Assembly (NCBI GenBank): GCA_900315485.1
Contig: OMZI01000010.1
Coordinates: forward strand, 1-62,597
From: an uncultured Eubacteriales bacterium
GTDB taxonomy: Bacteria > Bacillota > Clostridia > Peptostreptococcales > Anaerovoracaceae
Reading direction: 5' to 3'
Length of the DNA: 62,597 nt
This document shows, piece by piece, positions 1-62,597 of this stretch. How positions within the stretch are numbered: the stretch's first letter is position 1; each line of letters starts with the position of its first letter. The position numbers and the translations under genes were made by a program. The notes beneath the pieces are model-generated. The model made no database searches. It was not told where the DNA came from and was given only the letters and a program-made list of their open reading frames with translations.

Positions 1-31
1 CCTTACCGCAAATACAGATTTCGTGACCACT

Positions 32-97
32 GGTCTATTTTGCCGTTAAAGGTGGTCAAATCGACCGTGAACAACGGTCAGATCACGTGGAATATAC
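32..97. mobile_element. Possible terminal repeats of an IS21-family element
   Basis: Three copies of a GGTC-initiated motif start at 32, 54 and 76, so they are exactly 22 bp apart. The copies are related (GGTCTATTTTGCCG, GGTCAAATCGACCG, GGTCAGATCACGTG). Multiple spaced terminal repeats of this type are known at the ends of IS21-family elements. No transposase is visible, because the element would lie left of the window. The stop codon of the first gene follows at 121, so an insertion would have occurred just downstream of that gene. The family assignment is an inference from repeat style only. Confidence 0.35.
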
Positions 98-120
98 AAT
101 GCTCATGAACATTACTCAGA

Positions 121-2013
121 TTAATTAATCAGCACCAGCTTCCTACGTGTTTTGTCTAATAAAAAGAGTGTGTTGTCTTTGACCGCAGACGGGTCATCAA
201 AGCATGAGTTATAATTATCTGCAAAATCGGTGCCGGCCATTAGGATCGCAACATACCTATAGTTTTCATCTATCAGTGTGTCCATCCATTCATTGGGTGA
301 AATATTCACGCTCCATATATCACCTTCAAAGTATTCAGGGCCCAGACTATCTCCGTTGTGAGTAACAAGTATCGGTCTAGAAACGAATTTCATCAATAGC
401 CCATTGTATACCTTGTCTCCCCTTGAGATAAAATACACCTTATCATCTTCAGTACAATTATCTTTTATCAAGTTTTCTAAAGGTTTATAGAAAGCTCTGA
501 CTTCATGACTATAGGTAATATTGCTGCGAGTAAGGAGCGAATATGGTATTTGTACCGGAACAAAGGCAAGCAGAGAAACCGTTATCATCAGTGAAATCCA
601 ACCCGAGAATGATCCGTTGATTGAAATCAACAATCCAATCAGAGCAATTAGAAATATAGAAAGAAATACAATATTCATGTATCGTGTATAAGATGCCAGT
701 CGAGTTGCTTCATACTCGGAAAACTTATAGGCATACATTGCACCAATAAAAGATGCATATAACAGAGTCTGTATTATTGGGACAGAAATGAGTGATATCG
801 ATAGCGTTCTTGAGAGCGGGCGCTTTTGCAAATTAAAAATAATTAAAACAAAACAAAGAACAATTATTATTAGTAGGAGTTGAATTGCATATGAAATAGA
901 CACTACATAATTAGAGTTCCCGATAACAATGCCTTCAGTAAAAAAGGCCTTTTGCGCACTGTTAACAACAGATTGCCGATAGGAGTTGCCGGTATGGAGA
1001 AAAAACATCTCAAGGTATTCTTTTATATCGATGGGATTAGAGAAGTTTGGTGTTACAGAATCTTCCTTCAGTTTATATATCCAGCTAAATTTGGCAATAA
1101 TTATAGTGAACAGAGGCATTAGCCCTGTACATATCGAGCCAAGTTTATTACTCGAGGTATCTGACATGATACGATCCAGGAGATAAATAATACTTATGAA
1201 GATTGAAAAAAACAGACCGACGTCTTTGGAGAGAACCAATGTGGCGCAAATCAAAAGAATAGTAGTGGTATAAACAGCGTCCTTCTTTTTCCAAAAGAAA
1301 ACCAGAGACATTCCACAACCGGAAAGAATACTGAGGAACGGATCGATTTTTAGTGCAGTATAGACGGCTTCAAAATAAATAGGTATACATACACAAAAAG
1401 AAAGGAACATAAAAAATTTATCAATAACGCGGTCTTTGCATTCAAGCAGCGGAAAGATGAACGATAAAGCATACAATTCCCAGACATAATAAAGGCGCCA
1501 TTCAGAAAACGCATTGTTATGATTGGTAAACAAATACAGCTGTTCTTCAAAATATTGTATCAATGCCATTGCTGGAGGATATGACTTGAACATGGAATAA
1601 GAGGCCTCATTTGTTGCAAAGTCATTAATCAGAATCATAGCCTTAACAACATCTGCCCAATGACTGAACTCATCATTGTCGTAAGCAAGTCGTCCGATAC
1701 AAAAGTAAATAAGAATGCCGGCCAGCATTGTAAATAAAACTATTTCAGGAGCAATAAAATCTTTTAGGCAGTTCTTTAGGGATAATTTGCTAATGATAAT
1801 ATATCTTACAGACAACAAATAAAGAATAAGAGAAACAGCAATGACTATAAAGCATCCGGCAAAAAGAGCGGAGCAAAGTCCGCATACATAGAGAATGATT
1901 CCCATACTCATAAGAGTTACAGGGATGAGTCTAGCGGCGCTAATTCCGTGCCTGACAGAACCATAGAAGCTCCCGGAGAGGATAATGATAAAAAACAAAA
2001 GAATAGATACCAT
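121..2013 (-). CDS. Polytopic membrane protein, probable GT-C-type glycosyltransferase
   Basis: This 630-residue protein has many hydrophobic segments along its length and a soluble C-terminal part from about residue 500. The first large extracytoplasmic loop carries DNDEFSHW (residues 112-119). An acidic D/E motif in this position is typical of GT-C glycosyltransferases that use polyprenyl-phosphate sugars outside the membrane. It lies 28 bp downstream of the GT2-GtrA fusion gene on the same strand, so the two probably form an operon. The pair would supply the sugar donor, its flipping and its transfer onto a wall polymer. The acceptor and the sugar are unknown. The gene is visibly more AT-rich than those after 6 kb, which hints at acquisition by transfer. 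No specific family is recognised with certainty. Confidence 0.7.
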   Translation of the reverse strand: MVSILLFFIIILSGSFYGSVRHGISAARLIPVTLMSMGIILYVCGLCSALFAGCFIVIAVSLILYLLSVRYIIISKLSLKNCLKDFIAPEIVLFTMLAGILIYFCIGRLAYDNDEFSHWADVVKAMILINDFATNEASYSMFKSYPPAMALIQYFEEQLYLFTNHNNAFSEWRLYYVWELYALSFIFPLLECKDRVIDKFFMFLSFCVCIPIYFEAVYTALKIDPFLSILSGCGMSLVFFWKKKDAVYTTTILLICATLVLSKDVGLFFSIFISIIYLLDRIMSDTSSNKLGSICTGLMPLFTIIIAKFSWIYKLKEDSVTPNFSNPIDIKEYLEMFFLHTGNSYRQSVVNSAQKAFFTEGIVIGNSNYVVSISYAIQLLLIIIVLCFVLIIFNLQKRPLSRTLSISLISVPIIQTLLYASFIGAMYAYKFSEYEATRLASYTRYMNIVFLSIFLIALIGLLISINGSFSGWISLMITVSLLAFVPVQIPYSLLTRSNITYSHEVRAFYKPLENLIKDNCTEDDKVYFISRGDKVYNGLLMKFVSRPILVTHNGDSLGPEYFEGDIWSVNISPNEWMDTLIDENYRYVAILMAGTDFADNYNSCFDDPSAVKDNTLFLLDKTRRKLVLIN

Positions 2014-2041
2014 AACCGCTTCTTACCTTAATTCTACTTCT

Positions 2042-3118
2042 TTAACGATAAACATATCTTTTCTGTATCTGATAGCTAATAAAGAAAAGAACAATATCTA
2101 CAGGAATCTTTATAAATACTTCTGCAGATGCATTTGTGAGACCAACCAACCATGATGTCATATAAGCGCTACACAGCATCTGCAGTATCGCAAGAACGGT
2201 ATATTTGGTTACCGAATGGACATGCGCTTCTTTGCTTTTGAAGACATAGTAGTAGTTTAGTGAGTAATTATAGACAGCAGAAACAATTCTGGCGAGAATT
2301 GTTGACAGCACTATGTAATCAATATTAGTTGCACGGCCACGAAGAAAAACGCACAGCAACTGAAAGAGAAGAAGATCAACTATACTTGAGGAAAGGCTTG
2401 AAATCAGGAACTTCCCAAATGCAAAGCCAAACAACCGGTAGATTCGAACTGAATCAACAATGGTTCTGAAATGTGAGGAATGATTTTCCTTGGAATCGTA
2501 AATTGTCTCGACTTCACATTCGACAATAGGAATTTGATGTTCAATTGCGAAAATCAGCATCCTCGTCTCAAATTCAAATCGGTCACCGCTGACAGACAGC
2601 AATTGCTGCATTAAATAAGCAGGAATTGCACGCAACCCGGTTTGAGTATCAGTGAAGTCAGTATGATACAGTTTTTTAAATACTTTTATAGTTGTTTTGT
2701 TACCAAATTGACTTCTTGCAGGAACTGAAGCAGCATCAAAATCTCTGACGCCCAGCACAAGAGAATCCGGATGGTTGTCGAAGGTTTGCATCATTTTTGT
2801 GATTGCAGCAACACTATGCTGGCCGTCTGAATCGGCAGTAATGCAGCCGTCTAGATCCTGGATGTTTTCGAGACAATACTTAAAAGCGGTTTTTAGCGCA
2901 GCGCCTTTACCTCGATTTTGCGAATGGCATAAAAGTGTAACATTATAATCCCGCCCTGCAATATCAAAAAAATGGTCATAGTCTTCAGAACTACCGTCAT
3001 TTACAAGAATAATAGGAGGCGTGGGTTTAAGAGACGAAGTCAGTTGCTGTAACAAGACTAGCAAGCGATCATCCGGCTCGTATGAAGGAATAATAATCGG
3101 AACAGATTTATATGTCAT
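2042..3118 (-). CDS. GT2 glycosyltransferase fused to a GtrA-like flippase domain
   Basis: Residues 1 to about 230 form a GT-A fold glycosyltransferase of family 2. It has IIIPSYEPDD near the N-terminus, LVNDGSS at about 38-44, and the metal-binding ADSDGQH at 95-101, as in DPM1-like enzymes that load a sugar onto undecaprenyl phosphate. Residues of about 235-358 form a small membrane domain with about four hydrophobic helices, like GtrA/GtcA proteins that help flip such lipid-sugars. The fusion joins two of the three parts of a lipid-linked surface glycosylation system. The downstream GT-C-like gene, 28 bp away, would be the third part. The start at 3118 gives a full GT2 N-terminus. The sugar cannot be told from the sequence. 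Confidence 0.85.
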   Translation of the reverse strand: MTYKSVPIIIPSYEPDDRLLVLLQQLTSSLKPTPPIILVNDGSSEDYDHFFDIAGRDYNVTLLCHSQNRGKGAALKTAFKYCLENIQDLDGCITADSDGQHSVAAITKMMQTFDNHPDSLVLGVRDFDAASVPARSQFGNKTTIKVFKKLYHTDFTDTQTGLRAIPAYLMQQLLSVSGDRFEFETRMLIFAIEHQIPIVECEVETIYDSKENHSSHFRTIVDSVRIYRLFGFAFGKFLISSLSSSIVDLLLFQLLCVFLRGRATNIDYIVLSTILARIVSAVYNYSLNYYYVFKSKEAHVHSVTKYTVLAILQMLCSAYMTSWLVGLTNASAEVFIKIPVDIVLFFISYQIQKRYVYR

Positions 3119-3535
3119 AATAAAAAAGAATTATATTATATAAAAATGATAAAATCTACAAAAATATCAGAAAACACTACTTAAATGTATTATACATTAA
3201 TCACCGAAGAAGAGAAAGTTCTTAAAAACACCTTCGAGCGTCTACCTACACTAACAGATCCACTAAGAAATCTCTAATCTGATAGAAAAAACCATCGTGA
3301 ACTGTGAATATGATTTCTTCAAAACTTGAAAATTTAAAATATAATCACATAATTCCCGAAAAATGCATCTTATAATATGAAATAAGCGAACACAACAATA
3401 GTAGACAAGATTGGTATGATATTAGCGTTGAGGACTGTAGTGAATACCGGATGCGGATGATGTTATAATTTCTTTAAGAAAAGTATGTCAACGTACAGGA
3501 GCCTATCTATAGTCATACAAGCTATTACATAGAAA
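3119..3535. other. AT-rich divergent intergenic region
   Basis: These 417 bp separate the minus-strand glycosylation pair from the plus-strand gene remnant. The stretch is strongly AT-rich and has stop codons in all frames. I see no convincing small gene, RNA or repeat. Several TATAAT-like hexamers lie close to the minus-strand start, but none has a good -35 partner. One extended -10 promoter on the plus strand is listed separately. Confidence 0.6.
3461..3469 (+). promoter_or_regulatory. Possible extended -10 promoter
   Basis: TGTTATAAT combines a TG dinucleotide one base before a perfect TATAAT. No good -35 hexamer lies 16-18 bp upstream, so the call rests on the extended -10 alone. It would transcribe the gene remnant and the polymerase-like gene behind it. 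Confidence 0.4.
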
Positions 3536-4670
3536 ATGCTATTCAGGGAAAAATTGAACAAGAGAATATCTGCTATAATAGCTTGCACTATATTGCTGCG
3601 GTGCCTGGTTGTTTTGTATTGGCAAAATCAACGAGGCAATTTTTATATTGATGAACTTCATTCATTTGAATATGCCAGTTCATATACTTCAGACAGCACT
3701 GGCTATGTGCTTGATGATCCGGCGTGGAAATGGGCGCAATGGATGGATGCAAAGAATCTCACAGAGCAATTACGTGTGGATAGCACAGAGCAGTTATCGG
3801 ACTGGACTGTCGGCGAGCAGCTAAAACGACTCCTAACAAAACGTGCATTTATGGGACTTCTGAATTACATCATGACAGACACGGGCCATGACGCGTCTTT
3901 TTTCACATATGCAAGGAATGCAGCACTTTTCAACTTGTGGTTCCTTTTTATAGCCGAACTGATGCTGGCTTATTGCGTTAAGACCCTGACCCACAGCGAC
4001 ATCATGATGACTTTGAGCTTTATCATGTTTGGCATGAGTAGCATCATGATAGGAATGACTGAATACCTTCGTTTTTATATACTGACTGTTGCTTTGATGA
4101 TGGTCGTAGTATGCTGCCATCTTAAAATATGGAAGGAAAAGAGTCTGCTGTGGTGCTTATGCATGGAACTGATAGCGTTTGTAAGCGCATATATCGGTTT
4201 ATATCATTCAGAACTCATGCTGGTTACATGCGGATGTTTTTTCTGTTTTTTCTTTGCAGGACTGCTGCTGCGTAAAAGGTTCGCCGAGGCCATTATTTAT
4301 GCGGTACCATTACTGTATGGCATGTATCACTACGTATACAGAAGGACGAATCTTCTGCGCGTTGTTATGCATCCTGCTGACTTTGCATATACAGGCACAC
4401 ATGGTATTTATCATGAAAAGCAACTCCGATAAATTCCGGTCTTCTGCGATACAGGATGTCATGAGATACCTCAGTGATGCAGGTATCCCTATGATCATAT
4501 ATGAACCGACACTTGAGGACGGAAGAGAATTCCTCGGCAGTACCGTCGTGAATTCTCTTGGAGAATTCAAAAGCAGAAGCGATATAATAATTGCCAACAG
4601 AGTTGATGAACAGGACCTTGATGATGTAAAATACAAAGTCTATACGAGAGATATTTTCAGAAGGGATTAA
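3536..4670 (+). pseudogene. Chimeric remnant: truncated GT-C-like gene joined to the 3' end of a UDP-glucose 6-dehydrogenase gene
   Basis: The 5' part (3536 to about 4400) encodes the N-terminal half of a polytopic membrane protein with YIDELHSFEYA (residues 38-48), like the catalytic loop of GT-C transferases. This frame ends at 4432. From about 4400 the next frame (+1) encodes a soluble segment with [33 protein letters not shown] and VYTRDIF, ending at 4670. These motifs match the C-terminal NDP-binding end of UDP-glucose 6-dehydrogenases (Ugd/HasB family). The N-terminal NAD-binding and catalytic parts of that enzyme are absent. The simplest reading is a deletion or recombination that joined two neighbouring capsule genes out of frame. 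Neither product can be functional as a dehydrogenase. The 298-residue membrane fragment could still be made. Confidence 0.75.
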
Positions 4671-4681
4671 AGAAACCTTTA

Positions 4682-6076
4682 ATGACAGACATTATTCAGG
4701 ACTTTTTCATAAGTATAATTAACCCGGTATATTCAGTCACTGGGCGAATCAGTGAGAAAATCAGGAATCTGATCATCCAGATACTTTATATTGGCATATT
4801 CGGAATGTATATTGCGTTTCGCGCAAAGATTTTTAAGCACGCGTTTTACAGGGAGCTGTTTCATGATACATCAATAAGGTATATTGCCTGCACTATCGTA
4901 CTCCTGCTGATTGCTGTGCTCACTATTAACGCTCCACTGCAAAAGGTTAAATGGAGACCGGCAATACTCTATTCCCAGCTGATAACGGGTCTGGGAATAG
5001 TGATTATAAGCTTTCTGCATCCAATAGGAGCCGGCTATCGCCTTCTGGGGGTTCAGCTGCTACTGGTATTTCCATGCTTTTACTTGATATGGAATAACAG
5101 GAGAGACTATAAGGAACTGATAAGACCCGTTGTGTATGCTGTAACTATTATTGGAATCATTTTCTACGCCGGTACTTATCTGATGGCCTTCAAAGGCCGT
5201 CTTGTCTATGATCCGTGGTCGACACGACTTGCCGGTGTGATGCCTAATTCAAACAGTTTCAGTCTGATCGGCATGGAACTTGTATTATGCGCAATATATC
5301 TCCTCGTGGCCGAGGGCGGCAGCCGGATCAATACATGCCTTGCGGGTATCATTACAGGAATGGGCCTTGGTATTGTGATCGAAGGACAGATGAGAATCGC
5401 TGTTCTCACTATCGGATTGTGCAGCTTCTTTAGCTTATATTATGCTGTACGATTTTTCAGAAATCGGGCAACTAAAAAGATGCTTGTACATGCAATAGTT
5501 GTACTTCTTCTTGCAGGGACTATGATTCAGATGACTGCAATAATGACTAGTGTCAACCAGAATGCCATAAATAGAAAAAACGGGGTAGAAACCGTTGCAG
5601 AGGAATCAGCGCCGCCAGCAGAAAATCCAGATGCCCCGAACGTAACAGACAGAATTCTGAAAACTGAAGAGGAGGATCTCAATACATATACATCCGGCAG
5701 GATCCAGATCTGGCAAAATTACTATAACGCGCTCAATTTGCTCGGAAATAATTTTGATGAGTATGATCCGATGCAGTTTACCGGGAAAAAGGGTCTCCCG
5801 TTTGCTCACAATATATTCCTGGAGATAGCATACCGGTGCGGTGTCCCAGTAGGCCTGATGGCAGTCCTGTACTATGTTATCTGTGGGTGGGTCTGCATCA
5901 GATTCCTGTTTGTCAGGAGTGATAATAAGCAGCCATACCAGTTGTTCCCGATCATATTTGCAATATCTTTTGCGTTGGAAGCATTACTTGACTGCGCTGT
6001 GCTTCCGTTCTTCCAGGCTGAGGCGCTGCTCTTCTACATTGCTGTAGCTGTTATGATCGATAAAGAAGTCGAATAG
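4682..6076 (+). CDS. O-antigen ligase/polymerase-like membrane protein (Wzy/WaaL type)
   Basis: This 464-residue polytopic protein has about ten to twelve hydrophobic segments and one large extracytoplasmic loop at about 285-375. That loop is rich in acidic residues and includes YTSGRIQIWQNYY. It is followed by AHNIFLEIAYRCG (about 374-386). A His in this place after the big loop, with an Arg-rich entry, is typical of the Wzy_C/O-antigen ligase family, which transfers or polymerises lipid-linked glycans outside the membrane. The ATG at 4682 lies 12 bp after the gene remnant and has only a weak ribosome site. Whether it polymerises a capsule or ligates glycans to another acceptor is not visible. 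Confidence 0.75.
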   Translation: MTDIIQDFFISIINPVYSVTGRISEKIRNLIIQILYIGIFGMYIAFRAKIFKHAFYRELFHDTSIRYIACTIVLLLIAVLTINAPLQKVKWRPAILYSQLITGLGIVIISFLHPIGAGYRLLGVQLLLVFPCFYLIWNNRRDYKELIRPVVYAVTIIGIIFYAGTYLMAFKGRLVYDPWSTRLAGVMPNSNSFSLIGMELVLCAIYLLVAEGGSRINTCLAGIITGMGLGIVIEGQMRIAVLTIGLCSFFSLYYAVRFFRNRATKKMLVHAIVVLLLAGTMIQMTAIMTSVNQNAINRKNGVETVAEESAPPAENPDAPNVTDRILKTEEEDLNTYTSGRIQIWQNYYNALNLLGNNFDEYDPMQFTGKKGLPFAHNIFLEIAYRCGVPVGLMAVLYYVICGWVCIRFLFVRSDNKQPYQLFPIIFAISFALEALLDCAVLPFFQAEALLFYIAVAVMIDKEVE

Positions 6077-6180
6077 AAAGCAACATCGAAACATTATTAA
6101 TTAAGTTTTATTAATAATAGCCTTGTATTCCAGGTTTTACAGTTACAATCTGAATAAAAGGCTTATATAGCGAGGGGAAA

Positions 6181-7080
6181 ATGATGAAAAAATCTGTGAA
6201 GAAGAGCATTTCGCTGATATTAGCCATTGCGATGGTGCTTACCACGGTTGCAGCGGCACCGGCGGTGACTTTTGCTGCCAATAGCAGTACAGCAAGGCAG
6301 TCTTTTGCAGCATATCAGACAGCAGCTAAAGTGGTGGCTTCCAAAGCGAAAAAAGCAAAAACCAAAAAGAAGAAAATTAAGAATGCTAGCAAGATACCTG
6401 TGCTGACATATCATAGGATCATTACAGATAAACAAAAGAAGTCACATGTATATGCCAAGGACAGATACGCAATTTCGCTGACTAACTTCAACAAGCAAAT
6501 GAAATGGCTGAAGAAGAAAAAATACAGAGCCATCACTTGCGAGGAACTGTATCAGTGGCGTCTGGGCAGGATCAAGTTACCGAAAAGGTCAGTCCTTATC
6601 ACCATAGATGACGGGCATGCGGCATCCGTTGAAAATGCCATTCCGGTTCTGAGCAGATATGGTCTGAAGGCAACAGTTTTTATCATTGGCAAACAATCAT
6701 ATTACAGCAACGGCTCGTATTACATCACATACTCAAGAATCCAGGATATCCAGAAAAGATATTCTAATATAATCGAGTTCCAGAGTCATACTTATGATCA
6801 GCACAGACCGAACGCAGCTCAGACGGAGTCTTATCCATCTGTAATAAATGATGCGGCACAGCAGAAAAATCTGTACGGATTCACATATCTTGCTTATCCT
6901 CATGGAAAGATTTCCGGGGAAATGATAAGAGCGTATCAGAACAGCGGAATAAAGATGGCATTTTTATTCAAAAACGGCACGAACGGATATGCGACAAGGA
7001 AGCAGAATATCTATAAGATGAAGCGTATTGAAGTTCCGGGCAATATGAAGCTCGGGAAGTTCAAAAGATGGTGCAAGTAG
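6181..7080 (+). CDS. Secreted NodB-type polysaccharide deacetylase
   Basis: A Sec signal peptide spans about residues 1-33 (LILAIAMVLTTVAAAPAVTFAA). A lysine-rich linker follows (55-68), then a NodB/CE4 domain. Visible motifs are VLTYHRI at 74-80, the catalytic and metal-binding TIDDG (D143, D144) and SHTYDQH (H203, H208). Together these give the Asp-His-His metal triad. The Ile in TIDDG replaces the usual Phe. CE4 enzymes remove acetyl groups from N-acetylated sugars in peptidoglycan or other wall glycans, and the locus fits either substrate. GAGGGG upstream of the ATG is a good ribosome site. A terminator closes the unit at 7100-7127. A second deacetylase with the same core lies at 25436. 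Confidence 0.88.
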   Translation: MMKKSVKKSISLILAIAMVLTTVAAAPAVTFAANSSTARQSFAAYQTAAKVVASKAKKAKTKKKKIKNASKIPVLTYHRIITDKQKKSHVYAKDRYAISLTNFNKQMKWLKKKKYRAITCEELYQWRLGRIKLPKRSVLITIDDGHAASVENAIPVLSRYGLKATVFIIGKQSYYSNGSYYITYSRIQDIQKRYSNIIEFQSHTYDQHRPNAAQTESYPSVINDAAQQKNLYGFTYLAYPHGKISGEMIRAYQNSGIKMAFLFKNGTNGYATRKQNIYKMKRIEVPGNMKLGKFKRWCK

Positions 7081-7099
7081 AATTTAATCTTCAGAAGAT

Positions 7100-7127
7100 C
7101 AGCAGCCATAATTGGCTGCTGGTTTTT
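7100..7127 (+). terminator. Rho-independent terminator after the deacetylase gene
   Basis: CAGCAGCCA at 7100-7108 pairs perfectly with TGGCTGCTG at 7113-7121 across a TAAT loop. A GTTTTT run follows. Confidence 0.88.
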
Positions 7128-7128
7128 C

Positions 7129-7157
7129 TTGGATTTTATATTACCGCTCAGTATAAT
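7129..7157 (+). promoter_or_regulatory. Sigma-A-type promoter for the polymer synthase operon
   Basis: TTGGAT at 7129-7134 and a perfect TATAAT at 7152-7157 are 17 bp apart. They lie directly behind a terminator and about 40 bp before the start of the large GT2/TagF gene. Confidence 0.75.
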
Positions 7158-7167
7158 ATCTCTGAGC
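7146..7167. promoter_or_regulatory. Palindrome enclosing the -10 box, possible operator
   Basis: GCTCAG (7146-7151) and its reverse complement CTGAGC (7162-7167) flank the TATAAT box with a 10-bp spacer. Half-sites one helical turn and a half apart across a core promoter suit a dimeric repressor. No regulator gene is present in the window. Confidence 0.4.
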
Positions 7168-7195
7168 AATATAAGAAGGGGAATGACCAGGACAC

Positions 7196-10100
7196 ATGAT
7201 ATCAATAATAATACCTGTATATAACAACGCAGATACGATCCGCAGAACAATAGACTCGATTAAAAGTCAGAGCTATCGGGACTATGAGGTGATCCTGGTA
7301 AACGACGGTTCCACAGATGACTCCGGGAGTGTGATAAAGGAATCCATCGGAAATGATCCGAGATTCAAATACATCGAGCAGGAGAATCAGGGAGTATCTG
7401 CAGCCAGAAACCGCGGCCTCGAAGAAGCAACCATGAAATACGTCACCTTTACAGATGGCGATGATCTGCTCACTCAGAATGCCCTGAAGTGGATGCATCA
7501 GGTCGCAGTAACAAACGATGCAGATACAATAACCGGGATATTCAGAAAGGTCGATGGAACATATTCATATATCAACAGAAAATCAGAAAAGATCACACTC
7601 AAGGCGCTTAGAATCAACAATGATGACCTTGACATGATCAACACGTGGACCCTGTGCAACAAGTGGCTGTCAAGGGAAATCATTGAGAAGCATCATATAA
7701 GATTCGAGAAGAGACGTCATGTTGAAGACGGCGTGTTCCTATACACTTATCTTCAGTATGCAGAGAGGATATACGGATGCCAGCATATCGTATATACATA
7801 CATCAAGCCTCTCCCGTTCATGGGGCGAACATCCACTCAGAATATAAGCACTGAACTGCTGCATGATGCTACGGGATCATTTGAAAGGCTTTCAGAACTG
7901 ACTGAGTCATACGGAGAGGACTTCCACAGAGAGCTGACTAAGAAATACATCCACACACCGTGGATAGGAGACTACTACCGGAGGTTGTGGAAACTTGATC
8001 CGCAGACAGCAGATGAACTCAATGAGCTTATAAACGCACAGTATAACAGTCTCGATCCTGAACGGCAGCAGGCACTTGTTGCTGATCATTTTGATATCTT
8101 CAGGGATGGAAGACTTCTGACAAGGGACGAGATACTTGCTTCACCGATGGCGGCTGTTGTAATAACTAACGGGATCAGCAGCTCGCGGGTAACAGATATA
8201 CTTGATGGGCTCTACGATCAGTATGAGCCTTCATTTGTGATCATTGCGGATGAAAAGCTGAAAGATACAGCGGGAGAGAGATATGCTGCAAGAGATAACC
8301 TGATATGGGCAGAAGGAAGTAATCTCTTCGGACTGGCCGGAAAGTCATCGGCAAAATATATCGCGGTACTCGATCATGATATGATGTTCAATCACGAATC
8401 ACTCTTCAGGATGATCCGTGAACTTGAGAAGGACTGCAATGCTGATGTTGCAGTAATGCAGTATGATAATTACATCAATGGAAACGTTGCGGAGTCGGCA
8501 GTCTCTGCATGCGCTGTTGATGAAGACATGAGCGGGCTTGATGTCATGCTTGCAAATAAAGTCCTGAGAAACAGGGAGGACATTCTGGACTGCCTAGAAA
8601 AAGGAGCAGATGGAGCGGAGGTTCTTGAGAGATTCGGCAGTATAAGGATGCAGAGGCCAAGGATGTTATCTCTGATACCGGAAGAGGATGTGATCAGGAT
8701 GATCAGATCGGGCGAGACTGTCAGAGAGTTACGGAAGCATATTAAGAAATCGAATGCATCCGGAATTGGTGGCCTGAAGACGGGTCTCAGTAAACTGCTG
8801 AGAAAGTTCAGAAAGAAGAAGGAAAAGAAGAAGACTAAGGTCACTGCGGAGGACTGTTATCTTAACCTTGATATCAGGAAGGGGACAGTACTGGTTGAAG
8901 GCCTGGGAAAGAGACCGAAAGGCAGCTCGCTGTATATCCTGAAGGAACTGTCAGGTCCGGAGTATGCAGATTTCAAGGTGTTCTTCTCTGTCAGCGCGGA
9001 TACTGAGGACCTCGCGAAGGCGATTCTTGAAAGAAATCATCTTGATAAGATAAACCTTGTCAGAACCAAGACGGAAGATTACAAGAAGCTGCTCTTCTCT
9101 GCAGAGTATCTGTTCAATGAAGTGGATTTCCCTGTATGGTGGATCAAGAAACCAGGACAGACATATGTGAATATATGGCATGGCACACCTCTTAAGAAGC
9201 TTGGGAAAAAGAAGCCGGGAGCTATACACAGGGATGCAGTCGCATCTCACAATTTTACAATGGCAGACTACATGCTGTTTGCCAATGACTATTCCGTAGA
9301 CCACATCCTCAGGGATATGGATGCAGAGGCTGTCACATGTGCCAAGGGGCTCATGCTAGGATATCCTCGCACAGGGATACTGTTCGATGAGACTGTCAGA
9401 GAGAAGGTGCGCAGGGAATGCGCTCTGGAAGACAAGAATGTTTCAGTATGGATGCCGACCTGGAATGACAGTCAGACAAGCGAAGAGCTGTCAGGATTTC
9501 TGAGAAAAATAGATGCTCTGCTTGGAGATGATCAGGTCCTGTATGTCAATCTGCACCACCGCACCGGAGCGGGTATCAATTATGATGATATGATCCACGT
9601 GCGCAGATTCCCGGAGGGCTATGATACCTATGAGTTCCTGACCGCGGCAGATAATCTTATAACGGACTACAGCAGTGTATTCTTTGATTTTGCAGTTACA
9701 AGGAGGAAGATAATCCTTCATTGTCCGGATCAGCAGCAGTACAGAGAGTCAAGAGGCTTGTATATTGAGCCGTCTGAACTTCCTTTCCCGGTGACACAGA
9801 CAGTCGAAGAACTGGCAGCGGAGATGAGTACGCCTGGCAGCTATGATGATGCTGCGTTTCTGCAGACATACAATAAGTATGACTCGGCGGATAATGCGAA
9901 GAGGCTCTGTGAAGCCGTGATCCTGGGCAGACGGGATGGTGTTGAAATACGGAACTTCGAAAAGGATCCTGAGGCGGTATTCATAGTTGCTGATTCGTTT
10001 TCGTCAGAAAAGATACGCGGCTGGCTGACTGGGACCGGAATGTCGGGAAGATGGAACAGCCATGTATACCTGTCATTCCCGGAAGAAGCTGCTGAGGAAT

Positions 10101-10486
10101 ATGCAGACGAGATAACGCCGCTGCTCAGGAAGGTGAAAATCTATGCCACCGGAGGCAAGCCGATGAGTGAGCGGACTGAGCGCAAGCGCCTTTATGGTGA
10201 CATGGAATTAAAGAGATTTGTACTGATCGATCCGGCAGATGCAGGCAGGATAAAAGCTTTCGCTCATTTCACAGAACCGGTTCTGATGCTTCTCACCGGG
10301 CGCCAGATAAAGATGCTCCGTGCGGGAGATGATGATATGCTGCAGGCAGTCAGGCTGTTTGGCCTGTACGGCAGCGGAATCTGTACGCTTGATGCGGAAG
10401 ATGCAGTATGGTTGAAAGAGAATATGGATATAGAAGCCGGAACAGTAGCAACTGAGGAGGAATTCTTTAATTGTTATTTGCGATGA
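7196..10486 (+). CDS. Multidomain GT2 glycosyltransferase / CDP-glycerol (or ribitol) polymer synthase, TagF-like
   Basis: Residues 1 to about 230 are a GT2 domain (IIIPVYNNADTI, LVNDGSTDDS, FTDGDD). Residues of about 310-520 look like a second, degenerate GT-A domain (AVLDHDMMF). A lysine-rich linker around 530-560 leads to a TagB/TagF-type domain at about 575-930, with WHGTPLKKLG (near 660), WMPTW and DYSSVFFDF (near 824). The last 170 residues have no family I recognise. TagF-type enzymes move glycerol- or ribitol-phosphate from CDP-polyols onto an undecaprenyl-linked primer at the cytoplasmic membrane face. Fusion with GT2 suggests a repeat unit of sugar plus polyol phosphate. At 1096 residues it is about twice the length of a simple TagB. 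It leads an operon with the cytidylyltransferase and a second polymerase. Confidence 0.88.
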   Translation: MISIIIPVYNNADTIRRTIDSIKSQSYRDYEVILVNDGSTDDSGSVIKESIGNDPRFKYIEQENQGVSAARNRGLEEATMKYVTFTDGDDLLTQNALKWMHQVAVTNDADTITGIFRKVDGTYSYINRKSEKITLKALRINNDDLDMINTWTLCNKWLSREIIEKHHIRFEKRRHVEDGVFLYTYLQYAERIYGCQHIVYTYIKPLPFMGRTSTQNISTELLHDATGSFERLSELTESYGEDFHRELTKKYIHTPWIGDYYRRLWKLDPQTADELNELINAQYNSLDPERQQALVADHFDIFRDGRLLTRDEILASPMAAVVITNGISSSRVTDILDGLYDQYEPSFVIIADEKLKDTAGERYAARDNLIWAEGSNLFGLAGKSSAKYIAVLDHDMMFNHESLFRMIRELEKDCNADVAVMQYDNYINGNVAESAVSACAVDEDMSGLDVMLANKVLRNREDILDCLEKGADGAEVLERFGSIRMQRPRMLSLIPEEDVIRMIRSGETVRELRKHIKKSNASGIGGLKTGLSKLLRKFRKKKEKKKTKVTAEDCYLNLDIRKGTVLVEGLGKRPKGSSLYILKELSGPEYADFKVFFSVSADTEDLAKAILERNHLDKINLVRTKTEDYKKLLFSAEYLFNEVDFPVWWIKKPGQTYVNIWHGTPLKKLGKKKPGAIHRDAVASHNFTMADYMLFANDYSVDHILRDMDAEAVTCAKGLMLGYPRTGILFDETVREKVRRECALEDKNVSVWMPTWNDSQTSEELSGFLRKIDALLGDDQVLYVNLHHRTGAGINYDDMIHVRRFPEGYDTYEFLTAADNLITDYSSVFFDFAVTRRKIILHCPDQQQYRESRGLYIEPSELPFPVTQTVEELAAEMSTPGSYDDAAFLQTYNKYDSADNAKRLCEAVILGRRDGVEIRNFEKDPEAVFIVADSFSSEKIRGWLTGTGMSGRWNSHVYLSFPEEAAEEYADEITPLLRKVKIYATGGKPMSERTERKRLYGDMELKRFVLIDPADAGRIKAFAHFTEPVLMLLTGRQIKMLRAGDDDMLQAVRLFGLYGSGICTLDAEDAVWLKENMDIEAGTVATEEEFFNCYLR

Positions 10487-10545
10487 CTTCAGAGATAATA
10501 TAGGTAGTAGAAACCTGACAGAGACTTCAGAAGAGGACAGATGTA

Positions 10546-11274
10546 ATGAGCAAGAATATAGCGATAATATTTGCCGGCGGAAGCGGAGTGCGCATGGGCG
10601 CAGGCAAACCGAAGCAGTTCCTTGAGGTCAACGGCAAGCCAATCATCATACATACACTTGACATATTTGAGAATCATCATGACATCGATGAGATATATGT
10701 TGCATGCAAGGAAGACTTTATTGAAAAGCTGCGCAAGATGCTTCGGCGTTTCGACATTACCAAGGTGAAAGACATCGTTCCGGGAGGAACGACAGGAATG
10801 GGGTCTATCTACAATGCACTTAAGGCTGCAGAGAAGAACAACAGCAGCGATTCGATCGTCCTCATTCATGACGGCGTGAGGCCGTGCATTAACGCAGCGC
10901 TTATTGATGAGGTTATTCAGGCTGTTAAGGACAAAGGCGCTGTTGCGACATGTACGCCTCTGTTCGAGACTCCTATCATCAGCAAGGGCGGCGCAGTCGT
11001 CGAGGAGACTCCAGCAAGAATCGACTGCTATACTGCGCAGGCACCACAGGCATTCAGGCTCGGGGAGATCCTCGATGCCCACGAAACAATCAGAGCTGAC
11101 AATCCTGAGTATCAGGGGATAATCGACAATTGCACGCTTATGCATAAGATAGGGAAAAACGTGGCAATAGTAAAAGGGCCGCGAACTAACATCAAAGTAA
11201 CTACTCCCGAGGATCTCTATATATTTAAGGCAATGATAGAATACAGAGAGACAAGGGATGCGTTCGGAATGTAA
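10546..11274 (+). CDS. tarI: IspD/TarI-family cytidylyltransferase, probably making CDP-ribitol
   Basis: This 242-residue protein has the IspD/TarI fold. It shows FAGGSGVRMG and KPKQFLEVNGKPI (CTP and metal binding), then HDGVRPCI, AQAPQAFR and TNIKVTTPEDL near the end. The family makes CDP-methylerythritol (IspD) or CDP-ribitol (TarI). It sits between two TagF-type polymer synthases, with gaps of 59 and 24 bp, and this context favours the CDP-ribitol role. The usual partner TarJ, a zinc-type dehydrogenase that makes ribitol-5-phosphate, is not in the window. The SDR encoded opposite the next gene might replace it or might make another precursor. Residues alone do not settle IspD versus TarI. 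Confidence 0.82.
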   Translation: MSKNIAIIFAGGSGVRMGAGKPKQFLEVNGKPIIIHTLDIFENHHDIDEIYVACKEDFIEKLRKMLRRFDITKVKDIVPGGTTGMGSIYNALKAAEKNNSSDSIVLIHDGVRPCINAALIDEVIQAVKDKGAVATCTPLFETPIISKGGAVVEETPARIDCYTAQAPQAFRLGEILDAHETIRADNPEYQGIIDNCTLMHKIGKNVAIVKGPRTNIKVTTPEDLYIFKAMIEYRETRDAFGM

Positions 11275-11298
11275 CGGTTTCTGCCCTGGGGAACATAG

Positions 11299-13833
11299 AT
11301 GAAATTACTTACGATCAATTGCTATTATGGTGATACTGCGGTTTTCGGCGCAAATAATGAGGGACTCTTCAGACTTGCTGAAGAGGACCCTCGTTTTGGT
11401 ATATATATTTCTGAAAGCCAGGCTGATAACGGTTACGAATCATTCAGCCACCTCCTCGCTGCGTCAGAGTCTGAGTATGTCATGTTTGCAGATTCAGACG
11501 CAGTGATTCAGAAATCTGACATACAGGAAATACTGAGTGACCTGCAGTCATCAGAAGAAGCGATATATACTCTTGCTGTCAACAGAGAAAAAATCGCAGC
11601 CGGCAAGGCTCCTGCCGGAATGATATCGAAGGAAATCAAAGACCCTTCGTATTTTTCCCGTTATATTTTCAGAAAGGATTTGCTTGAGCGTGTTTCGGTC
11701 AGAGAGGATCAGAAACGGTACTTCGAAGATGTTATCCTTCTGGAGATGCTGGGGAATTACCGCCCTCAAATACTGGATATAAGGATAAGCTGCAGCGCAG
11801 AAGAAAGGCTGGAAGAGAATCAGGCAAAATATGCCAGGGCTTTTGATATATCCTGGTACACTGAACATATCTCATATATCCTTACAGACGAACTAAAGAA
11901 AGGCCTGTCCTACGAAGGACAGTGTTTTGCGCTCTATCTGCTGTATCTGAAATATTATGTCAACCAGACGATATATGATAAATACATACTGGATGAGGAT
12001 GGATTCCACAGATTTGAGGAGGCGGCAGCAGAGGCACTCGGCTTGATAGACAGAGCTGTCTATTCAGATGCAGAGGTGGTAAAAAAGCTGGAGAGTGAGT
12101 ACTGCAGATATCTGTACTATCTTGGGCGGAAGGGAGACATATCTGTCAGTACTGATGGTGGCAGGGTCCTTGTAGACGGAGTGCCCTGCTCTGAAAAGTC
12201 AATGCAGTGCATCATATATGCTATCAATATCAATAAAGATGATCTAGTGATAGATGCTGCCATAATCAATAACGTATTTGAACTTGCACACAGCGGAAGT
12301 GTTACCACTGTGGTAGGAGGCAGAGAATATCCTCTGGTGAGAACAGATATATACAGTGAGATCAGGGCTTTCGGACATACAGTGCTTGACAGACCTACTT
12401 ATCAGATGCGTATACCGTTGGAGGAAGCGGCCGGCAACCTGATAATAATAACCGGCAGCGCAGGCTCAGGTCAGATAGTTATTCCGCTTGGTTTCAGGAA
12501 GGTCGCATCAAGGCTTACTGACAAGTCTCCGAACTCATACTGCAGACTGAATGGCTATCTCCTTTCATACAAAAAGGGAACATTATATGTTCAGAGGGGA
12601 TACAAAGGCTGGATGGCCAGAGAACTGAGATTCCTGAGGGATATTCCGCGCATCAGAAAGGATAGAAGAGATGCGAGAAATGCAATAATTCTACGTATCC
12701 TGTACAGGCTGTATAGCTTTTTTTCGTCATCCAGACCAAAATGGGTCTTCTTCGATAAGATATATAAGGGTGGAGATAACGGTGAGCATTTATTCTCATA
12801 CGCATTTGAGAATGTCAGATATGCGGATGCGTATTATATAATCCGCAAAGATACCGGGGATTATCCGCGATTAAGAGCCAAGTACGGCAGTCATGTTCTG
12901 GCATACAACTCACTCAGACAGAAACTGATTGTCCTGAAGGCAGACATGTTATTCGCTACTCATGCTAACGCGTTTCAATTCTGCGGGTTCGGACCTACTC
13001 TACAGGCTTGCTTCAGAGGTGAATTGAAGGCTCAGGTTGTCTGCATACAGCATGGGCTCACCATACAGGACATGCCTCAGCACCAGAGCAGACTGGTAGA
13101 CAACACACGTGCATACTATTGTGCTTCGGAAAAAGAGATAGAGAATCTCAGGCAGACAGCATATGGGTATTCTGAAGAGGAACTGCTGCTGACGGGTCTT
13201 CCGAGATATGATGGCCTTAAGAGCAGAGATATCAAGCAGATCCTCATAACACCTACCTGGAGAAGAGAATTGGTCATATCCGGCAACAAGACCGGAGACT
13301 TTAAGGAATATAATCCAAGATTCAAGGAAAGTGAATACTTCAGGATATATAATGAACTGATAAACAATAAGAAACTGCTCGAATGTGCTGATAAGACAGG
13401 CTACAGCATCATGTTCCTGCTGCATCCTACGCTCGGAGCCCAGCTTAAAGACTTCAGAGCACCGGAGAATGTGAAGCTGGTCAACGGAGCGACAGCACTC
13501 TATGATGATATACTTGCGGAGTCAAGCCTTATGGTCACTGACTATTCGGGCGTACAGTTCGACTTCGCATATATGAAGAAACCGGTAGTGTATTATCATC
13601 CTGAGGAACTTCCGCCTCAGTATGAGAGCGGTCATTTCTCATATGAAAAAGACGGGTTCGGACCTATCATCAGCAAACAGGCTGAGCTGGTAGATGCGCT
13701 CTGCGATTATATGAAGAACGGCTGCGCTATGGAAGAGCAGTACTTAGACAGAGTAGGCAGTTTCTTCAGATATACAGACGACAGAAACTGCGAGAGGATC
13801 TGCGCAGCAGTCAGGGAGCAGTTTTATCAGTGA
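11299..13833 (+). CDS. Large TagF/TarL-like polyol-phosphate polymerase
   Basis: The 844-residue protein has an N-terminal region resembling a divergent GT-A domain (MFADSDAVI at about 74-82) and a middle part of unknown fold. The C-terminal TagB/TagF-type domain at about 490-840 has QHGLTIQDMPQHQ (near 583), ITPTWRRE and TDYSGVQFDFAYMKKP (near 746). The domain transfers polyol phosphate from a CDP donor to the growing polymer. The Gly in DYSG, where the other copies here have Ser, is a small difference. It lies 24 bp behind the cytidylyltransferase gene with GGGGAA as ribosome site, so enzyme and substrate supply are co-transcribed. Its last 23 bp overlap the end of the opposing SDR gene. 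Confidence 0.86.
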   Translation: MKLLTINCYYGDTAVFGANNEGLFRLAEEDPRFGIYISESQADNGYESFSHLLAASESEYVMFADSDAVIQKSDIQEILSDLQSSEEAIYTLAVNREKIAAGKAPAGMISKEIKDPSYFSRYIFRKDLLERVSVREDQKRYFEDVILLEMLGNYRPQILDIRISCSAEERLEENQAKYARAFDISWYTEHISYILTDELKKGLSYEGQCFALYLLYLKYYVNQTIYDKYILDEDGFHRFEEAAAEALGLIDRAVYSDAEVVKKLESEYCRYLYYLGRKGDISVSTDGGRVLVDGVPCSEKSMQCIIYAININKDDLVIDAAIINNVFELAHSGSVTTVVGGREYPLVRTDIYSEIRAFGHTVLDRPTYQMRIPLEEAAGNLIIITGSAGSGQIVIPLGFRKVASRLTDKSPNSYCRLNGYLLSYKKGTLYVQRGYKGWMARELRFLRDIPRIRKDRRDARNAIILRILYRLYSFFSSSRPKWVFFDKIYKGGDNGEHLFSYAFENVRYADAYYIIRKDTGDYPRLRAKYGSHVLAYNSLRQKLIVLKADMLFATHANAFQFCGFGPTLQACFRGELKAQVVCIQHGLTIQDMPQHQSRLVDNTRAYYCASEKEIENLRQTAYGYSEEELLLTGLPRYDGLKSRDIKQILITPTWRRELVISGNKTGDFKEYNPRFKESEYFRIYNELINNKKLLECADKTGYSIMFLLHPTLGAQLKDFRAPENVKLVNGATALYDDILAESSLMVTDYSGVQFDFAYMKKPVVYYHPEELPPQYESGHFSYEKDGFGPIISKQAELVDALCDYMKNGCAMEEQYLDRVGSFFRYTDDRNCERICAAVREQFYQ

Positions 13834-14890
13834 TCTCAAAATGGTTGACCATACGGCCTGTGCCTTCGGCGATACCGACCTTCGGTGTCCAGCCGAGGGC
13901 TTTTATCTTGCTGTCGTCAAGACCGATGAACTTCGCCGGGTTGAACATGCCAGCTGAGTTCTTATCTATGTCGATCACCAGTTTGAGATTCTTATCCGGA
14001 CGGCTTGCGATGAATGCTTCTGCAAGCTGTCTGATGGAGATGATGTTAGCGCTGTCTGCGACGTTGTAGGCCATCTCAGTGCCCTTGAGGAGAATGTAGA
14101 AAATGCCGGACACAGCGTCACTGACATATGTATATGCTCTCTTTGAACTGCCGTCGCTCTTCATCACGATATCTTCCCCGCGGAACACATTGCCTGCGAA
14201 ATCTGCCTGGACGCGGCCATCGGTAAGACCGAGCCCCGGGCCGTATATATGAGCGAACCTCGGTATGCAGCATCTGACACCGTACTGCGCATTGAAGCTG
14301 GCGCAGATGGTCTCCGCTGCGCGCTTGCCCTCTGAGTAGCAGGATCTCGGATTGAGGCAGTCGAGGTATCCGTAGTCAGTCTCGGAGATGGACGACAGAG
14401 ATTCATCGGCTTTGCCGTAGACCTCTGACGAGGACATGAGGACGAAAGCCTTTGACTGTTTTTCGACTGCAAGATCGAGAAGATTGAATGTCCCGATGAG
14501 GTTGGCCCGAATGGTAGATGTCGGAGCCGCCTTGTGCTCGGACGGACGGGCTGCACTTGCCCCGTGGAATATGTAATCAACACTTCCGTCGATGCTGAGC
14601 GGGGCTGTGACATCCTGAACGATCATACTGAAGTCGTCCCTTTCGAGGATGCGCCCGAATATGCCGCGGGCTTTCTGCTCGTTTCTCACCAGTGCCAGCA
14701 CCCTGATCCCGAGATCGCGGGAATCATTCAGCCCCAGAAGGGTGTATACAACATATGACGGTATCATTCCCGATGCGCCTGTAACGAGTACAGTTGATCC
14801 GGCAAGTTCATCCCACGGCAGATCTTCGCTTATGATGCGGGCGATATCTTCATCTATTATGTAATTATCCAGTCTATCCACAACAGCCAT
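13811..14890 (-). CDS. Extended SDR: NAD-dependent epimerase/dehydratase family
   Basis: This 359-residue protein carries VLVTGASGMIPSYVV (Rossmann loop, about 31-45), MSSSEVYG (the catalytic Ser region) and YSEGK (the YxxxK pair). RFAHIYGPG and later motifs are typical of nucleotide-sugar epimerases and dehydratases. It runs against the polymerase operon and overlaps the upstream polymerase gene by 23 bp at their 3' ends. Its promoter region is shared with the TagF-like gene at 15060. Close relatives of UDP-glucuronate decarboxylase and CDP-sugar enzymes share this pattern, so the substrate is open. A role in making the ribitol or sugar precursor for the neighbouring polymerases is an inference from position. 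Confidence 0.82.
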   Translation of the reverse strand: MAVVDRLDNYIIDEDIARIISEDLPWDELAGSTVLVTGASGMIPSYVVYTLLGLNDSRDLGIRVLALVRNEQKARGIFGRILERDDFSMIVQDVTAPLSIDGSVDYIFHGASAARPSEHKAAPTSTIRANLIGTFNLLDLAVEKQSKAFVLMSSSEVYGKADESLSSISETDYGYLDCLNPRSCYSEGKRAAETICASFNAQYGVRCCIPRFAHIYGPGLGLTDGRVQADFAGNVFRGEDIVMKSDGSSKRAYTYVSDAVSGIFYILLKGTEMAYNVADSANIISIRQLAEAFIASRPDKNLKLVIDIDKNSAGMFNPAKFIGLDDSKIKALGWTPKVGIAEGTGRMVNHFEITDKTAP

Positions 14891-14959
14891 AGTATCTCCT
14901 GATATATAAATTCACACATCTGTCATCTTCTGTACATATTATGACGCTCATAGTATAGC

Positions 14960-14987
14960 ATAATAAGCGCTGTCTGATTAATTGCAA
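14960..14987 (-). promoter_or_regulatory. Candidate promoter for the SDR gene
   Basis: Read on the minus strand, TTGCAA (14987-14982) and TATTAT (14965-14960) are 16 bp apart, about 70 bp before the SDR start codon. A second possible -10 (TATACT) lies just downstream. Confidence 0.5.
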
Positions 14988-14988
14988 A

Positions 14989-15018
14989 TTGTCGGCTCTG
15001 TTTAATCTGTGTTACAAT
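14989..15018 (+). promoter_or_regulatory. Candidate promoter for the TagF/TagGH/MoxR run
   Basis: TTGTCG (14989-14994) and TACAAT (15013-15018) are 18 bp apart. The TagF-like start follows at 15060 after AGGAGA. It is back-to-back with the SDR promoter, so the two units may be co-controlled. Confidence 0.5.
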
Positions 15019-15059
15019 TCTGATGAATCAGACAGGAGACAGACAGGAGAAATTGATAC

Positions 15060-16280
15060 ATGGGATCGCTGACAGAAAGAGTTGCTAAGGGAATAAAGCG
15101 CAGACTTGACTTTTCTGACAAGGCAAGGATCAAACGTATACTTAAGGATCCTCCTGCAGTCAGGAAGGATTCGATTGTCTTCGTATCGAGCGATGACTAT
15201 ACAGGCAATCCCAAGGCGCTCTTCCTGTACATGATAGAGCACGGCTACAACAGGAAATATAAGATAACATGGCTCTTCGAGAAGCGTGAGAACTACTTTG
15301 AATTCAATATCACCAATGTGAGGTCTGTGTACATGTGGGCAGACGTACAGGAAGGAGAGCAGAGGACATATGAGTCATTCAAGGCTGTGATGACTGCGAA
15401 GTACGTCTTCTACTCCCACAATGTCAACTGGGTCAAGCATTTCGGTGAAGACCAGACCTTCATAGACCTGTGGCACGGCTGCGGATACAAGGGAGATCTG
15501 AGAAGTGACAAGCGCAGGATATACTACGATTATCTTATGGTCACCGGAAAGAAGTACATAGACATCTTCAGAGATGTCCTCAAGGATCCGGATGGAAACA
15601 TCCTTGACCTGGGATACCCAAGAAATGAGTTTCTCTTCAGCACAAGATCCAATGCCGGTGCGGTCCTGGACGAACTTAAGAAGAAAGCCGGCGCAGACAA
15701 GGCGGTCATCTGGATGCCTACCTACAGGAAGAGTACAGTGTCAAGACTGGATACCGATACTGCGATCGGGGATACAGGGCTTCCGGTCATATATAATGCA
15801 GATGCTATGAAAGCGCTGGATGATGTATGCAGAGAATCAGGAGTTATAATCATAGTCAAGCAGCATCTGCTGCAGCAGGACTACGCAGTTTCCCCTGATG
15901 AGCTTAGCAACATAATCTTCCTGAGCGATAAGGAACTGAAGGAAAGAGACGCTGACCTGTACGAACTGATGGGGCAGACTGATGCACTTCTGACGGATTA
16001 TTCCTCAGTGGCGATAGACTATATGCTTGTTGATAAACCGCTAGGCTATACTCTTGATGATTTTGACCGGTATGAGGATGCCAGAGGCTGGAGCTTTGAC
16101 AATGTGAAGGAATATATGCCGGGGCATCACATTTACACACAGGATGATCTGCACCGGTTTGTCAGAGATATTTCAGCAGGAAGTGACCCGTACAGGCACA
16201 GAAGAGCTGAGATAATAGATGATGTGCAGACTTACAGGGACGGATTCAGCAAAAGGATACTGGAATATTTTGGTATTTGA
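15060..16280 (+). CDS. CDP-glycerol glycerophosphotransferase family protein (TagB/TagF-like)
   Basis: This 406-residue protein is close to a minimal TagB-like enzyme. It shows DLWHGCGYKGD (about 138-148), WMPTYRKS (about 218-225) and TDYSSVAIDYML (about 313-324), the conserved His, acidic and Ser-rich motifs of the family. It would add one or more polyol-phosphate units from a CDP donor to a lipid-linked acceptor on the inner membrane face. It opens the long plus-strand run and directly precedes the TagG/TagH exporter genes, an arrangement seen in teichoic-acid loci. Primase and polymerase roles cannot be separated from sequence. AGGAGA about 9 bp upstream supports the ATG. Confidence 0.88.
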   Translation: MGSLTERVAKGIKRRLDFSDKARIKRILKDPPAVRKDSIVFVSSDDYTGNPKALFLYMIEHGYNRKYKITWLFEKRENYFEFNITNVRSVYMWADVQEGEQRTYESFKAVMTAKYVFYSHNVNWVKHFGEDQTFIDLWHGCGYKGDLRSDKRRIYYDYLMVTGKKYIDIFRDVLKDPDGNILDLGYPRNEFLFSTRSNAGAVLDELKKKAGADKAVIWMPTYRKSTVSRLDTDTAIGDTGLPVIYNADAMKALDDVCRESGVIIIVKQHLLQQDYAVSPDELSNIIFLSDKELKERDADLYELMGQTDALLTDYSSVAIDYMLVDKPLGYTLDDFDRYEDARGWSFDNVKEYMPGHHIYTQDDLHRFVRDISAGSDPYRHRRAEIIDDVQTYRDGFSKRILEYFGI

Positions 16281-16378
16281 TATCCGTATGATATAATAAA
16301 CGGCAGATTTTGACAGCACACATGCATTCAGGTAAGGGTGCTGTATTATTGGTATGTAGAAAAGGAAATAACTCTATA

Positions 16379-17188
16379 ATGGGCGAAACTATAAAACTCA
16401 TAGTCGATGAGCACAAATCATTCAGCGAGCAGATATTCAAGCTTGCCAAGTCTGATCTTGTGCGTACTTACAGGGGAGCTGCTCTCGGATGGATATGGGC
16501 TCTCGTGAAACCTTCCATGACACTCTTCGTGTTCTGGTTTGCGTTCACGGTAGGTCTCAGAAGCGGCAAGCCGGTCAACGGGTATCCGTTCTTCCTGTGG
16601 TTGGTCGCAGGATTCCTGCCCTGGTTCTATATGAGAGACATGATCCAGGGTGGAGCTGAGTGCATCCGCAAGTACAAGCATCTTGTCACCAAGATCAAGT
16701 TCCCCGTATCTATTATCCCGACATTCACGGGTATTTCTCATCTGGTCGTTCATATACTGCTGTGCGTAATTGCGATGATACTGTTCGTGCTGTTCGGATA
16801 CATGCCGGACATCTACTGGCTGCAGATACCGCTGTACATGCTGATGATGTGGGCCTTCTTCACTGCCTGGGGACTGTTCGCAGGCGTAATGTCCGCCATG
16901 AGCAAGGACTTTCTTAATCTGGTAAAGGCCATGATACAGGCGCTCTTCTGGCTGTCAGGCGTTATATACGATGTCAACCAGATCCAGCACCCGGCTATAA
17001 GGACTCTGCTCAAGTTCAACCCTATCACGGTTATATCCAGCGGATACAGGAAAGCGTTCATATACAAGCAGTGGTTCTGGGAAGACAAGATAGAACTGCT
17101 CGGTTATTTCACAGTTCTAATAGTCGTTGCACTGCTCGCATTATGGGCATACGGCAAGCTCCGCAAAGAGATCCCTGATGTGCTGTAA
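16379..17188 (+). CDS. tagG: Teichoic-acid ABC exporter permease, TagG-like
   Basis: This is an ABC-2-type permease of 269 residues with about six hydrophobic helices. The N-terminal cytoplasmic part contains SDLVRTYRGAALGWIWALV, a coupling region characteristic of TagG/RfbA/Wzm permeases, and the C-terminus has FNPITVISSGYRKAF. I chose the ATG at 16379 over an in-frame TTG at 16310. It gives the usual family length and follows AAGGAAA, whereas the upstream extension is not conserved-looking. The protein pairs with the ATPase 10 bp downstream to flip lipid-linked teichoic acid across the membrane. No separate exporter of this class occurs elsewhere in the window. Confidence 0.92.
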   Translation: MGETIKLIVDEHKSFSEQIFKLAKSDLVRTYRGAALGWIWALVKPSMTLFVFWFAFTVGLRSGKPVNGYPFFLWLVAGFLPWFYMRDMIQGGAECIRKYKHLVTKIKFPVSIIPTFTGISHLVVHILLCVIAMILFVLFGYMPDIYWLQIPLYMLMMWAFFTAWGLFAGVMSAMSKDFLNLVKAMIQALFWLSGVIYDVNQIQHPAIRTLLKFNPITVISSGYRKAFIYKQWFWEDKIELLGYFTVLIVVALLALWAYGKLRKEIPDVL

Positions 17189-17198
17189 AGGATACATA

Positions 17199-17933
17199 AT
17201 GGAAGACAAGAGAGAAGTAGTAATAAAATTTACTAATGTAACTAAGGAATATAAGCTGTACAAGAATGACAAGGCCAGATTCAAGGCCCTGTTCTCAAAG
17301 CGCGTCAAGTACAAAGTGAAGCGTGCGGTGAACAACCTGTCATTTGAAGTGCGCAAGGGTGACGGTATTGCACTGATCGGCAAGAATGGTGCAGGCAAGT
17401 CAACTATCCTCAAGATGATAACCGGCGTCAGCTACCCGACATCCGGTGAGATATATGTGGAGGGAAAGATCAGCGCTCTGCTCGAGCTTAGCTCAGGATT
17501 TGACCTGGAAGCATCAGGAATAGAGAACGCAAGATTCAAATGCAGTCTTATGGGCATGACGGCGGATGAGATCGAAGAGGTCATTCCGGACATCATTGAG
17601 TTTGCAGACCTCGGTGAATACCTTGAACAGCCGCTGAGAGCATACTCAAGCGGAATGAAGGCGAGACTGGGCTTTGCGATCAGCGTCAACTCCAGACCGG
17701 ACATTCTCATCGTAGATGAGGCACTGAGCGTAGGAGACAAGGAATTCCGCAAGAAATGCCTCAAGAAGGTCAGAGAGATAATGTCTGACAAGGATGTCAC
17801 GTTACTGTTCGTAACACATTCTCTAAGCACAGCAAAGGAGTTCTGCCAGAGGGGTATTGTATTGGAAAAGGGAACCAAACTCTATGAAGGCAGCATCGAT
17901 GATGCAATAGAGTTCTATGATTCAATGAATTAG
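17199..17933 (+). CDS. tagH: Teichoic-acid ABC exporter ATPase, TagH-like
   Basis: With the start at 17199 the protein has 244 residues. It shows Walker A GKNGAGKST (61-69), the signature YSSGMKAR (149-156), Walker B ILIVDE (169-174) and the switch His in THS (H207). The long segment between Walker A and the signature has the LLELSSGFD motif of polysaccharide-export ATPases. The C-terminal substrate-binding extension found in B. subtilis TagH and in Wzt proteins is missing, so the protein ends with the ATPase core. Such short forms work with polymers that need no separate recognition domain. The in-frame upstream start at 17127 would overlap the permease gene and lacks support. Confidence 0.92.
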   Translation: MEDKREVVIKFTNVTKEYKLYKNDKARFKALFSKRVKYKVKRAVNNLSFEVRKGDGIALIGKNGAGKSTILKMITGVSYPTSGEIYVEGKISALLELSSGFDLEASGIENARFKCSLMGMTADEIEEVIPDIIEFADLGEYLEQPLRAYSSGMKARLGFAISVNSRPDILIVDEALSVGDKEFRKKCLKKVREIMSDKDVTLLFVTHSLSTAKEFCQRGIVLEKGTKLYEGSIDDAIEFYDSMN

Positions 17934-17990
17934 ACGTCAGTTTGATGCAGAGGGGAATTCAGCAATTATTAAATACAGGAGGCAATCAAA

Positions 17991-18950
17991 TTGCAGGAGA
18001 AAACAGTACAGGCTATCTATCAGGCAACACAGTATATCAATGATGAGATGAGCAAGGTCATTATCGGCAAGAAGGATGTGGTCCGCAAGGTGCTCATGAG
18101 CGTACTTGCCAACGGACACATCCTCATCGATGACGTACCTGGCGTAGGAAAGACATCCATCGCCGTTGCGCTCGGCAGGGTGCTTGGCATGAATTACAAC
18201 AGGATACAGTTCACACCGGACGTACTGCCGTCAGACATCGTGGGATTCTCCATCTTCAACAGAGACACTGAGAAGCTCGTATATGTACCGGGCATCATCA
18301 ACAACACCAATCTGCTTCTCGCAGACGAGATCAACCGTACATCCAGCAGGACACAGGCGGCTCTTCTCGAGGCTATGGAGGAGAAGCAGGTGACTGTAGA
18401 CGGCAAGGCATACAAGCTGCCTGATCCGTTCATAGTTATCGCTACACAGAACCAGGTAGGCGCTGCGGGCACTCAGGTGCTGCCGCATGCACAGATGGAC
18501 AGATTCCTTGTAAGACTGTCGGTGGGATATCCTGACAGAGAGAGCGAGATTGGCATCATTCAGGGAAGACAAACGGCTGATCCGTATGCAGACCTTAAGC
18601 AGGTAGTCAATACTGAGGCTGTACAGACGATGCAGAATTCAGTCCTTCAGGTCACCATCAAGGATGAGCTGGTCGGATATATTGCGGATCTCGTCAACGC
18701 TTCCCGCGCCAACAGCATGATAGAGCTCGGCATCAGCCCGAGAGGAGCTATCGCTGTCAGCCACATGGCCAAGGCGTGCGCTATCATGAGCGGCAGAGAC
18801 TATGTGACAGAGGAAGACATCAGAGAAGTATTCACTGATGTCTGTGCACACAGGATCATCCTCACGCAGAAGGCCAGAGCTGCCAATCTGACTGCATATG
18901 ATGTCCTCCAGCAGATAATAGCAAGTGTTAAGACACCTTATGGTGTATAG
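17991..18950 (+). CDS. MoxR-family AAA+ ATPase
   Basis: This 319-residue AAA+ ATPase has VPGVGKTS (Walker A, 49-56), LLLADEINRT (Walker B, 108-117), then ATQNQ (sensor 1) and ISPRGA (sensor 2 region). MoxR ATPases act as chaperones for assembly or activation of partner proteins, usually in operons with DUF58 proteins. The start is a TTG at 17991 preceded by CAGGAGG eight bases upstream, and no nearby ATG fits. A DUF58 gene follows after 16 bp. The embedding between TagGH and further TagF-like genes is unusual and points to a role in envelope polymer assembly. Confidence 0.93.
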   Translation: MQEKTVQAIYQATQYINDEMSKVIIGKKDVVRKVLMSVLANGHILIDDVPGVGKTSIAVALGRVLGMNYNRIQFTPDVLPSDIVGFSIFNRDTEKLVYVPGIINNTNLLLADEINRTSSRTQAALLEAMEEKQVTVDGKAYKLPDPFIVIATQNQVGAAGTQVLPHAQMDRFLVRLSVGYPDRESEIGIIQGRQTADPYADLKQVVNTEAVQTMQNSVLQVTIKDELVGYIADLVNASRANSMIELGISPRGAIAVSHMAKACAIMSGRDYVTEEDIREVFTDVCAHRIILTQKARAANLTAYDVLQQIIASVKTPYGV

Positions 18951-18966
18951 GAGCTGATACAGACAG

Positions 18967-20106
18967 ATGCTGAAAAGAAGAATAGCATGCATCCTGCTGA
19001 TAATCTCGGCTCTAATACTGTATTTATTCGACAATGAGTCAGTGACGCTGGCACTGCTGCTGGCTCTCATTGTTATGCCTGCGGTATCCGTGGGCTTGCT
19101 TGCGTTGTCCGGACGCAACTTCAGGATCTCGATGGAGCGTACCACGCAGCCTGATGAGAATCCGGTCGTCAGAGTAACGACGGAGAATCCTGACTTTATA
19201 CCGCTCGCTGCCGTGGAGGCTGAGGTGGTATGCACCAATCTCAGGACAGGCGAAGCAGACAGTTATATGATCCGGAACACTCCGAGACCTAAGAGCACAC
19301 AGTCCGTGGATCTTGAGATACTGCCCAAGAATGCAGGCAGATATGAGATAGCGGTATCCTCTGCGATACTCACAGACCCGCTCCAGCTGTCGAGCAGACA
19401 GGTCACATGCAGCGACAGGGAATACATCACCATAATGCCTGAGATATTCGACATGCATATATCTTACGCAAGTGATGCAGCAATGCTTGAAGGGGACCGG
19501 TCCTCTGACAGCCGCAGGGGAAATGATCCGGGTGAAGTACGGTCAATAAGAGAGTATGTACCGGGAGACCCTGTCAGGAATATACACTGGAAGCTCTCTG
19601 AGAAGACAGATAAGCTGCTCGTCAAGGAGCTCGGCAATCCTATCACTGATCAGTTTCTTGTCATTCTCGATACAGCGCACGAGGTGAGCCAGATACCTGC
19701 GGCACTTGAGACAGTGGCTTCGGTATTTGTATCTCTTGTGGAGACGATACGGCGTGACAGTTCAGGCCTCTCGATCGGATGGACTGATCCGGAGACAGGA
19801 AGAGCTGTGATCAGAAAGATCAGCGAGGAGGCTGACCTCACTGCGGCAGCCGATGAGTACCTCGCGATGCCTGCATCGATGCACAGTGCATTCGAGCGGA
19901 TAGACAGAGATATAGCAGAAAGCAGATATGCACATATAATCATCGTCGGATCGATGGTACCTGACGGAATCGAGGCGATAGCCAATGGATGTCAGGTAAC
20001 AGTTCTCCTGTACGGAGAGACCGGATCATCAACTGAGAACAACGTAACGGTCGTCGGATTCGATTCCGGCAGCTGCAAGAGCGACCTTGCTGGTATAGAG
20101 ATATAG
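18967..20106 (+). CDS. DUF58 family membrane protein
   Basis: Two hydrophobic helices at about 7-21 and 26-48 anchor a large soluble part. The DUF58 signature is clear: RSIREYVPGDPVRNIHWKLS (192-211), followed by KLLVKEL. The region after it has a von Willebrand A-like pattern (QFLVILDTAHE). DUF58 proteins are standard partners of MoxR ATPases, and the vWA-like fold may bind metals or proteins outside or beside the membrane. The gene is 16 bp behind moxR and 54 bp before the DUF4129-like gene. The length of 379 residues is normal for the family. Confidence 0.9.
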   Translation: MLKRRIACILLIISALILYLFDNESVTLALLLALIVMPAVSVGLLALSGRNFRISMERTTQPDENPVVRVTTENPDFIPLAAVEAEVVCTNLRTGEADSYMIRNTPRPKSTQSVDLEILPKNAGRYEIAVSSAILTDPLQLSSRQVTCSDREYITIMPEIFDMHISYASDAAMLEGDRSSDSRRGNDPGEVRSIREYVPGDPVRNIHWKLSEKTDKLLVKELGNPITDQFLVILDTAHEVSQIPAALETVASVFVSLVETIRRDSSGLSIGWTDPETGRAVIRKISEEADLTAAADEYLAMPASMHSAFERIDRDIAESRYAHIIIVGSMVPDGIEAIANGCQVTVLLYGETGSSTENNVTVVGFDSGSCKSDLAGIEI

Positions 20107-20160
20107 AAGAAGCCGTCATGACGGAATATTTAAATTAAAGAAACAGACTGGTAATACGAA

Positions 20161-21603
20161 TTGAAATTAAACATAAAAGTACCGGGAAAAAAGAATAAAG
20201 AACCTGGATCAGAGGGCCCTGTCTTCGACCTTACAGGAGGCAGCAAAGCTGCGGCGGATGTGCCGGTTTCTTTCGGTATCGCTGAGCCTGAAGATGCATT
20301 CTCAGTCAGCGTCCGTAATGCAGAGCCTCTGATCAGACGTCTGGATACAGAGAAGAGCCGCAGCACATGGCTCGGGGCATTCCAGCCCAATCTTGCCTCG
20401 GCAGCAATACTGATGGCGTTCTTCGGGCTGCTCTTTATGGCGGCGGATGTGCCTGAACTCATATTCTTTGCTGTGCCGGGATTTCTAGTGTACATGCTGT
20501 TTGCGACGCTCGGATCATTTGATGATGACAAAATCAAACACATCAGGCTGTACGCAGCAGCAGCGGGAGCGGCAGCGCTCATCGTGGTGCTGATCATCTT
20601 CAGGGGATATATAGGCAGCGGCTGGGCGCTCATAATGAACCAGCTGTATGATACCGGTGAGATGGCTCAGGCATATATCTACAACAGGTTCCATGTCGGA
20701 GCTATGGGAGATGCTCATCCGTACAGAAGCATGCACTTTGCTGTTATATGGGGCTCGTGTCTTGCAGGTCTTATAACATCTATGCTGCCGGCAAGATTCA
20801 GAAGACCATTATCGATGGTAATTGCTGCATTCTCTATGCTGGCGTTTGCGTACTACGGGATCATACCGTCGTGGATATGCATCGCAGTACTTGCGGCTGC
20901 TATTCTGTTCCTTCTGTCCAGAGGCAGCATCGTGTCATCACTGACAGTACTGCTGGCGATGGCCATGGTTTTCGGAGCGATAGCGCTTATCGATCCGGGA
21001 GAAAACTACGGCATCTCAAGGGCGGATGAGAACTTCAGAGACCGGTTTGCGCTTATCTCATCATATCTTGAAAGCGGAGATGCATCTGCAGACGGACTTG
21101 ATGAACTCGAGCAGCAGATGCAGGAAGAGGAGGAGCAGCAGAACAGTGATGACGGACTTGTGAATGAGCGCAGGAACCTTACAGCTCTGATCATCGGCCT
21201 CCTTGTGATCGCGGCGATAGCTACAGCTGCAGCTTTGATATGGAGCCGCATACGCAAGCGGCAGATGGCAAACCGTACAGGACTCGACAGTAATGACCCG
21301 AGAACCGCGATCATTGCGATGTTCCCGTACACAGTCAAATGGCTGCAGCCTGCAGGAATAGAAACTAAGGGAAAAGCGTTCGAGACGCTGACCCCTGTCA
21401 TCAAAGCGGATGTCTCAGAAGAATATGCAGACAGATATTCAGACATGTATGAGCTGTGGAAAGAAGCTGCATACAGTGACCACGAGATGACGGAAGACAG
21501 AAGGAGTGAAATGAATTCCTTCATGACAGATACTATGAGCATGGTCAGAGAACATAGTGATCTCAGATCAAGGGTGATGAACACATTCAGATACGCTCTC
21601 TGA
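20161..21603 (+). CDS. Membrane protein with DUF4129-like C-terminus, transglutaminase core missing
   Basis: The third member of MoxR/DUF58 operons is usually a TgpA-like protein: a membrane block, an external transglutaminase domain, one more helix and a cytoplasmic DUF4129 domain. Here 480 residues show a cytoplasmic N-terminus, about seven hydrophobic helices (80-277), an acidic Gln/Glu-rich linker (278-338), one helix (341-361) and a DUF4129-like tail. The space where a transglutaminase would sit is only about 60 residues and has no Cys or His candidates, so the enzyme domain appears lost. The start is a TTG at 20161. Codon use is like its neighbours, which argues against decay. Identification rests on order and topology rather than a strong motif. 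Confidence 0.75.
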   Translation: MKLNIKVPGKKNKEPGSEGPVFDLTGGSKAAADVPVSFGIAEPEDAFSVSVRNAEPLIRRLDTEKSRSTWLGAFQPNLASAAILMAFFGLLFMAADVPELIFFAVPGFLVYMLFATLGSFDDDKIKHIRLYAAAAGAAALIVVLIIFRGYIGSGWALIMNQLYDTGEMAQAYIYNRFHVGAMGDAHPYRSMHFAVIWGSCLAGLITSMLPARFRRPLSMVIAAFSMLAFAYYGIIPSWICIAVLAAAILFLLSRGSIVSSLTVLLAMAMVFGAIALIDPGENYGISRADENFRDRFALISSYLESGDASADGLDELEQQMQEEEEQQNSDDGLVNERRNLTALIIGLLVIAAIATAAALIWSRIRKRQMANRTGLDSNDPRTAIIAMFPYTVKWLQPAGIETKGKAFETLTPVIKADVSEEYADRYSDMYELWKEAAYSDHEMTEDRRSEMNSFMTDTMSMVREHSDLRSRVMNTFRYAL

Positions 21604-21623
21604 TAACACAGAAAGAAGACAGT

Positions 21624-22958
21624 ATGAGAAACACATCTGTAAGCACAGTCAGGAAGATATTACTTCTTGCATCAGTACTTATCCTGATGCTGACTTTGTG
21701 CGGCTGCAGGACCAGGATCACAAACAATGATGAAGTCAGCAATGTCATGTATGATGAGGAAGGCTACCGGCAGGAAGAATACAATATGAGGAGAGACGAT
21801 CTCGGACTAGGAAAGGCTCCAAAACCGATATTCACCGGACTCGGTGCACCTGAAGAGGATTACGGGGATTATGATTACGGTAGTGACTCCCAGGCCCTTG
21901 AAGATTACGATCCTGAAGCATATGAAGAACCATATGAGGAACCTGAAGAAGAAACTACAGCAGGGACATCTTCATCAGGCAGCGGCGGATCGGGCCGTGT
22001 CATAAGGCGTAATTCATCTTCGGGGAACTCCACCAAGAAGAATACGTCTGAAGTGGAAGTTGTTCTGGATGCCAACGGCGGCACCATCGGTGGAAAAGAA
22101 ACTATTACAGTCGAGATCGAGAAAGATGGCGACTATGGCGCACTCCCTTCTCCTGATGAAAGAGACGGGTATGTATTCGCCGGCTGGTTCACCAAGAAAG
22201 ACGGCGGAACTAATGTCGGAAGCAGGAAACTGGCTTCCACAAAAAAGCACAAGCTGTATGCACACTGGACCAAGCCTGAAGCAAAGACATATACAATTAC
22301 ATTAAATGCGAATGATCCTGAAGAGGGTGCCGGCGCAGCAATATCAGGCAGTGAAAAAACCGTCACCATTAGTGAAGGAGAGAAGTACACACTTCCGGGC
22401 GCGACGTGTCCAGGCTTTGATCACAAAGGCTGGACAGATGCGGACAATAATGAGTACAAGGCGGGAGATGTAATAACAGTAAGTAAGGAACTGACGTTCA
22501 CAGCTAAATGGGGAAAAAAGGATCCACAGGAGTACTGGGACGAAAAACTTGAAGTTGCTGTTAAAGGTGCGGAAGATGAAGATATTATACAGACATATTA
22601 TATCAGCGGTGATGATGATGGTGAGAGCTTCCTGAACAAAAGCGGAATGAAAAAAGGAAGTGCTGATAATTGCAACTATATTGTGTTCTTCGGGAGTAAA
22701 GAAGCTGCAGCAGAAATAGATAATCCTGGTGGTAAGCAGATTATTGTTATACCAAGGAAGGCAATAGATAAATCAACCAAGGAGTCATATAGGACAGCGT
22801 TCAGCATTAAACTGTTTACTATATTGTATCCAAGAACCTACCTGAATGCAGAAACAGCCGCTGAGGAACTCGGAGTGGCTCTCGATGAGTTGAAAGAAAT
22901 AGATATTCTGTCTGCAGCCGAAGAATCTGCGGACAGCGGAGACGAAGGCGGAGAATAA
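21624..22958 (+). CDS. Lipoprotein with two InlB-type B-repeats
   Basis: A lipoprotein signal peptide ends in LTLCGC, so C28 should be lipidated. A long acidic, Tyr/Glu- and Ser/Gly-rich linker (30-140) leads to two Listeria-Bacteroides/InlB B-repeat domains. The first has LDANGG and YVFAGWFTKKDGG and ends in LYAHW. The second has ITLNAND and FDHKGWTD and ends in FTAKW. Such repeats are small beta-rich adhesion or spacer modules of secreted Gram-positive proteins. The last 130 residues have no recognised family. The gene starts 20 bp after the DUF4129-like gene and ends 16 bp before a TagF-like gene, so it is co-transcribed with the MoxR module. Outer-face placement suggests a partner or substrate of that module. 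Confidence 0.82.
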   Translation: MRNTSVSTVRKILLLASVLILMLTLCGCRTRITNNDEVSNVMYDEEGYRQEEYNMRRDDLGLGKAPKPIFTGLGAPEEDYGDYDYGSDSQALEDYDPEAYEEPYEEPEEETTAGTSSSGSGGSGRVIRRNSSSGNSTKKNTSEVEVVLDANGGTIGGKETITVEIEKDGDYGALPSPDERDGYVFAGWFTKKDGGTNVGSRKLASTKKHKLYAHWTKPEAKTYTITLNANDPEEGAGAAISGSEKTVTISEGEKYTLPGATCPGFDHKGWTDADNNEYKAGDVITVSKELTFTAKWGKKDPQEYWDEKLEVAVKGAEDEDIIQTYYISGDDDGESFLNKSGMKKGSADNCNYIVFFGSKEAAAEIDNPGGKQIIVIPRKAIDKSTKESYRTAFSIKLFTILYPRTYLNAETAAEELGVALDELKEIDILSAAEESADSGDEGGE

Positions 22959-22974
22959 TCACGGGACGATACAG

Positions 22975-24186
22975 ATGGAAGAGACAATAAGAACGGGTAA
23001 AGTCACAATAATAAGCCGCGAGAGCGATGAGCCTACGCTGGACATAGCGATGCTCGACGAAGAGCTGAGACGCCGCGGTATCGAGACTGAGGTGATGACC
23101 CAGCTGTTTACCAAGGATAAGACCGCCGGTGATCTTGCTGGCTATCTGGGCACAGTCGCTAAACAGGAGGCTGCTATATTAAAGTCGGATGTTGTGGTCC
23201 TCGATACTTACAATATCCCGGTCAGCATGCTTCCGCGCATCGGCAGGACCAAGGTCATACAGATGTGGCATGCACTGAGCGCAGTCAAGAAGTTCGGGTG
23301 GCAGACCGTCGGCAGTGAAGACGGCACATCAGAAAGAACAGCGACTCTTATGCGCATGCACAAGGGATATGATTACGTGATCGCACCGAGCGATGTGACA
23401 GCGGATATATTCGCTGAAGCCTTCAGGACTGACAGGAGCAAGATAGTCAAGCTCGGACTCCCGAGGATCGACTATATCAACAGTGCAGTCAGAGGAGATG
23501 CAAGATTCAAGACCTTCGGGGCGATATATGCCCTGTATCCGGAACTGGCTAAGAGTGATGACAAGAAGATAGTCCTGTATGTGCCGACTTTCCGTAAGGA
23601 TGGCATGCCGGACATCAAAGGGCTGGCCGCAGCGCTTGATCCTGAGAAATATGTCATGATCGTGAGCCTGCATCCTCTGTACAGATCAGAAGAAGAGCTG
23701 CCTCAGGCGGACAACATCATATACGAAGAGGAGATGTCTTCATTTGACCTGCTGGGTGTTGCTGACATCATCATCAGCGACTACTCATCCATGGTAGTAG
23801 AGGCAACACTTGCAGACAAGCCGCTGTACCTGTACACATATGACATCGATCAGTACAGCGAGACGACGGGATTGAATATGGACTTCGATTCTGAGGCTAT
23901 CGGGAAGTATGTATTCCGCGATGCAGCTGAACTTGCGAAGAGCATGGCTGAGCCTTATGACATGGCGGCGCTGAGATTATTCAGAGATAAGTACATCGAA
24001 GTAAATACTGAGAACTGCACCGGACAGCTTGCGGATTTCATCCAGTCGCTGCTTCCGGAGAGATCCGCAGACAGCTTGCAGAAGGAAGCAGAGCCGGAAA
24101 AGGAAAAGCCGGAGGAATCAGACACAGAGCCGTCCATACCGACAGGGCTTAAGGAAGAAAAAAAAGACTGGTATGAGCATAACTAA
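22975..24186 (+). CDS. CDP-glycerol glycerophosphotransferase family protein with acidic tail
   Basis: Residues 1 to about 365 form a TagB/TagF-type transferase with QMWHALSAVKKFGW (about 100-113), YVPTFRKDG (about 201-209) and SDYSSMVVEATLADKP (about 268-283). The typical WHG is WHA here, as in several family branches that may use another polyol or acceptor. The last 35 residues are charged, mostly Glu and Lys, without a fold I recognise. The gene overlaps the next TagF-like gene by 14 bp, so the two are probably translationally coupled and may act in one step of polymer synthesis. Confidence 0.85.
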   Translation: MEETIRTGKVTIISRESDEPTLDIAMLDEELRRRGIETEVMTQLFTKDKTAGDLAGYLGTVAKQEAAILKSDVVVLDTYNIPVSMLPRIGRTKVIQMWHALSAVKKFGWQTVGSEDGTSERTATLMRMHKGYDYVIAPSDVTADIFAEAFRTDRSKIVKLGLPRIDYINSAVRGDARFKTFGAIYALYPELAKSDDKKIVLYVPTFRKDGMPDIKGLAAALDPEKYVMIVSLHPLYRSEEELPQADNIIYEEEMSSFDLLGVADIIISDYSSMVVEATLADKPLYLYTYDIDQYSETTGLNMDFDSEAIGKYVFRDAAELAKSMAEPYDMAALRLFRDKYIEVNTENCTGQLADFIQSLLPERSADSLQKEAEPEKEKPEESDTEPSIPTGLKEEKKDWYEHN

Positions 24187-25420
24187 AAAAGCTAAAAAAG
24201 TAATATTCGACATAGCGAAGAAAAACAAGGCGTTCCGTATTGTCTTCAGGGGCAGCAGGGACGCTGCTTACCGTGCCAAGATGACACTGGATGATCCGTT
24301 CGGCAGGATAGACGATAAGCTTGTGTACTTCCAGACCTTTTCAGGCAGGGGGTACAGCGATTCGCCTAAGGCCATGTATGAATACATGATGAAAGCGCCT
24401 GAGTACAGGGAATACAGGTTCGTGTGGAGTTTCAAGGAGCCTGAGAGGTTTCAGTTCCTGAAAAATGACAGGACGGACATTGTGAAGTTCAGGACAAGAG
24501 CTGACAATATAGCTCTCAGGAAGGCGAAATACTGGATCACCAACTACAGGATGCTCAATCATCAGTATCCGAGAAAAGGTCAGGTCTATGTGCAGTGCTG
24601 GCACGGAACACCGCTAAAGAGACTGGGATACGACCTCGAGTCGAGCGACAACGTGATGAATTCCGGATCCGAGATCAGAGAGAAGTACAGATCGGATGCG
24701 AAGAAGTTCTCATACATCCTGTCTCCGTCTCCGTTCTGCACGGAGAAATTCGCATCAGCGTGGAACCTGGTGAAGACCGGGCAGACCCACAAGATCATCG
24801 AGGAGGGTTATCCGAGGAACGACAGACTGATCACTACTACTCCTGAAGAAAGGGAAGAACTCAGGAAGAAGCTTGGAGTAGATGGAAAGAAAGTCATCCT
24901 TTATGCGCCGACATGGAGAGACAACCAGCATACCAGCGGTGAGGGATATACTTACAAGACTGAGGTAGACTTTGACAAGCTGAGAGAGGAACTGGGCGAC
25001 GAATATGTGATCCTGTTCAGAGCGCATTATCTCGTAGCCAACAGCTTCGACTTTGCTAAGTACAGGGGTTTTGTGGAAGATGTATCCTCGTACAGTGACA
25101 TCAATGAGCTGTACATCGCGGCAGACATTCTGGTAACGGATTATTCCAGCGTATTCTTCGACTACGCGAATCTGAAGAAGCCGGTGATCTTCTACATGTA
25201 TGATCTGGAAGAGTATGCCAACGAGCTCAGAGGGTTCTATATCTCGCTCGATGAACTGCCGGGACCTATCGTACGGGACGAGAGTGCACTTGTAAAAGAG
25301 ATCAGGGCATGCGATGAGTGGCAGCCTGGTGAGAAGTATGAGGCATTCTGTGCGAAGTATAATCCGAAGGATGACGGACATGCCTCGGAAAGGGTATTAG
25401 GGAGGATAATACATCAGTAA
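24173..25420 (+). CDS. CDP-glycerol glycerophosphotransferase family protein (TagF/TagB-like)
   Basis: The chosen ATG at 24173 gives 415 residues and a 14-bp overlap with the preceding gene. The in-frame upstream start at 24029 lies deep inside that gene and encodes an unlikely basic leader. Motifs are CWHGTPLKRLGYD (about 142-154), LYAPTWRDNQHT (about 242-253) and TDYSSVFFDYANLKKP (about 322-337), all canonical for the family. The enzyme would transfer glycerol- or ribitol-phosphate from the CDP donor onto a lipid-linked chain at the inner membrane surface. The C-terminal part has the WxP-type ending common to TagF relatives. Distinguishing primase from polymerase is not possible here. Confidence 0.88.
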   Translation: MSITKKAKKVIFDIAKKNKAFRIVFRGSRDAAYRAKMTLDDPFGRIDDKLVYFQTFSGRGYSDSPKAMYEYMMKAPEYREYRFVWSFKEPERFQFLKNDRTDIVKFRTRADNIALRKAKYWITNYRMLNHQYPRKGQVYVQCWHGTPLKRLGYDLESSDNVMNSGSEIREKYRSDAKKFSYILSPSPFCTEKFASAWNLVKTGQTHKIIEEGYPRNDRLITTTPEEREELRKKLGVDGKKVILYAPTWRDNQHTSGEGYTYKTEVDFDKLREELGDEYVILFRAHYLVANSFDFAKYRGFVEDVSSYSDINELYIAADILVTDYSSVFFDYANLKKPVIFYMYDLEEYANELRGFYISLDELPGPIVRDESALVKEIRACDEWQPGEKYEAFCAKYNPKDDGHASERVLGRIIHQ

Positions 25421-25435
25421 GGAAAAAGATAAGGA

Positions 25436-26584
25436 ATGAAGAGCAAGAGGAACAGGAAGAAGAAACAGAGGTTATATTTACTTGCAGGCACTGCTGCACT
25501 GGTAGTTCTGATCATGATGCTGGTGCTGACTGTTCAGGGGCATAAGAAGCTCAGCCCGGCCTCAGGCGTTCAGGTCGACCCGACATATTCCGCCCTTAAT
25601 GTATCCTGGGAGAGCATACCCGGTGCCGATGGGTATTATGTATATGCAACGCAGGGAGAGGAAACTGAACTCGTCGGAGAAACTGAAGGAAAGGACAGCT
25701 GCAGCTATGCTTTCAAAGACTATACCCGTGACCGGGAGTATGAGATATCTGTAGCGGGTTATAAAAAGAAACTGATCGGCAAGGGAAAGAGAGAAGGCGA
25801 GATGTCTGAACCTGTATCTGCGGTTTATGACAGCACGCAATATGCTCAGCAGATACCGATACTCACATATCATAAGATAATCCCGGCCGGAAGGGAGTTC
25901 AAATCATCCCTCCTTATAGCTGCAGATACGTTTGATAAGCAGATGAAGTATCTGCACGATAATGGCTTTACCACTATAACCCCGGAAGAGTTCTACGAGT
26001 GGCATGAAGGAAGGAAAGAGTTTCCTGTTAAAACATGCATGATCACGTTCGATGACGGGTTTGCTGAGGTGTATTATCTGGCATATCCTATCATCAGAAA
26101 GTACGGGCTCTCAGCCACTTTGTTCTGTATAGGTCATCATATAGAAGATACTACAGAAGCATATGATCCGGATGCAGAGGATGCTCAGTATGTAGGCAGA
26201 GATGCCATAGAAGAAGTAAGAAAAGAATATCCGGACTTTGTAATGGAAAGCCATACATATGCTATGCATTCACGTGTCAACGGAAAGAAGCCTGCTGTTT
26301 CATTCACATATGACCAGATAATGGAAGACTGCGAACTGAATAAGCCGTTCGGATTCAAATATCTTGCATATCCGTGGGGAACGTACAGCGAGACGATGCA
26401 GCAGGCGCTTAAAGACAGCGGATATAAAATGGCATTCACATATGATCCGTTCTACTACGCGACCAGAAATGATGATCCGTACGCAGTAAACAGGATCAAG
26501 ATAAACGGAAAGATAGCGTTCGACAAATTTGTCCGCATAGTAAATTTACAGGAAAGGCAATATGACCCTCCACAGGAACAGTAA
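25436..26584 (+). CDS. Membrane-anchored FnIII / NodB polysaccharide deacetylase
   Basis: A basic N-terminus and one hydrophobic helix (12-34) anchor the protein, with no clear cleavage site. An FnIII-like domain spans about 38-130 (WESIPGADGYYVY) and is followed by a NodB/CE4 domain at about 138-382. Catalytic motifs are ILTYHKI, TFDDG (D206, D207) and SHTYAMH (H273, H278), with AYPWGTYS near the end. The enzyme should deacetylate a wall or polymer glycan outside the cell. It closes the TagF series with a 15-bp gap, and its last 23 bp overlap the next gene, so the partner is translationally linked. It shares its core with the deacetylase at 6181 but adds the FnIII domain. Confidence 0.88.
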   Translation: MKSKRNRKKKQRLYLLAGTAALVVLIMMLVLTVQGHKKLSPASGVQVDPTYSALNVSWESIPGADGYYVYATQGEETELVGETEGKDSCSYAFKDYTRDREYEISVAGYKKKLIGKGKREGEMSEPVSAVYDSTQYAQQIPILTYHKIIPAGREFKSSLLIAADTFDKQMKYLHDNGFTTITPEEFYEWHEGRKEFPVKTCMITFDDGFAEVYYLAYPIIRKYGLSATLFCIGHHIEDTTEAYDPDAEDAQYVGRDAIEEVRKEYPDFVMESHTYAMHSRVNGKKPAVSFTYDQIMEDCELNKPFGFKYLAYPWGTYSETMQQALKDSGYKMAFTYDPFYYATRNDDPYAVNRIKINGKIAFDKFVRIVNLQERQYDPPQEQ

Positions 26585-27494
26585 TAATACTCCCGATCCA
26601 GAGGAGAATAAAATACAGCCACGCAAGACACGCAATAAAAGGAAAAACAGGAAAAGGCTCGCGGTCGTAATCGTTTTAGAGCTGGCTCTTGTCGCGGCTC
26701 TGATAGTCTTTCTTAAGAGCACAAGCGTAGAAAGCAGGTTTATAAGAGCCGTAAGACATGGTGTGACCACAGGCTGGTCTGAGTCAGTAAATGAGACACA
26801 ATTTAGTGACTCCGGCGCAAAGCATGACACATCCTTTATTAAAGATGAATATGATGCGGTTAAATCCTTCAAAGGCCGCAGATTCAGAGACAAAAAGCTT
26901 GGCGCTATTGCATCTGAATATATCGACGCGCTTGAAGGCTGCGCCAAGGCGGCCAAGGAAAATGATCCGGCTAAGGAATACGATTCCTTCTGGAATGGTT
27001 TTTCACAGAGCTACGGTCGCCGGGTGGATGCGCTCTACAGGCTGTATAAAGGTGATTACGGACTCACCTTCGATGAAGAGAAATATTCAGATGAAATCGA
27101 CAACATACTTATCAATGGCTGGAGCCTTGAGAAATCCGGCCAGATCGAGTTCCGCAGGGAGATCCAGAAGAACGAGCCGGAAGAAGGCAGCGAGGAAGAG
27201 CCGACTGAAAGCGTTTACTATACAGCAACTGTAAAAAACGATTCAGGATTCGATCTCGCATATTTCAATGTTACTGTAGACCTGTATGACAAAGACGGAA
27301 AGGTTATAGAAGAAGTAAGTGCATACTGCGACAAGATAAAGAAGGGTCAGGATTTTGAGCTTAAATGCTATCAGACAAGTGATGCTGAGGCTGAAACATA
27401 TGTGATCTCCTCCGTAGAGAGCCACATACAGAAAGCAAAAGAAGAAGAGAGCAAAGAGCAGGAACCCGAAGAGAACAAGCCGCAATCAAATTGA
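26562..27494 (+). CDS. Membrane-anchored protein with FxLYD-like domain, function unknown
   Basis: The N-terminus is polar and basic, followed by one transmembrane helix at about 33-50 (LAVVIVLELALVAALIVFL). The middle part is helical and charged. Around 217-270 the protein has a beta-rich stretch (YYTATVKNDSGFDLAYFNVT, then VDLYDKDGKVIEE) resembling FxLYD domains, which occur in secreted Gram-positive proteins of unknown role. The last 30 residues are Glu/Lys-rich. It overlaps the deacetylase gene by 23 bp, with AGGAAAGG as ribosome site inside that gene. Coupled translation suggests a partner of the deacetylase. No enzymatic motif is visible. Confidence 0.68.
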   Translation: MTLHRNSNNTPDPEENKIQPRKTRNKRKNRKRLAVVIVLELALVAALIVFLKSTSVESRFIRAVRHGVTTGWSESVNETQFSDSGAKHDTSFIKDEYDAVKSFKGRRFRDKKLGAIASEYIDALEGCAKAAKENDPAKEYDSFWNGFSQSYGRRVDALYRLYKGDYGLTFDEEKYSDEIDNILINGWSLEKSGQIEFRREIQKNEPEEGSEEEPTESVYYTATVKNDSGFDLAYFNVTVDLYDKDGKVIEEVSAYCDKIKKGQDFELKCYQTSDAEAETYVISSVESHIQKAKEEESKEQEPEENKPQSN

Positions 27495-27519
27495 CAAAAC
27501 GGCCTTATTCAGATAGAAT
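27491..27519 (+). promoter_or_regulatory. Strong sigma-A-type promoter overlapping the preceding stop codon
   Basis: A perfect TTGACA (27491-27496) and TAGAAT (27514-27519) are 17 bp apart. The TGA stop of the FxLYD-like gene lies inside the -35 box. The start of the endolysin-like gene follows at 27556 after AAGGAG. Confidence 0.75.
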
Positions 27520-27555
27520 TTAGGGCAGTTCTTAACAATTATTAAGGAGCCGCAG

Positions 27556-28482
27556 ATGCATAAAACGCAGGAAAGAACAAACAACAGAATAATAACGCTT
27601 TTGCTGGTCTGTGTGTTAGTTTTGACAGCTGCTTTTATTTGTGTCTGTGAACCGTCATCAGCTGCATCCGGCGGGGTCAGGATAGGACAGGCTACAAGCG
27701 GCGAAGGCGGCAGGACCAGAGGAGGCAAGGCAGGCGATCAGGGCGGCGGAGAAGTATCCATCAGCAACTGGAGCTATGGCAGGAGCTCAGGTTCCCCTTA
27801 CCACTGGAAATATGTATTCCGTGCAAAAGACCCGTCAATAGGCAAAGCACTGGCTGAAGACATGAAGGCCGCAGCAGCCAACAACCACATAGGTTATGAT
27901 CAGAGTACACCGGACAGATACTCCTTCTATGAGAGGGCTAAGGAAGTTGGATGGGATATTTCTGCAATAACCACAAACTGTGAGACGACATGCGCCTCGG
28001 CTGTATCGGTATGTCTGAACGCTGAAGGGATCAACGTTCCGAAAATGTGGTATTCAGGAATCGTTGCTGAAGACCTGAAGAAGACAGGGCAGTTCTATTG
28101 CTTCACCTCAAGTGACTACACAGCATCTCCGGCCAAGCTGCTGCCGGGTGACATCCTGGTCAATCCGGACACACATACTGCGATGGTAGTTGAGAGCCCT
28201 AACTCATTCCAGTTTGAGGTGTCATACAAGGATTCAGAGACAAAAGAGGACAAACAGGTATCTATAGACGAAGGAACTGAGATCCAGCTCAATCTCAACA
28301 ACGGACAGGTTCCGGAGAAGATAACCATTGAAGACAAAGTCGACCTTGCAGATTATGCACCTGAAAAAGGTTCATTCAAATTCTCCGGATGGACCCAGAC
28401 CGGAGAAGATTCATTCGCTGCAGAATATGAAGGTGCTGCTGCATTGAAGACAACTAACACTAAGAAGAAAATATCTGACTGA
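27556..28482 (+). CDS. Secreted endolysin-like (NlpC/P60-type) cysteine peptidase domain protein
   Basis: A signal peptide (about 10-37) precedes a domain with VRIGQATSGEGG, TRGGKAGDQ and IGYDQSTPDR. It then has CETTCASAVSVC (C142, C146) and GDILVNPDTHTAM (H207). The pattern matches cysteine-peptidase endolysin domains of phages infecting Clostridia, where the DCSS-like Cys and the later His are catalytic. Here Thr replaces the usual Asp before C146. The last 90 residues resemble one degenerate B-repeat (FKFSGWTQ). It has its own promoter and terminator, and no phage genes are near, so it looks like a domesticated host protein. Likely targets are cell-wall peptide cross-links. A binding-only role cannot be excluded. 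Confidence 0.72.
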   Translation: MHKTQERTNNRIITLLLVCVLVLTAAFICVCEPSSAASGGVRIGQATSGEGGRTRGGKAGDQGGGEVSISNWSYGRSSGSPYHWKYVFRAKDPSIGKALAEDMKAAAANNHIGYDQSTPDRYSFYERAKEVGWDISAITTNCETTCASAVSVCLNAEGINVPKMWYSGIVAEDLKKTGQFYCFTSSDYTASPAKLLPGDILVNPDTHTAMVVESPNSFQFEVSYKDSETKEDKQVSIDEGTEIQLNLNNGQVPEKITIEDKVDLADYAPEKGSFKFSGWTQTGEDSFAAEYEGAAALKTTNTKKKISD

Positions 28483-28520
28483 CAGAACGCGGACAGCGTT
28501 GTAACAGCAAGACATAAATA

Positions 28521-28563
28521 CAGGGAGCAGTCTTTATGAATGAAGTGAACTGCTCCCTGTTTT
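28521..28563. terminator. Bidirectional terminator between convergent endolysin-like genes
   Basis: CAGGGAGCAGT (28521-28531) pairs perfectly with ACTGCTCCCTG (28549-28559), followed by TTTT on the plus strand. On the minus strand a TATTTAT stretch follows, so it can serve both genes. Confidence 0.85.
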
Positions 28564-28574
28564 AGTGGTCTGTA

Positions 28575-30320
28575 TTATTTAACAGTGAAACCGTAGCTGA
28601 TAAGGGTCTTCCATCCGGAAGAGGATGTTCTTGCCTTGACAATGAATTTATAACTTCCTTTGCTCAGCTTGCCGTATTTGAGCTTTTTGTCGAGCTTCTT
28701 GAAGTTGTAGGATTTCTTGTATGGCTTGGAAGAAGCTGACAATTTGGTCTTTCCTGAGCTGTTGGTAACTATGACCTTTACATTTTTAAGCTTCTTATTA
28801 GCCTTAATGGTACCCCAGGTTGTGAATGCGCCTTTATATTTAATAACTGACGGGACACGTGCCGAGCTGACACTGATGGATCCCTTCTTCACATAGCTGA
28901 TCGTTGCTGCCGTGGTCTTGACAGGCGCAGGTGCAGCAGGTGCGGCAGATGCAGCAGGTTTTGCAGGGGCTGCGGTCCCTGATACAGTAAACGTCTTGTC
29001 GAGGAGAACGAGCGTCTGGATACTGTCTGATGCTATGACAACATACCTGTAGGTTCCGTTTGCAAGCTTGCTGAATTTCATGGATGAATCAAGCTTGGAC
29101 AGATCATATGATGTCGCATTAGGCTTCGCTGTGGCAGAATACATCTCTTTCCCTGCTGTGGTCATGATTATTGCATTAACAGCGGAGATCGTCTTGTTGG
29201 ATGTAATAGTACCCTTGACGGAAAAGCCCTTTCCCTGCGTCAGTTTTTCGGGCTGCGTCAGGCCGCTTGCCTTAAGAGAAGACTGAGGATTGACAGCCTG
29301 CGCAGAGACAACTTTATCTGCCTCGCTTACAGGAACTACCTCAAAGGAGTTCTCGTGCAGGACGGAGGTTCCTTTCTTCTCATCTGATCCGGATACACGG
29401 AATCTGTAGCTGCCCGGAGCCAGAGCTCCGAATTTAACGGCTGAATCAAGACACCCCAGTGAGTAAGTGTTTACCATTGGTTTTGCTGTTGCAGCAATTA
29501 CTTCCTTTCCGGACTTATCGATAATGGAGACCGTTACAGAGGTCAGCCAGTAGTTGGATTCCACTACACCAGCAACACTGAAGCCCTTGCCCTGTACGAT
29601 AGTACCCGGCTGACGGACGCTCGCTGCCTTCAGCTGTGAAGGACCGGTTGCAATTGCCAGGCCGCCTTTTTCCTTTCCGGATCTGTTCGGACTTGTAACA
29701 ACCATAGCGGTGTGAGCGCCAGGGGAGACGAGGATGTCTCCCGGCTCAAGCTTGGTATCCTTTGAACAATGTTCAGGGTCTGTGAAAGTGTAGAAAGCCG
29801 CATTGGATTTCAGATCCTTATAAATGATGCTGGCATCCCAGTACCTCGGGGCACTGAAGCCTGCGGCGTTCAAACAAACTGATACGACAGACGAACATGT
29901 AGTTTCACACTTGGTTGTGACGCCGGATATATTCCACCCATTCTTCTTTGCTGCATCATACAGCGAAAACCTGTCAGGAGACTTCTGGTCATATCCGATA
30001 TTGTTGTTTTTGCATGCTGCAACCATCAGATTGGCCAGGAGCTGAGCTTTGGCCGGATCCTTGGCCCTGAAGACATATTTCCAGTTGTTGTAGTTGCCCT
30101 TCTTTGAACTATATGTCCAGGACGTTGTAGCAACTTCTTTTCCGGTCTGATCACCGGCTGATCCGCCTCTGGTCTTGCCGCCTTCACCGCTGGTTGCCTG
30201 GCCGATCTTGACGTTGCTTGCAGCTGAAACGTCCATAGGAGTGAGTACAAAGACGTTGCAGACCACAAGAATAAATGCAAGACATATTGCAATAATCCTT
30301 TTTTTCTTACTAGTAGTCAT
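28575..30320 (-). CDS. Secreted endolysin-like cysteine peptidase with three C-terminal repeat domains
   Basis: The signal peptide covers about 1-34 (cleavage near VSAA/S). Residues of about 36-212 repeat the domain of the convergent neighbour: VKIGQATSGEGG, TRGGSAGDQTG, CETTCSSVVSVC (C138, C142) and GAHTAMVV (H203). Three related modules of about 100 residues follow. Each has a GKGFSV- or KGAFTTWG-like start, a TAKP/SSKP strand, a LDxxxKFGxLxxGSYRF-like pattern and a final FxV strand. An Ala/Pro-rich linker (about 450-470) separates modules two and three. The last module is very Lys-rich and may bind anionic wall polymers. The gene and its neighbour look like a diverged inverted duplication. 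Confidence 0.75.
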   Translation of the reverse strand: MTTSKKKRIIAICLAFILVVCNVFVLTPMDVSAASNVKIGQATSGEGGKTRGGSAGDQTGKEVATTSWTYSSKKGNYNNWKYVFRAKDPAKAQLLANLMVAACKNNNIGYDQKSPDRFSLYDAAKKNGWNISGVTTKCETTCSSVVSVCLNAAGFSAPRYWDASIIYKDLKSNAAFYTFTDPEHCSKDTKLEPGDILVSPGAHTAMVVTSPNRSGKEKGGLAIATGPSQLKAASVRQPGTIVQGKGFSVAGVVESNYWLTSVTVSIIDKSGKEVIAATAKPMVNTYSLGCLDSAVKFGALAPGSYRFRVSGSDEKKGTSVLHENSFEVVPVSEADKVVSAQAVNPQSSLKASGLTQPEKLTQGKGFSVKGTITSNKTISAVNAIIMTTAGKEMYSATAKPNATSYDLSKLDSSMKFSKLANGTYRYVVIASDSIQTLVLLDKTFTVSGTAAPAKPAASAAPAAPAPVKTTAATISYVKKGSISVSSARVPSVIKYKGAFTTWGTIKANKKLKNVKVIVTNSSGKTKLSASSKPYKKSYNFKKLDKKLKYGKLSKGSYKFIVKARTSSSGWKTLISYGFTVK

Positions 30321-30393
30321 TTTTCCGTACCTTCTTTCGATTTTTTCGCATAGAAATAACAGTACACTTTTTTACCGGTAGTGCTTCTTTGAT

Positions 30394-30636
30394 CCAGCCA
30401 TTACAGGCCGAGTTAAATTAACCAATCCATGGCAGCTCCATGGCGGATTTTGTTTCTTCTGTAGCTTGTGATATTATTTTGGTACACAAATCAATGCCAA
30501 AAAGCTCGTGCATCCTGTTCCCTTTTTTCAGGGGCGCCTGATCGGAAATTTTGGCGCAATTTAATACAGGATCAAAGCTTCCGGCTTTCCCGCTTGAGTC
30601 GTGATTGGCTAATTTAACCGGGCTTGCAATGACTGC
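30394..30636. repeat. Imperfect inverted-repeat element (MITE-like candidate)
   Basis: The left arm (30394-30427) and the reverse complement of the right arm (30603-30636) match at about 27 of 34 positions without gaps. The core is GTTAAATTA.CCAATC. The enclosed 175 bp code for no recognised protein and contain CCATGGCAGCTCCATGG at the left end. I see no clear target-site duplication. It could be a small non-autonomous mobile element or a decayed insertion. Confidence 0.4.
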
Positions 30637-30712
30637 AATTCTGAACCCTATCACTATTCTATTAATGGGGAATTTTGGGTCAATAAACCTTTATGTTTGT
30701 TATCCTTTATAT

Positions 30713-30741
30713 TTGTTAATCGGAAGAGCATATGTTAGAAT
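30713..30741 (+). promoter_or_regulatory. Promoter of the ATP-grasp/CapK/SDR operon
   Basis: TTGTTA (30713-30718) and TAGAAT (30736-30741) are 17 bp apart, and TG stands one base before the -10 box (extended -10). It lies about 60 bp upstream of the first start codon and just to the right of the inverted-repeat element. Confidence 0.65.
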
Positions 30742-30801
30742 GATTTGCCGAAGACAGTCTTCGTATAAGGAGATACAGCGAAAAGAGGATGATTGCTGAT
30801 A

Positions 30802-31917
30802 ATGAAAGAAGTAATACTTATTCTTGGCGCAGGAAATGCGCAGATAGATGCTATCGAATACTGCCGCAGCAAAGGCTATGAGGTCTGCGGATGCAGCTAC
30901 ACGACTGTTGACAACGGTATCCCGTATCTGGACTACTTTGAACATACGGATATCAAAAGCGTCGAGGGCGTTATAGAGGTTGCACGTAAATATAACGTCA
31001 AAGCCATATATTCTGTCGGATCGGATGTTGCTATGCCGACGGTCATGAGAGCGAGCGAAGCTCTCGGACTGCCGCACTTCATCAGACCGGAGACGGCAGA
31101 GACCTGCCATTCCAAGAGCCGTATGAGAGCTATGCTGGGAGACGGTTTCTGTGGAAATGTCAGGTATATCGAATGCACATCCATGGATGAAGCGCTGAGG
31201 TTCAACAGTTTCCCGGGAATGATGAAGCCGACAGACTCGCAGGGGCAGAGGGGCTGCTTCAGAGTGGACTGTCAGGATGATATCCGTAAGGAGTTCCAGA
31301 CATCTATGGATTTTTCCAGTGAGGGAAAGGTCATAATAGAGGAGTTCCTTGAAGGACCGGAGGTATCTCTCAATGGATACATGAAGGACGGCAGGATGAT
31401 ATTCTCACTGGTATCGGACAGGATATCGTTCGATGAATATCCGGGAGGGATCATCAAGGAGCATGTAGTTCCGTCCGGACTCAGCAGTGACATAGTAAGC
31501 GCTACAGAGAAGATGGCCGCAGAAGCCGCTGTAAAGCTCGGCATCATGGATGGACCGTGCTATTTCCAGATCAAACTGAACAGCAAGAACGAACCTAAGA
31601 TACTCGAGGTAACACCGAGGCTTGACGGATGCCATATGTGGAATCTGATCAAGAGATACTGCGGCGTAGATCTGCTGGATGCAAGCTTTTCGCATCTGCT
31701 TACAGGAGACCCGGGCATCGCACCGGATCATAGATTCCCGGCTGAAGAATACAGACTTAAATTCTTCTGCCAGCCGCCGTGGACAAAATTTGACAGCAAG
31801 CTCCACAGCACAGATGGATCGGAATACAGTTTCTATTATTACAAAGACGGGGACAAGGTCCGCAGACTCAACGGATATATTGAGAAATGCGGATATGAGA
31901 TAATAAAGACAGAATAA
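30802..31917 (+). CDS. ATP-grasp domain ligase
   Basis: This 371-residue protein begins with a preATP-grasp fold (VILILGAGNAQID). ATP-grasp motifs follow: GMMKPTDSQGQRG, VIIEEFLEGPEVSLNGYM and the metal-binding ILEVTPRLDG. ATP-grasp enzymes join a carboxylate to an amine or thiol via an acyl phosphate, and this branch resembles carbamoyl-phosphate-synthase-like and peptide-ligase-like proteins. I prefer the ATG at 30802 over the in-frame TTG at 30793 because GAGGA lies at a fitting distance only for the former. It is first in an operon with a CapK-like enzyme (18-bp gap) and an SDR. Two further ATP-grasp genes occur at 40535 and 41765. The substrate is unknown, and an amino-acyl decoration of a glycan is plausible. 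Confidence 0.85.
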   Translation: MKEVILILGAGNAQIDAIEYCRSKGYEVCGCSYTTVDNGIPYLDYFEHTDIKSVEGVIEVARKYNVKAIYSVGSDVAMPTVMRASEALGLPHFIRPETAETCHSKSRMRAMLGDGFCGNVRYIECTSMDEALRFNSFPGMMKPTDSQGQRGCFRVDCQDDIRKEFQTSMDFSSEGKVIIEEFLEGPEVSLNGYMKDGRMIFSLVSDRISFDEYPGGIIKEHVVPSGLSSDIVSATEKMAAEAAVKLGIMDGPCYFQIKLNSKNEPKILEVTPRLDGCHMWNLIKRYCGVDLLDASFSHLLTGDPGIAPDHRFPAEEYRLKFFCQPPWTKFDSKLHSTDGSEYSFYYYKDGDKVRRLNGYIEKCGYEIIKTE

Positions 31918-31935
31918 TAAACAGAGGTGATATAA

Positions 31936-33255
31936 GTGAAATTTGAGAAAAAACTTAAGAACGTATACACATTATACTATTTGCTCACTCTTCACAGACA
32001 TCTGGACGGAGATCCGGAAAAGATCAAGAAGGATCAGAACAAGAGGATCCACAAGCTTATGAAGAGGGCATACAAGATCCCGTTCTATAAGCAGAGATTC
32101 ATTGAGTCCGGAACTACGCCGGATGATTATCACTGTGCTGAGGATCTGGTAAAGTTCCCTGTAATGACCAAGCCGGAACTCAGGCTCTGGATGCAGCAGG
32201 AATGGGAAAATCATCCTGAGAAGCATGATTCGCTTAATGTACACAGCACAAGCGGATCTTCGGGAGTTCCTCTCAAGGTGCTGTACACCCAGAAAGAGCA
32301 GGGATGCAGCGATGCTAACTGGATCAGAGTACTTCGCGATGCAGGATATCATCCATTCAGAGGCAAGATGTACTCCTTCCAGACAAGCCACAGGGATCCG
32401 AACGCGAAGCCTAAGAGAGATTCCTTCATCCAGGCACTTGGCGTAATGCGCCGTAAAGTCGTTTCGGAAGACAACTGTGTCGGCGACGGCATAGCAGATA
32501 CCATCAGAGATATCAACGAATACAAGCCTGACATGATCTGTTTCAGAAGGAACTGCCTCGTCAGGATCGTTGCCTATGCAGAAAAGCATAACATGCCGCT
32601 GTGGAAGCCTAAGCTGTACTGTCCTATCAGTGAGATGGTAGATGATGTGACACGCAATCTTCTTAAGAAGACTCTCGGAGACGGACTTATCGATGCATAC
32701 GGTCTGTCAGAGATGGGCAGCTTCATCTATCAGTATCCGGGCAATGACTTCTACTATGTTGCCAATGATATAGCTGCAGTGAATGTATATGATGACAATA
32801 ACAACCTTGCGGATGACGGAAGGATCATTATCACGTCACTGTACAAAAAGACATATCCGCTGATCAATTACGATACCAGGGATCTCGGCAAGTCATATGT
32901 CAAAGACGGACTCAGATACATGACCAAGATAGAGGGCAGGATGAACGACATGGTCCTGCATGAGGATGGCGTCGAATCGTCAGCGCTTATGCTGATGAGG
33001 ATCGCGAACAAGACGGTCGGACTGTCCCAGTTCAGATTCATCGAAGAGACATATCACGATATGCTCATCCAGCTTGCACCGGACCCGAACAATACATCCA
33101 TGAGCCATGAGGAGATAGAGAAGCATTTCATCGATTCTGTCCGCGAGCTCTATGGCGATGAGTTCAACATCCGCATAGAATGGATGGACGTGCTGCCGCC
33201 GGATAAGACAGGAAAGCAGCGCTGCTTCGTGTGCAATGTCAAGAAAGAGCAGTAG
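31936..33255 (+). CDS. CapK / phenylacetate-CoA-ligase-like AMP-forming enzyme
   Basis: The 439-residue protein shows VHSTSGSSGVPLKV (the phosphate-binding loop of adenylating enzymes), DAYGLSEMG and YDTRDLG, typical of the PaaK/CapK branch of the ANL superfamily. Capsule loci often carry such CapK proteins, whose reaction is mostly unproven. They probably activate a carboxylate by adenylation. The start is GTG at 31936 after AGAGGTGA. It follows the ATP-grasp ligase by 18 bp and precedes an SDR by 7 bp. An adenylating enzyme next to an ATP-grasp ligase suggests activation and transfer of an acid or amino acid to a sugar. Confidence 0.85.
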   Translation: MKFEKKLKNVYTLYYLLTLHRHLDGDPEKIKKDQNKRIHKLMKRAYKIPFYKQRFIESGTTPDDYHCAEDLVKFPVMTKPELRLWMQQEWENHPEKHDSLNVHSTSGSSGVPLKVLYTQKEQGCSDANWIRVLRDAGYHPFRGKMYSFQTSHRDPNAKPKRDSFIQALGVMRRKVVSEDNCVGDGIADTIRDINEYKPDMICFRRNCLVRIVAYAEKHNMPLWKPKLYCPISEMVDDVTRNLLKKTLGDGLIDAYGLSEMGSFIYQYPGNDFYYVANDIAAVNVYDDNNNLADDGRIIITSLYKKTYPLINYDTRDLGKSYVKDGLRYMTKIEGRMNDMVLHEDGVESSALMLMRIANKTVGLSQFRFIEETYHDMLIQLAPDPNNTSMSHEEIEKHFIDSVRELYGDEFNIRIEWMDVLPPDKTGKQRCFVCNVKKEQ

Positions 33256-33262
33256 GTATACC

Positions 33263-34147
33263 ATGAAGGGTATTGTTGTTACGGGGGCAAGCGGAGTAGT
33301 CGGAGGTGCGCTCCTCAGGAGACTTTCCGGTGAGCCTGAAATGGATATCATTGCGCTGAGCCGCAGAGATATGTCCGGGACCGGTCCGGAAGGAGTCAGC
33401 TGGAGGACTACAGACTACTCTGTAAAGAGCCTGACCGAACTGCTTGAGGGAGCATATGCTGTCGTACACCTTGCAGGCAGCGACGGGACCAAAGCGGACC
33501 TGTCGGACTATGATGGAGACCTGGCAATTACAGATAATCTCCTTAAGGCATCTGCAGAGTGCGGAGTGGAACGGTTTATATATGCTTCAAGCAGGCTGGT
33601 CTATGGCAATCCGGATAATATCCCGTGGACAGAGGAGACTGCTCCCGAACCACGGAGCGCGTATGGAGTAAATAAAATACGGTGTGAGGAGCTCTGCCGC
33701 TCATACAGCGGGAAGAGTGGCATGAAAGTCATTGCGGTCAGGATTGCACAGGTACTGAGCGAGACTAGTCAGATGAGGAACATGGTAAATGTCTTCAGAG
33801 ACCTGGCAGGAGAAGGAAAAGAACTGACCGTCACCGGCAGGAGTGAAGCCGTAAGGCAGTACATATACACCGGGGATCTTGCAGAGATATTATTCAGACT
33901 GATAAGCGCTGATGTGCATGGCTTCAGTATAATCAATGCGGGCATGGACAGGGCATATACCAACCTGCAGATCGCGCAGGCGTTCAACAGAGCATATGGG
34001 AACAGCATTCCTGTCCGGTACGATGACAGAAAGCCGGAAACGATAACATCTTCAGTGATGGATGTAGAGAAGCTGAAGAGGCTTACAGGCTTCGTTCCGG
34101 GGGATATGGACGAGACACTGCGCCGGATGGCGAACAGCAGGATATAA
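33263..34147 (+). CDS. NAD-dependent epimerase/dehydratase (extended SDR)
   Basis: The start at 33263 gives 294 residues beginning directly with the Rossmann motif (IVVTGASGVVGGALL). The in-frame start at 33236 lies inside the previous gene. YASSRLVYG supplies the catalytic Ser region and YGVNK the YxxxK pair. GDLAEILFRL and VMDVEKLKRLTGF are typical of nucleotide-sugar epimerases. It is last in the ATP-grasp/CapK operon and stops before a strong bidirectional terminator. The likely substrate is the nucleotide sugar or sugar acid used by that operon, but the sequence does not identify it. Confidence 0.85.
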   Translation: MKGIVVTGASGVVGGALLRRLSGEPEMDIIALSRRDMSGTGPEGVSWRTTDYSVKSLTELLEGAYAVVHLAGSDGTKADLSDYDGDLAITDNLLKASAECGVERFIYASSRLVYGNPDNIPWTEETAPEPRSAYGVNKIRCEELCRSYSGKSGMKVIAVRIAQVLSETSQMRNMVNVFRDLAGEGKELTVTGRSEAVRQYIYTGDLAEILFRLISADVHGFSIINAGMDRAYTNLQIAQAFNRAYGNSIPVRYDDRKPETITSSVMDVEKLKRLTGFVPGDMDETLRRMANSRI

Positions 34148-34151
34148 GAAA

Positions 34152-34181
34152 ATCCTCTGCATTGGGATCAATGCAGAGGAT
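34152..34181. terminator. Bidirectional terminator
   Basis: ATCCTCTGCATTG (34152-34164) and CAATGCAGAGGAT (34169-34181) form a perfect 13-bp stem with a GGAT loop between convergent genes. Short A- and T-rich flanks lie on both sides. Confidence 0.85.
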
Positions 34182-34187
34182 GATTTA

Positions 34188-35147
34188 TTAGTTCTTTTCA
34201 TTCTCGTTCCTGTCAGCACCCCGGTAGACTTCCCGCACAACGAACTGCGGATAATTACCGATGGTAAGGAACATCCTGCCTACATATTCTCCGACTACTC
34301 CGAGAGTGATGAGTATGACTCCGGAGAAGAATATGATCGCCATCATCGTTGATGTCCAGCCGAGGATCTGTGTCGACTGAAAGATCTTGCGTATTATGAG
34401 CCAGATCATTCCCAGAATACCGATGAGCGAAAGGAACTCTCCGAACCTCCGTGTTATTTTCAGCGGAACAGTAGAGAACCCTGCAATATTGGACCACAGC
34501 GAGATCAGCTTCTTAAGAGAATAATTGGATGTACCGTATGCTCTTTCGAAATGCTGGATCGGAACGCTGGCAATCTTGGCAGGTGCTACGGTCCTGAGAA
34601 CGAGCCCCTGCATGTGGGAATACTGAGCAGGATACTGTATGATGTTGTCGCGCACGTACTTCCTCATCAGGCAGTAGCTGGATGTTCTGAGATCCTTGGG
34701 CTTGCCTATGAGCAGACGCACCGTTGTATAATTCACCCATGAGCCGAAATTACGGAAGGCTGAATGCTTCTTGTCAGGATAGTATCCGTATATGACATCA
34801 TAACCTTCGTCGAACTTGGCAAGCAGCGGCGGAAGCTGTGAAGGATGAGTCTGCATGTCATCATCCATGAGGATTATAAAATCACCTTCCGCATAGTGAA
34901 GACCTGCCATGATGGCATTGTGCTGACCGGCGTTGCGCGCAAGCTCAACGGCGGTGACATCCTCATATTCGTCAGCCAGAGCCCGGAGCTCAGCAACAGT
35001 AGCACCGGAATCCGGAGAGAAATCATCGACCAGGATCATCTCAAACGGGGTCCTGCCCAGATCGATCATCTCCTTACGTGTCAGTTCGACCATCTGACGG
35101 ATGGTATGAGAAGATTTGTAACAAGGAATTATGATAGAATATTTCAT
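34188..35147 (-). CDS. DPM1-like GT2 glycosyltransferase with C-terminal membrane helices
   Basis: Residues 1 to about 220 are a GT2 domain (IIIPCYKSSHT, LVDDFSPDS, RNAGQHNAIMAG) with the catalytic DDDMQTHP at 95-102. Two hydrophobic helices near 240-300 (ILGMIWLIIRKIF and SGVILITLGVVGEYVG) complete the CsbB/GtrB pattern. Such enzymes load a sugar from UDP onto undecaprenyl phosphate for use outside the membrane. The gene is divergent from a GT-C-like protein at 35220, which could be its user. It closely resembles the GT2 enzyme encoded at 39588, so the locus has at least three lipid-sugar synthases, including the one at 2042. Confidence 0.9.
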   Translation of the reverse strand: MKYSIIIPCYKSSHTIRQMVELTRKEMIDLGRTPFEMILVDDFSPDSGATVAELRALADEYEDVTAVELARNAGQHNAIMAGLHYAEGDFIILMDDDMQTHPSQLPPLLAKFDEGYDVIYGYYPDKKHSAFRNFGSWVNYTTVRLLIGKPKDLRTSSYCLMRKYVRDNIIQYPAQYSHMQGLVLRTVAPAKIASVPIQHFERAYGTSNYSLKKLISLWSNIAGFSTVPLKITRRFGEFLSLIGILGMIWLIIRKIFQSTQILGWTSTMMAIIFFSGVILITLGVVGEYVGRMFLTIGNYPQFVVREVYRGADRNENEKN

Positions 35148-35169
35148 AGAAGTCTCCCTTCAAAGCATG

Positions 35170-35198
35170 ATTTTATTATGTTTGAAGGCTGTTAGCAA
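35170..35198 (-). promoter_or_regulatory. Promoter for the DPM1-like gene
   Basis: On the minus strand TTGCTA (35198-35193) and TAAAAT (35175-35170) are 17 bp apart, about 22 bp before the start codon at 35147. Confidence 0.55.
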
Positions 35199-35219
35199 GA
35201 GTTTGGATAAAAAGAAGCC

Positions 35220-36929
35220 ATGAAAGAAAACAGAAACCACAATCTGCTGAAATCGATCGTATTCAATGCTGCTGTACTCGCTGCCGTCCTGTTATTAACG
35301 GATATGGCATACGAGACGAATGACGACTTTGCTATATCATCAAGGCTTGCATCAGGATATCCGTATGTCGGGTTTGTTAATTATTTCCTGTGCAAAGCTC
35401 TAATTGCAGTCCAGCAGGCATTCCCTGTGATCAACTGGTATGTCATATTCCTGATCGCAGTATCATTTATATCGTTCACATGCATCCTGTACACAATAAT
35501 GGATGCAGGCGAAAACCGCATAGTCAGGGCAGCGGCGGCAATGATGATCATATTATTCTCTGTTGATCACTACTGCGCGATACAGTTCACCAAGACAGCC
35601 GCGCTTGTCATGACCGCTGGTATGCTGATGCTCGTCTCGTGCCTGACAGAAAAGAAAAAAGCAACAGCATATATATTCCCGATGATCATGATCTATCTGG
35701 GAGCATGTATAAGGGTGGATGCACTGCTTGCAGCTGCAGGATTCGCAGGTATCTACGGGCTTGTATGGCTTGTCCAGAACAGAAAGAGGCTGATCAGTGA
35801 CGGCTTCTTCACGCTTCCGAAGATCGCTCTGTATATATGCGTTGTAGTGCTCGTTGCAGGCGCATACGGGCTGGATCAGTATTCGTGCAGGATCAACGTC
35901 AGCACTGATGCTCTGAGATATGCTGAGGACTACAGCCTGTACCGTTCGAACATAGTTGACTACCCTACGTTTGAATATTATGAGGACCATGTCGCTGAAT
36001 ATGACGCTATAGGCATTTCTGAAAATGATATATACCTCATAGATCACTGGGTATTCGACTATGAAGGCGCGGCAAGCATGGAGAATCTCAGGAAAATCGA
36101 CAGCATCGACAGAAATAATGACAGCAGGATGACTGTCCTCGTCAAAAGCACGAAACGGTGTATAAAAGAGATATACCGCGGCCTGAGAAAGTTCTCGTTT
36201 ACCGGCATTCATATCATATATCTGTGCTGTCTGGCTTTGTGGCTGATGCTTTCTCTCAAGCCAAAACACTGGGTATACATCTTCGGTACAGGGCTGATGG
36301 CGATAGCGCTGTATGTCGCTGTTTACTATATGCAGAGACCGGCATACAGGGCGCTGTACGTTGCGGATATAGGCGCTGCTGTGTGGCTGATATACTACCT
36401 CATGAAGAACATGGATGAGGTGACTCAGGGCAGGAGAAAGGGTGCATCTGCTGTTATTGGCGTTGCAATCATACTGATCACAGCAATGCTTATGTTCCCT
36501 GCATATAAGGGCTGCCAGAATAAAGCCTCTGCGGCAGCAGGTAAAGCAATGTCTGAAACGATGCAGGAGTTCTTCCTTGACAATGATGACAAATTCTATG
36601 TATGGGCGACTTCAGAAAAGAAATCTTCCAGGCTGTATATGACTCCGTGGCTCGCACCTGATTCGAGAGACCGTAATGTTATCAGTACAGGCGGCTGGGG
36701 TGTGCTGTCGCCTTATATGCTGGACAAACTGGCGGAATATGGCATGTATAACCCGATCAAAGATCTGATCGATAATAATGATGCGTATTATATTGGCAAT
36801 AAAAATATCTCCAGGATGGAAGAGTACTACAACAAATGGTACGGAAGTGATGAAAAGAAGATAAAAATGGAGCAGGTCGATGAAGTCGACGGGAGGAAAA
36901 TCTGGAGGATTATTTCCGCAGTTGATTAA
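35220..36929 (+). CDS. Polytopic membrane protein, probable GT-C-type glycosyltransferase
   Basis: This 569-residue protein has about ten to twelve hydrophobic helices, a large central extracytoplasmic loop (about 225-300) and a soluble C-terminal part after about 435. The first loop has YETNDDFAISS, an acidic DD motif expected of GT-C transferases. It is divergent from a CsbB-like GT2 gene and may use that enzyme's lipid-linked sugar. The family is not recognised with certainty. Its layout is similar to the proteins at 121 and 43020, though sequence likeness is low by eye. Confidence 0.62.
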   Translation: MKENRNHNLLKSIVFNAAVLAAVLLLTDMAYETNDDFAISSRLASGYPYVGFVNYFLCKALIAVQQAFPVINWYVIFLIAVSFISFTCILYTIMDAGENRIVRAAAAMMIILFSVDHYCAIQFTKTAALVMTAGMLMLVSCLTEKKKATAYIFPMIMIYLGACIRVDALLAAAGFAGIYGLVWLVQNRKRLISDGFFTLPKIALYICVVVLVAGAYGLDQYSCRINVSTDALRYAEDYSLYRSNIVDYPTFEYYEDHVAEYDAIGISENDIYLIDHWVFDYEGAASMENLRKIDSIDRNNDSRMTVLVKSTKRCIKEIYRGLRKFSFTGIHIIYLCCLALWLMLSLKPKHWVYIFGTGLMAIALYVAVYYMQRPAYRALYVADIGAAVWLIYYLMKNMDEVTQGRRKGASAVIGVAIILITAMLMFPAYKGCQNKASAAAGKAMSETMQEFFLDNDDKFYVWATSEKKSSRLYMTPWLAPDSRDRNVISTGGWGVLSPYMLDKLAEYGMYNPIKDLIDNNDAYYIGNKNISRMEEYYNKWYGSDEKKIKMEQVDEVDGRKIWRIISAVD

Positions 36930-36964
36930 TGTGTCAGAAGCCTGAAACCGTTCATAATTAAAGG

Positions 36965-36994
36965 TTTACAAAACAAGCCATATTCTGTTATTAT
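36965..36994 (+). promoter_or_regulatory. Promoter for the L,D-transpeptidase gene
   Basis: TTTACA (36965-36970) and TATTAT (36989-36994) are 18 bp apart, about 45 bp before the start codon at 37039. Confidence 0.55.
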
Positions 36995-37038
36995 ATATAC
37001 GCATAAGTATTAGTATAGAAATATGTGGAGAAAATGTT

Positions 37039-38211
37039 ATGAAGAATTATTATTCAAGAACTGTATCGCTGCTGCTTGCACTGCTGATGGTGATGAGTTC
37101 ACTTGGCATGGTATTCGCAGCAGATGAAGCAGCACCGGCAGAATCAGCTGCTGATGCTGAGAATATCGAGGTAGAAGAGCTGGAAGAGGCTGCAACAGCT
37201 CCTGCACTGAATGAAAATGAGGCAGTAGCAGAAGAACCTGCACCTGCACCTGTTACCGGAGTAGTTGTGCATCCTGAATATAATTCCATAACGTTAACAT
37301 GGGATAAGGGCGCTGACGCAGGTCATTATGAGGTATGTAGATCTCTCGACAATAAGAACTTTTCATGGTGTGCTACTACGAAAGCTACCAGTTGGAGAGA
37401 TGCAAAGGCGAATGGTACTGTAGGACAGTTCAGCGAAGCGCGCACATATTACTACAGAGTTTTTGCTGTAAAAAATGGCTTAAAGTCTATTTCAGCACAG
37501 ACGGCTAGCGGAACATGTGTCAGACCTATGTATGAGAGGGTTACTTTCAAGAGAGCTATCAGTCTTAAATCCCACGGAGGAAGAAAAGCAAAAGTCAAGT
37601 TCAAAAAGGGCCAGACTGTAGTTGCTCAGGGATTTGGCGGCGGAAAGTACAGATTCTGGTACAATGGCAGCTATTTCTATGCAAGCTATACACGCGTCAG
37701 AAACTGCAGGGCATACTATCAGACCAATTCTGTTGCGAACGGAAAGAAATATTCCGGCATCTGGGGCTGGATGAACTATGCATCTAATAATGTTACCAGC
37801 TACAAAGGAATAAGATTCTATGACAAGATCAGCGCTGAGAATTTTGTTAACCACAGCGGACAGTCCAGCAGGACGGGTTACCTCATCTGGGTCAGCACAT
37901 ATACTCAGCATATGTACATCTTCCAGGGCAGCAGAGGAAATTGGAAACTGATCAAGGACTGGGAAGTTTCTACAGGAGCTGCAAAGTCACCTACTCCTAC
38001 GGGCTTCGGAAAGAAGATCCACAAGAAGCTTAAGAAGCACAGTGGAATCAAGTGGTGGTCACCGTTCCAGACAATGAACTCCATACACGGACAGAGATCC
38101 AGCTATTCATTCGGATCACCTCAGTCTAATGGCTGCGTAAGGAACTTTGACAACAACGCTAAGTGGGTATACAATGCCTGCAAGAAGGGAACCGGAGTTA
38201 TCGTATACTAA
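37039..38211 (+). CDS. Secreted L,D-transpeptidase with FnIII domain
   Basis: A signal peptide covers about 1-28. An acidic Ala/Glu-rich linker leads to an FnIII-like domain (about 73-155). A middle SH3-like or unknown region follows, then a YkuD-type catalytic domain at about 270-390. The end of that domain shows TPTGFGKKI, MNSIHGQ and SNGCVRN with C366 as nucleophile. L,D-transpeptidases form 3-3 peptidoglycan cross-links or attach proteins. The usual SHGC motif reads SNGC here, so the His beside the catalytic Cys is replaced by Asn. The separate His of IHGQ is kept. The gene stands alone, with its own promoter and a terminator. Confidence 0.88.
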   Translation: MKNYYSRTVSLLLALLMVMSSLGMVFAADEAAPAESAADAENIEVEELEEAATAPALNENEAVAEEPAPAPVTGVVVHPEYNSITLTWDKGADAGHYEVCRSLDNKNFSWCATTKATSWRDAKANGTVGQFSEARTYYYRVFAVKNGLKSISAQTASGTCVRPMYERVTFKRAISLKSHGGRKAKVKFKKGQTVVAQGFGGGKYRFWYNGSYFYASYTRVRNCRAYYQTNSVANGKKYSGIWGWMNYASNNVTSYKGIRFYDKISAENFVNHSGQSSRTGYLIWVSTYTQHMYIFQGSRGNWKLIKDWEVSTGAAKSPTPTGFGKKIHKKLKKHSGIKWWSPFQTMNSIHGQRSSYSFGSPQSNGCVRNFDNNAKWVYNACKKGTGVIVY

Positions 38212-38258
38212 TTATCTGTATAGGATTGCGTAATCGCCGGAATACGATTTAAGTGATT

Positions 38259-38310
38259 AAAGCACTGTGGTATCACAATAGTGTTTGACATTGATGCCAC
38301 AGTGCTTTTT
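38259..38310 (+). terminator. Rho-independent terminator after the L,D-transpeptidase gene
   Basis: AAAGCACTGTGG (38259-38270) pairs with CCACAGTGCTTT (38297-38308) and a T run follows. The inner part GGTATCA/TGATGCC adds to the stem. It ends only about 12 bp before the flippase start. Confidence 0.82.
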
Positions 38311-38321
38311 AATATGTGTGT

Positions 38322-39587
38322 ATGACAGAAAAGCTCAAAGGTATTTTCCTTAATACTAAAGACATTGAGAAGTCCAGCTATGCATGGAACTCCGTTTCCG
38401 GTCTGATGTTCGCGATGCAGTCAGCAGTGATGCTGATGGTTATCACAAGAACTAACGGACTTGAGGACGCGGGGATTTTTTCAATTGCATATGCTATAGC
38501 CAGTCTCATGTCATTCATCGGAGAGTATGGTGTCAGGAAATATCAGGTGAGCGACATCAAGGAGAAGATAAGTTTCACGGACTATCACTCCCACAGAGTG
38601 ATCACATGCACCGCTATGCTTGTGACGTTCGTGGTGTATGTAGGCGCCGGCTATCTGAGCGGGCGGTACAGCAGGATCAAATTCTGGGTAATAATCTTCG
38701 TGTGCCTGATCAAGCTCGTTGAGGCATACGCAGATGTATTCTATGTCAGATACCAGCAGTCCGGACGTCTGGATGTAGCGGCCAAGACCAATACATTCAG
38801 GATCGGGATCTCTATGATTGTCTGTATGATATCGCTGGCGGTAACCCATGATCTGCTTCTGTCATCCATAATATGGTTTATTGCGGCAGTCATAACTCTG
38901 TGCATGTCCAGTATAGTTGTGGCCTCTGAGTTCGGAGGCATTCACTTCAGGATCAACAAGGAGTCCCTGATAAAGCTGACCAGGGAATGCTTTCCTCTCT
39001 TCTTAGGGAGCTTCCTGCTGCTCTATGTCGGAAATGCACCGAAGTATGCTATCGATGCTGTGCTGGACGATACAGCACAGGCCTGTTATAACTTCATATT
39101 CATGCCGGTCTTTGTGATAGGAATGCTGGCTAACTTTGTTTTCAATCCTATCCTTGTCAAGCTTGCACATAAGTGGGACAGGAGAGAGATGAAGGTGTTT
39201 ACTCATATCATCGTAAGACAGCTGGGGGTCATAGCTGCGATTACAATGCTGGCTATAGCCGTTGCACTTACGATCGGATGCCCGGTCCTTGGCATTCTGT
39301 ACAATGCGGACCTTCATGAATACAGGATATGCCTGACAATACTGATGGTCGGCGGAGGGATGCTTGCGCTGGTCAACTTCTTCACTGTCGTGGTCACAGT
39401 AGTAAGAGGACAGAATCATCTCATCATAGGTTATATTGCCGTTGCAGTAGTAGCAAAATTGCTTTCGCATTATTTTGTGTCTACATATGGTATAATTGGC
39501 GCGACAGTACTTTATACAGGACTGATGACTCTGCTGTCACTGGTGTTTGCAGCAGTTCTTATAATTTGTGTTAAGAGGAGAAAATAA
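38322..39587 (+). CDS. Wzx-type polysaccharide flippase (MOP superfamily)
   Basis: This polytopic protein of about 421 residues has roughly twelve hydrophobic helices. The N-terminal pattern (SVSGLMFAMQSAVMLMV, GIFSIAYAIASLMSFIGEYG) is that of lipid-linked oligosaccharide flippases. It probably moves an undecaprenyl-linked repeat unit or a modified lipid-sugar outward. The start is uncertain. ATG at 38322 or GTG at 38316 both lie just behind a terminator and have no Shine-Dalgarno site. The stop codon touches the ATG of the GT2 gene (39587/39588). The operon continues with two ATP-grasp genes. Confidence 0.82.
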   Translation: MTEKLKGIFLNTKDIEKSSYAWNSVSGLMFAMQSAVMLMVITRTNGLEDAGIFSIAYAIASLMSFIGEYGVRKYQVSDIKEKISFTDYHSHRVITCTAMLVTFVVYVGAGYLSGRYSRIKFWVIIFVCLIKLVEAYADVFYVRYQQSGRLDVAAKTNTFRIGISMIVCMISLAVTHDLLLSSIIWFIAAVITLCMSSIVVASEFGGIHFRINKESLIKLTRECFPLFLGSFLLLYVGNAPKYAIDAVLDDTAQACYNFIFMPVFVIGMLANFVFNPILVKLAHKWDRREMKVFTHIIVRQLGVIAAITMLAIAVALTIGCPVLGILYNADLHEYRICLTILMVGGGMLALVNFFTVVVTVVRGQNHLIIGYIAVAVVAKLLSHYFVSTYGIIGATVLYTGLMTLLSLVFAAVLIICVKRRK

Positions 39588-40538
39588 ATGCTGTTATCTT
39601 TCGTGATACCATGCTACCGTTCAGCTAAGACTCTTGAAAAGGTGGTTGCTGACATTGAAAGCCAGATAAATGCACATCCGGACTATTCGTCTGAGATAAT
39701 ACTGGTTAATGACGGTTCGCCGGACAACACTTTTGAAGTAATAGAGTCTCTGACGAAGAAGTACAATAATGTAGTGGGTATAGATATAGCCAAGAATCAG
39801 GGACAGCAGAATGCACTTATGGCAGGCTTCAGGGCTTCCAGAGGAGACATAATCCTTGCCTCTGATGATGATGGGCAGACACCTGTTGAGATTTCTTTTC
39901 AGCTGATAGACAAGCTGATCAAAGAGGACTATGATGTCGTCTGCGCCAAGTACGGAGACAGAGGTAAGAGAACGCTGTTCAGAAGACTCGGAACATGGGC
40001 TGACAGGAAGATGGTCAAAGTCTTCCTCGAGAAGCCGGACGATATATCCACATCGGTATTCTTTGCAGCAAGAAGATTCGTTATAGACGAGATCACAAGA
40101 TACGAGAATCCTTATCCATACTGGACAGGACTGCTCCTCAGAACGACACATAACATCGGGAATGTGGAGGTAACACAGAAGGACAGGCTTGCAGGGAGCT
40201 CAGGCTATAATCTCAGAAAGCTCCTCGGACTATGGATCAACGGGTGTACAACATTTTCCATCAAGCCGCTGAGATTCGCAACGCTGACAGGCATGATAAT
40301 TGCGCTGATCGGGTTCGTCACGATCATCGTGATAGCTGTTCAGAAATTCGTCAATCCGAATATGATGAGCGGCTGGACATCCATGATAGCAACGATGCTC
40401 CTCATAGGCGGACTTATCATGATGATGCTGGGTGTCATAGGAGAGTATATAGGGCGTATATATCTGAGCCTTAACGGAAGTCCTCAATATGTTATAAGAA
40501 GAATCATAGATAACAGACAGGAAAGTGACGTCAAGTGA
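39588..40538 (+). CDS. DPM1-like GT2 glycosyltransferase with C-terminal membrane helices
   Basis: Residues 1 to about 215 form a GT2 domain with FVIPCYRSAKT, LVNDGSPDN and KNQGQQNALMAG, and catalytic DDDGQTP at 93-99. Two membrane helices follow (about 230-310, ending in MLGVIGEYIGRIYL). Family members transfer a sugar from a nucleotide to undecaprenyl phosphate. The gene is joined end to end with the flippase gene and overlaps the first ATP-grasp gene by 4 bp (GTGA), so the four genes are one translational unit. This suggests that the lipid-linked sugar is flipped by the upstream protein and modified by the downstream ligases. Confidence 0.9.
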   Translation: MLLSFVIPCYRSAKTLEKVVADIESQINAHPDYSSEIILVNDGSPDNTFEVIESLTKKYNNVVGIDIAKNQGQQNALMAGFRASRGDIILASDDDGQTPVEISFQLIDKLIKEDYDVVCAKYGDRGKRTLFRRLGTWADRKMVKVFLEKPDDISTSVFFAARRFVIDEITRYENPYPYWTGLLLRTTHNIGNVEVTQKDRLAGSSGYNLRKLLGLWINGCTTFSIKPLRFATLTGMIIALIGFVTIIVIAVQKFVNPNMMSGWTSMIATMLLIGGLIMMMLGVIGEYIGRIYLSLNGSPQYVIRRIIDNRQESDVK

Positions 40539-41761
40539 AGAAATTAATGGTATTGGGCGCCGGATTGTATCAGGTGCCGCTGATCAGAACAGCACAATCA
40601 CGCGGGATATATACTATTGCCGTATCTCCCGCAGGTGACTATCCCGGACTTGAGATCGCAGATAAGTCGTATCTGTATGATGTAAGGGATGAAGAGAATA
40701 TCCTCAAAGCAGCGCAGGAAGCAGGGATAGACGGGATCACAACGGACCAGACAGATATAGCTGTCAGGACTGTCGCTTATGTTGCGAATAACATGAGTCT
40801 TCCGGGCATTGACTATGATTGTGCGGTAAGATTCACTGATAAGTATCAGATGAGAGAATGCTGCGAAGCGCTCGGGCTGCCGACTATCAGGCACAGGATA
40901 GTGTCAACAGCAGATGAGGCTAAGGCATTTCTTGCTGAAACCGGCACAGCAGCGATCATCAAACCGGTGGACAATCAGGGCAGCAGAGGTATCTACAGAA
41001 TCGATTCAGATGCAGATATCGACAGATATTTCGAAAGTTCGATGTCCTTCTCCAAGTCCGGTAAAGTCATAATAGAGCAGTTCATAGAGGGAAAGGAATT
41101 CGAGGTAGATGATATCGTTTTCCGCGGTGAGGTCAGGCCTCTGATGTACTGCGATATCGATCTGTTTGATATCCCGAATGTATTCGCGTCAAGGACGAGG
41201 ATATATCCGTCCAACGAGCCGGATGATGTCGTCAGAAGACTCCTTGATACGGACAGAAAGACCATAGAGGGACTCGGCCTGAGCCAGGGCCTGACACACA
41301 GTGAATACAAGATGTCTGCAGACGGCACGGTATACCTTCTTGAAGCAGCCTGCCGCGGAGGCGGAGCTTATGTATCCTCGCACATCACTCCTCTTCAGAC
41401 CGGCCTCAAGACAGCCGATCTGCTGATAGACATGGCGATGGGAGACATGAAGGCCATTCCTGAATATGAGACAGCGAAGTGCCACTGTGCGACTCTCTGC
41501 TTCTATCTTCCGGTCGGAGAAGTTGTCTCCACAGAAGGAATAGAGGAAGTTCAGAGAATGCCGTTCGTCAATAAAGAGCATCTGGGCGGAATCAGGAAGG
41601 GAATGAAAACAACACAGTTCTCTGACAAGACCGCAAGATATGTCACTGTCGTATATGCAGATACTCATGAGGAGCTGCTTCGCAATATAGACAGGATAAG
41701 AGAAACTCTTCACATTCAGGTCATGACTGATCATGGTATCGAAGGGCCTATCTGGGGATAG
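40535..41761 (+). CDS. ATP-grasp domain ligase
   Basis: This 408-residue protein starts with a dinucleotide-fold-like segment (LMVLGAGLYQVPLI). ATP-grasp motifs are AIIKPVDNQGSRGIYR, VIIEQFIEGKEFEVDDI and the metal-ligand region YLLEAACRGGG. It belongs to the carbamoyl-phosphate-synthase-like or BL00235/LysX-like ligases that form amide or ester bonds with ATP. The GTG start at 40535 overlaps the GT2 gene by 4 bp. The next ATP-grasp gene follows after 3 bp. The two are distant paralogues, so they may add different groups in sequence. The acceptor is unknown. Confidence 0.86.
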   Translation: MKKLMVLGAGLYQVPLIRTAQSRGIYTIAVSPAGDYPGLEIADKSYLYDVRDEENILKAAQEAGIDGITTDQTDIAVRTVAYVANNMSLPGIDYDCAVRFTDKYQMRECCEALGLPTIRHRIVSTADEAKAFLAETGTAAIIKPVDNQGSRGIYRIDSDADIDRYFESSMSFSKSGKVIIEQFIEGKEFEVDDIVFRGEVRPLMYCDIDLFDIPNVFASRTRIYPSNEPDDVVRRLLDTDRKTIEGLGLSQGLTHSEYKMSADGTVYLLEAACRGGGAYVSSHITPLQTGLKTADLLIDMAMGDMKAIPEYETAKCHCATLCFYLPVGEVVSTEGIEEVQRMPFVNKEHLGGIRKGMKTTQFSDKTARYVTVVYADTHEELLRNIDRIRETLHIQVMTDHGIEGPIWG

Positions 41762-41764
41762 AAC

Positions 41765-42937
41765 ATGAAGAAAGTATTAGTATTAGGAGCAGGAAGAGGT
41801 CAGGTTGGACTGATCAAAGCTGCGCATAATCTTGGATATAAAGCAATCGTTGCGAGCATTCCCGGAGATTATCCGGGCTTCAGCATTGCGGATGAGGTAT
41901 ACGATGTTGACCTTCGTGATGCGGAGGCTGTAGCTGAGCTCGCCGGCAGGCTGAAGGTTGACGGAGTCGTTGCGGCAGGAGCAGATCTTGCTCTTCCTGC
42001 ACTCGGAGCTGCCTGTGAAGACAATTCACTTCCGGGACTCAGCAGAGCAGCCGCCAGGACATCGTCGGACAAGAGCCTGATGAAAGCAGCATTCGCTGAG
42101 AATGGCGTCAGGACAGCGAGACATATCGTTGCATACTCTGAGGAAGATGCTGTAAGAGCGACGAAAGACTTAAACATGCCGGTCATTGTAAAGGCAATAG
42201 ATCTTGGCGGGAGCAGAGGCATCAATATAGTGTTCAGGGAAGATGAAATAACTGATGCATTCAGGAACACTATGTCTGTAACGCACGCAGATCACTGCGT
42301 GATAGAAGAGTACATCGACGGATATGAGGTCAGTGCGACTGCCATGGTTGCAGGAGGAGAGACTCTATTCGTACTCCCGATGGGAGATGTCCGCTATGGG
42401 GCCAATGACGAGATCCCTGTCGGACACTATGTGCCGCTGGATGTTGACCCGGATATATGCGAGGATATTATCACTCAGGTAAGGCTGGCAATAAATGCGA
42501 TCGGGCTGGACAACTGTGCAGTAAATGCTGATCTCATGATACTGGACAGAAAAGCATACGTCCTTGAGCTTACAGGAAGGCTCGGTGCCAATGCGATACC
42601 TGAGATAACCAATGAGTATTATGGCCTTGACATCCATGAACTTATAGTAGAGGCTGCACTGGGCAATGCAGACAGAATAAAACAGCATGACTTCAGCAGT
42701 CACAGCGATAAGGTGTGCTATGCGCAGATGCTTATTTCAGAAAAAGGAGGCACTCTTCTCAGTACAGAAATAGATGATGATGCCTGTGACGCATGGTTCT
42801 TCAAAAGGAAAGGGGACAGGATCGATCCTTTCAGAAGTCCTCATGACTGTGTAGGACAGGTCGTGGTAACAGGAGACACCATCGAAGAATGCAGGGATCA
42901 TGTTCAGCGTATCCTGAACAAACTGCAGATCGCATAA
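41765..42937 (+). CDS. ATP-grasp domain ligase
   Basis: The 390-residue protein has VLVLGAGRGQVGLI at the N-terminus. The ATP-grasp core follows: VIVKAIDLGGSRGINIV, CVIEEYIDGYEVSATAMV and LELTGRLGANAIPEI. These are the ATP-binding and metal-binding signatures of the superfamily. The C-terminal 90 residues form the usual lid or small domain. It is last in the flippase/GT2/ATP-grasp operon and is followed by a strong terminator. Relationship to the ATP-grasp protein at 30802 is visible in the opening motif and the overall plan. What it ligates cannot be read from the sequence. Confidence 0.86.
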   Translation: MKKVLVLGAGRGQVGLIKAAHNLGYKAIVASIPGDYPGFSIADEVYDVDLRDAEAVAELAGRLKVDGVVAAGADLALPALGAACEDNSLPGLSRAAARTSSDKSLMKAAFAENGVRTARHIVAYSEEDAVRATKDLNMPVIVKAIDLGGSRGINIVFREDEITDAFRNTMSVTHADHCVIEEYIDGYEVSATAMVAGGETLFVLPMGDVRYGANDEIPVGHYVPLDVDPDICEDIITQVRLAINAIGLDNCAVNADLMILDRKAYVLELTGRLGANAIPEITNEYYGLDIHELIVEAALGNADRIKQHDFSSHSDKVCYAQMLISEKGGTLLSTEIDDDACDAWFFKRKGDRIDPFRSPHDCVGQVVVTGDTIEECRDHVQRILNKLQIA

Positions 42938-42961
42938 AAATACTGCTTATACAAGCGCTCA

Positions 42962-42986
42962 AAAAGGGTTCCGCCGGAACCCTTTT
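42962..42986. terminator. Strong bidirectional terminator
   Basis: AAAAGGGTTCC (42962-42972) and GGAACCCTTTT (42976-42986) form a perfect 11-bp stem with a three-base loop. Its A/T flanks can serve both the ATP-grasp operon and the opposing membrane-protein gene. Confidence 0.9.
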
Positions 42987-43019
42987 ACTGTGCAAGTATT
43001 TGAGTTGATCACACGAACA

Positions 43020-45140
43020 TTACTCAGCTATCTCATAGATGTCGATATCATCGTTGGAATAACACAATTCGTAATCTTCATTAGTGAGATCAGGAACATC
43101 TGTGAACCTCTTGGAGACAACGACATAGTCAACATCTAGCTCTCTGGCGAGGTCGCCGCGGTCTTCGAAATCTGCATCATACAGCTTGTTGTTGGTCTCA
43201 ATCATTTCTTTCCGTACAGGCCAGTCATTCATCGGGATGTTGTAGCCTGACCCGGAGATGTAGCTGAATCTGTTGGAGTATACAGCATACAGGAAGAACC
43301 TGTTGGACCATCTGTTTTCATAGGAATAATCCTCTGGAGCTACACTGTAATAACGGTCTGTAGCAATCAGCGCGTCTTCTGCTGTGTTGTGTTCGAGCCA
43401 CTGCATCGCCTCATATTCGTCGCGGGTGACGCTGAGATACTGGCTGTGTTCTATAGTCGGGTCAGCGCTGCTTGCAGCCTCAGTAATATGATTGCTGTAG
43501 TATACCGCGAGGGACCAGGTTGTAAACATCAGGATCACAGCAGAAATGCATGTGATGATCCTGAGAGAATGCCTGGCAAGTCCAGACGCCGGCGCACGCT
43601 CCTCCATATCCTCTATAAACCAGAATGCTACCATCGGAGCAAGGAATGCAGTGACCAGCCCGAAATACACCTGACTGTGGCCGCTGTAATTGAGTATGAA
43701 CATAGCGATGAACCCTACAGCACACTCTGCGTATACCAGGACTCTGGCAGGTTCGAACGGCTTGCGTCCTGTCAGAACGAGAGCCAGTTCCCGGATGTAT
43801 CCTATGCAGAACGGCAGCAGGAATGCTGTCAGGAAGAATGCTATGAATACCATCAGCACGATCACAAGGCGGACGCTGGTCGGTATGGAGTATGACTTGA
43901 GAAGTTCGATCAGCGGCCTTTTCCAGAACGAGATATCTGCTATAGTGGCGATCCTGATCACTGACTGACCTGATGCATTGCTCTGTCCTTTGGAGCCGAG
44001 GACTGTAAGATATACAAGCAGAAAGCCTGCTGTGAAGGTCAGCATCGGGAGGATGGTCTTAGGGGAGACTTTGCGCATGATGATGCCGAGCATCATCGTG
44101 CCCCAGATGCCTGCAACCGTAACGGCGCCCATAGGACCCTTGACTCCCGTGGTCAGCATTATGAACAGTGTCAGCAATATAAGGAGAGACCACCGGGTGG
44201 ATTCCTTATTCCTGAAGCTGTCATACCACTGACGGAATACAACGATCGTCATCAGAGCCGCAGCCATCCCGTATCCGGCGGAATTATCATTGATGAGAAT
44301 GAATTTGAACGCCAGCGATGATGTCGTGTTCCTGGTAATGTACAGGTTGGACAGCAGCAGAATCATGCAGTAAAGACCTGCGCGCTCAGGGCGCGAGGAC
44401 ATCTCCCTGAAGAAACTGTACATAGAGAGGCCAAAGCAGAATGCAGTCAGAAATGGTCCGAATGACAGCGTGATCAGGTCCGAAGATATCCCGAACAGCT
44501 TGACCGGTATCGACAGGAGCATTTCGCTGAAAATATGGTAGTTGATGAATACTCCGGAGACCCACGGGCTCTGCAGAGGGTAATCGTGCGACAGGGAGTT
44601 TATAAGGCCAAGGTGATAGGCCTTGTCAGGGTTCATATATGTCGAGTCACTGATTGCCGGTGAGAGATACAGATACTGTGTGTTGATGATGCAGTAGAGC
44701 AGGATCAGCACGAAAAAGATGCAGAACAATACCGGGATACGGTCAAGGCGTATCCTGCGCGGTGCTATACCGTTTTTATTATCGCGGATCAGCGCCGCGA
44801 TATACAGAAGTGCGAGCAGCGGACATACTGCATACAGGATAAGTGTCGAGTGCAGCCAGTCCGCGATAAAGTACACTATCAGGTTGACCGCCCATCCGGC
44901 AAAAAAGCCGACAGCGATCTGGGTAGACAGGTATTTCTGTTTTATACCTGTCAGCCGGAGTACGAGCAGTCCCGGCAGTTGCACATATATGACTGTGAAT
45001 GCAGCGAGGATACATAGCCCCGGAAAGGATGCTCCATATACATTCACACTTATCGCAAGCATAACAACAACAGCGGTCAGGCAGATAAGTCTGACCGCTG
45101 TGCTGAGCATCTTATTACTGGAGTTCTTTACTGTTGACAT
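43020..45140 (-). CDS. Large polytopic membrane protein, GT-C-like
   Basis: This 706-residue protein has about thirteen or more hydrophobic helices and a soluble C-terminal domain (about 565-706). The large loop at about 150-215 contains NPDKAYHLGLINSLSH and FINYHIFSEM, acidic and His-containing motifs like those of polymer-related GT-C proteins. The C-terminal domain (YEAMQWLEHNT, ATDRYYS) resembles the soluble end of PMT/YfhO-like membrane proteins. It lies 2 bp downstream of a lipoprotein gene on the same strand, so the two are co-transcribed. Function is not recognised beyond a probable surface-glycan role. Confidence 0.62.
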   Translation of the reverse strand: MSTVKNSSNKMLSTAVRLICLTAVVVMLAISVNVYGASFPGLCILAAFTVIYVQLPGLLVLRLTGIKQKYLSTQIAVGFFAGWAVNLIVYFIADWLHSTLILYAVCPLLALLYIAALIRDNKNGIAPRRIRLDRIPVLFCIFFVLILLYCIINTQYLYLSPAISDSTYMNPDKAYHLGLINSLSHDYPLQSPWVSGVFINYHIFSEMLLSIPVKLFGISSDLITLSFGPFLTAFCFGLSMYSFFREMSSRPERAGLYCMILLLSNLYITRNTTSSLAFKFILINDNSAGYGMAAALMTIVVFRQWYDSFRNKESTRWSLLILLTLFIMLTTGVKGPMGAVTVAGIWGTMMLGIIMRKVSPKTILPMLTFTAGFLLVYLTVLGSKGQSNASGQSVIRIATIADISFWKRPLIELLKSYSIPTSVRLVIVLMVFIAFFLTAFLLPFCIGYIRELALVLTGRKPFEPARVLVYAECAVGFIAMFILNYSGHSQVYFGLVTAFLAPMVAFWFIEDMEERAPASGLARHSLRIITCISAVILMFTTWSLAVYYSNHITEAASSADPTIEHSQYLSVTRDEYEAMQWLEHNTAEDALIATDRYYSVAPEDYSYENRWSNRFFLYAVYSNRFSYISGSGYNIPMNDWPVRKEMIETNNKLYDADFEDRGDLARELDVDYVVVSKRFTDVPDLTNEDYELCYSNDDIDIYEIAE

Positions 45141-45142
45141 GA

Positions 45143-45688
45143 TTATTTCTTGGTAAGTACAGTTGTGATGATCACATCTTCCGGATTGTCCTTTTCAGGA
45201 ACTGTCTGCATTACAAGGACGTCATCCTTCGTGAACGCCAGGGTAAATTCGAATAAGTCGCTTGAGCAGTGCAGACCTTTGTCGGTCTGTGTCCATTTAC
45301 CCTTGAGATCGTCCTCGGCGATGTTGCCTGACCATGTGCCGTCTATGCGGATCTTGATATCCACATTTCCGTACTGATACAGGGCCTGGCCGGATGTAGC
45401 CTCCCATGATCCGACAAAATCTTCAGGTGAAGATTTTACGGTTACGATCTCAGCGCCATCGTCCTCTTCTTCAAAGTATATGCCGTTATCGTAGTCTTTC
45501 TCTTCTGCTGCTTCCTGCTCCATGACATCTTCCATGGTGATCTCGGATGAGTCGCTGGAACTGGAAGAAGCATCAGATGACGAAGACTCTTCAGCTGTGT
45601 CAGAAGAGCCGGCTCCGCATCCCATGAGGAACAGACTCATGGCAACTGCGAGAATGATGCTTAAATATTTCTTGTAGTGATTATCCAT
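45143..45688 (-). CDS. Small lipoprotein with lipocalin-like domain, function unknown
   Basis: The 181-residue protein has a lipoprotein signal ending in LMGC, with C24 as lipidation site. A Ser/Asp/Glu-rich stretch (25-75) leads to a beta-rich domain at about 90-181 (VGSWEATSGQALYQYG, GTWSGNIAEDDLKGKW). The GSW/GKW strand pattern is like small lipocalin-type lipoproteins common in Clostridia. It is the first gene of a two-gene unit with the large membrane protein. No catalytic motif is visible, so binding or assembly help is the likely role. Confidence 0.75.
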   Translation of the reverse strand: MDNHYKKYLSIILAVAMSLFLMGCGAGSSDTAEESSSSDASSSSSDSSEITMEDVMEQEAAEEKDYDNGIYFEEEDDGAEIVTVKSSPEDFVGSWEATSGQALYQYGNVDIKIRIDGTWSGNIAEDDLKGKWTQTDKGLHCSSDLFEFTLAFTKDDVLVMQTVPEKDNPEDVIITTVLTKK

Positions 45689-45720
45689 AGGATAGTCCTC
45701 CTTTCCCTTCCGATGAGTAT

Positions 45721-45749
45721 ATATTACAATTCTTCTTCTGAAAACACAA
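45721..45749 (-). promoter_or_regulatory. Candidate promoter for the lipoprotein/membrane-protein unit
   Basis: On the minus strand TTGTGT (45749-45744) and TAATAT (45726-45721) are 17 bp apart, about 30 bp before the lipoprotein start. Confidence 0.5.
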
Positions 45750-45770
45750 GTGCGACAGGTTTTCGCATCA

Positions 45771-45799
45771 TTGCATTGTCCATCCGCGTGAGATACAAT
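45771..45799 (+). promoter_or_regulatory. Promoter for the rmlB gene
   Basis: TTGCAT (45771-45776) and TACAAT (45794-45799) are 17 bp apart, about 60 bp before the rmlB start at 45859, which follows GAGGAG. Confidence 0.6.
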
Positions 45800-45858
45800 T
45801 AAACAGGATATACGTAAGCATCATGTACACCTATATTGCATAACGAGGAGAAGAAAAT

Positions 45859-46878
45859 ATGAAAATATTAGTTACCGGTGCTGCCGGATTCATCGGCAGC
45901 AATTTCGTATTCCACATGCTGGATGCGCACCCGGATTACGATATAGTCGCTCTCGATTCCCTGACATATGCAGGTAATCTTGAGACACTTGCACCTGTGA
46001 TGGATAATCCTCACTTCAAGTTCGTGAAGATCGACATCACTGACAAGGAAGCAATCGATAAGCTGTTCGAAGAGGAGAAGTTCAACAAGGTGGTGAACTT
46101 CGCTGCAGAATCCCACGTAGACCGTTCAATCGAGGATCCCGGCATCTTCCTCAGGACCAACATCCTTGGTACTCAGGTGCTGATGGATGCATCCATAAAG
46201 AACGGCGTGGAGAGATTCCATCAGGTAGGCACAGACGAAGTATACGGAGACCTTCCGCTTGACAGACCTGACCTCTTCTTCGTAGAGACCATGCCGCTGA
46301 CAGCATCCAGTCCATACTCTGCTTCCAAAGCGAGCGCAGACCTGCTTGTGATGGCATATCACAGGACATACGGACTGCCTGTAACGATCAGCAGATGCTC
46401 CAACAACTACGGACCTTACCAGTTCCCTGAAAAGCTGATCCCGCTGATGATCGCAAACGCACTCGCAGACAAGCCGCTGCCTGTATACGGCGAAGGCCTC
46501 AACGTAAGAGACTGGCTCTATGTCGAGGACCACTGCAGAGCCATCGATCTTATACTCGAGAACGGCAGAGTCGGCGAAGTCTACAACATCGGCGGCCACA
46601 ACGAGAAGGCCAACATCGAAGTTGTAAAGATCATCCTTGAGCAGCTCGGCAAGCCTGAGAGCCTGATTACATACGTTACAGACCGCAAGGGACATGACCA
46701 GAGATACGCCATCGACCCTACCAAGATCCACAATGAACTCGGATGGCTGCCTGAGACAAAGTTCGAAGACGGCATCCGCAAGACCATCCAGTGGTACCTC
46801 GACAACGAGGCATGGTGGAAGAATATCGTAAGCGGTGAGTATCAGCAGTATTATGAGAAGATGTATGGCAACCGCTAG
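45859..46878 (+). CDS. rmlB: dTDP-glucose 4,6-dehydratase
   Basis: The 339-residue extended SDR carries [14 protein letters not shown] (NAD-binding loop), [19 protein letters not shown] and YSASKASAD (YxxxK). [10 protein letters not shown] and [12 protein letters not shown] are hallmark motifs of RmlB/RfbB. It converts dTDP-glucose to dTDP-4-keto-6-deoxyglucose. The Asp-Glu pair in TDEVYG, which does the dehydration, is present. An aminotransferase follows 82 bp downstream. RmlA, which makes dTDP-glucose, and RmlC/RmlD are not in the window, so the keto-sugar probably goes to an amino sugar rather than rhamnose. Confidence 0.95.
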
Positions 46879-46960
46879 TATGCTCATACAGCTTCCGTAA
46901 TATAAGTGTTAAAAAAGCATAAGGGTGTTGCAGACAAAAAAGATTTTTAAGGAGAACAAA

Positions 46961-48094
46961 ATGATACCTTTCAACAGACCTCCGTTCATCGGAAAAGAAA
47001 AGGAATATATCAATCAGGCAATAGATAACAAAAAGATATGCGGTGACGGTGAATTCAGCAAGAAGTGTCACGCATGGATCGAGGAGAAGACAGGCGCAGC
47101 CAAGGCGCTGCTCGTTACATCGGGCTCAACAGCACTCGACATGGCAGCTATACTGTCGGATGTAAAACCGGGAGATGAGGTCATCCTCCCTTCATATACA
47201 TTCGTATCTACAGCAAACGCATTCGTTCTGAGAGGGGCCAAGCTTGTCTTTGTGGATATCCGTCCGGATACCCAGAATATCGATGAGAAGCTCATCGAAG
47301 ATGCGATAACAGACAAGACTAAGGTCATCGCACCGGTCCACTATGCAGGCGTAGGCTGCGAGATGGATACCATCATGGATATCGCGAAGAGACACAACCT
47401 CATCGTCGTTGAGGACGCAGCACAGGGTGTCAATGCATTTTACAAGGGAAGAGCACTTGGCAGCATCGGTGATTATGGCTGCTACAGTTTCCATGAGACC
47501 AAGAACTACAGCATGGGTGAAGGCGGAGCTCTTCTCATCCGTGATGAGGACAAGGTGGATCAGGCTGAGATCATAAGAGAAAAGGGTACCGACAGGAGCC
47601 GCTTCCTCAAGGGCATGATCGACAAGTACACCTGGGTGGACATGGGATCTTCTTACCTCCCAAGTGATATAAATGCGGCATATCTGTACGCTCAGCTCGA
47701 ACAGGCTGACATGATCAACCAGAACAGAAGAGCAAGCTGGGATGCATACTATGAGATGCTGACACCTCTTGCAGAGGAGGGCAAAATCGTTCTTCCTGTC
47801 GTTCCTGAGGAATGCGACCACAATTCGCACATGTTCTATGTAAAAACTGCCGGAATCGATGAGAGGACAGCACTTTCAGCTTTCCTTAAGGAGAACGGAA
47901 TCGGCTCAGCATTCCACTATGTGCCGCTTCACAGTGCACCTGCAGGTGCTAAGTTCGGCAGATTCCACGGAGAGGACAAGTATACTACTGATACTTTCGA
48001 AAGACTTCTCCGTATGCCGATGTACTACGGACTGACTCATGACGAAGTAGAGTTCGTATGCGACAAGATCAGAGAGTTCTATAAGAACAAATAA
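46961..48094 (+). CDS. wecE: WecE-type dTDP-4-keto-6-deoxyhexose aminotransferase
   Basis: I chose the ATG at 46961, with AAGGAGA six bases before it, over an in-frame GTG at 46925. The 377-residue PLP enzyme has TSGSTALDMAA, PSYTFVSTANAF, EDAAQGVNAFYKG and SFHETKNYSMGEGG, in which K181 should bind PLP. This is the DegT/DnrJ/EryC1 fold, and the motif set matches WecE/RffA, which make dTDP-4-amino-4,6-dideoxy-D-galactose. With RmlB next door, the pair predicts a Fuc4N- or Qui4N-type sugar in the surface polymer. Residues alone do not fix the stereochemistry at C4. Confidence 0.9.
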   Translation: MIPFNRPPFIGKEKEYINQAIDNKKICGDGEFSKKCHAWIEEKTGAAKALLVTSGSTALDMAAILSDVKPGDEVILPSYTFVSTANAFVLRGAKLVFVDIRPDTQNIDEKLIEDAITDKTKVIAPVHYAGVGCEMDTIMDIAKRHNLIVVEDAAQGVNAFYKGRALGSIGDYGCYSFHETKNYSMGEGGALLIRDEDKVDQAEIIREKGTDRSRFLKGMIDKYTWVDMGSSYLPSDINAAYLYAQLEQADMINQNRRASWDAYYEMLTPLAEEGKIVLPVVPEECDHNSHMFYVKTAGIDERTALSAFLKENGIGSAFHYVPLHSAPAGAKFGRFHGEDKYTTDTFERLLRMPMYYGLTHDEVEFVCDKIREFYKNK

Positions 48095-48125
48095 TATTTA
48101 GGATGAGAGGATAACCATATCTCAT

Positions 48126-49703
48126 TTGAAATTTCCACAATTAAAAAAGAAAAACATGACAGAGGACCGGCCTGAGGCCGGTCCTGTACAATCAAAGACA
48201 CAGGAACAGAAAGAGGAACACAAGAACCTCAAAACAGCAAGACCACGGAAGCTGAAAATAAGAGGGCCTATCTATCACAGCATTCACAGATTCAGGAGGC
48301 TCCCGCATCGCCAGAAGAGGAGACAGGTCCGGGTCGGGCTGGTTTTGCTTGCGTTCATGATACTGCTCACTGCAGCAGTTATATATAAGGACTATCACGA
48401 GAGACCGGGCATACTTGAGAGGAGCACTCTTAAGACCACTGAGGCCGGAACAGATACCCTGACGATAGAATGGAAGGGAACAAGGAACACGGACTCATAT
48501 ACCGTTTACTATAAGGCCGAAGGGGAATCTCCGCTCGGGTGGCGCAAGGTCACGGTAGAGAACCAGAAGGGAAGCAAGGATTCGGTCACGCTTAAGAACC
48601 TTGAAGAAGGAACCCGCTACGGGATCATTGTCAGGGCAGATAATGACGAGAGGACCGGATTCAGCACTAAAGAGAAGTTCTTCTCTACCAGAATGAACCA
48701 GCAGATAGAGGGCAAGACCCACTTCACCAAACTGACCTGCAGCAAGGACTTCGACCTCGGAATGAAGGCCGCGACGAAGCTCAGCTATGAGTCGGATAAT
48801 GAAGATGTCATCAAGGTAGATAAAAAAGGCAAGGCCTCTATCGAAGGAAGCGGGACTGCGAAGATAACCGTTACCGCCAGGGAGACTAAAGAGTACCTCG
48901 GGGCATCATTCGAAACAGAGGTCGAGGTCATCAGCACTTCGCCTGTAAATGCAGGCGGAGCCGGGGCTCACATCATATACAGCCTCGGAGAGGGCGACTG
49001 TGAGGCCGTAAAGTATATTACCGGCGCAGGAAGTGTGGACATCCCTCAGTCGTTTGCATATACCGGAGATCAGTACATCGTGGCGTATGGAATGCACGAT
49101 GCGCAGAGGATCATAACCTTCGATAAGGACGGTGACGGCAAAAGCGTATCAGTGCCGTCGGTAGCTCTCGGGCATCCGAACGGGTTCTGCTATGACAGCG
49201 TCAACAAGACCTGTTACTGCGTAAAGGGCTGGTCGGGAAGAGCGGTCACCTACAAGCCGGAGACGGGAGAGTACGGTGTCGTAACATTCCCTGCAGGTGC
49301 TTCCGGGATAGGATATGACCGCAAGGAAGACCTTATCTACACCTGCTCAAGGACTCTGATGGCAGCATACAGAGTTGGAGATGACGGAATTACTACCGAG
49401 CACAGATGCGGTGTAGTAAAACACAGCGGACACACATATACACAGGACTGCGGAGGTCACGCAGGCATAATGATGAGAGTGCTGTCGGGCAGTAACAGAC
49501 ACGGGACAAATTATATCGACCTGTATGATATGCTCCACGGACAGTATCTCGGCACTATCTCCTGCAATCTGAGTGAAGTGGAGAGTGCTACTGTAGATGA
49601 TGACGGGTACATGCTGCTGTTGTCCAACTATACTTCATCTACAGACATAATATGGAAGACACCGATCAACATTGAAGATATAGGCGAAGGCCTTGAAGAC
49701 TGA
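48126..49703 (+). CDS. Membrane-anchored FnIII / Ig-like / propeller-like surface protein
   Basis: This starts at TTG 48126 with GAGAGG upstream. A polar, Lys/Arg-rich cytoplasmic N-terminus of about 70 residues precedes one transmembrane helix (about 73-90, VGLVLLAFMILLTAAVIY). An FnIII-like domain (about 100-195, TIEWKGTRNTDSYTVYY) and a BIG2-like Ig domain (about 200-275) follow. The rest (about 285-525) looks like a beta-propeller or related repeat domain (NGFCYDSVNKTCYCVKG, GIGYDRKEDLIYTCS). The same last domain and the FnIII domain recur in the protein at 54200. No enzymatic motif is clear, so it may bind or hold a surface polymer. A TagF-like gene follows after 22 bp. Confidence 0.7.
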   Translation: MKFPQLKKKNMTEDRPEAGPVQSKTQEQKEEHKNLKTARPRKLKIRGPIYHSIHRFRRLPHRQKRRQVRVGLVLLAFMILLTAAVIYKDYHERPGILERSTLKTTEAGTDTLTIEWKGTRNTDSYTVYYKAEGESPLGWRKVTVENQKGSKDSVTLKNLEEGTRYGIIVRADNDERTGFSTKEKFFSTRMNQQIEGKTHFTKLTCSKDFDLGMKAATKLSYESDNEDVIKVDKKGKASIEGSGTAKITVTARETKEYLGASFETEVEVISTSPVNAGGAGAHIIYSLGEGDCEAVKYITGAGSVDIPQSFAYTGDQYIVAYGMHDAQRIITFDKDGDGKSVSVPSVALGHPNGFCYDSVNKTCYCVKGWSGRAVTYKPETGEYGVVTFPAGASGIGYDRKEDLIYTCSRTLMAAYRVGDDGITTEHRCGVVKHSGHTYTQDCGGHAGIMMRVLSGSNRHGTNYIDLYDMLHGQYLGTISCNLSEVESATVDDDGYMLLLSNYTSSTDIIWKTPINIEDIGEGLED

Positions 49704-49725
49704 TTTCAGGCGGAAGAAGAGAAAA

Positions 49726-51339
49726 ATGAGCACACCAGCGAAGAGGCCGGGACCGGCCATAGGCATACTTAATATGAAGGTCAGCGAGGAGGGCAGCAAT
49801 ATAGTTGCCTCCGGATCATGCATCATCCGCATGAAGGGCAGCAGGAAGGCTGTTGACACGGATAAGATAGGGGCGGAGTTCCCTGCGCGTGAGGGCGCTG
49901 TCAGAATATCTTTCGGCTCGAGATACGGAAAGAAGCTGCCGAAAGGATTCAGCCTCAATTCCTTCAGGATCGAGATAGACAGGAACGAAGCGAAGGACCT
50001 CGATATCCAGAACAAGATACTCATCACGTATGACGGCGAGCAGAGGGGGAGACTCTTCTACTCACTGGCCGATCTGAAGAAGGGGAAGAACAAGAATACC
50101 ACAGTCTTCGTACATGACGGCATCGCGATGTACTTCAGGCAGAACGTCAACAACTTCGTATATTTTGTCGTCAGGGATGCCAATCCGTACGATTATCCTG
50201 AAGGGCAGGCCCGACTTAAGAAGGCTAAGAAGAATGCGGCGAAGCTGAAGGATCAGGATATAGTCCTGATGTACGAGAAGAACTGCGCGAAGTATGAAGA
50301 GAGCGCTTCGGTACTATACGAGAAGCTGATCGATGAGGGATATGACAATGTCTACTTCATCGTGGACAAGAGCATCCCTGCTGTACAGGATCTCGATGAG
50401 AAGTATAAGAAGAACCTCATAGACAAAGACTCAGACCGGCATCTTGAATACTTCTTCGCCTGCAATAAATTCGTGGCGACAGAGACGATTGACCACGCTC
50501 TTCAGCTGCGTATCGCAAGCAAGGATGTGCTCGACAAGATAACAGGCAAGGGCCTCATGTACGTTTTCCTCCAGCACGGAGTCATGTACATGGTATCCCT
50601 CGGCTCGGCGATGAGAGTAGGCTTCAACAAGAAGGAAGGCTACAAGCTGCACAGGACGGTCGTCTCTTCTGAGCTTGAGGCGCAGCACTTTATAGACCTT
50701 GCCGGAATGGAGCACGATGACCTGTATGTAACAGGCCTGGCCAAGTTCGACAAAGCGGTCAGAAATGAGAACGCTGACAAGATCATCATCATGCCTACAT
50801 GGAGAAGATGGGAGACCAACCAGGCCAAGAACGAGCTCCATGAGACCGGCTACTACAGGATGATAGAGACGATGTACAACGGAGTGCCGGAAGAACTGAG
50901 AGACAAGGCAGTCATACTTCCGCATCCGCTGATCACTGAGAGATTCACAGGGGATGAGGGATTCGGAAAGCATGTAGTGGTAACAAATCAGTACGATCCT
51001 CTGCTCAGAGACTGCGCTCTTCTCATAACCGACTATTCATCCATAGCATACGATGCGTATTACAGAGGCGCCAATGTAGTCTTCTACTGGAAGGACAAGG
51101 ACGAATGCATGACACATTACGGAGAGGGCACGCACCTCATGCTGAATGAGGGCAACGTATTCGGACCGGTGTGCATGGATTCTGAAGATATCCGCAGGGC
51201 TGTGGAAGAGTGCTACTGCCAACCTCAAAGAGAAGAGTACCTTGAGAGGTACCGCCGTATCGTGGAATTCCATGACGGAAAGAATTCCGAGAGGATAATG
51301 AAACTGCTTATAAAGGACAAAGTGCTTCAGGCTAAATAA
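49726..51339 (+). CDS. CDP-glycerol/ribitol polyol-phosphate transferase, TarL/TagF-like
   Basis: I chose the ATG at 49726 (537 residues). The in-frame TTG at 49693 overlaps the previous gene and has a poor ribosome site. Residues 1 to about 150 are a beta-rich accessory domain, like the N-terminal domain of some TarL/TagF relatives. The transferase domain (about 165-537) shows LQHGVMYMV, IIMPTWRRWE and TDYSSIAYDAYYRG. It is the sixth TagF-type enzyme in the window and the only one near the TagO-like, LCP and acylation genes. It starts 22 bp behind the surface protein and ends 7 bp before the MBOAT gene. Confidence 0.86.
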   Translation: MSTPAKRPGPAIGILNMKVSEEGSNIVASGSCIIRMKGSRKAVDTDKIGAEFPAREGAVRISFGSRYGKKLPKGFSLNSFRIEIDRNEAKDLDIQNKILITYDGEQRGRLFYSLADLKKGKNKNTTVFVHDGIAMYFRQNVNNFVYFVVRDANPYDYPEGQARLKKAKKNAAKLKDQDIVLMYEKNCAKYEESASVLYEKLIDEGYDNVYFIVDKSIPAVQDLDEKYKKNLIDKDSDRHLEYFFACNKFVATETIDHALQLRIASKDVLDKITGKGLMYVFLQHGVMYMVSLGSAMRVGFNKKEGYKLHRTVVSSELEAQHFIDLAGMEHDDLYVTGLAKFDKAVRNENADKIIIMPTWRRWETNQAKNELHETGYYRMIETMYNGVPEELRDKAVILPHPLITERFTGDEGFGKHVVVTNQYDPLLRDCALLITDYSSIAYDAYYRGANVVFYWKDKDECMTHYGEGTHLMLNEGNVFGPVCMDSEDIRRAVEECYCQPQREEYLERYRRIVEFHDGKNSERIMKLLIKDKVLQAK

Positions 51340-51346
51340 ATAATAT

Positions 51347-52744
51347 ATGGTATTTTCAAGCGAGATATTTCTGTTCTGCTTCTTTCCGGCAGCGCTGATA
51401 GGCTGCCTCATCTGCAGAACAACAAAACTTCAGAATATATGGCTGCTGCTTCTGAGCATAGCATTCTACGCATATGGTGCGCGTAAGGTAGTGCTTGTGC
51501 TGATCTTTTCCGTATTCATAAACTGGGCGATAGCGCTGCTGATCACCGGGACTGAGAGCTTAAAGGCGAAGAGGTGGCTGCTGGCTCTTGATGTGGTGCT
51601 CAATCTGAGCTACCTTTTCTACTTCAAGTATTACAATTTCTTCCGTGACAACATTCAGGCGATCACGGGACACCATTCAGAGTTCACAAGGATAGCGCTG
51701 CCTATAGGGATTTCCTTCTTCACATTCCAGGCGCTGTCCTACTGCATAGATGTATACAGGGATAAGAGCCTGGTGCAGAAGAGCATCGTGAATGTAGCCC
51801 TGTATATAACTTTCTTCCCTCAGCTGATCGCAGGACCTATTGTCAGGTTCTCGACTATCTCAAAGGAGATAGGGAAGAGATCAATGAACATGGAGGACTT
51901 CAACGACGGAGTCATCAGATTCACTTACGGCCTCGGCAAGAAGGTCCTCATAGCCAACCTGATGGGCATTATGGCGGACAATATCTATGCGATGGACCCG
52001 GCGCAGATCAGCACGGGTACAGCATGGCTCGCCTCGATAGCATACACCTTCCAGATTTTCTTTGACTTTTCGGGTTACTCAGATATGGCTATAGGTCTCG
52101 GCAGGATGTTCGGATTCCACTTCCTTGAGAACTTCAACTACCCGTACATTTCAAGGTCTGTATCCGAGTTCTGGAGGCGCTGGCACATATCTCTGAGCAG
52201 CTGGTTCAGGGACTACATCTACATCCCGCTCGGAGGCAACCGCAGAGGTGCAAAACGCCAGATCTTCAATCTCGCAGTCGTGTGGTTATGCACAGGTGTG
52301 TGGCATGGAGCCAACTGGACCTTCATACTGTGGGGCATCATATACGGAGCTCTCATAATAGGTGAAAAACTCATCAGATTCGACAAGAGAAACATACCGG
52401 CACCTGTCGGCCGCATATATACGCTTCTGATCGTCAATTTCCTGTGGGTACTCTTCAGGGCGGATAATCTGAGCGGTGCGACCGGCATGCTAAAGACCAT
52501 GTTAGGAGCATCAGGCACGGGACTGTGGGACAAGACTGCAGCGTTCTATCTTATGGAGAACTGGTCGGTACTTATCCTGGCACTTATAGTGAGCGTGCCT
52601 CTTGTCAGGAAACTGAAGGAGAATGCGGCATTTGCAAAGTTCGCGGACATCGTAAGACCGTTCTTCGTGCTGCTGGTGCTGCTCCTGTCAGTATCCTTCA
52701 TGGTCAAGGGTGCATATAACCCATTCATATATTTTAATTTCTGA
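51347..52744 (+). CDS. MBOAT-family O-acyltransferase (AlgI/DltB/PatA-like)
   Basis: This 465-residue polytopic protein has about eleven hydrophobic helices. The MBOAT signatures are SEFWRRWHISLSSWFRDYIY (273-292), IPLGGNRRG (293-301) and CTGVWHGANWTFILWG with catalytic His at 320. MBOAT proteins of this group pass acyl groups from an inner donor across the membrane to a polymer, as DltB does with D-alanine and AlgI or PatA with acetyl groups. No DltA or DltC gene is present, so acetylation is more likely than D-alanylation. The start has little ribosome-site support. A DHHW-type partner gene follows after 75 bp. Confidence 0.93.
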   Translation: MVFSSEIFLFCFFPAALIGCLICRTTKLQNIWLLLLSIAFYAYGARKVVLVLIFSVFINWAIALLITGTESLKAKRWLLALDVVLNLSYLFYFKYYNFFRDNIQAITGHHSEFTRIALPIGISFFTFQALSYCIDVYRDKSLVQKSIVNVALYITFFPQLIAGPIVRFSTISKEIGKRSMNMEDFNDGVIRFTYGLGKKVLIANLMGIMADNIYAMDPAQISTGTAWLASIAYTFQIFFDFSGYSDMAIGLGRMFGFHFLENFNYPYISRSVSEFWRRWHISLSSWFRDYIYIPLGGNRRGAKRQIFNLAVVWLCTGVWHGANWTFILWGIIYGALIIGEKLIRFDKRNIPAPVGRIYTLLIVNFLWVLFRADNLSGATGMLKTMLGASGTGLWDKTAAFYLMENWSVLILALIVSVPLVRKLKENAAFAKFADIVRPFFVLLVLLLSVSFMVKGAYNPFIYFNF

Positions 52745-52819
52745 TTACAGGCCCGGACCTCAGTCAAAAAGAAGGGAATGTAAAGAACTACATAAAACAT
52801 ATTCAGATAGGATAAAACG

Positions 52820-54001
52820 TTGGATAAAAAAAGTTCAGGAGCAATCAAATACAGGTATCTTGCAGCTGTATTATTCATACTGGCAGTATTCGCATGCACT
52901 GCACTGAATGCGAAAGAGGTGCTGCAGCATTATATGGATGGGACCACGCGGGGCATCAGAGCACTGGCTGAGGATGCAGAATCTGTGGATGCTATAGTAT
53001 ATCCTTTTGTCAATCTGAACGGAGCATTTCAGGGAATGATGCAGAGAGACTACATTTATGACGCGAACCCTGCGAATGACACGATCAGAAAGAAGAGCGG
53101 ATACATAGTTTCCAATCCTTCGGGATATTCAGATGAAGATGTCGCAGCAGCCGCTGAAAATCTGAAGGCTTCTGCAGACTGGCTTGCCGCCTATGATATC
53201 CCGCTCGTGTACATCCAGGTACCGAGCAAGATGTCCCTGTCGCCTGATGAAGCGATGCCGGGCATCCCTAACCACACATATGCCAGGAATACACTGTTCC
53301 GTGAAAAGGCAGAGGCTCTTGGGATCAATTATGTTGATGCGAACCAGTGGCTGACCGGGACTGATGCAGACTTCTACATTACTGACCATCACTGGACTAC
53401 AACAGCAAGCTTTGATGCTACAAGAGGGATCTGTGAGTATCTGAACGAAAACTATGACATGGGACTGGATACAGGCATTCTGGATGAAGATAATTATGAA
53501 ATGATCACTCATAAGAATGCATTTCTCGGAGCTGAAGGCAGAAGGACGGGGATATGGTACGTGGGTCTTGATGATTTTGTCGAAATAATTCCTGACTTTG
53601 AAACGGATTTCTCAATAAACATAAGCCACAAGGATCTCGACAGAACTGAAAGAGAAGGCGACTTCAAAACTGCGGTCATGGATACGTCAAAAGACGCCGC
53701 TCATTACAGCTTTGAGGACAGTGCATATTATGAGTACTGGGGCGGTGACTACGGAAGAGTTCATGTTGTGAATAACATGAATAAGAACGGAAGAAAGATC
53801 ATGGTCTTCAAAGACAGCTATGGTATTCCTGTTACAGCCTTCATGACGAACCTCTTTGAGGAGATGGAGATCATGGACATCAGATACTATAACGACGAGA
53901 AGAGTATCAAGGAAATCATAGCGGAAGAGAGGCCTGATGCGGTGCTGTACGTATACGGAACAGGGTATCTTTCGAAACCGAAGATGTTTGCTATAAAGTA
54001 G
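52820..54001 (+). CDS. DHHW/AlgX-like SGNH-fold protein, partner of the MBOAT acyltransferase
   Basis: An N-terminal signal anchor (about 13-30) precedes a 360-residue extracytoplasmic domain. It has YIQVPSKMSL, YITDHHWTT (DHHW at 189-192) and FKDSYGIPVTAF, which provide the Asp-His and Ser of an SGNH-type transferase or esterase. DHHW and AlgX/AlgJ-like proteins act outside the membrane beside an MBOAT protein to place acetyl groups on a polymer. The start is TTG at 52820 after AGGAT. With the MBOAT gene just upstream, the pair forms a complete O-acylation module. Confidence 0.86.
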   Translation: MDKKSSGAIKYRYLAAVLFILAVFACTALNAKEVLQHYMDGTTRGIRALAEDAESVDAIVYPFVNLNGAFQGMMQRDYIYDANPANDTIRKKSGYIVSNPSGYSDEDVAAAAENLKASADWLAAYDIPLVYIQVPSKMSLSPDEAMPGIPNHTYARNTLFREKAEALGINYVDANQWLTGTDADFYITDHHWTTTASFDATRGICEYLNENYDMGLDTGILDEDNYEMITHKNAFLGAEGRRTGIWYVGLDDFVEIIPDFETDFSINISHKDLDRTEREGDFKTAVMDTSKDAAHYSFEDSAYYEYWGGDYGRVHVVNNMNKNGRKIMVFKDSYGIPVTAFMTNLFEEMEIMDIRYYNDEKSIKEIIAEERPDAVLYVYGTGYLSKPKMFAIK

Positions 54002-54199
54002 GCAGTCCTGGACCGGGGAAAGAAGAAACCTGCGGGACTGTTTCTGAAAACTTAAAATTGCTTTCTTAAATTATATAGAAGTTCAGATACATCTGCAGAC
54101 AAAACATATACAATTACCATGTATCACTATAATCAGGCATATTATGGCAGCAGGCGGTGAGAGAACCGCAGACTGCACGGAGAAAGGCCCGCACACTTT

Positions 54200-56020
54200 A
54201 TGAGCAGAAGAGACTTCCTGAAGAGAATAAGCGCTATGGCACTGGCAGCTATGATGATGCTGTCAATGTCTGACTTTGCGCTGGCTGAAGTTCTTGCCAC
54301 ACCGGATACCGCGGTGCAGGCAGAGCAGCAGGAATCAGGAGTTGAACAGAATGCAGCAGATAACATAACTGCTGATGAAAACGGCGATACATCTGACTCA
54401 AAAGGAGAAGGTTCTGTTCCCGGAAGTGGGACCGGCCAGGATGGCACAACTCCGGCTGATGGTGAGAACGGCGGAGAATCCGGTACGGACGGCGAGACCG
54501 GTGGAACTACCGGAGAAGGCGGTGAAGGTACTGCCGGTGAACCTGCTGCAGAACCGGCTGAGCCTGAGATACAGAATATTACGGTGTCGATCGCAGAGAA
54601 CAGGGACGATTCCATGAAGGTCACATGGACTCCGGTAGAAGGAGCTGTGACTTATACGGTCACCAAGGAGGTCTGCAGCGCATATAACGCAGGACAGACC
54701 TTCAGCGAAGGAGATGCGATTGCGGAAACAGCAGATACGGAATACACATTCGGCAAGCTGTTCCCGGGCAGAAGATACACTTTTTCAGTTACTGCAGCTG
54801 ACGCAGAAGGGCGGATCACGGGAACGACTGAGATCCCTGTAAGTGCTCAGCCGGTCATATCACCGGTGTCCAGACGCGGGCGGAGCAGCCGCACATTAGG
54901 TGTGTCCAGGATGAAATTCGCCAACGGCGGCACCAACCTTAGGTCATATGCCGGAGAAAAACATTCAGGATATGCTGTCGTACAGGGTGGATGCACGGAC
55001 GGCACATATGCATATTATCTGATGGTCAGCTCGTACAACCAGCGCGGCAAGATAGTCAAGGTCAGGATGAGCGACAGGGCCATCGTGAAGAAGTCAGCCA
55101 AGCTGGATATATGGCACGGCAACGGCATGACATATGACAGCAGAAGACATCAGCTGGTCATATCCTCACGTGATGATCCTTCCGACGGAGTATACAGAAA
55201 GCAGCAGCTGACCTGTGTCGATGCGGACTCACTGACGATAATAGGCGGCAGACAGAAGAACGTAAGCTACAGCTATTTTGCATCGGACAGCAGAAGATCC
55301 TATGGAATAGCATCTGTCGCATACATCGCAAAGTACGACGTATATATAGCCGATCAGAGGCAGACGCATGACCTGATGGTCATAGACCCTGAGACATTCC
55401 AGGTGATGGGGATGATCGGAACCAGGATCACAGGAAAGTATCCGGGTGTATATCAGGGCATGGACGGAGATGAGCAGTACGCATATCTTCTGCTGAGTTC
55501 TGACGGCAATACACAGAGAAGCAATCTCATACTTGCCATGGACTGGAACTCTTCCCTGCTTATTGACGGCAGCGGGCACAGACGCCAGTTCTATAACGGC
55601 GCCTGGAACTGCAGCAATAATATGCAGCCTGCGGCGGTATACAGACTCAACACTCCGTATGAAGTCGAGAACATCTACCACACGACTGACTCATCCGGAA
55701 GGACACACTTCTACCTGTCAGAGTATTTTGCCAATCAGCAGTATACGACAAAGCAGGTGCAGGAAGCATACAAGGTCAAGTGGAAGAAGGTAAAGAAGAA
55801 GGTCAAGGTTGCGTACAAGGCAAAGAAGCGCGTAAAGTGGAAGAAGTACAAGACCAGAAGAGGAAAGACCAGGTGGAAATACAGGACCATAAAGGTCACT
55901 AAGTATAAATGGAAGAAGAAAAAGGTCTGGGTATATAAGACAAAATACCGGACTGTGACGAAAAAAGAGCCTTCATACAAGGACAGGGTTGATTATGTTT
56001 ATGACCTTGGGGTAATATAG
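54200..56020 (+). CDS. Predicted Tat-exported FnIII / propeller-like protein with basic tail
   Basis: The N-terminus has SRRDFLK (residues 2-8), a canonical twin-arginine motif, then a hydrophobic stretch ending near ALA (about 29). A Gly/Glu/Asp-rich acidic linker (38-145) leads to an FnIII-like domain (about 150-215), then a propeller-like domain (about 235-520, GNGMTYDSRRHQLVISS) akin to that of the protein at 48126. Residues of about 523-592 are extremely basic and aromatic: about half are Lys or Arg, with repeated KxKW/KYKT patterns. Such a tail could bind anionic wall teichoic acid. A TagO-like gene starts 8 bp downstream. Tat use needs a Tat system, which is not in the window. Confidence 0.75.
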   Translation: MSRRDFLKRISAMALAAMMMLSMSDFALAEVLATPDTAVQAEQQESGVEQNAADNITADENGDTSDSKGEGSVPGSGTGQDGTTPADGENGGESGTDGETGGTTGEGGEGTAGEPAAEPAEPEIQNITVSIAENRDDSMKVTWTPVEGAVTYTVTKEVCSAYNAGQTFSEGDAIAETADTEYTFGKLFPGRRYTFSVTAADAEGRITGTTEIPVSAQPVISPVSRRGRSSRTLGVSRMKFANGGTNLRSYAGEKHSGYAVVQGGCTDGTYAYYLMVSSYNQRGKIVKVRMSDRAIVKKSAKLDIWHGNGMTYDSRRHQLVISSRDDPSDGVYRKQQLTCVDADSLTIIGGRQKNVSYSYFASDSRRSYGIASVAYIAKYDVYIADQRQTHDLMVIDPETFQVMGMIGTRITGKYPGVYQGMDGDEQYAYLLLSSDGNTQRSNLILAMDWNSSLLIDGSGHRRQFYNGAWNCSNNMQPAAVYRLNTPYEVENIYHTTDSSGRTHFYLSEYFANQQYTTKQVQEAYKVKWKKVKKKVKVAYKAKKRVKWKKYKTRRGKTRWKYRTIKVTKYKWKKKKVWVYKTKYRTVTKKEPSYKDRVDYVYDLGVI

Positions 56021-56027
56021 ATATTCA

Positions 56028-57428
56028 ATGGTTCAGTATAGTTTCTATCTTACAAGAGTAATAGAGGTGCTGGTTATAGGCATCGTCGTGGCTTATGTGA
56101 CCACTCCGCTCAGTATTAAACTGGCGAACAAGTGGGACATAATAGACAAGCCGCGTGATGACAGGAGGGTGCACAACAGGCCAATTCCGAGATTCGGAGG
56201 CATGGGCATTTTCCTCGGATCAATGGCAGCGATGATCATACCGGCTGGAATGAACTCGAGTATACGCGTGGCGATGCTCGGGGGCTTTATGATGTACGCT
56301 CTTGGCGTTGCTGACGACATCACGGACCTGAAGCCGATCGTAAAGCTCAGCGGTCAGGTGGTCATCGCGACTTTCATGTACATGATGGGCATCAGAATCA
56401 GGTTCATCAATCTGATGATCATGCCGGCAGCGCACGGGTCGAAGGCAATGCTGTACTTCGGGGCAGGACTTGCGTATCTCATTACTGTACTGTGGATAGT
56501 AGGCATCACCAATGCAGTGAACCTGATGGACGGACTTGACGGCCTTGCAGCGGGCAGTACAGCCATTATGGCGCTGTCTCTGGCATATGTCGCATATATA
56601 CACGGAATAAGGCTCGGCATGATGCCTGTATGCGTCGCATTCTGCGCGGTAGCAGGAGGATGCCTGGGATTCCTGCCGTATAACTTCTCACCCGCGAAGA
56701 CATTCATGGGAGACGGAGGTGCACTGTATCTGGGCTACATGATAGCCGTGCTGTCAGTCATCTCTCCTCTCAAGAGAGCGACGATGGTCGGAGCTATCAT
56801 CCCGATGCTGGTACTTGCAGTGCCTATCTTCGATACGTTCTTCGCTATGATCAGAAGAGTGTTCAGGCATGAGTCGATCATGAAGGCTGACAGGGGCCAC
56901 CTTCATCACCACCTGATGGCTGCGGGATTCGGTCAGAGAAGATCCGTGCTGATCATATACGGCATCGTGGGCATCATGGGTATCGTGGCAGTACTCATAA
57001 GCCGCGGACTCTACAAGGATGCGTTCTTCCTGTTCACGATTGCTCTGCTGTATCTCGGCATCATCATCGTTCCGAGGCAGCCTAAGAAGAGCCTCAGGAG
57101 GATAATCACTGCGGACCCGCGTGAGGTAGCACGCCAGCAGGAGAGAGAGAACCTCGTCTGGATGCTGAACACTGAGCGTGAGAGACGCCGTGCCGAGAGA
57201 GAGGCAGCAGGTCTTGATGCTGACACTGAGGATGACAGGGTCCTCGCTGAGATGGAAGAGCAGGCCAAGGCCAGCGCCAGAGCAAGGAGAACTATAAGAA
57301 TCAGCCTGAAAGATATCCGCGAGGAAGAGGAAAGACAGGCAGCAGCAAAAGCTGCCGGGAATGCCTTTGAGAAGGCCGCTGAAGATAAGACTGCAGCGAC
57401 TGGGCCGGATAACAAAACAGATAGATAA
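56028..57428 (+). CDS. tagO: Polyprenyl-phosphate N-acetylaminosugar-1-phosphate transferase, TagO/WecA-like
   Basis: Members transfer GlcNAc-1-phosphate from UDP-GlcNAc to undecaprenyl phosphate, the first step of wall teichoic-acid synthesis. The 466-residue protein has about eleven helices. The motifs are DDRRVHNRPIPRFGG (44-58), DDITDL (96-101), NLMDGLDGLAAGS (165-177), FMGDGG (226-231) and DRGHLHHHL (288-296), the full set for the MraY/WecA/TagO family. After about residue 355 a charged, helical cytoplasmic tail of about 110 residues (Arg/Glu/Ala-rich) follows. Such a tail is absent from typical TagO proteins of about 350 residues. Confidence 0.93.
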   Translation: MVQYSFYLTRVIEVLVIGIVVAYVTTPLSIKLANKWDIIDKPRDDRRVHNRPIPRFGGMGIFLGSMAAMIIPAGMNSSIRVAMLGGFMMYALGVADDITDLKPIVKLSGQVVIATFMYMMGIRIRFINLMIMPAAHGSKAMLYFGAGLAYLITVLWIVGITNAVNLMDGLDGLAAGSTAIMALSLAYVAYIHGIRLGMMPVCVAFCAVAGGCLGFLPYNFSPAKTFMGDGGALYLGYMIAVLSVISPLKRATMVGAIIPMLVLAVPIFDTFFAMIRRVFRHESIMKADRGHLHHHLMAAGFGQRRSVLIIYGIVGIMGIVAVLISRGLYKDAFFLFTIALLYLGIIIVPRQPKKSLRRIITADPREVARQQERENLVWMLNTERERRRAEREAAGLDADTEDDRVLAEMEEQAKASARARRTIRISLKDIREEEERQAAAKAAGNAFEKAAEDKTAATGPDNKTDR

Positions 57429-57447
57429 AATATATTGCATATATTGC

Positions 57448-57461
57448 ACGCTGCAGCTGCA
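57448..57461. promoter_or_regulatory. Perfect 14-bp palindrome between tagO and the LCP gene
   Basis: GCTGCAGCTGCAGC is its own reverse complement and lies 20 bp after the tagO stop and 19 bp before the LCP start. It may be an mRNA fold or a protein-binding site, or a chance PstI/PvuII-rich run. Confidence 0.3.
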
Positions 57462-57479
57462 GCTTAGAAAGGACAGCTA

Positions 57480-58778
57480 ATGGCAACAGCTGACAACAAA
57501 AAAGTTATAAAGAAAAAAAAGAAGAGCGGAATTGCGAGGATAATACCTGAAAAGGGATATGCAGTCCTTCTCCTGATAATGGCACTTGTGGGAGTAGCGT
57601 TTCTTGCGATGCTGACAGTCTTTAACGCTTTGCCTGCAAAATATACAATGGCGGCAGTTGCTGCATTGTTTGCCTTACTTATCCTGGTGAATTTCCTGTT
57701 TCTGAGAAAGAATAAAGGACTCAGGATCCTGGGCGTGGTTCTGTCAGCCCTCTTCCTGATCATTTATGGTGCGGGAACGTATTATCTCGGTAATACGTAT
57801 GCGATGTTTTCCAAAATCTCTGAAAGCGATTCCCCGCACTATGTAAGCGCTAACAGCGGACTTGACCTGGCACAGGACTCCTACAATATTTATGTAACAG
57901 GTATTGACATGTGGTCTACAGAAAAAGGACTGGATCTGGAGAGAAGCGATGTCAATATGATAGTTACCGTATGTCCTAAGACAAGAAAGCTGCTTCTGAC
58001 ATCCATACCAAGGGATTCGTATGTCAGACTCCACACTGCAGGCCAGATGGATAAGCTGACTCATACGGGTGTTTATGGCGTAGACGAAACGGTCAATACC
58101 GTCCAGGACTGGCTCGGTCTGGATATGAATTATTACGTTAAGATGAACTTCTCGGCGATCGTCGGGATCATCAATGCTATCGGCGGAGTCGACGTATACT
58201 CGCCGAAAGAATTCCATCCTTCCAAGAGAAGCTGGAAAACTGTCAAAAAGGGATGGAATCATATGAACGGCAAAGATGCTCTGGCTTTTGCCCGTGAGCG
58301 TAAAGCGTTCAACAATGAAGACTCGATGAGAGTAGAAAACCAGCAGAGGGTAGTGGATGCGATACTGAAGAAGATAATGACATCTCCTGCTCTGCTGACG
58401 GGATATCCTAAAATCCTGGAAGCTGCCAACGATAACCTGTCAACCAATATGAGCGCGGATGATATTCAGGCACTTGTAAAGATGCAGCTGGAAGATCTGG
58501 GCGAGTGGGACATAGAGAGCCAGAAGATAGAGGGAGTATATGACATGGACTATGTCGCATCCCTCACGCAGGAGCAGAAGTTCCAGGTGTACAGGACAGA
58601 TCCTGATTCAGTAAATGCATGTCTTGACAGGATCAGCCAGGTAATGAATCCTACAGCTGAAGAGATCCAGGCTGTTGAACAGGCAAGGATCGAAAAGAAG
58701 AAGGAGGCAGGCGTCAGAAGCATGCTGGAAAAGCTGGGGATCCGCAGTCAGGACGAAGAGACTGAAGAAAAGGAATAA
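57480..58778 (+). CDS. LytR-CpsA-Psr (LCP) family ligase
   Basis: The cytoplasmic N-terminus is basic. Three hydrophobic helices follow (about 25-97). The LCP domain shows YVTGIDMW, SDVNMIVTV, TSIPRDSYVRL, MDKLTHTGVYG and NYYVKMNF, then GGVDV, GKDALAFARER and NQQRVVDAILKK. The conserved Arg and Asp residues that bind the pyrophosphate-lipid are present. LCP proteins join lipid-linked teichoic acid or capsule to peptidoglycan outside the membrane. The C-terminal tail is charged. GAAAGGA supports the ATG at 57480. The stop shares one base with the start of the acyltransferase gene (TAATG), so the two are coupled. Confidence 0.94.
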   Translation: MATADNKKVIKKKKKSGIARIIPEKGYAVLLLIMALVGVAFLAMLTVFNALPAKYTMAAVAALFALLILVNFLFLRKNKGLRILGVVLSALFLIIYGAGTYYLGNTYAMFSKISESDSPHYVSANSGLDLAQDSYNIYVTGIDMWSTEKGLDLERSDVNMIVTVCPKTRKLLLTSIPRDSYVRLHTAGQMDKLTHTGVYGVDETVNTVQDWLGLDMNYYVKMNFSAIVGIINAIGGVDVYSPKEFHPSKRSWKTVKKGWNHMNGKDALAFARERKAFNNEDSMRVENQQRVVDAILKKIMTSPALLTGYPKILEAANDNLSTNMSADDIQALVKMQLEDLGEWDIESQKIEGVYDMDYVASLTQEQKFQVYRTDPDSVNACLDRISQVMNPTAEEIQAVEQARIEKKKEAGVRSMLEKLGIRSQDEETEEKE

Positions 58779-60073
58779 TGGAAAAGAAGAGAATCTACAA
58801 ATACGATAATGTAAAAGCGCTGCTTATTTTCCTTGTAGTTATCGGACACATGACCACGGATTATGTGTCCGATTCTCATATGGTGAGATGGATCACGCTG
58901 TGGATATACTCCTTCCACATGCCTGCGTTCATATTCATCTCGGGCCTTGTACACAAGCACTACATAACGGAAGAGCGGGCAGCCTTTGGGGTGAAAGGTG
59001 AGACCAGGCTCAGATGGGACAAGGTAGCCGGATTCTTCCTGTGCGCTTGGGGACTCAAGATATTCCTGCAGTTCACAAGGACACTGATGGGACAGAACCC
59101 TCTGTGGCACTGGCTGGAGGAGCCGGGTATCCCGTGGTACCTCTTCGTAATGGCGGAATATGAACTGCTCTTCTATGTTATGCGGTACATTGACGGAGGC
59201 AGCCGCACAAATGATATAGTCGGACCTGACGGCGGTGCACCAACGATAAAGAACACCCGCCCGTTTGTTATGATACTCGGAGCTTTTGCCCTGAGTGCGG
59301 TCATAGGATACTTCCCGACGGTCGGAGATACATTCTGCCTGTCGAGGATGATCAACTTCCTGCCAATATACATGATAGGTTACTATCTCGACATGAAGAA
59401 GTTCCTGCCATTCCTTAATGGTGAAGGGTACGGCGGTGCGTCTGAGGTGGCTGACACGTCAGCGAATGATGAAATTGCAGGCGCAGCAGAAAAGAAGAAA
59501 AACAACCCTAAGAGGACAGCTATCGTTGTTTTCAGCTGGCTCACTGTCATTGTCACCATGTTCGTGTGCTATGCGGGCAAGTGGGGAATGTACAGCTGGA
59601 GAAAGTGGTTCACCGGAAGGCGCTCGTATGAGTTCCTGCAGGACTTCTTCAGCTACGCTGTAAAAGACGGCTGGTGGATAAGGCTGGCTGTGTGGGGCGT
59701 CGCGCTGCTTATAACTTTCGCAGTTATAGCGCTGATCCCGGATAAGGATCTCGGATTCATAACTACGGTCGGAGCGAGGACTCTGTCGGTATACTTCTGG
59801 CACAGGCCGCTCTGCTACCTGTTCAGGACATGGAAGGTGCTGCCGAGGCTGTACATGCTGTTCGGCGGTACTTATAACGAAGCTGTGGCCGGACAGGTCA
59901 AGGGGCATGCTTTTGTGGGCGGCGATATGAAGATGCTGCTTCCGTTCATCGTTTACTGTCTGATAGGCGTGGCGATGACGGCATTCTTCAGCCTTGAGAT
60001 ATTCGAGCACCCGACAAGCGACCTGATGAAGCTGGGCGCAAAGATAGCAGGTGCAGACAGGAAAAAAGCTTAG
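58778..60073 (+). CDS. Acyltransferase family 3 membrane protein
   Basis: The protein has about ten helices and YDNVKALLIFLVVIGHMT at the N-terminus, including the catalytic-type His of acyltransferase-3 (AT3) proteins. FHMPAFIFISGL follows. It is 431 residues, typical of integral-membrane O-acetyltransferases that modify surface polymers. A Glu/Asp-rich cytoplasmic loop at about 210-245 separates two helix groups. It is translationally coupled to the LCP gene. An SGNH-like protein gene at 61276 may be its extracytoplasmic partner, since many AT3 proteins work with such domains. Confidence 0.87.
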   Translation: MEKKRIYKYDNVKALLIFLVVIGHMTTDYVSDSHMVRWITLWIYSFHMPAFIFISGLVHKHYITEERAAFGVKGETRLRWDKVAGFFLCAWGLKIFLQFTRTLMGQNPLWHWLEEPGIPWYLFVMAEYELLFYVMRYIDGGSRTNDIVGPDGGAPTIKNTRPFVMILGAFALSAVIGYFPTVGDTFCLSRMINFLPIYMIGYYLDMKKFLPFLNGEGYGGASEVADTSANDEIAGAAEKKKNNPKRTAIVVFSWLTVIVTMFVCYAGKWGMYSWRKWFTGRRSYEFLQDFFSYAVKDGWWIRLAVWGVALLITFAVIALIPDKDLGFITTVGARTLSVYFWHRPLCYLFRTWKVLPRLYMLFGGTYNEAVAGQVKGHAFVGGDMKMLLPFIVYCLIGVAMTAFFSLEIFEHPTSDLMKLGAKIAGADRKKA

Positions 60074-60115
60074 ATCCTGCATAATGTAAATAACACTAAC
60101 AGGGATTGAATAATA

Positions 60116-61234
60116 ATGGAAGAAGGACGCAGGTTCAAGGAACCTGAAAAAAAGAAAAGAAAGAGGGAAAAACAGCAGAAAAAGCTGGAGAGAAAGCAGG
60201 AGAAAAAACTCGCTAAAAAGAGGAGACGCAAAGCCAGAAAGAAAAGAACTATTCTGTGGATCCTCATAATTGTGATGCTCTGCGGGAGTGCCGGAGCTGC
60301 ATACTGGCTGATCCAGTACGGGATCGACAACAACAGAAGGCACAGCATGGTCAGATCGGTCGTCATCACCGGCGGAGTGACCGTCAGCTCAGCTGTTATA
60401 AACTCTTCGCAGAATACTGCACTGAATACGATCATAAACGAGACGGCTGTCACACATGTATATTCACACAGGGGCTCTGCGGGGGCCAATGAACACTCCT
60501 TTGCTGCATACGATGAATCCATAGCGGCGGGATCAATATTCATCGAGCAGGATGTTATCAGATCAGAAGACGGCGTGCTGTTTGTGGCGCATTCAAACGA
60601 TGCTGTAGTCATGACCGGGACCAGTGCGCTGTATTCCGTAATGAAGGCAGAAGAAATAGACAAACTGAGGACTCATACCGGAAACAAGATACTCAGACTG
60701 AGTGAGGTCTTTGACCGGTACGGCAAGGATGTAACGTATGTGATCGACCTGAAGATGAGGGATGAAGCGACGGTAGCTGCGCTTGAGTCTCTGGTGGAGC
60801 AGTACGGCAATCAGGAAGATATAATAGTTCAGTGCAAGAGCACAGAAATACTGAAAAGACTGGATGAGAAATTCCCTGACATGACCAAGCTCTACCTGTG
60901 CTACACTCAGGAAGACCTTAATGGCTGCCTCGATATGCCGTATGTGGATATCGTCTCAGTCCCAGCCTATTCCGGCCTCATGGCCGACTTCAATGTACAG
61001 GGGGTACACGAGCACGGGAAGAAGTTCAATGTATGGACAATCGATACAGAGGACAAGATCAAGCAGGCTATCGACCTGAATGTAGACACATATTTTACAA
61101 ACAACACACCGCTTGCGCTGTCCATCGAGAAGAGCTATGGTATCAATCACAGGCCGGTCAGTGAAAACGAGGCCGCTGCCGCCGATGCAAACGGGGCTGA
61201 TGCCGCTGATGCAAGCGGGACTGACGCCGCTTAG
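60116..61234 (+). CDS. Membrane-anchored glycerophosphodiester phosphodiesterase (GDPD family)
   Basis: A very basic N-terminus (about 44 residues, mostly Lys/Arg) precedes one helix (about 45-67), then a GDPD domain. The metal and catalytic residues are SHRG (117-120), NEHS with Glu126, EQD (144-146) and AHS with His159, followed by VTYVIDLKM and FNVWTIDTED. GDPD enzymes cleave glycerophosphodiesters such as glycerophosphate chains. Facing outward in this locus it could trim or recycle teichoic acid, as GlpQ does. The Ala/Asp-rich C-terminus has two near-repeats (DAADANGADAADASG-like). Confidence 0.88.
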   Translation: MEEGRRFKEPEKKKRKREKQQKKLERKQEKKLAKKRRRKARKKRTILWILIIVMLCGSAGAAYWLIQYGIDNNRRHSMVRSVVITGGVTVSSAVINSSQNTALNTIINETAVTHVYSHRGSAGANEHSFAAYDESIAAGSIFIEQDVIRSEDGVLFVAHSNDAVVMTGTSALYSVMKAEEIDKLRTHTGNKILRLSEVFDRYGKDVTYVIDLKMRDEATVAALESLVEQYGNQEDIIVQCKSTEILKRLDEKFPDMTKLYLCYTQEDLNGCLDMPYVDIVSVPAYSGLMADFNVQGVHEHGKKFNVWTIDTEDKIKQAIDLNVDTYFTNNTPLALSIEKSYGINHRPVSENEAAAADANGADAADASGTDAA

Positions 61235-61275
61235 ACAAATACAAACGAGGGATAACTGTAATAGTTGTAGTCGAA

Positions 61276-62442
61276 ATGTCTGGAATGGAAAGAAACAAAA
61301 GAATACGAAAGAGAATTGCTGCTGTTGCTGCGATGGTCGTTGTTGTGCTGGTCAGTGTGGTGCTGATGCAGTATTACCTGTGCATACCGAGTGACTTTGA
61401 TGAAAACAGAGTCATGATGATGCACAAACAGCCTGCGAACACGATCGATGTGCTGCTGCTTGGGTCAAGTGCTACCCATGCGGATTTTGCCTCAGCGTAT
61501 GCGTATGAAAAATACGGATTCACCTCATTTCCGTATTCGATCGACGGAGCGACCTGTGTGGTATGGAAGCCGTCTCTTCAGGATACGCTTCGCACGCAGC
61601 GCCCGAAGCTGGTTGTAGTGGATGTTTTCGGCGGAGGATACGACACCGAGCTGATGAAAACAAGGTGCAACCAGGTATACATAGTAATGACGCATTTTCC
61701 TCTGTCATCCCAGAAGATCGAAATGGCGAAGGAAATACACAGAAACTCGGAAAAATCCAGTGTCGCGAGCCTGCTGTTCCCGTTTATCAGGTTTCACACC
61801 AATGTTCCGTCTAACCTGAGGAATCTGAAAAACAGACTCAGGATGGAGCATGCGGGTCCTTCACCGATGAGGGGGATCGAAACACATACGCGAACAAGGA
61901 AGCTGGCCGATGTTGACGAGGCAAGTTTTACATCGGATACGGCAGAGCTCGACGGCAACGCTGAGAGGATAATCAGGGAATTCATCGATTACTGCAAGAG
62001 CGAGGATCTGCAGGTGCTGTTCGTAAAATACCCGTCCGTTCTCACGACTCAGGATGAAGACGAGATGCTTGTCAATCTCAGGGCCAACCGCATACTTGAG
62101 ATAGCAGAAGAAAACGGGTGCTATGCGCTGAATATGCAGCCGCTGTTCCATGAAATAGGGCTCGAGGAACATAAGGATTTCTACAACCATGGTCATGTAA
62201 ATATCAGGGGGCAGCAGAAAATCACAGACTATCTCGGGCGCTATATTCAGGACGAAATAGGCATCGGCCCGTCGGATCTCAGCGCCGAGGATAAGGCGTC
62301 GTGGGACAACAGCGTAAGATACTTTAACGCGCTGGCGGATATGGCAGAGGGACTGGTCAGCAAGAACGATGACAAGTCGCTCGGAGAGACTCCTGACGCA
62401 ATAGATATGCTGGAGAAGTATATGAAGGAGCACGGCCTGTAA
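61276..62442 (+). CDS. Membrane-anchored SGNH-hydrolase-like / DltD-like protein
   Basis: A short basic N-terminus and one helix (about 13-32) anchor the protein. The extracytoplasmic domain has VLLLGSSATHADF, with a candidate nucleophile Ser, then LVVVDVFGGGYD and FYNHGHVNIRG, the last carrying a candidate Asp/His pair. This fits the SGNH fold used by polymer O-acetyl transferases and esterases. The ATG at 61276 has weak ribosome-site support, and the one at 61285 is possible. It lies 41 bp behind the GDPD gene and near the acyltransferase-3 gene, so a role in acetylating or deacetylating the polymer is likely. Two terminators follow. Confidence 0.75.
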   Translation: MSGMERNKRIRKRIAAVAAMVVVVLVSVVLMQYYLCIPSDFDENRVMMMHKQPANTIDVLLLGSSATHADFASAYAYEKYGFTSFPYSIDGATCVVWKPSLQDTLRTQRPKLVVVDVFGGGYDTELMKTRCNQVYIVMTHFPLSSQKIEMAKEIHRNSEKSSVASLLFPFIRFHTNVPSNLRNLKNRLRMEHAGPSPMRGIETHTRTRKLADVDEASFTSDTAELDGNAERIIREFIDYCKSEDLQVLFVKYPSVLTTQDEDEMLVNLRANRILEIAEENGCYALNMQPLFHEIGLEEHKDFYNHGHVNIRGQQKITDYLGRYIQDEIGIGPSDLSAEDKASWDNSVRYFNALADMAEGLVSKNDDKSLGETPDAIDMLEKYMKEHGL

Positions 62443-62458
62443 TACAAAGAGTAATTGA

Positions 62459-62501
62459 AAAAGGTGTAATGCATGATGATGAGTCATACATTACACCTTT
62501 T
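62459..62501 (+). terminator. Terminator 1 after the SGNH-like gene
   Basis: AAAAGGTGTAATG (62459-62471) pairs perfectly with CATTACACCTTTT (62489-62501). Confidence 0.85.
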
Positions 62502-62523
62502 AATTGGTTCTTCACGAATACTT

Positions 62524-62557
62524 GTGGGATAGCGAGTAAAAGCTATCCCGCTTTTTT
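62524..62557 (+). terminator. Terminator 2 after the SGNH-like gene
   Basis: GGGATAGC (62526-62533) pairs with GCTATCCC (62542-62549), extended by one wobble pair and one further pair, and is followed by TTTTTT. The tandem arrangement marks the end of the gene cluster. The last 40 bases of the window hold nothing I can identify. Confidence 0.85.
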
Positions 62558-62597
62558 AGTCGGAATGCCCCGAGCGACCCGCGCTGCGACGGCGGTC

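Follow-up and report, generated by a model that had tools for sequence, protein, structure and literature searches.

Four adjoining genes in the window

The window, i.e. the whole stretch of 62,597 nucleotides that was analysed, is an entire contig, and the locus that it carries may therefore extend beyond both ends. Four genes on its plus strand follow one another with abutting or overlapping junctions; this arrangement had been claimed in the original prediction and was borne out by ORF coordinates and family matches. The first gene (38316-39587, GTG start, 423 aa) encodes a Wzx-like flippase with 10 hydrophobic segments and a match to PF01943 (Polysacc_synt) of 46.1 bits (cut-off 28.2). The original prediction started this gene at an ATG at 38322. 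The second gene, GT2p (39588-40538, 316 aa), encodes a putative polyprenyl-phosphate glycosyltransferase of ArnC/PgfS-like type, which matched Glycos_transf_2 with 93.8 bits (cut-off 23.3). Its closest curated models were PgfS (1.7e-44) and ArnC (1.8e-39), both far under their curated cut-offs; with 135.6 bits in the ArnC equivalog model, against a cut-off of 529, the protein is ArnC-like and not ArnC. Two hydrophobic segments at its C-terminus indicate an ArnC/GtrB-like protein rather than a soluble DPM1-like one. The third gene, AGa (40535-41761, GTG start, 408 aa), overlaps the end of GT2p by 4 bases and encodes an ATP-grasp protein of the L-amino-acid-ligase type. It is followed after 3 bases by AGb (41765-42937, 390 aa), a second ATP-grasp of the same family as PDB 4dim. 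ATP-grasp_4 and GARS_A were above cut-off in both. Pfam matches thus agreed with the flippase, GT2 and ATP-grasp identities predicted for the block, while the label 'DPM1-like' had to be dropped because of the C-terminal segments of GT2p.

The surrounding locus

The family-library scan covered the ORFs of the window except those at 121-7080 and 10546-11274. To judge from its sequence matches, the locus is of the teichoic-acid type, with TagB/F-type polymerases, TagGH export, a TagO-like initiator and an LCP ligase; these matches are at family level and do not reach the Tag/Tar equivalog cut-offs. Family matches were obtained for an ABC-2 permease with a TagH-like ATPase (16310-17933, plus strand) and for a WecA/TagO-like initiating transferase with an LCP ligase (56028-58778, plus strand). 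The scanned ORFs include six PF04464 proteins; one of them, a TarF-like glycerophosphotransferase (24029-25420, plus strand), precedes an fn3-domain polysaccharide deacetylase (25436-26584), which is closest to PgaB/IcaB. Three further plus-strand genes are consecutive: a third ATP-grasp, AGc (30793-31917, family match), a PaaK-like adenylate-forming enzyme (31936-33255, under cut-offs and with no Pfam match) and an NAD-dependent sugar epimerase/reductase of the SDR type (33236-34147, family match). The AGc-PaaK cassette was found again in relatives. A second ArnC-like GT2, GT2r (34188-35147, minus strand), has no ATP-grasp neighbour in the window; in relatives it often adjoins AGb-related ligases.

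Genes for an amino sugar were also present. RmlB, a dTDP-glucose 4,6-dehydratase (45859-46878, plus strand), scored 496 bits (cut-off 365), and WecE, a dTDP-4-amino-4,6-dideoxygalactose transaminase (46925-48094, plus strand), scored 619 bits (cut-off 375). The latter reached 192.7 bits in the ArnB model (cut-off 631) and is of the dTDP-Fuc4N type. RmlA was found elsewhere in the genome. A DltB-like MBOAT acyltransferase (51347-52744, plus strand; 165 bits, cut-off 375) and an AlgX/SGNH-like partner (52820-54001, plus strand) lie further downstream. No DltA over cut-off was found in the genome, where a DltA-like protein on contig C58 reached 254 bits (cut-off 559.85).

Next to the four-gene block, on the opposite strand, lies a gene for a membrane protein, GTCb (43020-45140, minus strand). 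Its profile had no match up to E 1 among PDB sequences. A structure search gave 17 matches at E < 4e-3, of which 15 were named OST, AglB, PglB, DPY19, AftA or ArnT and two were translocon complexes; TM-scores to the GT-C enzymes, by query length, were below 0.5. These structural matches suggest that GTCb probably has a GT-C fold. Another multi-TM protein, GTCa (35220-36929, plus strand; no Pfam or NCBIfam match), is possibly a second GT-C.

Structure and active site of the ligases

The two ATP-grasps of the block were held to be distinct from each other, and with 28-29% identity and placement in separate clades they are. The predicted structure of AGa (pLDDT 94) matched 4dim, followed by the L-amino-acid ligases BL00235, RizA and BacD. 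In line with the active-site comparison that had been proposed, E257, E270 and R274 of AGa aligned with acidic and arginine residues of BacD, which we take to be Mg ligands and the oxyanion arginine, respectively. Residues K103, K143, E181, E270 and R274 did not vary across 24 ATP-grasps. The LAL_C2 domain was above cut-off in AGb (33.3 bits, cut-off 29.4) and under it in AGa (25.4 bits); an ATP-grasp fold and a LAL C-terminal domain, which mark membership in the L-amino acid ligase family, were both found. Fold and active site suggest that AGa and AGb may act in aminoacylation. A scan of genome contigs with AGa gave 15 loci, none of them close (best segments 22-29% identical); annotation of three of these was uninformative.

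GT2 and ATP-grasp genes in the genus and beyond

In the loci of the genus, 33 of 60 ATP-grasp ORFs directly adjoined a GT2 on the same strand, compared with 8.6 +/- 2.5 (maximum 18) in 2000 shuffles. Relatives of GT2p, defined by E up to 1e-70 across 47 genomes of the genus, were found in 19 of them, the window included, and an ATP-grasp was the direct neighbour in all 19. A GT2/ATP-grasp pair was present in 36 of 39 genomes examined. The predicted coupling of GT2 and ATP-grasp, which is far above chance, is thereby supported. By ligase clade, the GT2-adjacent share was 6/8 for AGa, 7/11 for a 370-aa group, 18/26 for the group containing AGb and 2/12 for AGc. Within AGb's own five-member clade no ligase stood directly beside a GT2, and AGb as a constant GT2 partner was not upheld; in the window and in locus L064, the AGb-clade ligase adjoins another ATP-grasp that itself adjoins a GT2. 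Among the 52 GT2 ORFs of the same loci, 23 (GT2r of the window among them) had no ATP-grasp neighbour.

The number of ligases in a run varied. The window has a GT2 with two ATP-grasps and a third about 9 kb away. In locus L199 of genome G461, three ATP-grasps and PaaK accompany the GT2. Locus L030 of genome G027 has a same-strand run of a GT2 and four ATP-grasps, the fourth preceded by a 476-base gap, and then PaaK-like and SDR genes.

WecE, searched at 1e-60, was not found in 11 of the 47 genomes of the genus. Five of these (G012, G022, G029, G033 and G467) keep the GT2/ATP-grasp pair, and in G012, G033 and G467 PaaK adjoins the pair instead. Fuc4N as the obligatory acceptor was consequently not upheld and would not be the sole one, unless WecE was missed in incomplete genomes.

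The original prediction had named restriction of the exact four-gene order to this genome as a refutation and, as worded, this is what was found among the loci examined. A Wzx-like flippase directly beside GT2p occurred in the window and in none of the other 18 relatives, and the order was rejected as a conserved unit. The link to a flippase as such held: a flippase gene flanked the GT2/ATP-grasp pair in 22 of the 36 genomes with the pair, the window's included. SMR genes took this place in 12 genomes and a Wzx-like gene in 11, one genome being in both sets. The SMR genes are EamA; three of five tested gave ArnE/ArnF matches (best ArnF 1.4e-11), with scores under the ArnE/ArnF cut-offs. The recurring unit is a GT2 with an ATP-grasp, with or without a flippase.

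A related arrangement, WecE-GT2-ATP-grasp, was found in 12 other families. Ligases close to the ATP-grasp of locus L074 numbered 19, from 19 of 398 genomes of the phylum; the next gene was a GT2 in all 19 places and WecE lay beyond it in 14. In L074 itself, WecE scores above the cut-off for dTDP-Fuc4N transaminases, ArnC is the nearest model of the GT2 and the GT-C is a PMT by Pfam.

Comparison with known systems

The Arn pathway (ArnB-ArnC-ArnA/ArnD-ArnE/F-ArnT) puts 4-amino-4-deoxy-L-arabinose on lipid A. The framework resembles this known Arn/Gtr scheme of GT2, flippase and GT-C. Common to both are a 4-amino-sugar transaminase of the DegT family, an ArnC-like GT2, a GT-C transferase and, as proposed here, an acyl group on the sugar amine. 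In relatives, the SMR genes with ArnE/F matches under cut-off may correspond to the ArnE/F flippase, in whose place the window has a Wzx-like gene. The part of the final GT-C transferase would fall to GTCb, with its probable fold and ArnT among matches that have TM-scores below 0.5. Differences from Arn are a dTDP-Fuc4N-type transaminase (WecE), an ATP-grasp ligase in the place of formyltransferase and deformylase, and a target that would be teichoic-acid-like. No ArnA over the cut-off of 777 was found in the genome (best 155.9 bits, over model positions 4-307).

BL00235, RizA and BacD, the best characterised structural matches of AGa, have aligned catalytic residues but join free amino acids, whereas the genomic context of AGa points to a glycan acceptor. 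In Bacillus subtilis, the GT2s CsbB, YkcC and YkoT (with YfhO, YkcB and YkoS) put a sugar on UndP; LTA is among the surface polymers to which a membrane enzyme then transfers this sugar (PMC11081497). Loading of UndP by a GT2 and transfer by a membrane enzyme would be shared with the present system; an ATP-grasp ligase is not mentioned in the available part of that report. The available text on Cj1438 of the Campylobacter jejuni capsule describes a GT2 coupled to a TupA-like ATP-grasp that amidates glucuronic acid (PMC11800379). The two systems would have in common this coupling in glycan synthesis and an amide on a sugar; according to the same text the sugar of Cj1438 gives the carboxylate and its GT2 is capsule-polymerising. 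AslA of lactic acid bacteria is likewise an ATP-grasp that acts on a wall precursor, to which it attaches the amino acid D-Asp; its acceptor is a lysine of the peptidoglycan peptide, and the part of the paper available mentions no GT2 partner (PMC4155827). Titles and abstract openings, with few subscription journals among them, yielded no GT2/flippase/ATP-grasp lipid-sugar pathway, although the ATP-grasp amidoligase survey of Iyer et al. 2009 may predict one.

Interpretation of the locus

We lean, with about even confidence, towards an Arn/Gtr-like extracytoplasmic modification pathway with an additional ATP-grasp, which would modify a lipid-linked amino sugar by amide formation ahead of its export. 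The gene identities, the conserved GT2/ATP-grasp coupling, the active-site residues of AGa and the probable GT-C fold were computed. RmlA, RmlB and WecE would provide dTDP-4-amino-4,6-dideoxygalactose. GT2p may load a sugar, most likely an amino sugar derived from dTDP-Fuc4N or a relative of it, onto undecaprenyl phosphate at the inner face of the membrane. AGa, perhaps with AGb in sequence, would spend ATP on activating a carboxylic acid, for which an amino acid is the likeliest candidate, and join it to the sugar amine by an amide bond, before or after lipid loading. The Wzx-like flippase, in whose place other genomes have an ArnE/ArnF-like pair, would turn the lipid-sugar outward, and GTCb would pass the sugar, now decorated, to the polymer of teichoic-acid type that this locus produces. 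We infer the substrates, the order of loading and ligation, the part of AGb and the final acceptor. Decoration of a lipid-linked sugar before export, the core of the original prediction, is favoured in part: coupling of GT2 and ATP-grasp and the flanking flippases argue for it, while the separation of AGb's clade from GT2 genes and the restriction of the exact order to the window argue against it. Also counting against the proposed pathway are the low GT2-adjacent share of the AGc group, the GT2 ORFs that lack an ATP-grasp neighbour, the five genomes that keep the pair without WecE, the low GT2 share in a looser phylum search with AGb, and the opposite strand and low TM-scores of GTCb.

The ligases might instead have the cytoplasmic backbone or a main-chain nucleotide sugar as their substrate, their adjacency to GT2 reflecting a shared glycan cluster and not a shared lipid-linked intermediate. 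The absence of direct GT2 neighbours in AGb's own clade fits this, as does a looser phylum search with AGb, in which a GT2 was the next gene in seven of 19 places outside the genus (with one intervening gene in one more); the remaining 12 of 19 had no GT2 by HMM as next gene, and most of these carry DegT- or SDR-like sugar genes. Cj1438 would be a precedent, since its amides are described, in the text available, as placed on the growing capsule (PMC11800379). Yet the ligase directly adjoins every GT2p relative, the pairing is common to several separate ligase clades and a flippase adjoins the pair in most genomes that have it, so that a generic cluster effect is unlikely as the cause; we regard this explanation as somewhat improbable. 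Quite unlikely, in our view, is a small soluble dipeptide or metabolite as the product, with the ligases in the locus by chance or their product attached by others, e.g. the PaaK-like protein. The nearest characterised structures are indeed amino-acid ligases, the AGc-PaaK cassette recurs and PaaK adjoined ATP-grasps 15 times (4.2 expected), but the most frequent ATP-grasp partner was GT2. A purine function (PurD, PurK or PurT) is suggested by the match of AGb to 4dim (8.1e-95), which was deposited as phosphoribosylglycinamide synthetase. Against this, AGb reached 60.4 bits in TIGR00877 (cut-off 288) and was rejected as PurD, the true purD of the genome lies on contig C39 (509.8 bits), PurK and PurT matches were likewise below cut-off, and a glycan locus of a relative (L030) holds four such ATP-grasp genes. 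Assignment to this soluble pathway, which had been named as a possible refutation, is extremely unlikely.

The pathway of lipid-linked amidation that we favour may have an elaborated form, which we consider unlikely, in which ATP-grasps would work as an assembly line, each adding one residue to an amide-linked oligopeptide on the Und-P-sugar, to be flipped and grafted to teichoic acid. It is prompted by the several ATP-grasps of L030, L199 and the window.

D-alanine esters and Ara4N alter the charge of surface polymers. If the proposed pathway is correct, amide-linked acyl groups would alter the charge of wall polymers, and a ligase that is coupled to a flippase and to the synthesis of an Und-P-sugar would be a new Gram-positive route of charge modification in many families of Bacillota. 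It would also give testable substrates to ATP-grasps whose best matches bear purine, carbamoyl-phosphate or 'hypothetical' names.

The four-gene run and its locus

ORF calls combined with Pfam and NCBIfam searches confirmed the originally predicted flippase/GT2/ATP-grasp/ATP-grasp run with abutting or overlapping ends. The four ORFs encode a Wzx-like flippase (38316-39587, +), the glycosyltransferase GT2p (39588-40538, +), which was nearest to PgfS and ArnC, and the ATP-grasp ligases AGa (40535-41761, +) and AGb (41765-42937, +). The flippase and GT2p genes abut (0 bases between them), those of GT2p and AGa overlap by 4 bases, and 3 bases separate AGa from AGb. GT2p carries two hydrophobic segments at its C-terminus, in keeping with a membrane-tethered polyprenyl-phosphate transferase.

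The window is one entire contig of a 2.5 Mb genome that is 86% complete, and its gene content points to a teichoic-acid-type locus, with six PF04464 glycerophosphotransferases among the ORFs scanned. The window also encodes an ABC-2 permease and TagH-like ATPase, a WecA/TagO-like initiator, an LCP transferase, a DltB-like MBOAT with an AlgX-like partner, RmlB and WecE; RmlA lies on the genome outside the window. A protein of 1096 aa (7196-10486) is a GT2 fused with a PF04464 glycerophosphotransferase domain, and a MoxR-type AAA ATPase and a weak DUF58 match, under the cut-off, lie within the locus at 17991-20106. Downstream of the third ATP-grasp, AGc (30793-31917), come a PaaK-like enzyme and then an SDR. 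This AGc-PaaK cassette (30793-34147) recurred, mostly with the SDR, the AGc relatives being 55-69% and the adjoining PaaK 68-78% identical to those of the window, and may serve activation or attachment of another acyl group. At L037:7741-12123 an AMP-binding enzyme, DltA-like by position, lies next to an MBOAT and a w46-like protein, and these genes may form a second modification system, of the ester type.

GT2/ATP-grasp pairing within the genus

Thirty-six stretches around ATP-grasp matches in genus genomes were annotated by BLAST and by HMMs derived from protein families of the window. Counting the window with them, 33 of 60 ATP-grasp ORFs had an adjoining same-strand GT2 (≤200 bases), against 8.6 ± 2.5 (maximum 18) in 2000 label shuffles within loci; PaaK adjoined an ATP-grasp 15 times, with 4.2 expected. 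Of the GT2 ORFs, 29/52 adjoined an ATP-grasp, and the window's second ArnC-like GT2, GT2r (34188-35147, −), did not. Because the stretches had been selected for ATP-grasps, the pairing was also tested starting from GT2p. Nineteen relatives were found in 47 genus genomes at E ≤1e-70, and all 19, window included, had an ATP-grasp directly adjoining; this count includes L137, where the GT2 is the search match itself and is overlapped by an antisense ORF, and L144, where the contig end cuts the ATP-grasp. A Wzx-like gene directly adjoined the GT2 only in the window. Of the predicted four-gene order, the GT2/ATP-grasp part recurs; among the loci examined, the full order occurred in the window alone. 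One same-strand run in G027 (L030:205-8686) comprised a GT2 and four ATP-grasps, with the PaaK-like enzyme and the SDR after them.

After many pairs came genes for two small EamA/SMR proteins (about 110-127 aa each), and three of five tested matched ArnE/ArnF, all below the family cut-offs. With a pair defined as GT2 and ATP-grasp on the same strand with a gap <250 bases, 36 of the 39 genus genomes examined had one. The three pairless genomes were G016 (contig end), G028 (GT2 oppositely oriented) and G030 (ATP-grasp/PaaK cassette only); the eight genomes outside the count were five lacking an ATP-grasp at 1e-50 and G005, G459 and G463, which have one. The pair was flanked by an SMR or Wzx-like gene in 22/36 genomes (SMR in 12, Wzx-like in 11 including the window, G465 in both), the flank gene being the nearest one to the left or right, whatever its orientation or distance, with unlabelled ORFs <150 aa skipped.

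Modules outside the genus

Searching 398 phylum genomes with AGb at 1e-25 yielded 19 places outside the genus, where the next gene was a GT2 in seven and a GT2 lay beyond one intervening gene in one more. Longer regions revealed a recurrent arrangement of WecE, GT2 and ATP-grasp, usually with SsuA-SsuC-SsuB-like ABC genes and sometimes RmlB; one GT-C-like and one LysR gene were usually near. The Ssu genes did not adjoin the ATP-grasp in L073, L106 and L109, and in L104 and L105 a protein like GTCb, a membrane protein of the window, replaced the GT-C found elsewhere. The GT-C of L074, the one of these modules so checked, was PMT by Pfam.

The L074 ATP-grasp, used as query at 1e-60, matched in 19/398 genomes. 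GT2 was the next gene in 19/19, which shows conservation of the module rather than a GT2 beside every such ligase, since this cut-off selects close relatives of the query. WecE lay beyond the GT2 in 14/19, and in 12/19 the ATP-grasp was flanked by an SsuA-like gene on the side away from the GT2. Among the five places without WecE beyond the GT2, four had weak SMR-like ORFs (24-48 bits) adjoining the ATP-grasp and one was at a contig end. Extension of three of them (L193-L195) revealed WecE farther upstream; the gene between was weakly PMT_2-like in L193 (21.4 bits, cut-off 26.1) and had no Pfam match in L195. Twelve families had WecE directly adjoining the GT2, and 14 had a GT2/ATP-grasp pair of this type.

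WecE-GT2-ATP-grasp followed by SsuA-/SsuC-like, mostly also SsuB-like, genes was observed in L074, L075, L076, L104, L105, L107, L108, L110, L196, L197, L198 and L202, a module kept across many Bacillota families. The sulfonate-type importer beside lipid-sugar genes may take up the acyl donor. A single run in G254 (L111:4073-16391) encodes an NDP-hexose 2,3-dehydratase, WecE, a GNAT-like protein (by eye), GT2, ATP-grasp, an SMR pair and an FkbH-like protein (by eye), and may be a form of the pathway for a deoxyamino sugar.

ATP-grasp groups and a proposed transfer step

A tree of 80 ATP-grasps separated AGa (8 rows), AGb-containing (26), AGc (12), 370-aa (12) and outside-module (11) groups. 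In genus loci, GT2 adjoined 6/8, 18/26, 2/12 and 7/11 of the first four, respectively. Of the four 370-aa ligases that did not adjoin a GT2, three (L078, L079, L081) were separated from it by an SMR pair, and none of the five members of AGb's own clade adjoined a GT2.

The AGa model (pLDDT 94) matched 4dim first in Foldseek, followed by three L-amino-acid ligases, BL00235, RizA and BacD. E257, E270 and R274 of AGa align with acidic and arginine residues of BacD, and A278 aligns with BacD Trp332, whose position the 3wo1 title fixes. AGb is also close to 4dim (8e-95), by name a phosphoribosylglycinamide synthetase of Anaerococcus prevotii. Close homology to a soluble pathway, for example nucleotide synthesis, would have counted against the original prediction; the purine name of 4dim was not supported here, as the true purD is located elsewhere in the genome. 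4dim itself belongs among the ligases of these glycan loci, and its purine name may be a misannotation.

The model of GTCb (43020-45140, −; pLDDT 77.7) gave 17 Foldseek matches at E <4e-3, all with probability 1.00. Fifteen were named OST, AglB, PglB, DPY19, AftA or ArnT, which are GT-C enzymes, and two were translocon complexes, one with OST-A in its name. TM-scores by query length were 0.36-0.49 and rmsd 11-18 Å, so that the GT-C fold class is probable.

Proposed mechanism and known relatives

The gene set fits an Arn- or CsbB/YfhO-like scheme, differing from Arn in that an ATP-grasp would take the place of the formylation and deformylation steps. The Fuc4N amine would naturally act as nucleophile, with an amino acid as the likeliest donor. 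WecE was not found at 1e-60 in 11/47 genus genomes, several of them incomplete. The GT2/ATP-grasp pair was kept in G012, G022, G029, G033 and G467, all without a WecE match, and these genomes count against Fuc4N as the sole acceptor.

Three relatives are described in passages of earlier work. Cj1438 (PMC11800379) exemplifies a GT2/ATP-grasp couple forming a sugar amide in capsule, and shares with the window system this coupling and the amide, here proposed. With AslA (PMC4155827), an ATP-grasp joins an amino acid onto a precursor of the wall. CA_C2189, in a clostridial glycan cluster, was labelled an ATP-grasp amino acyl ligase in 2014 (PMC4000134). These passages do not describe the combination found in the window.
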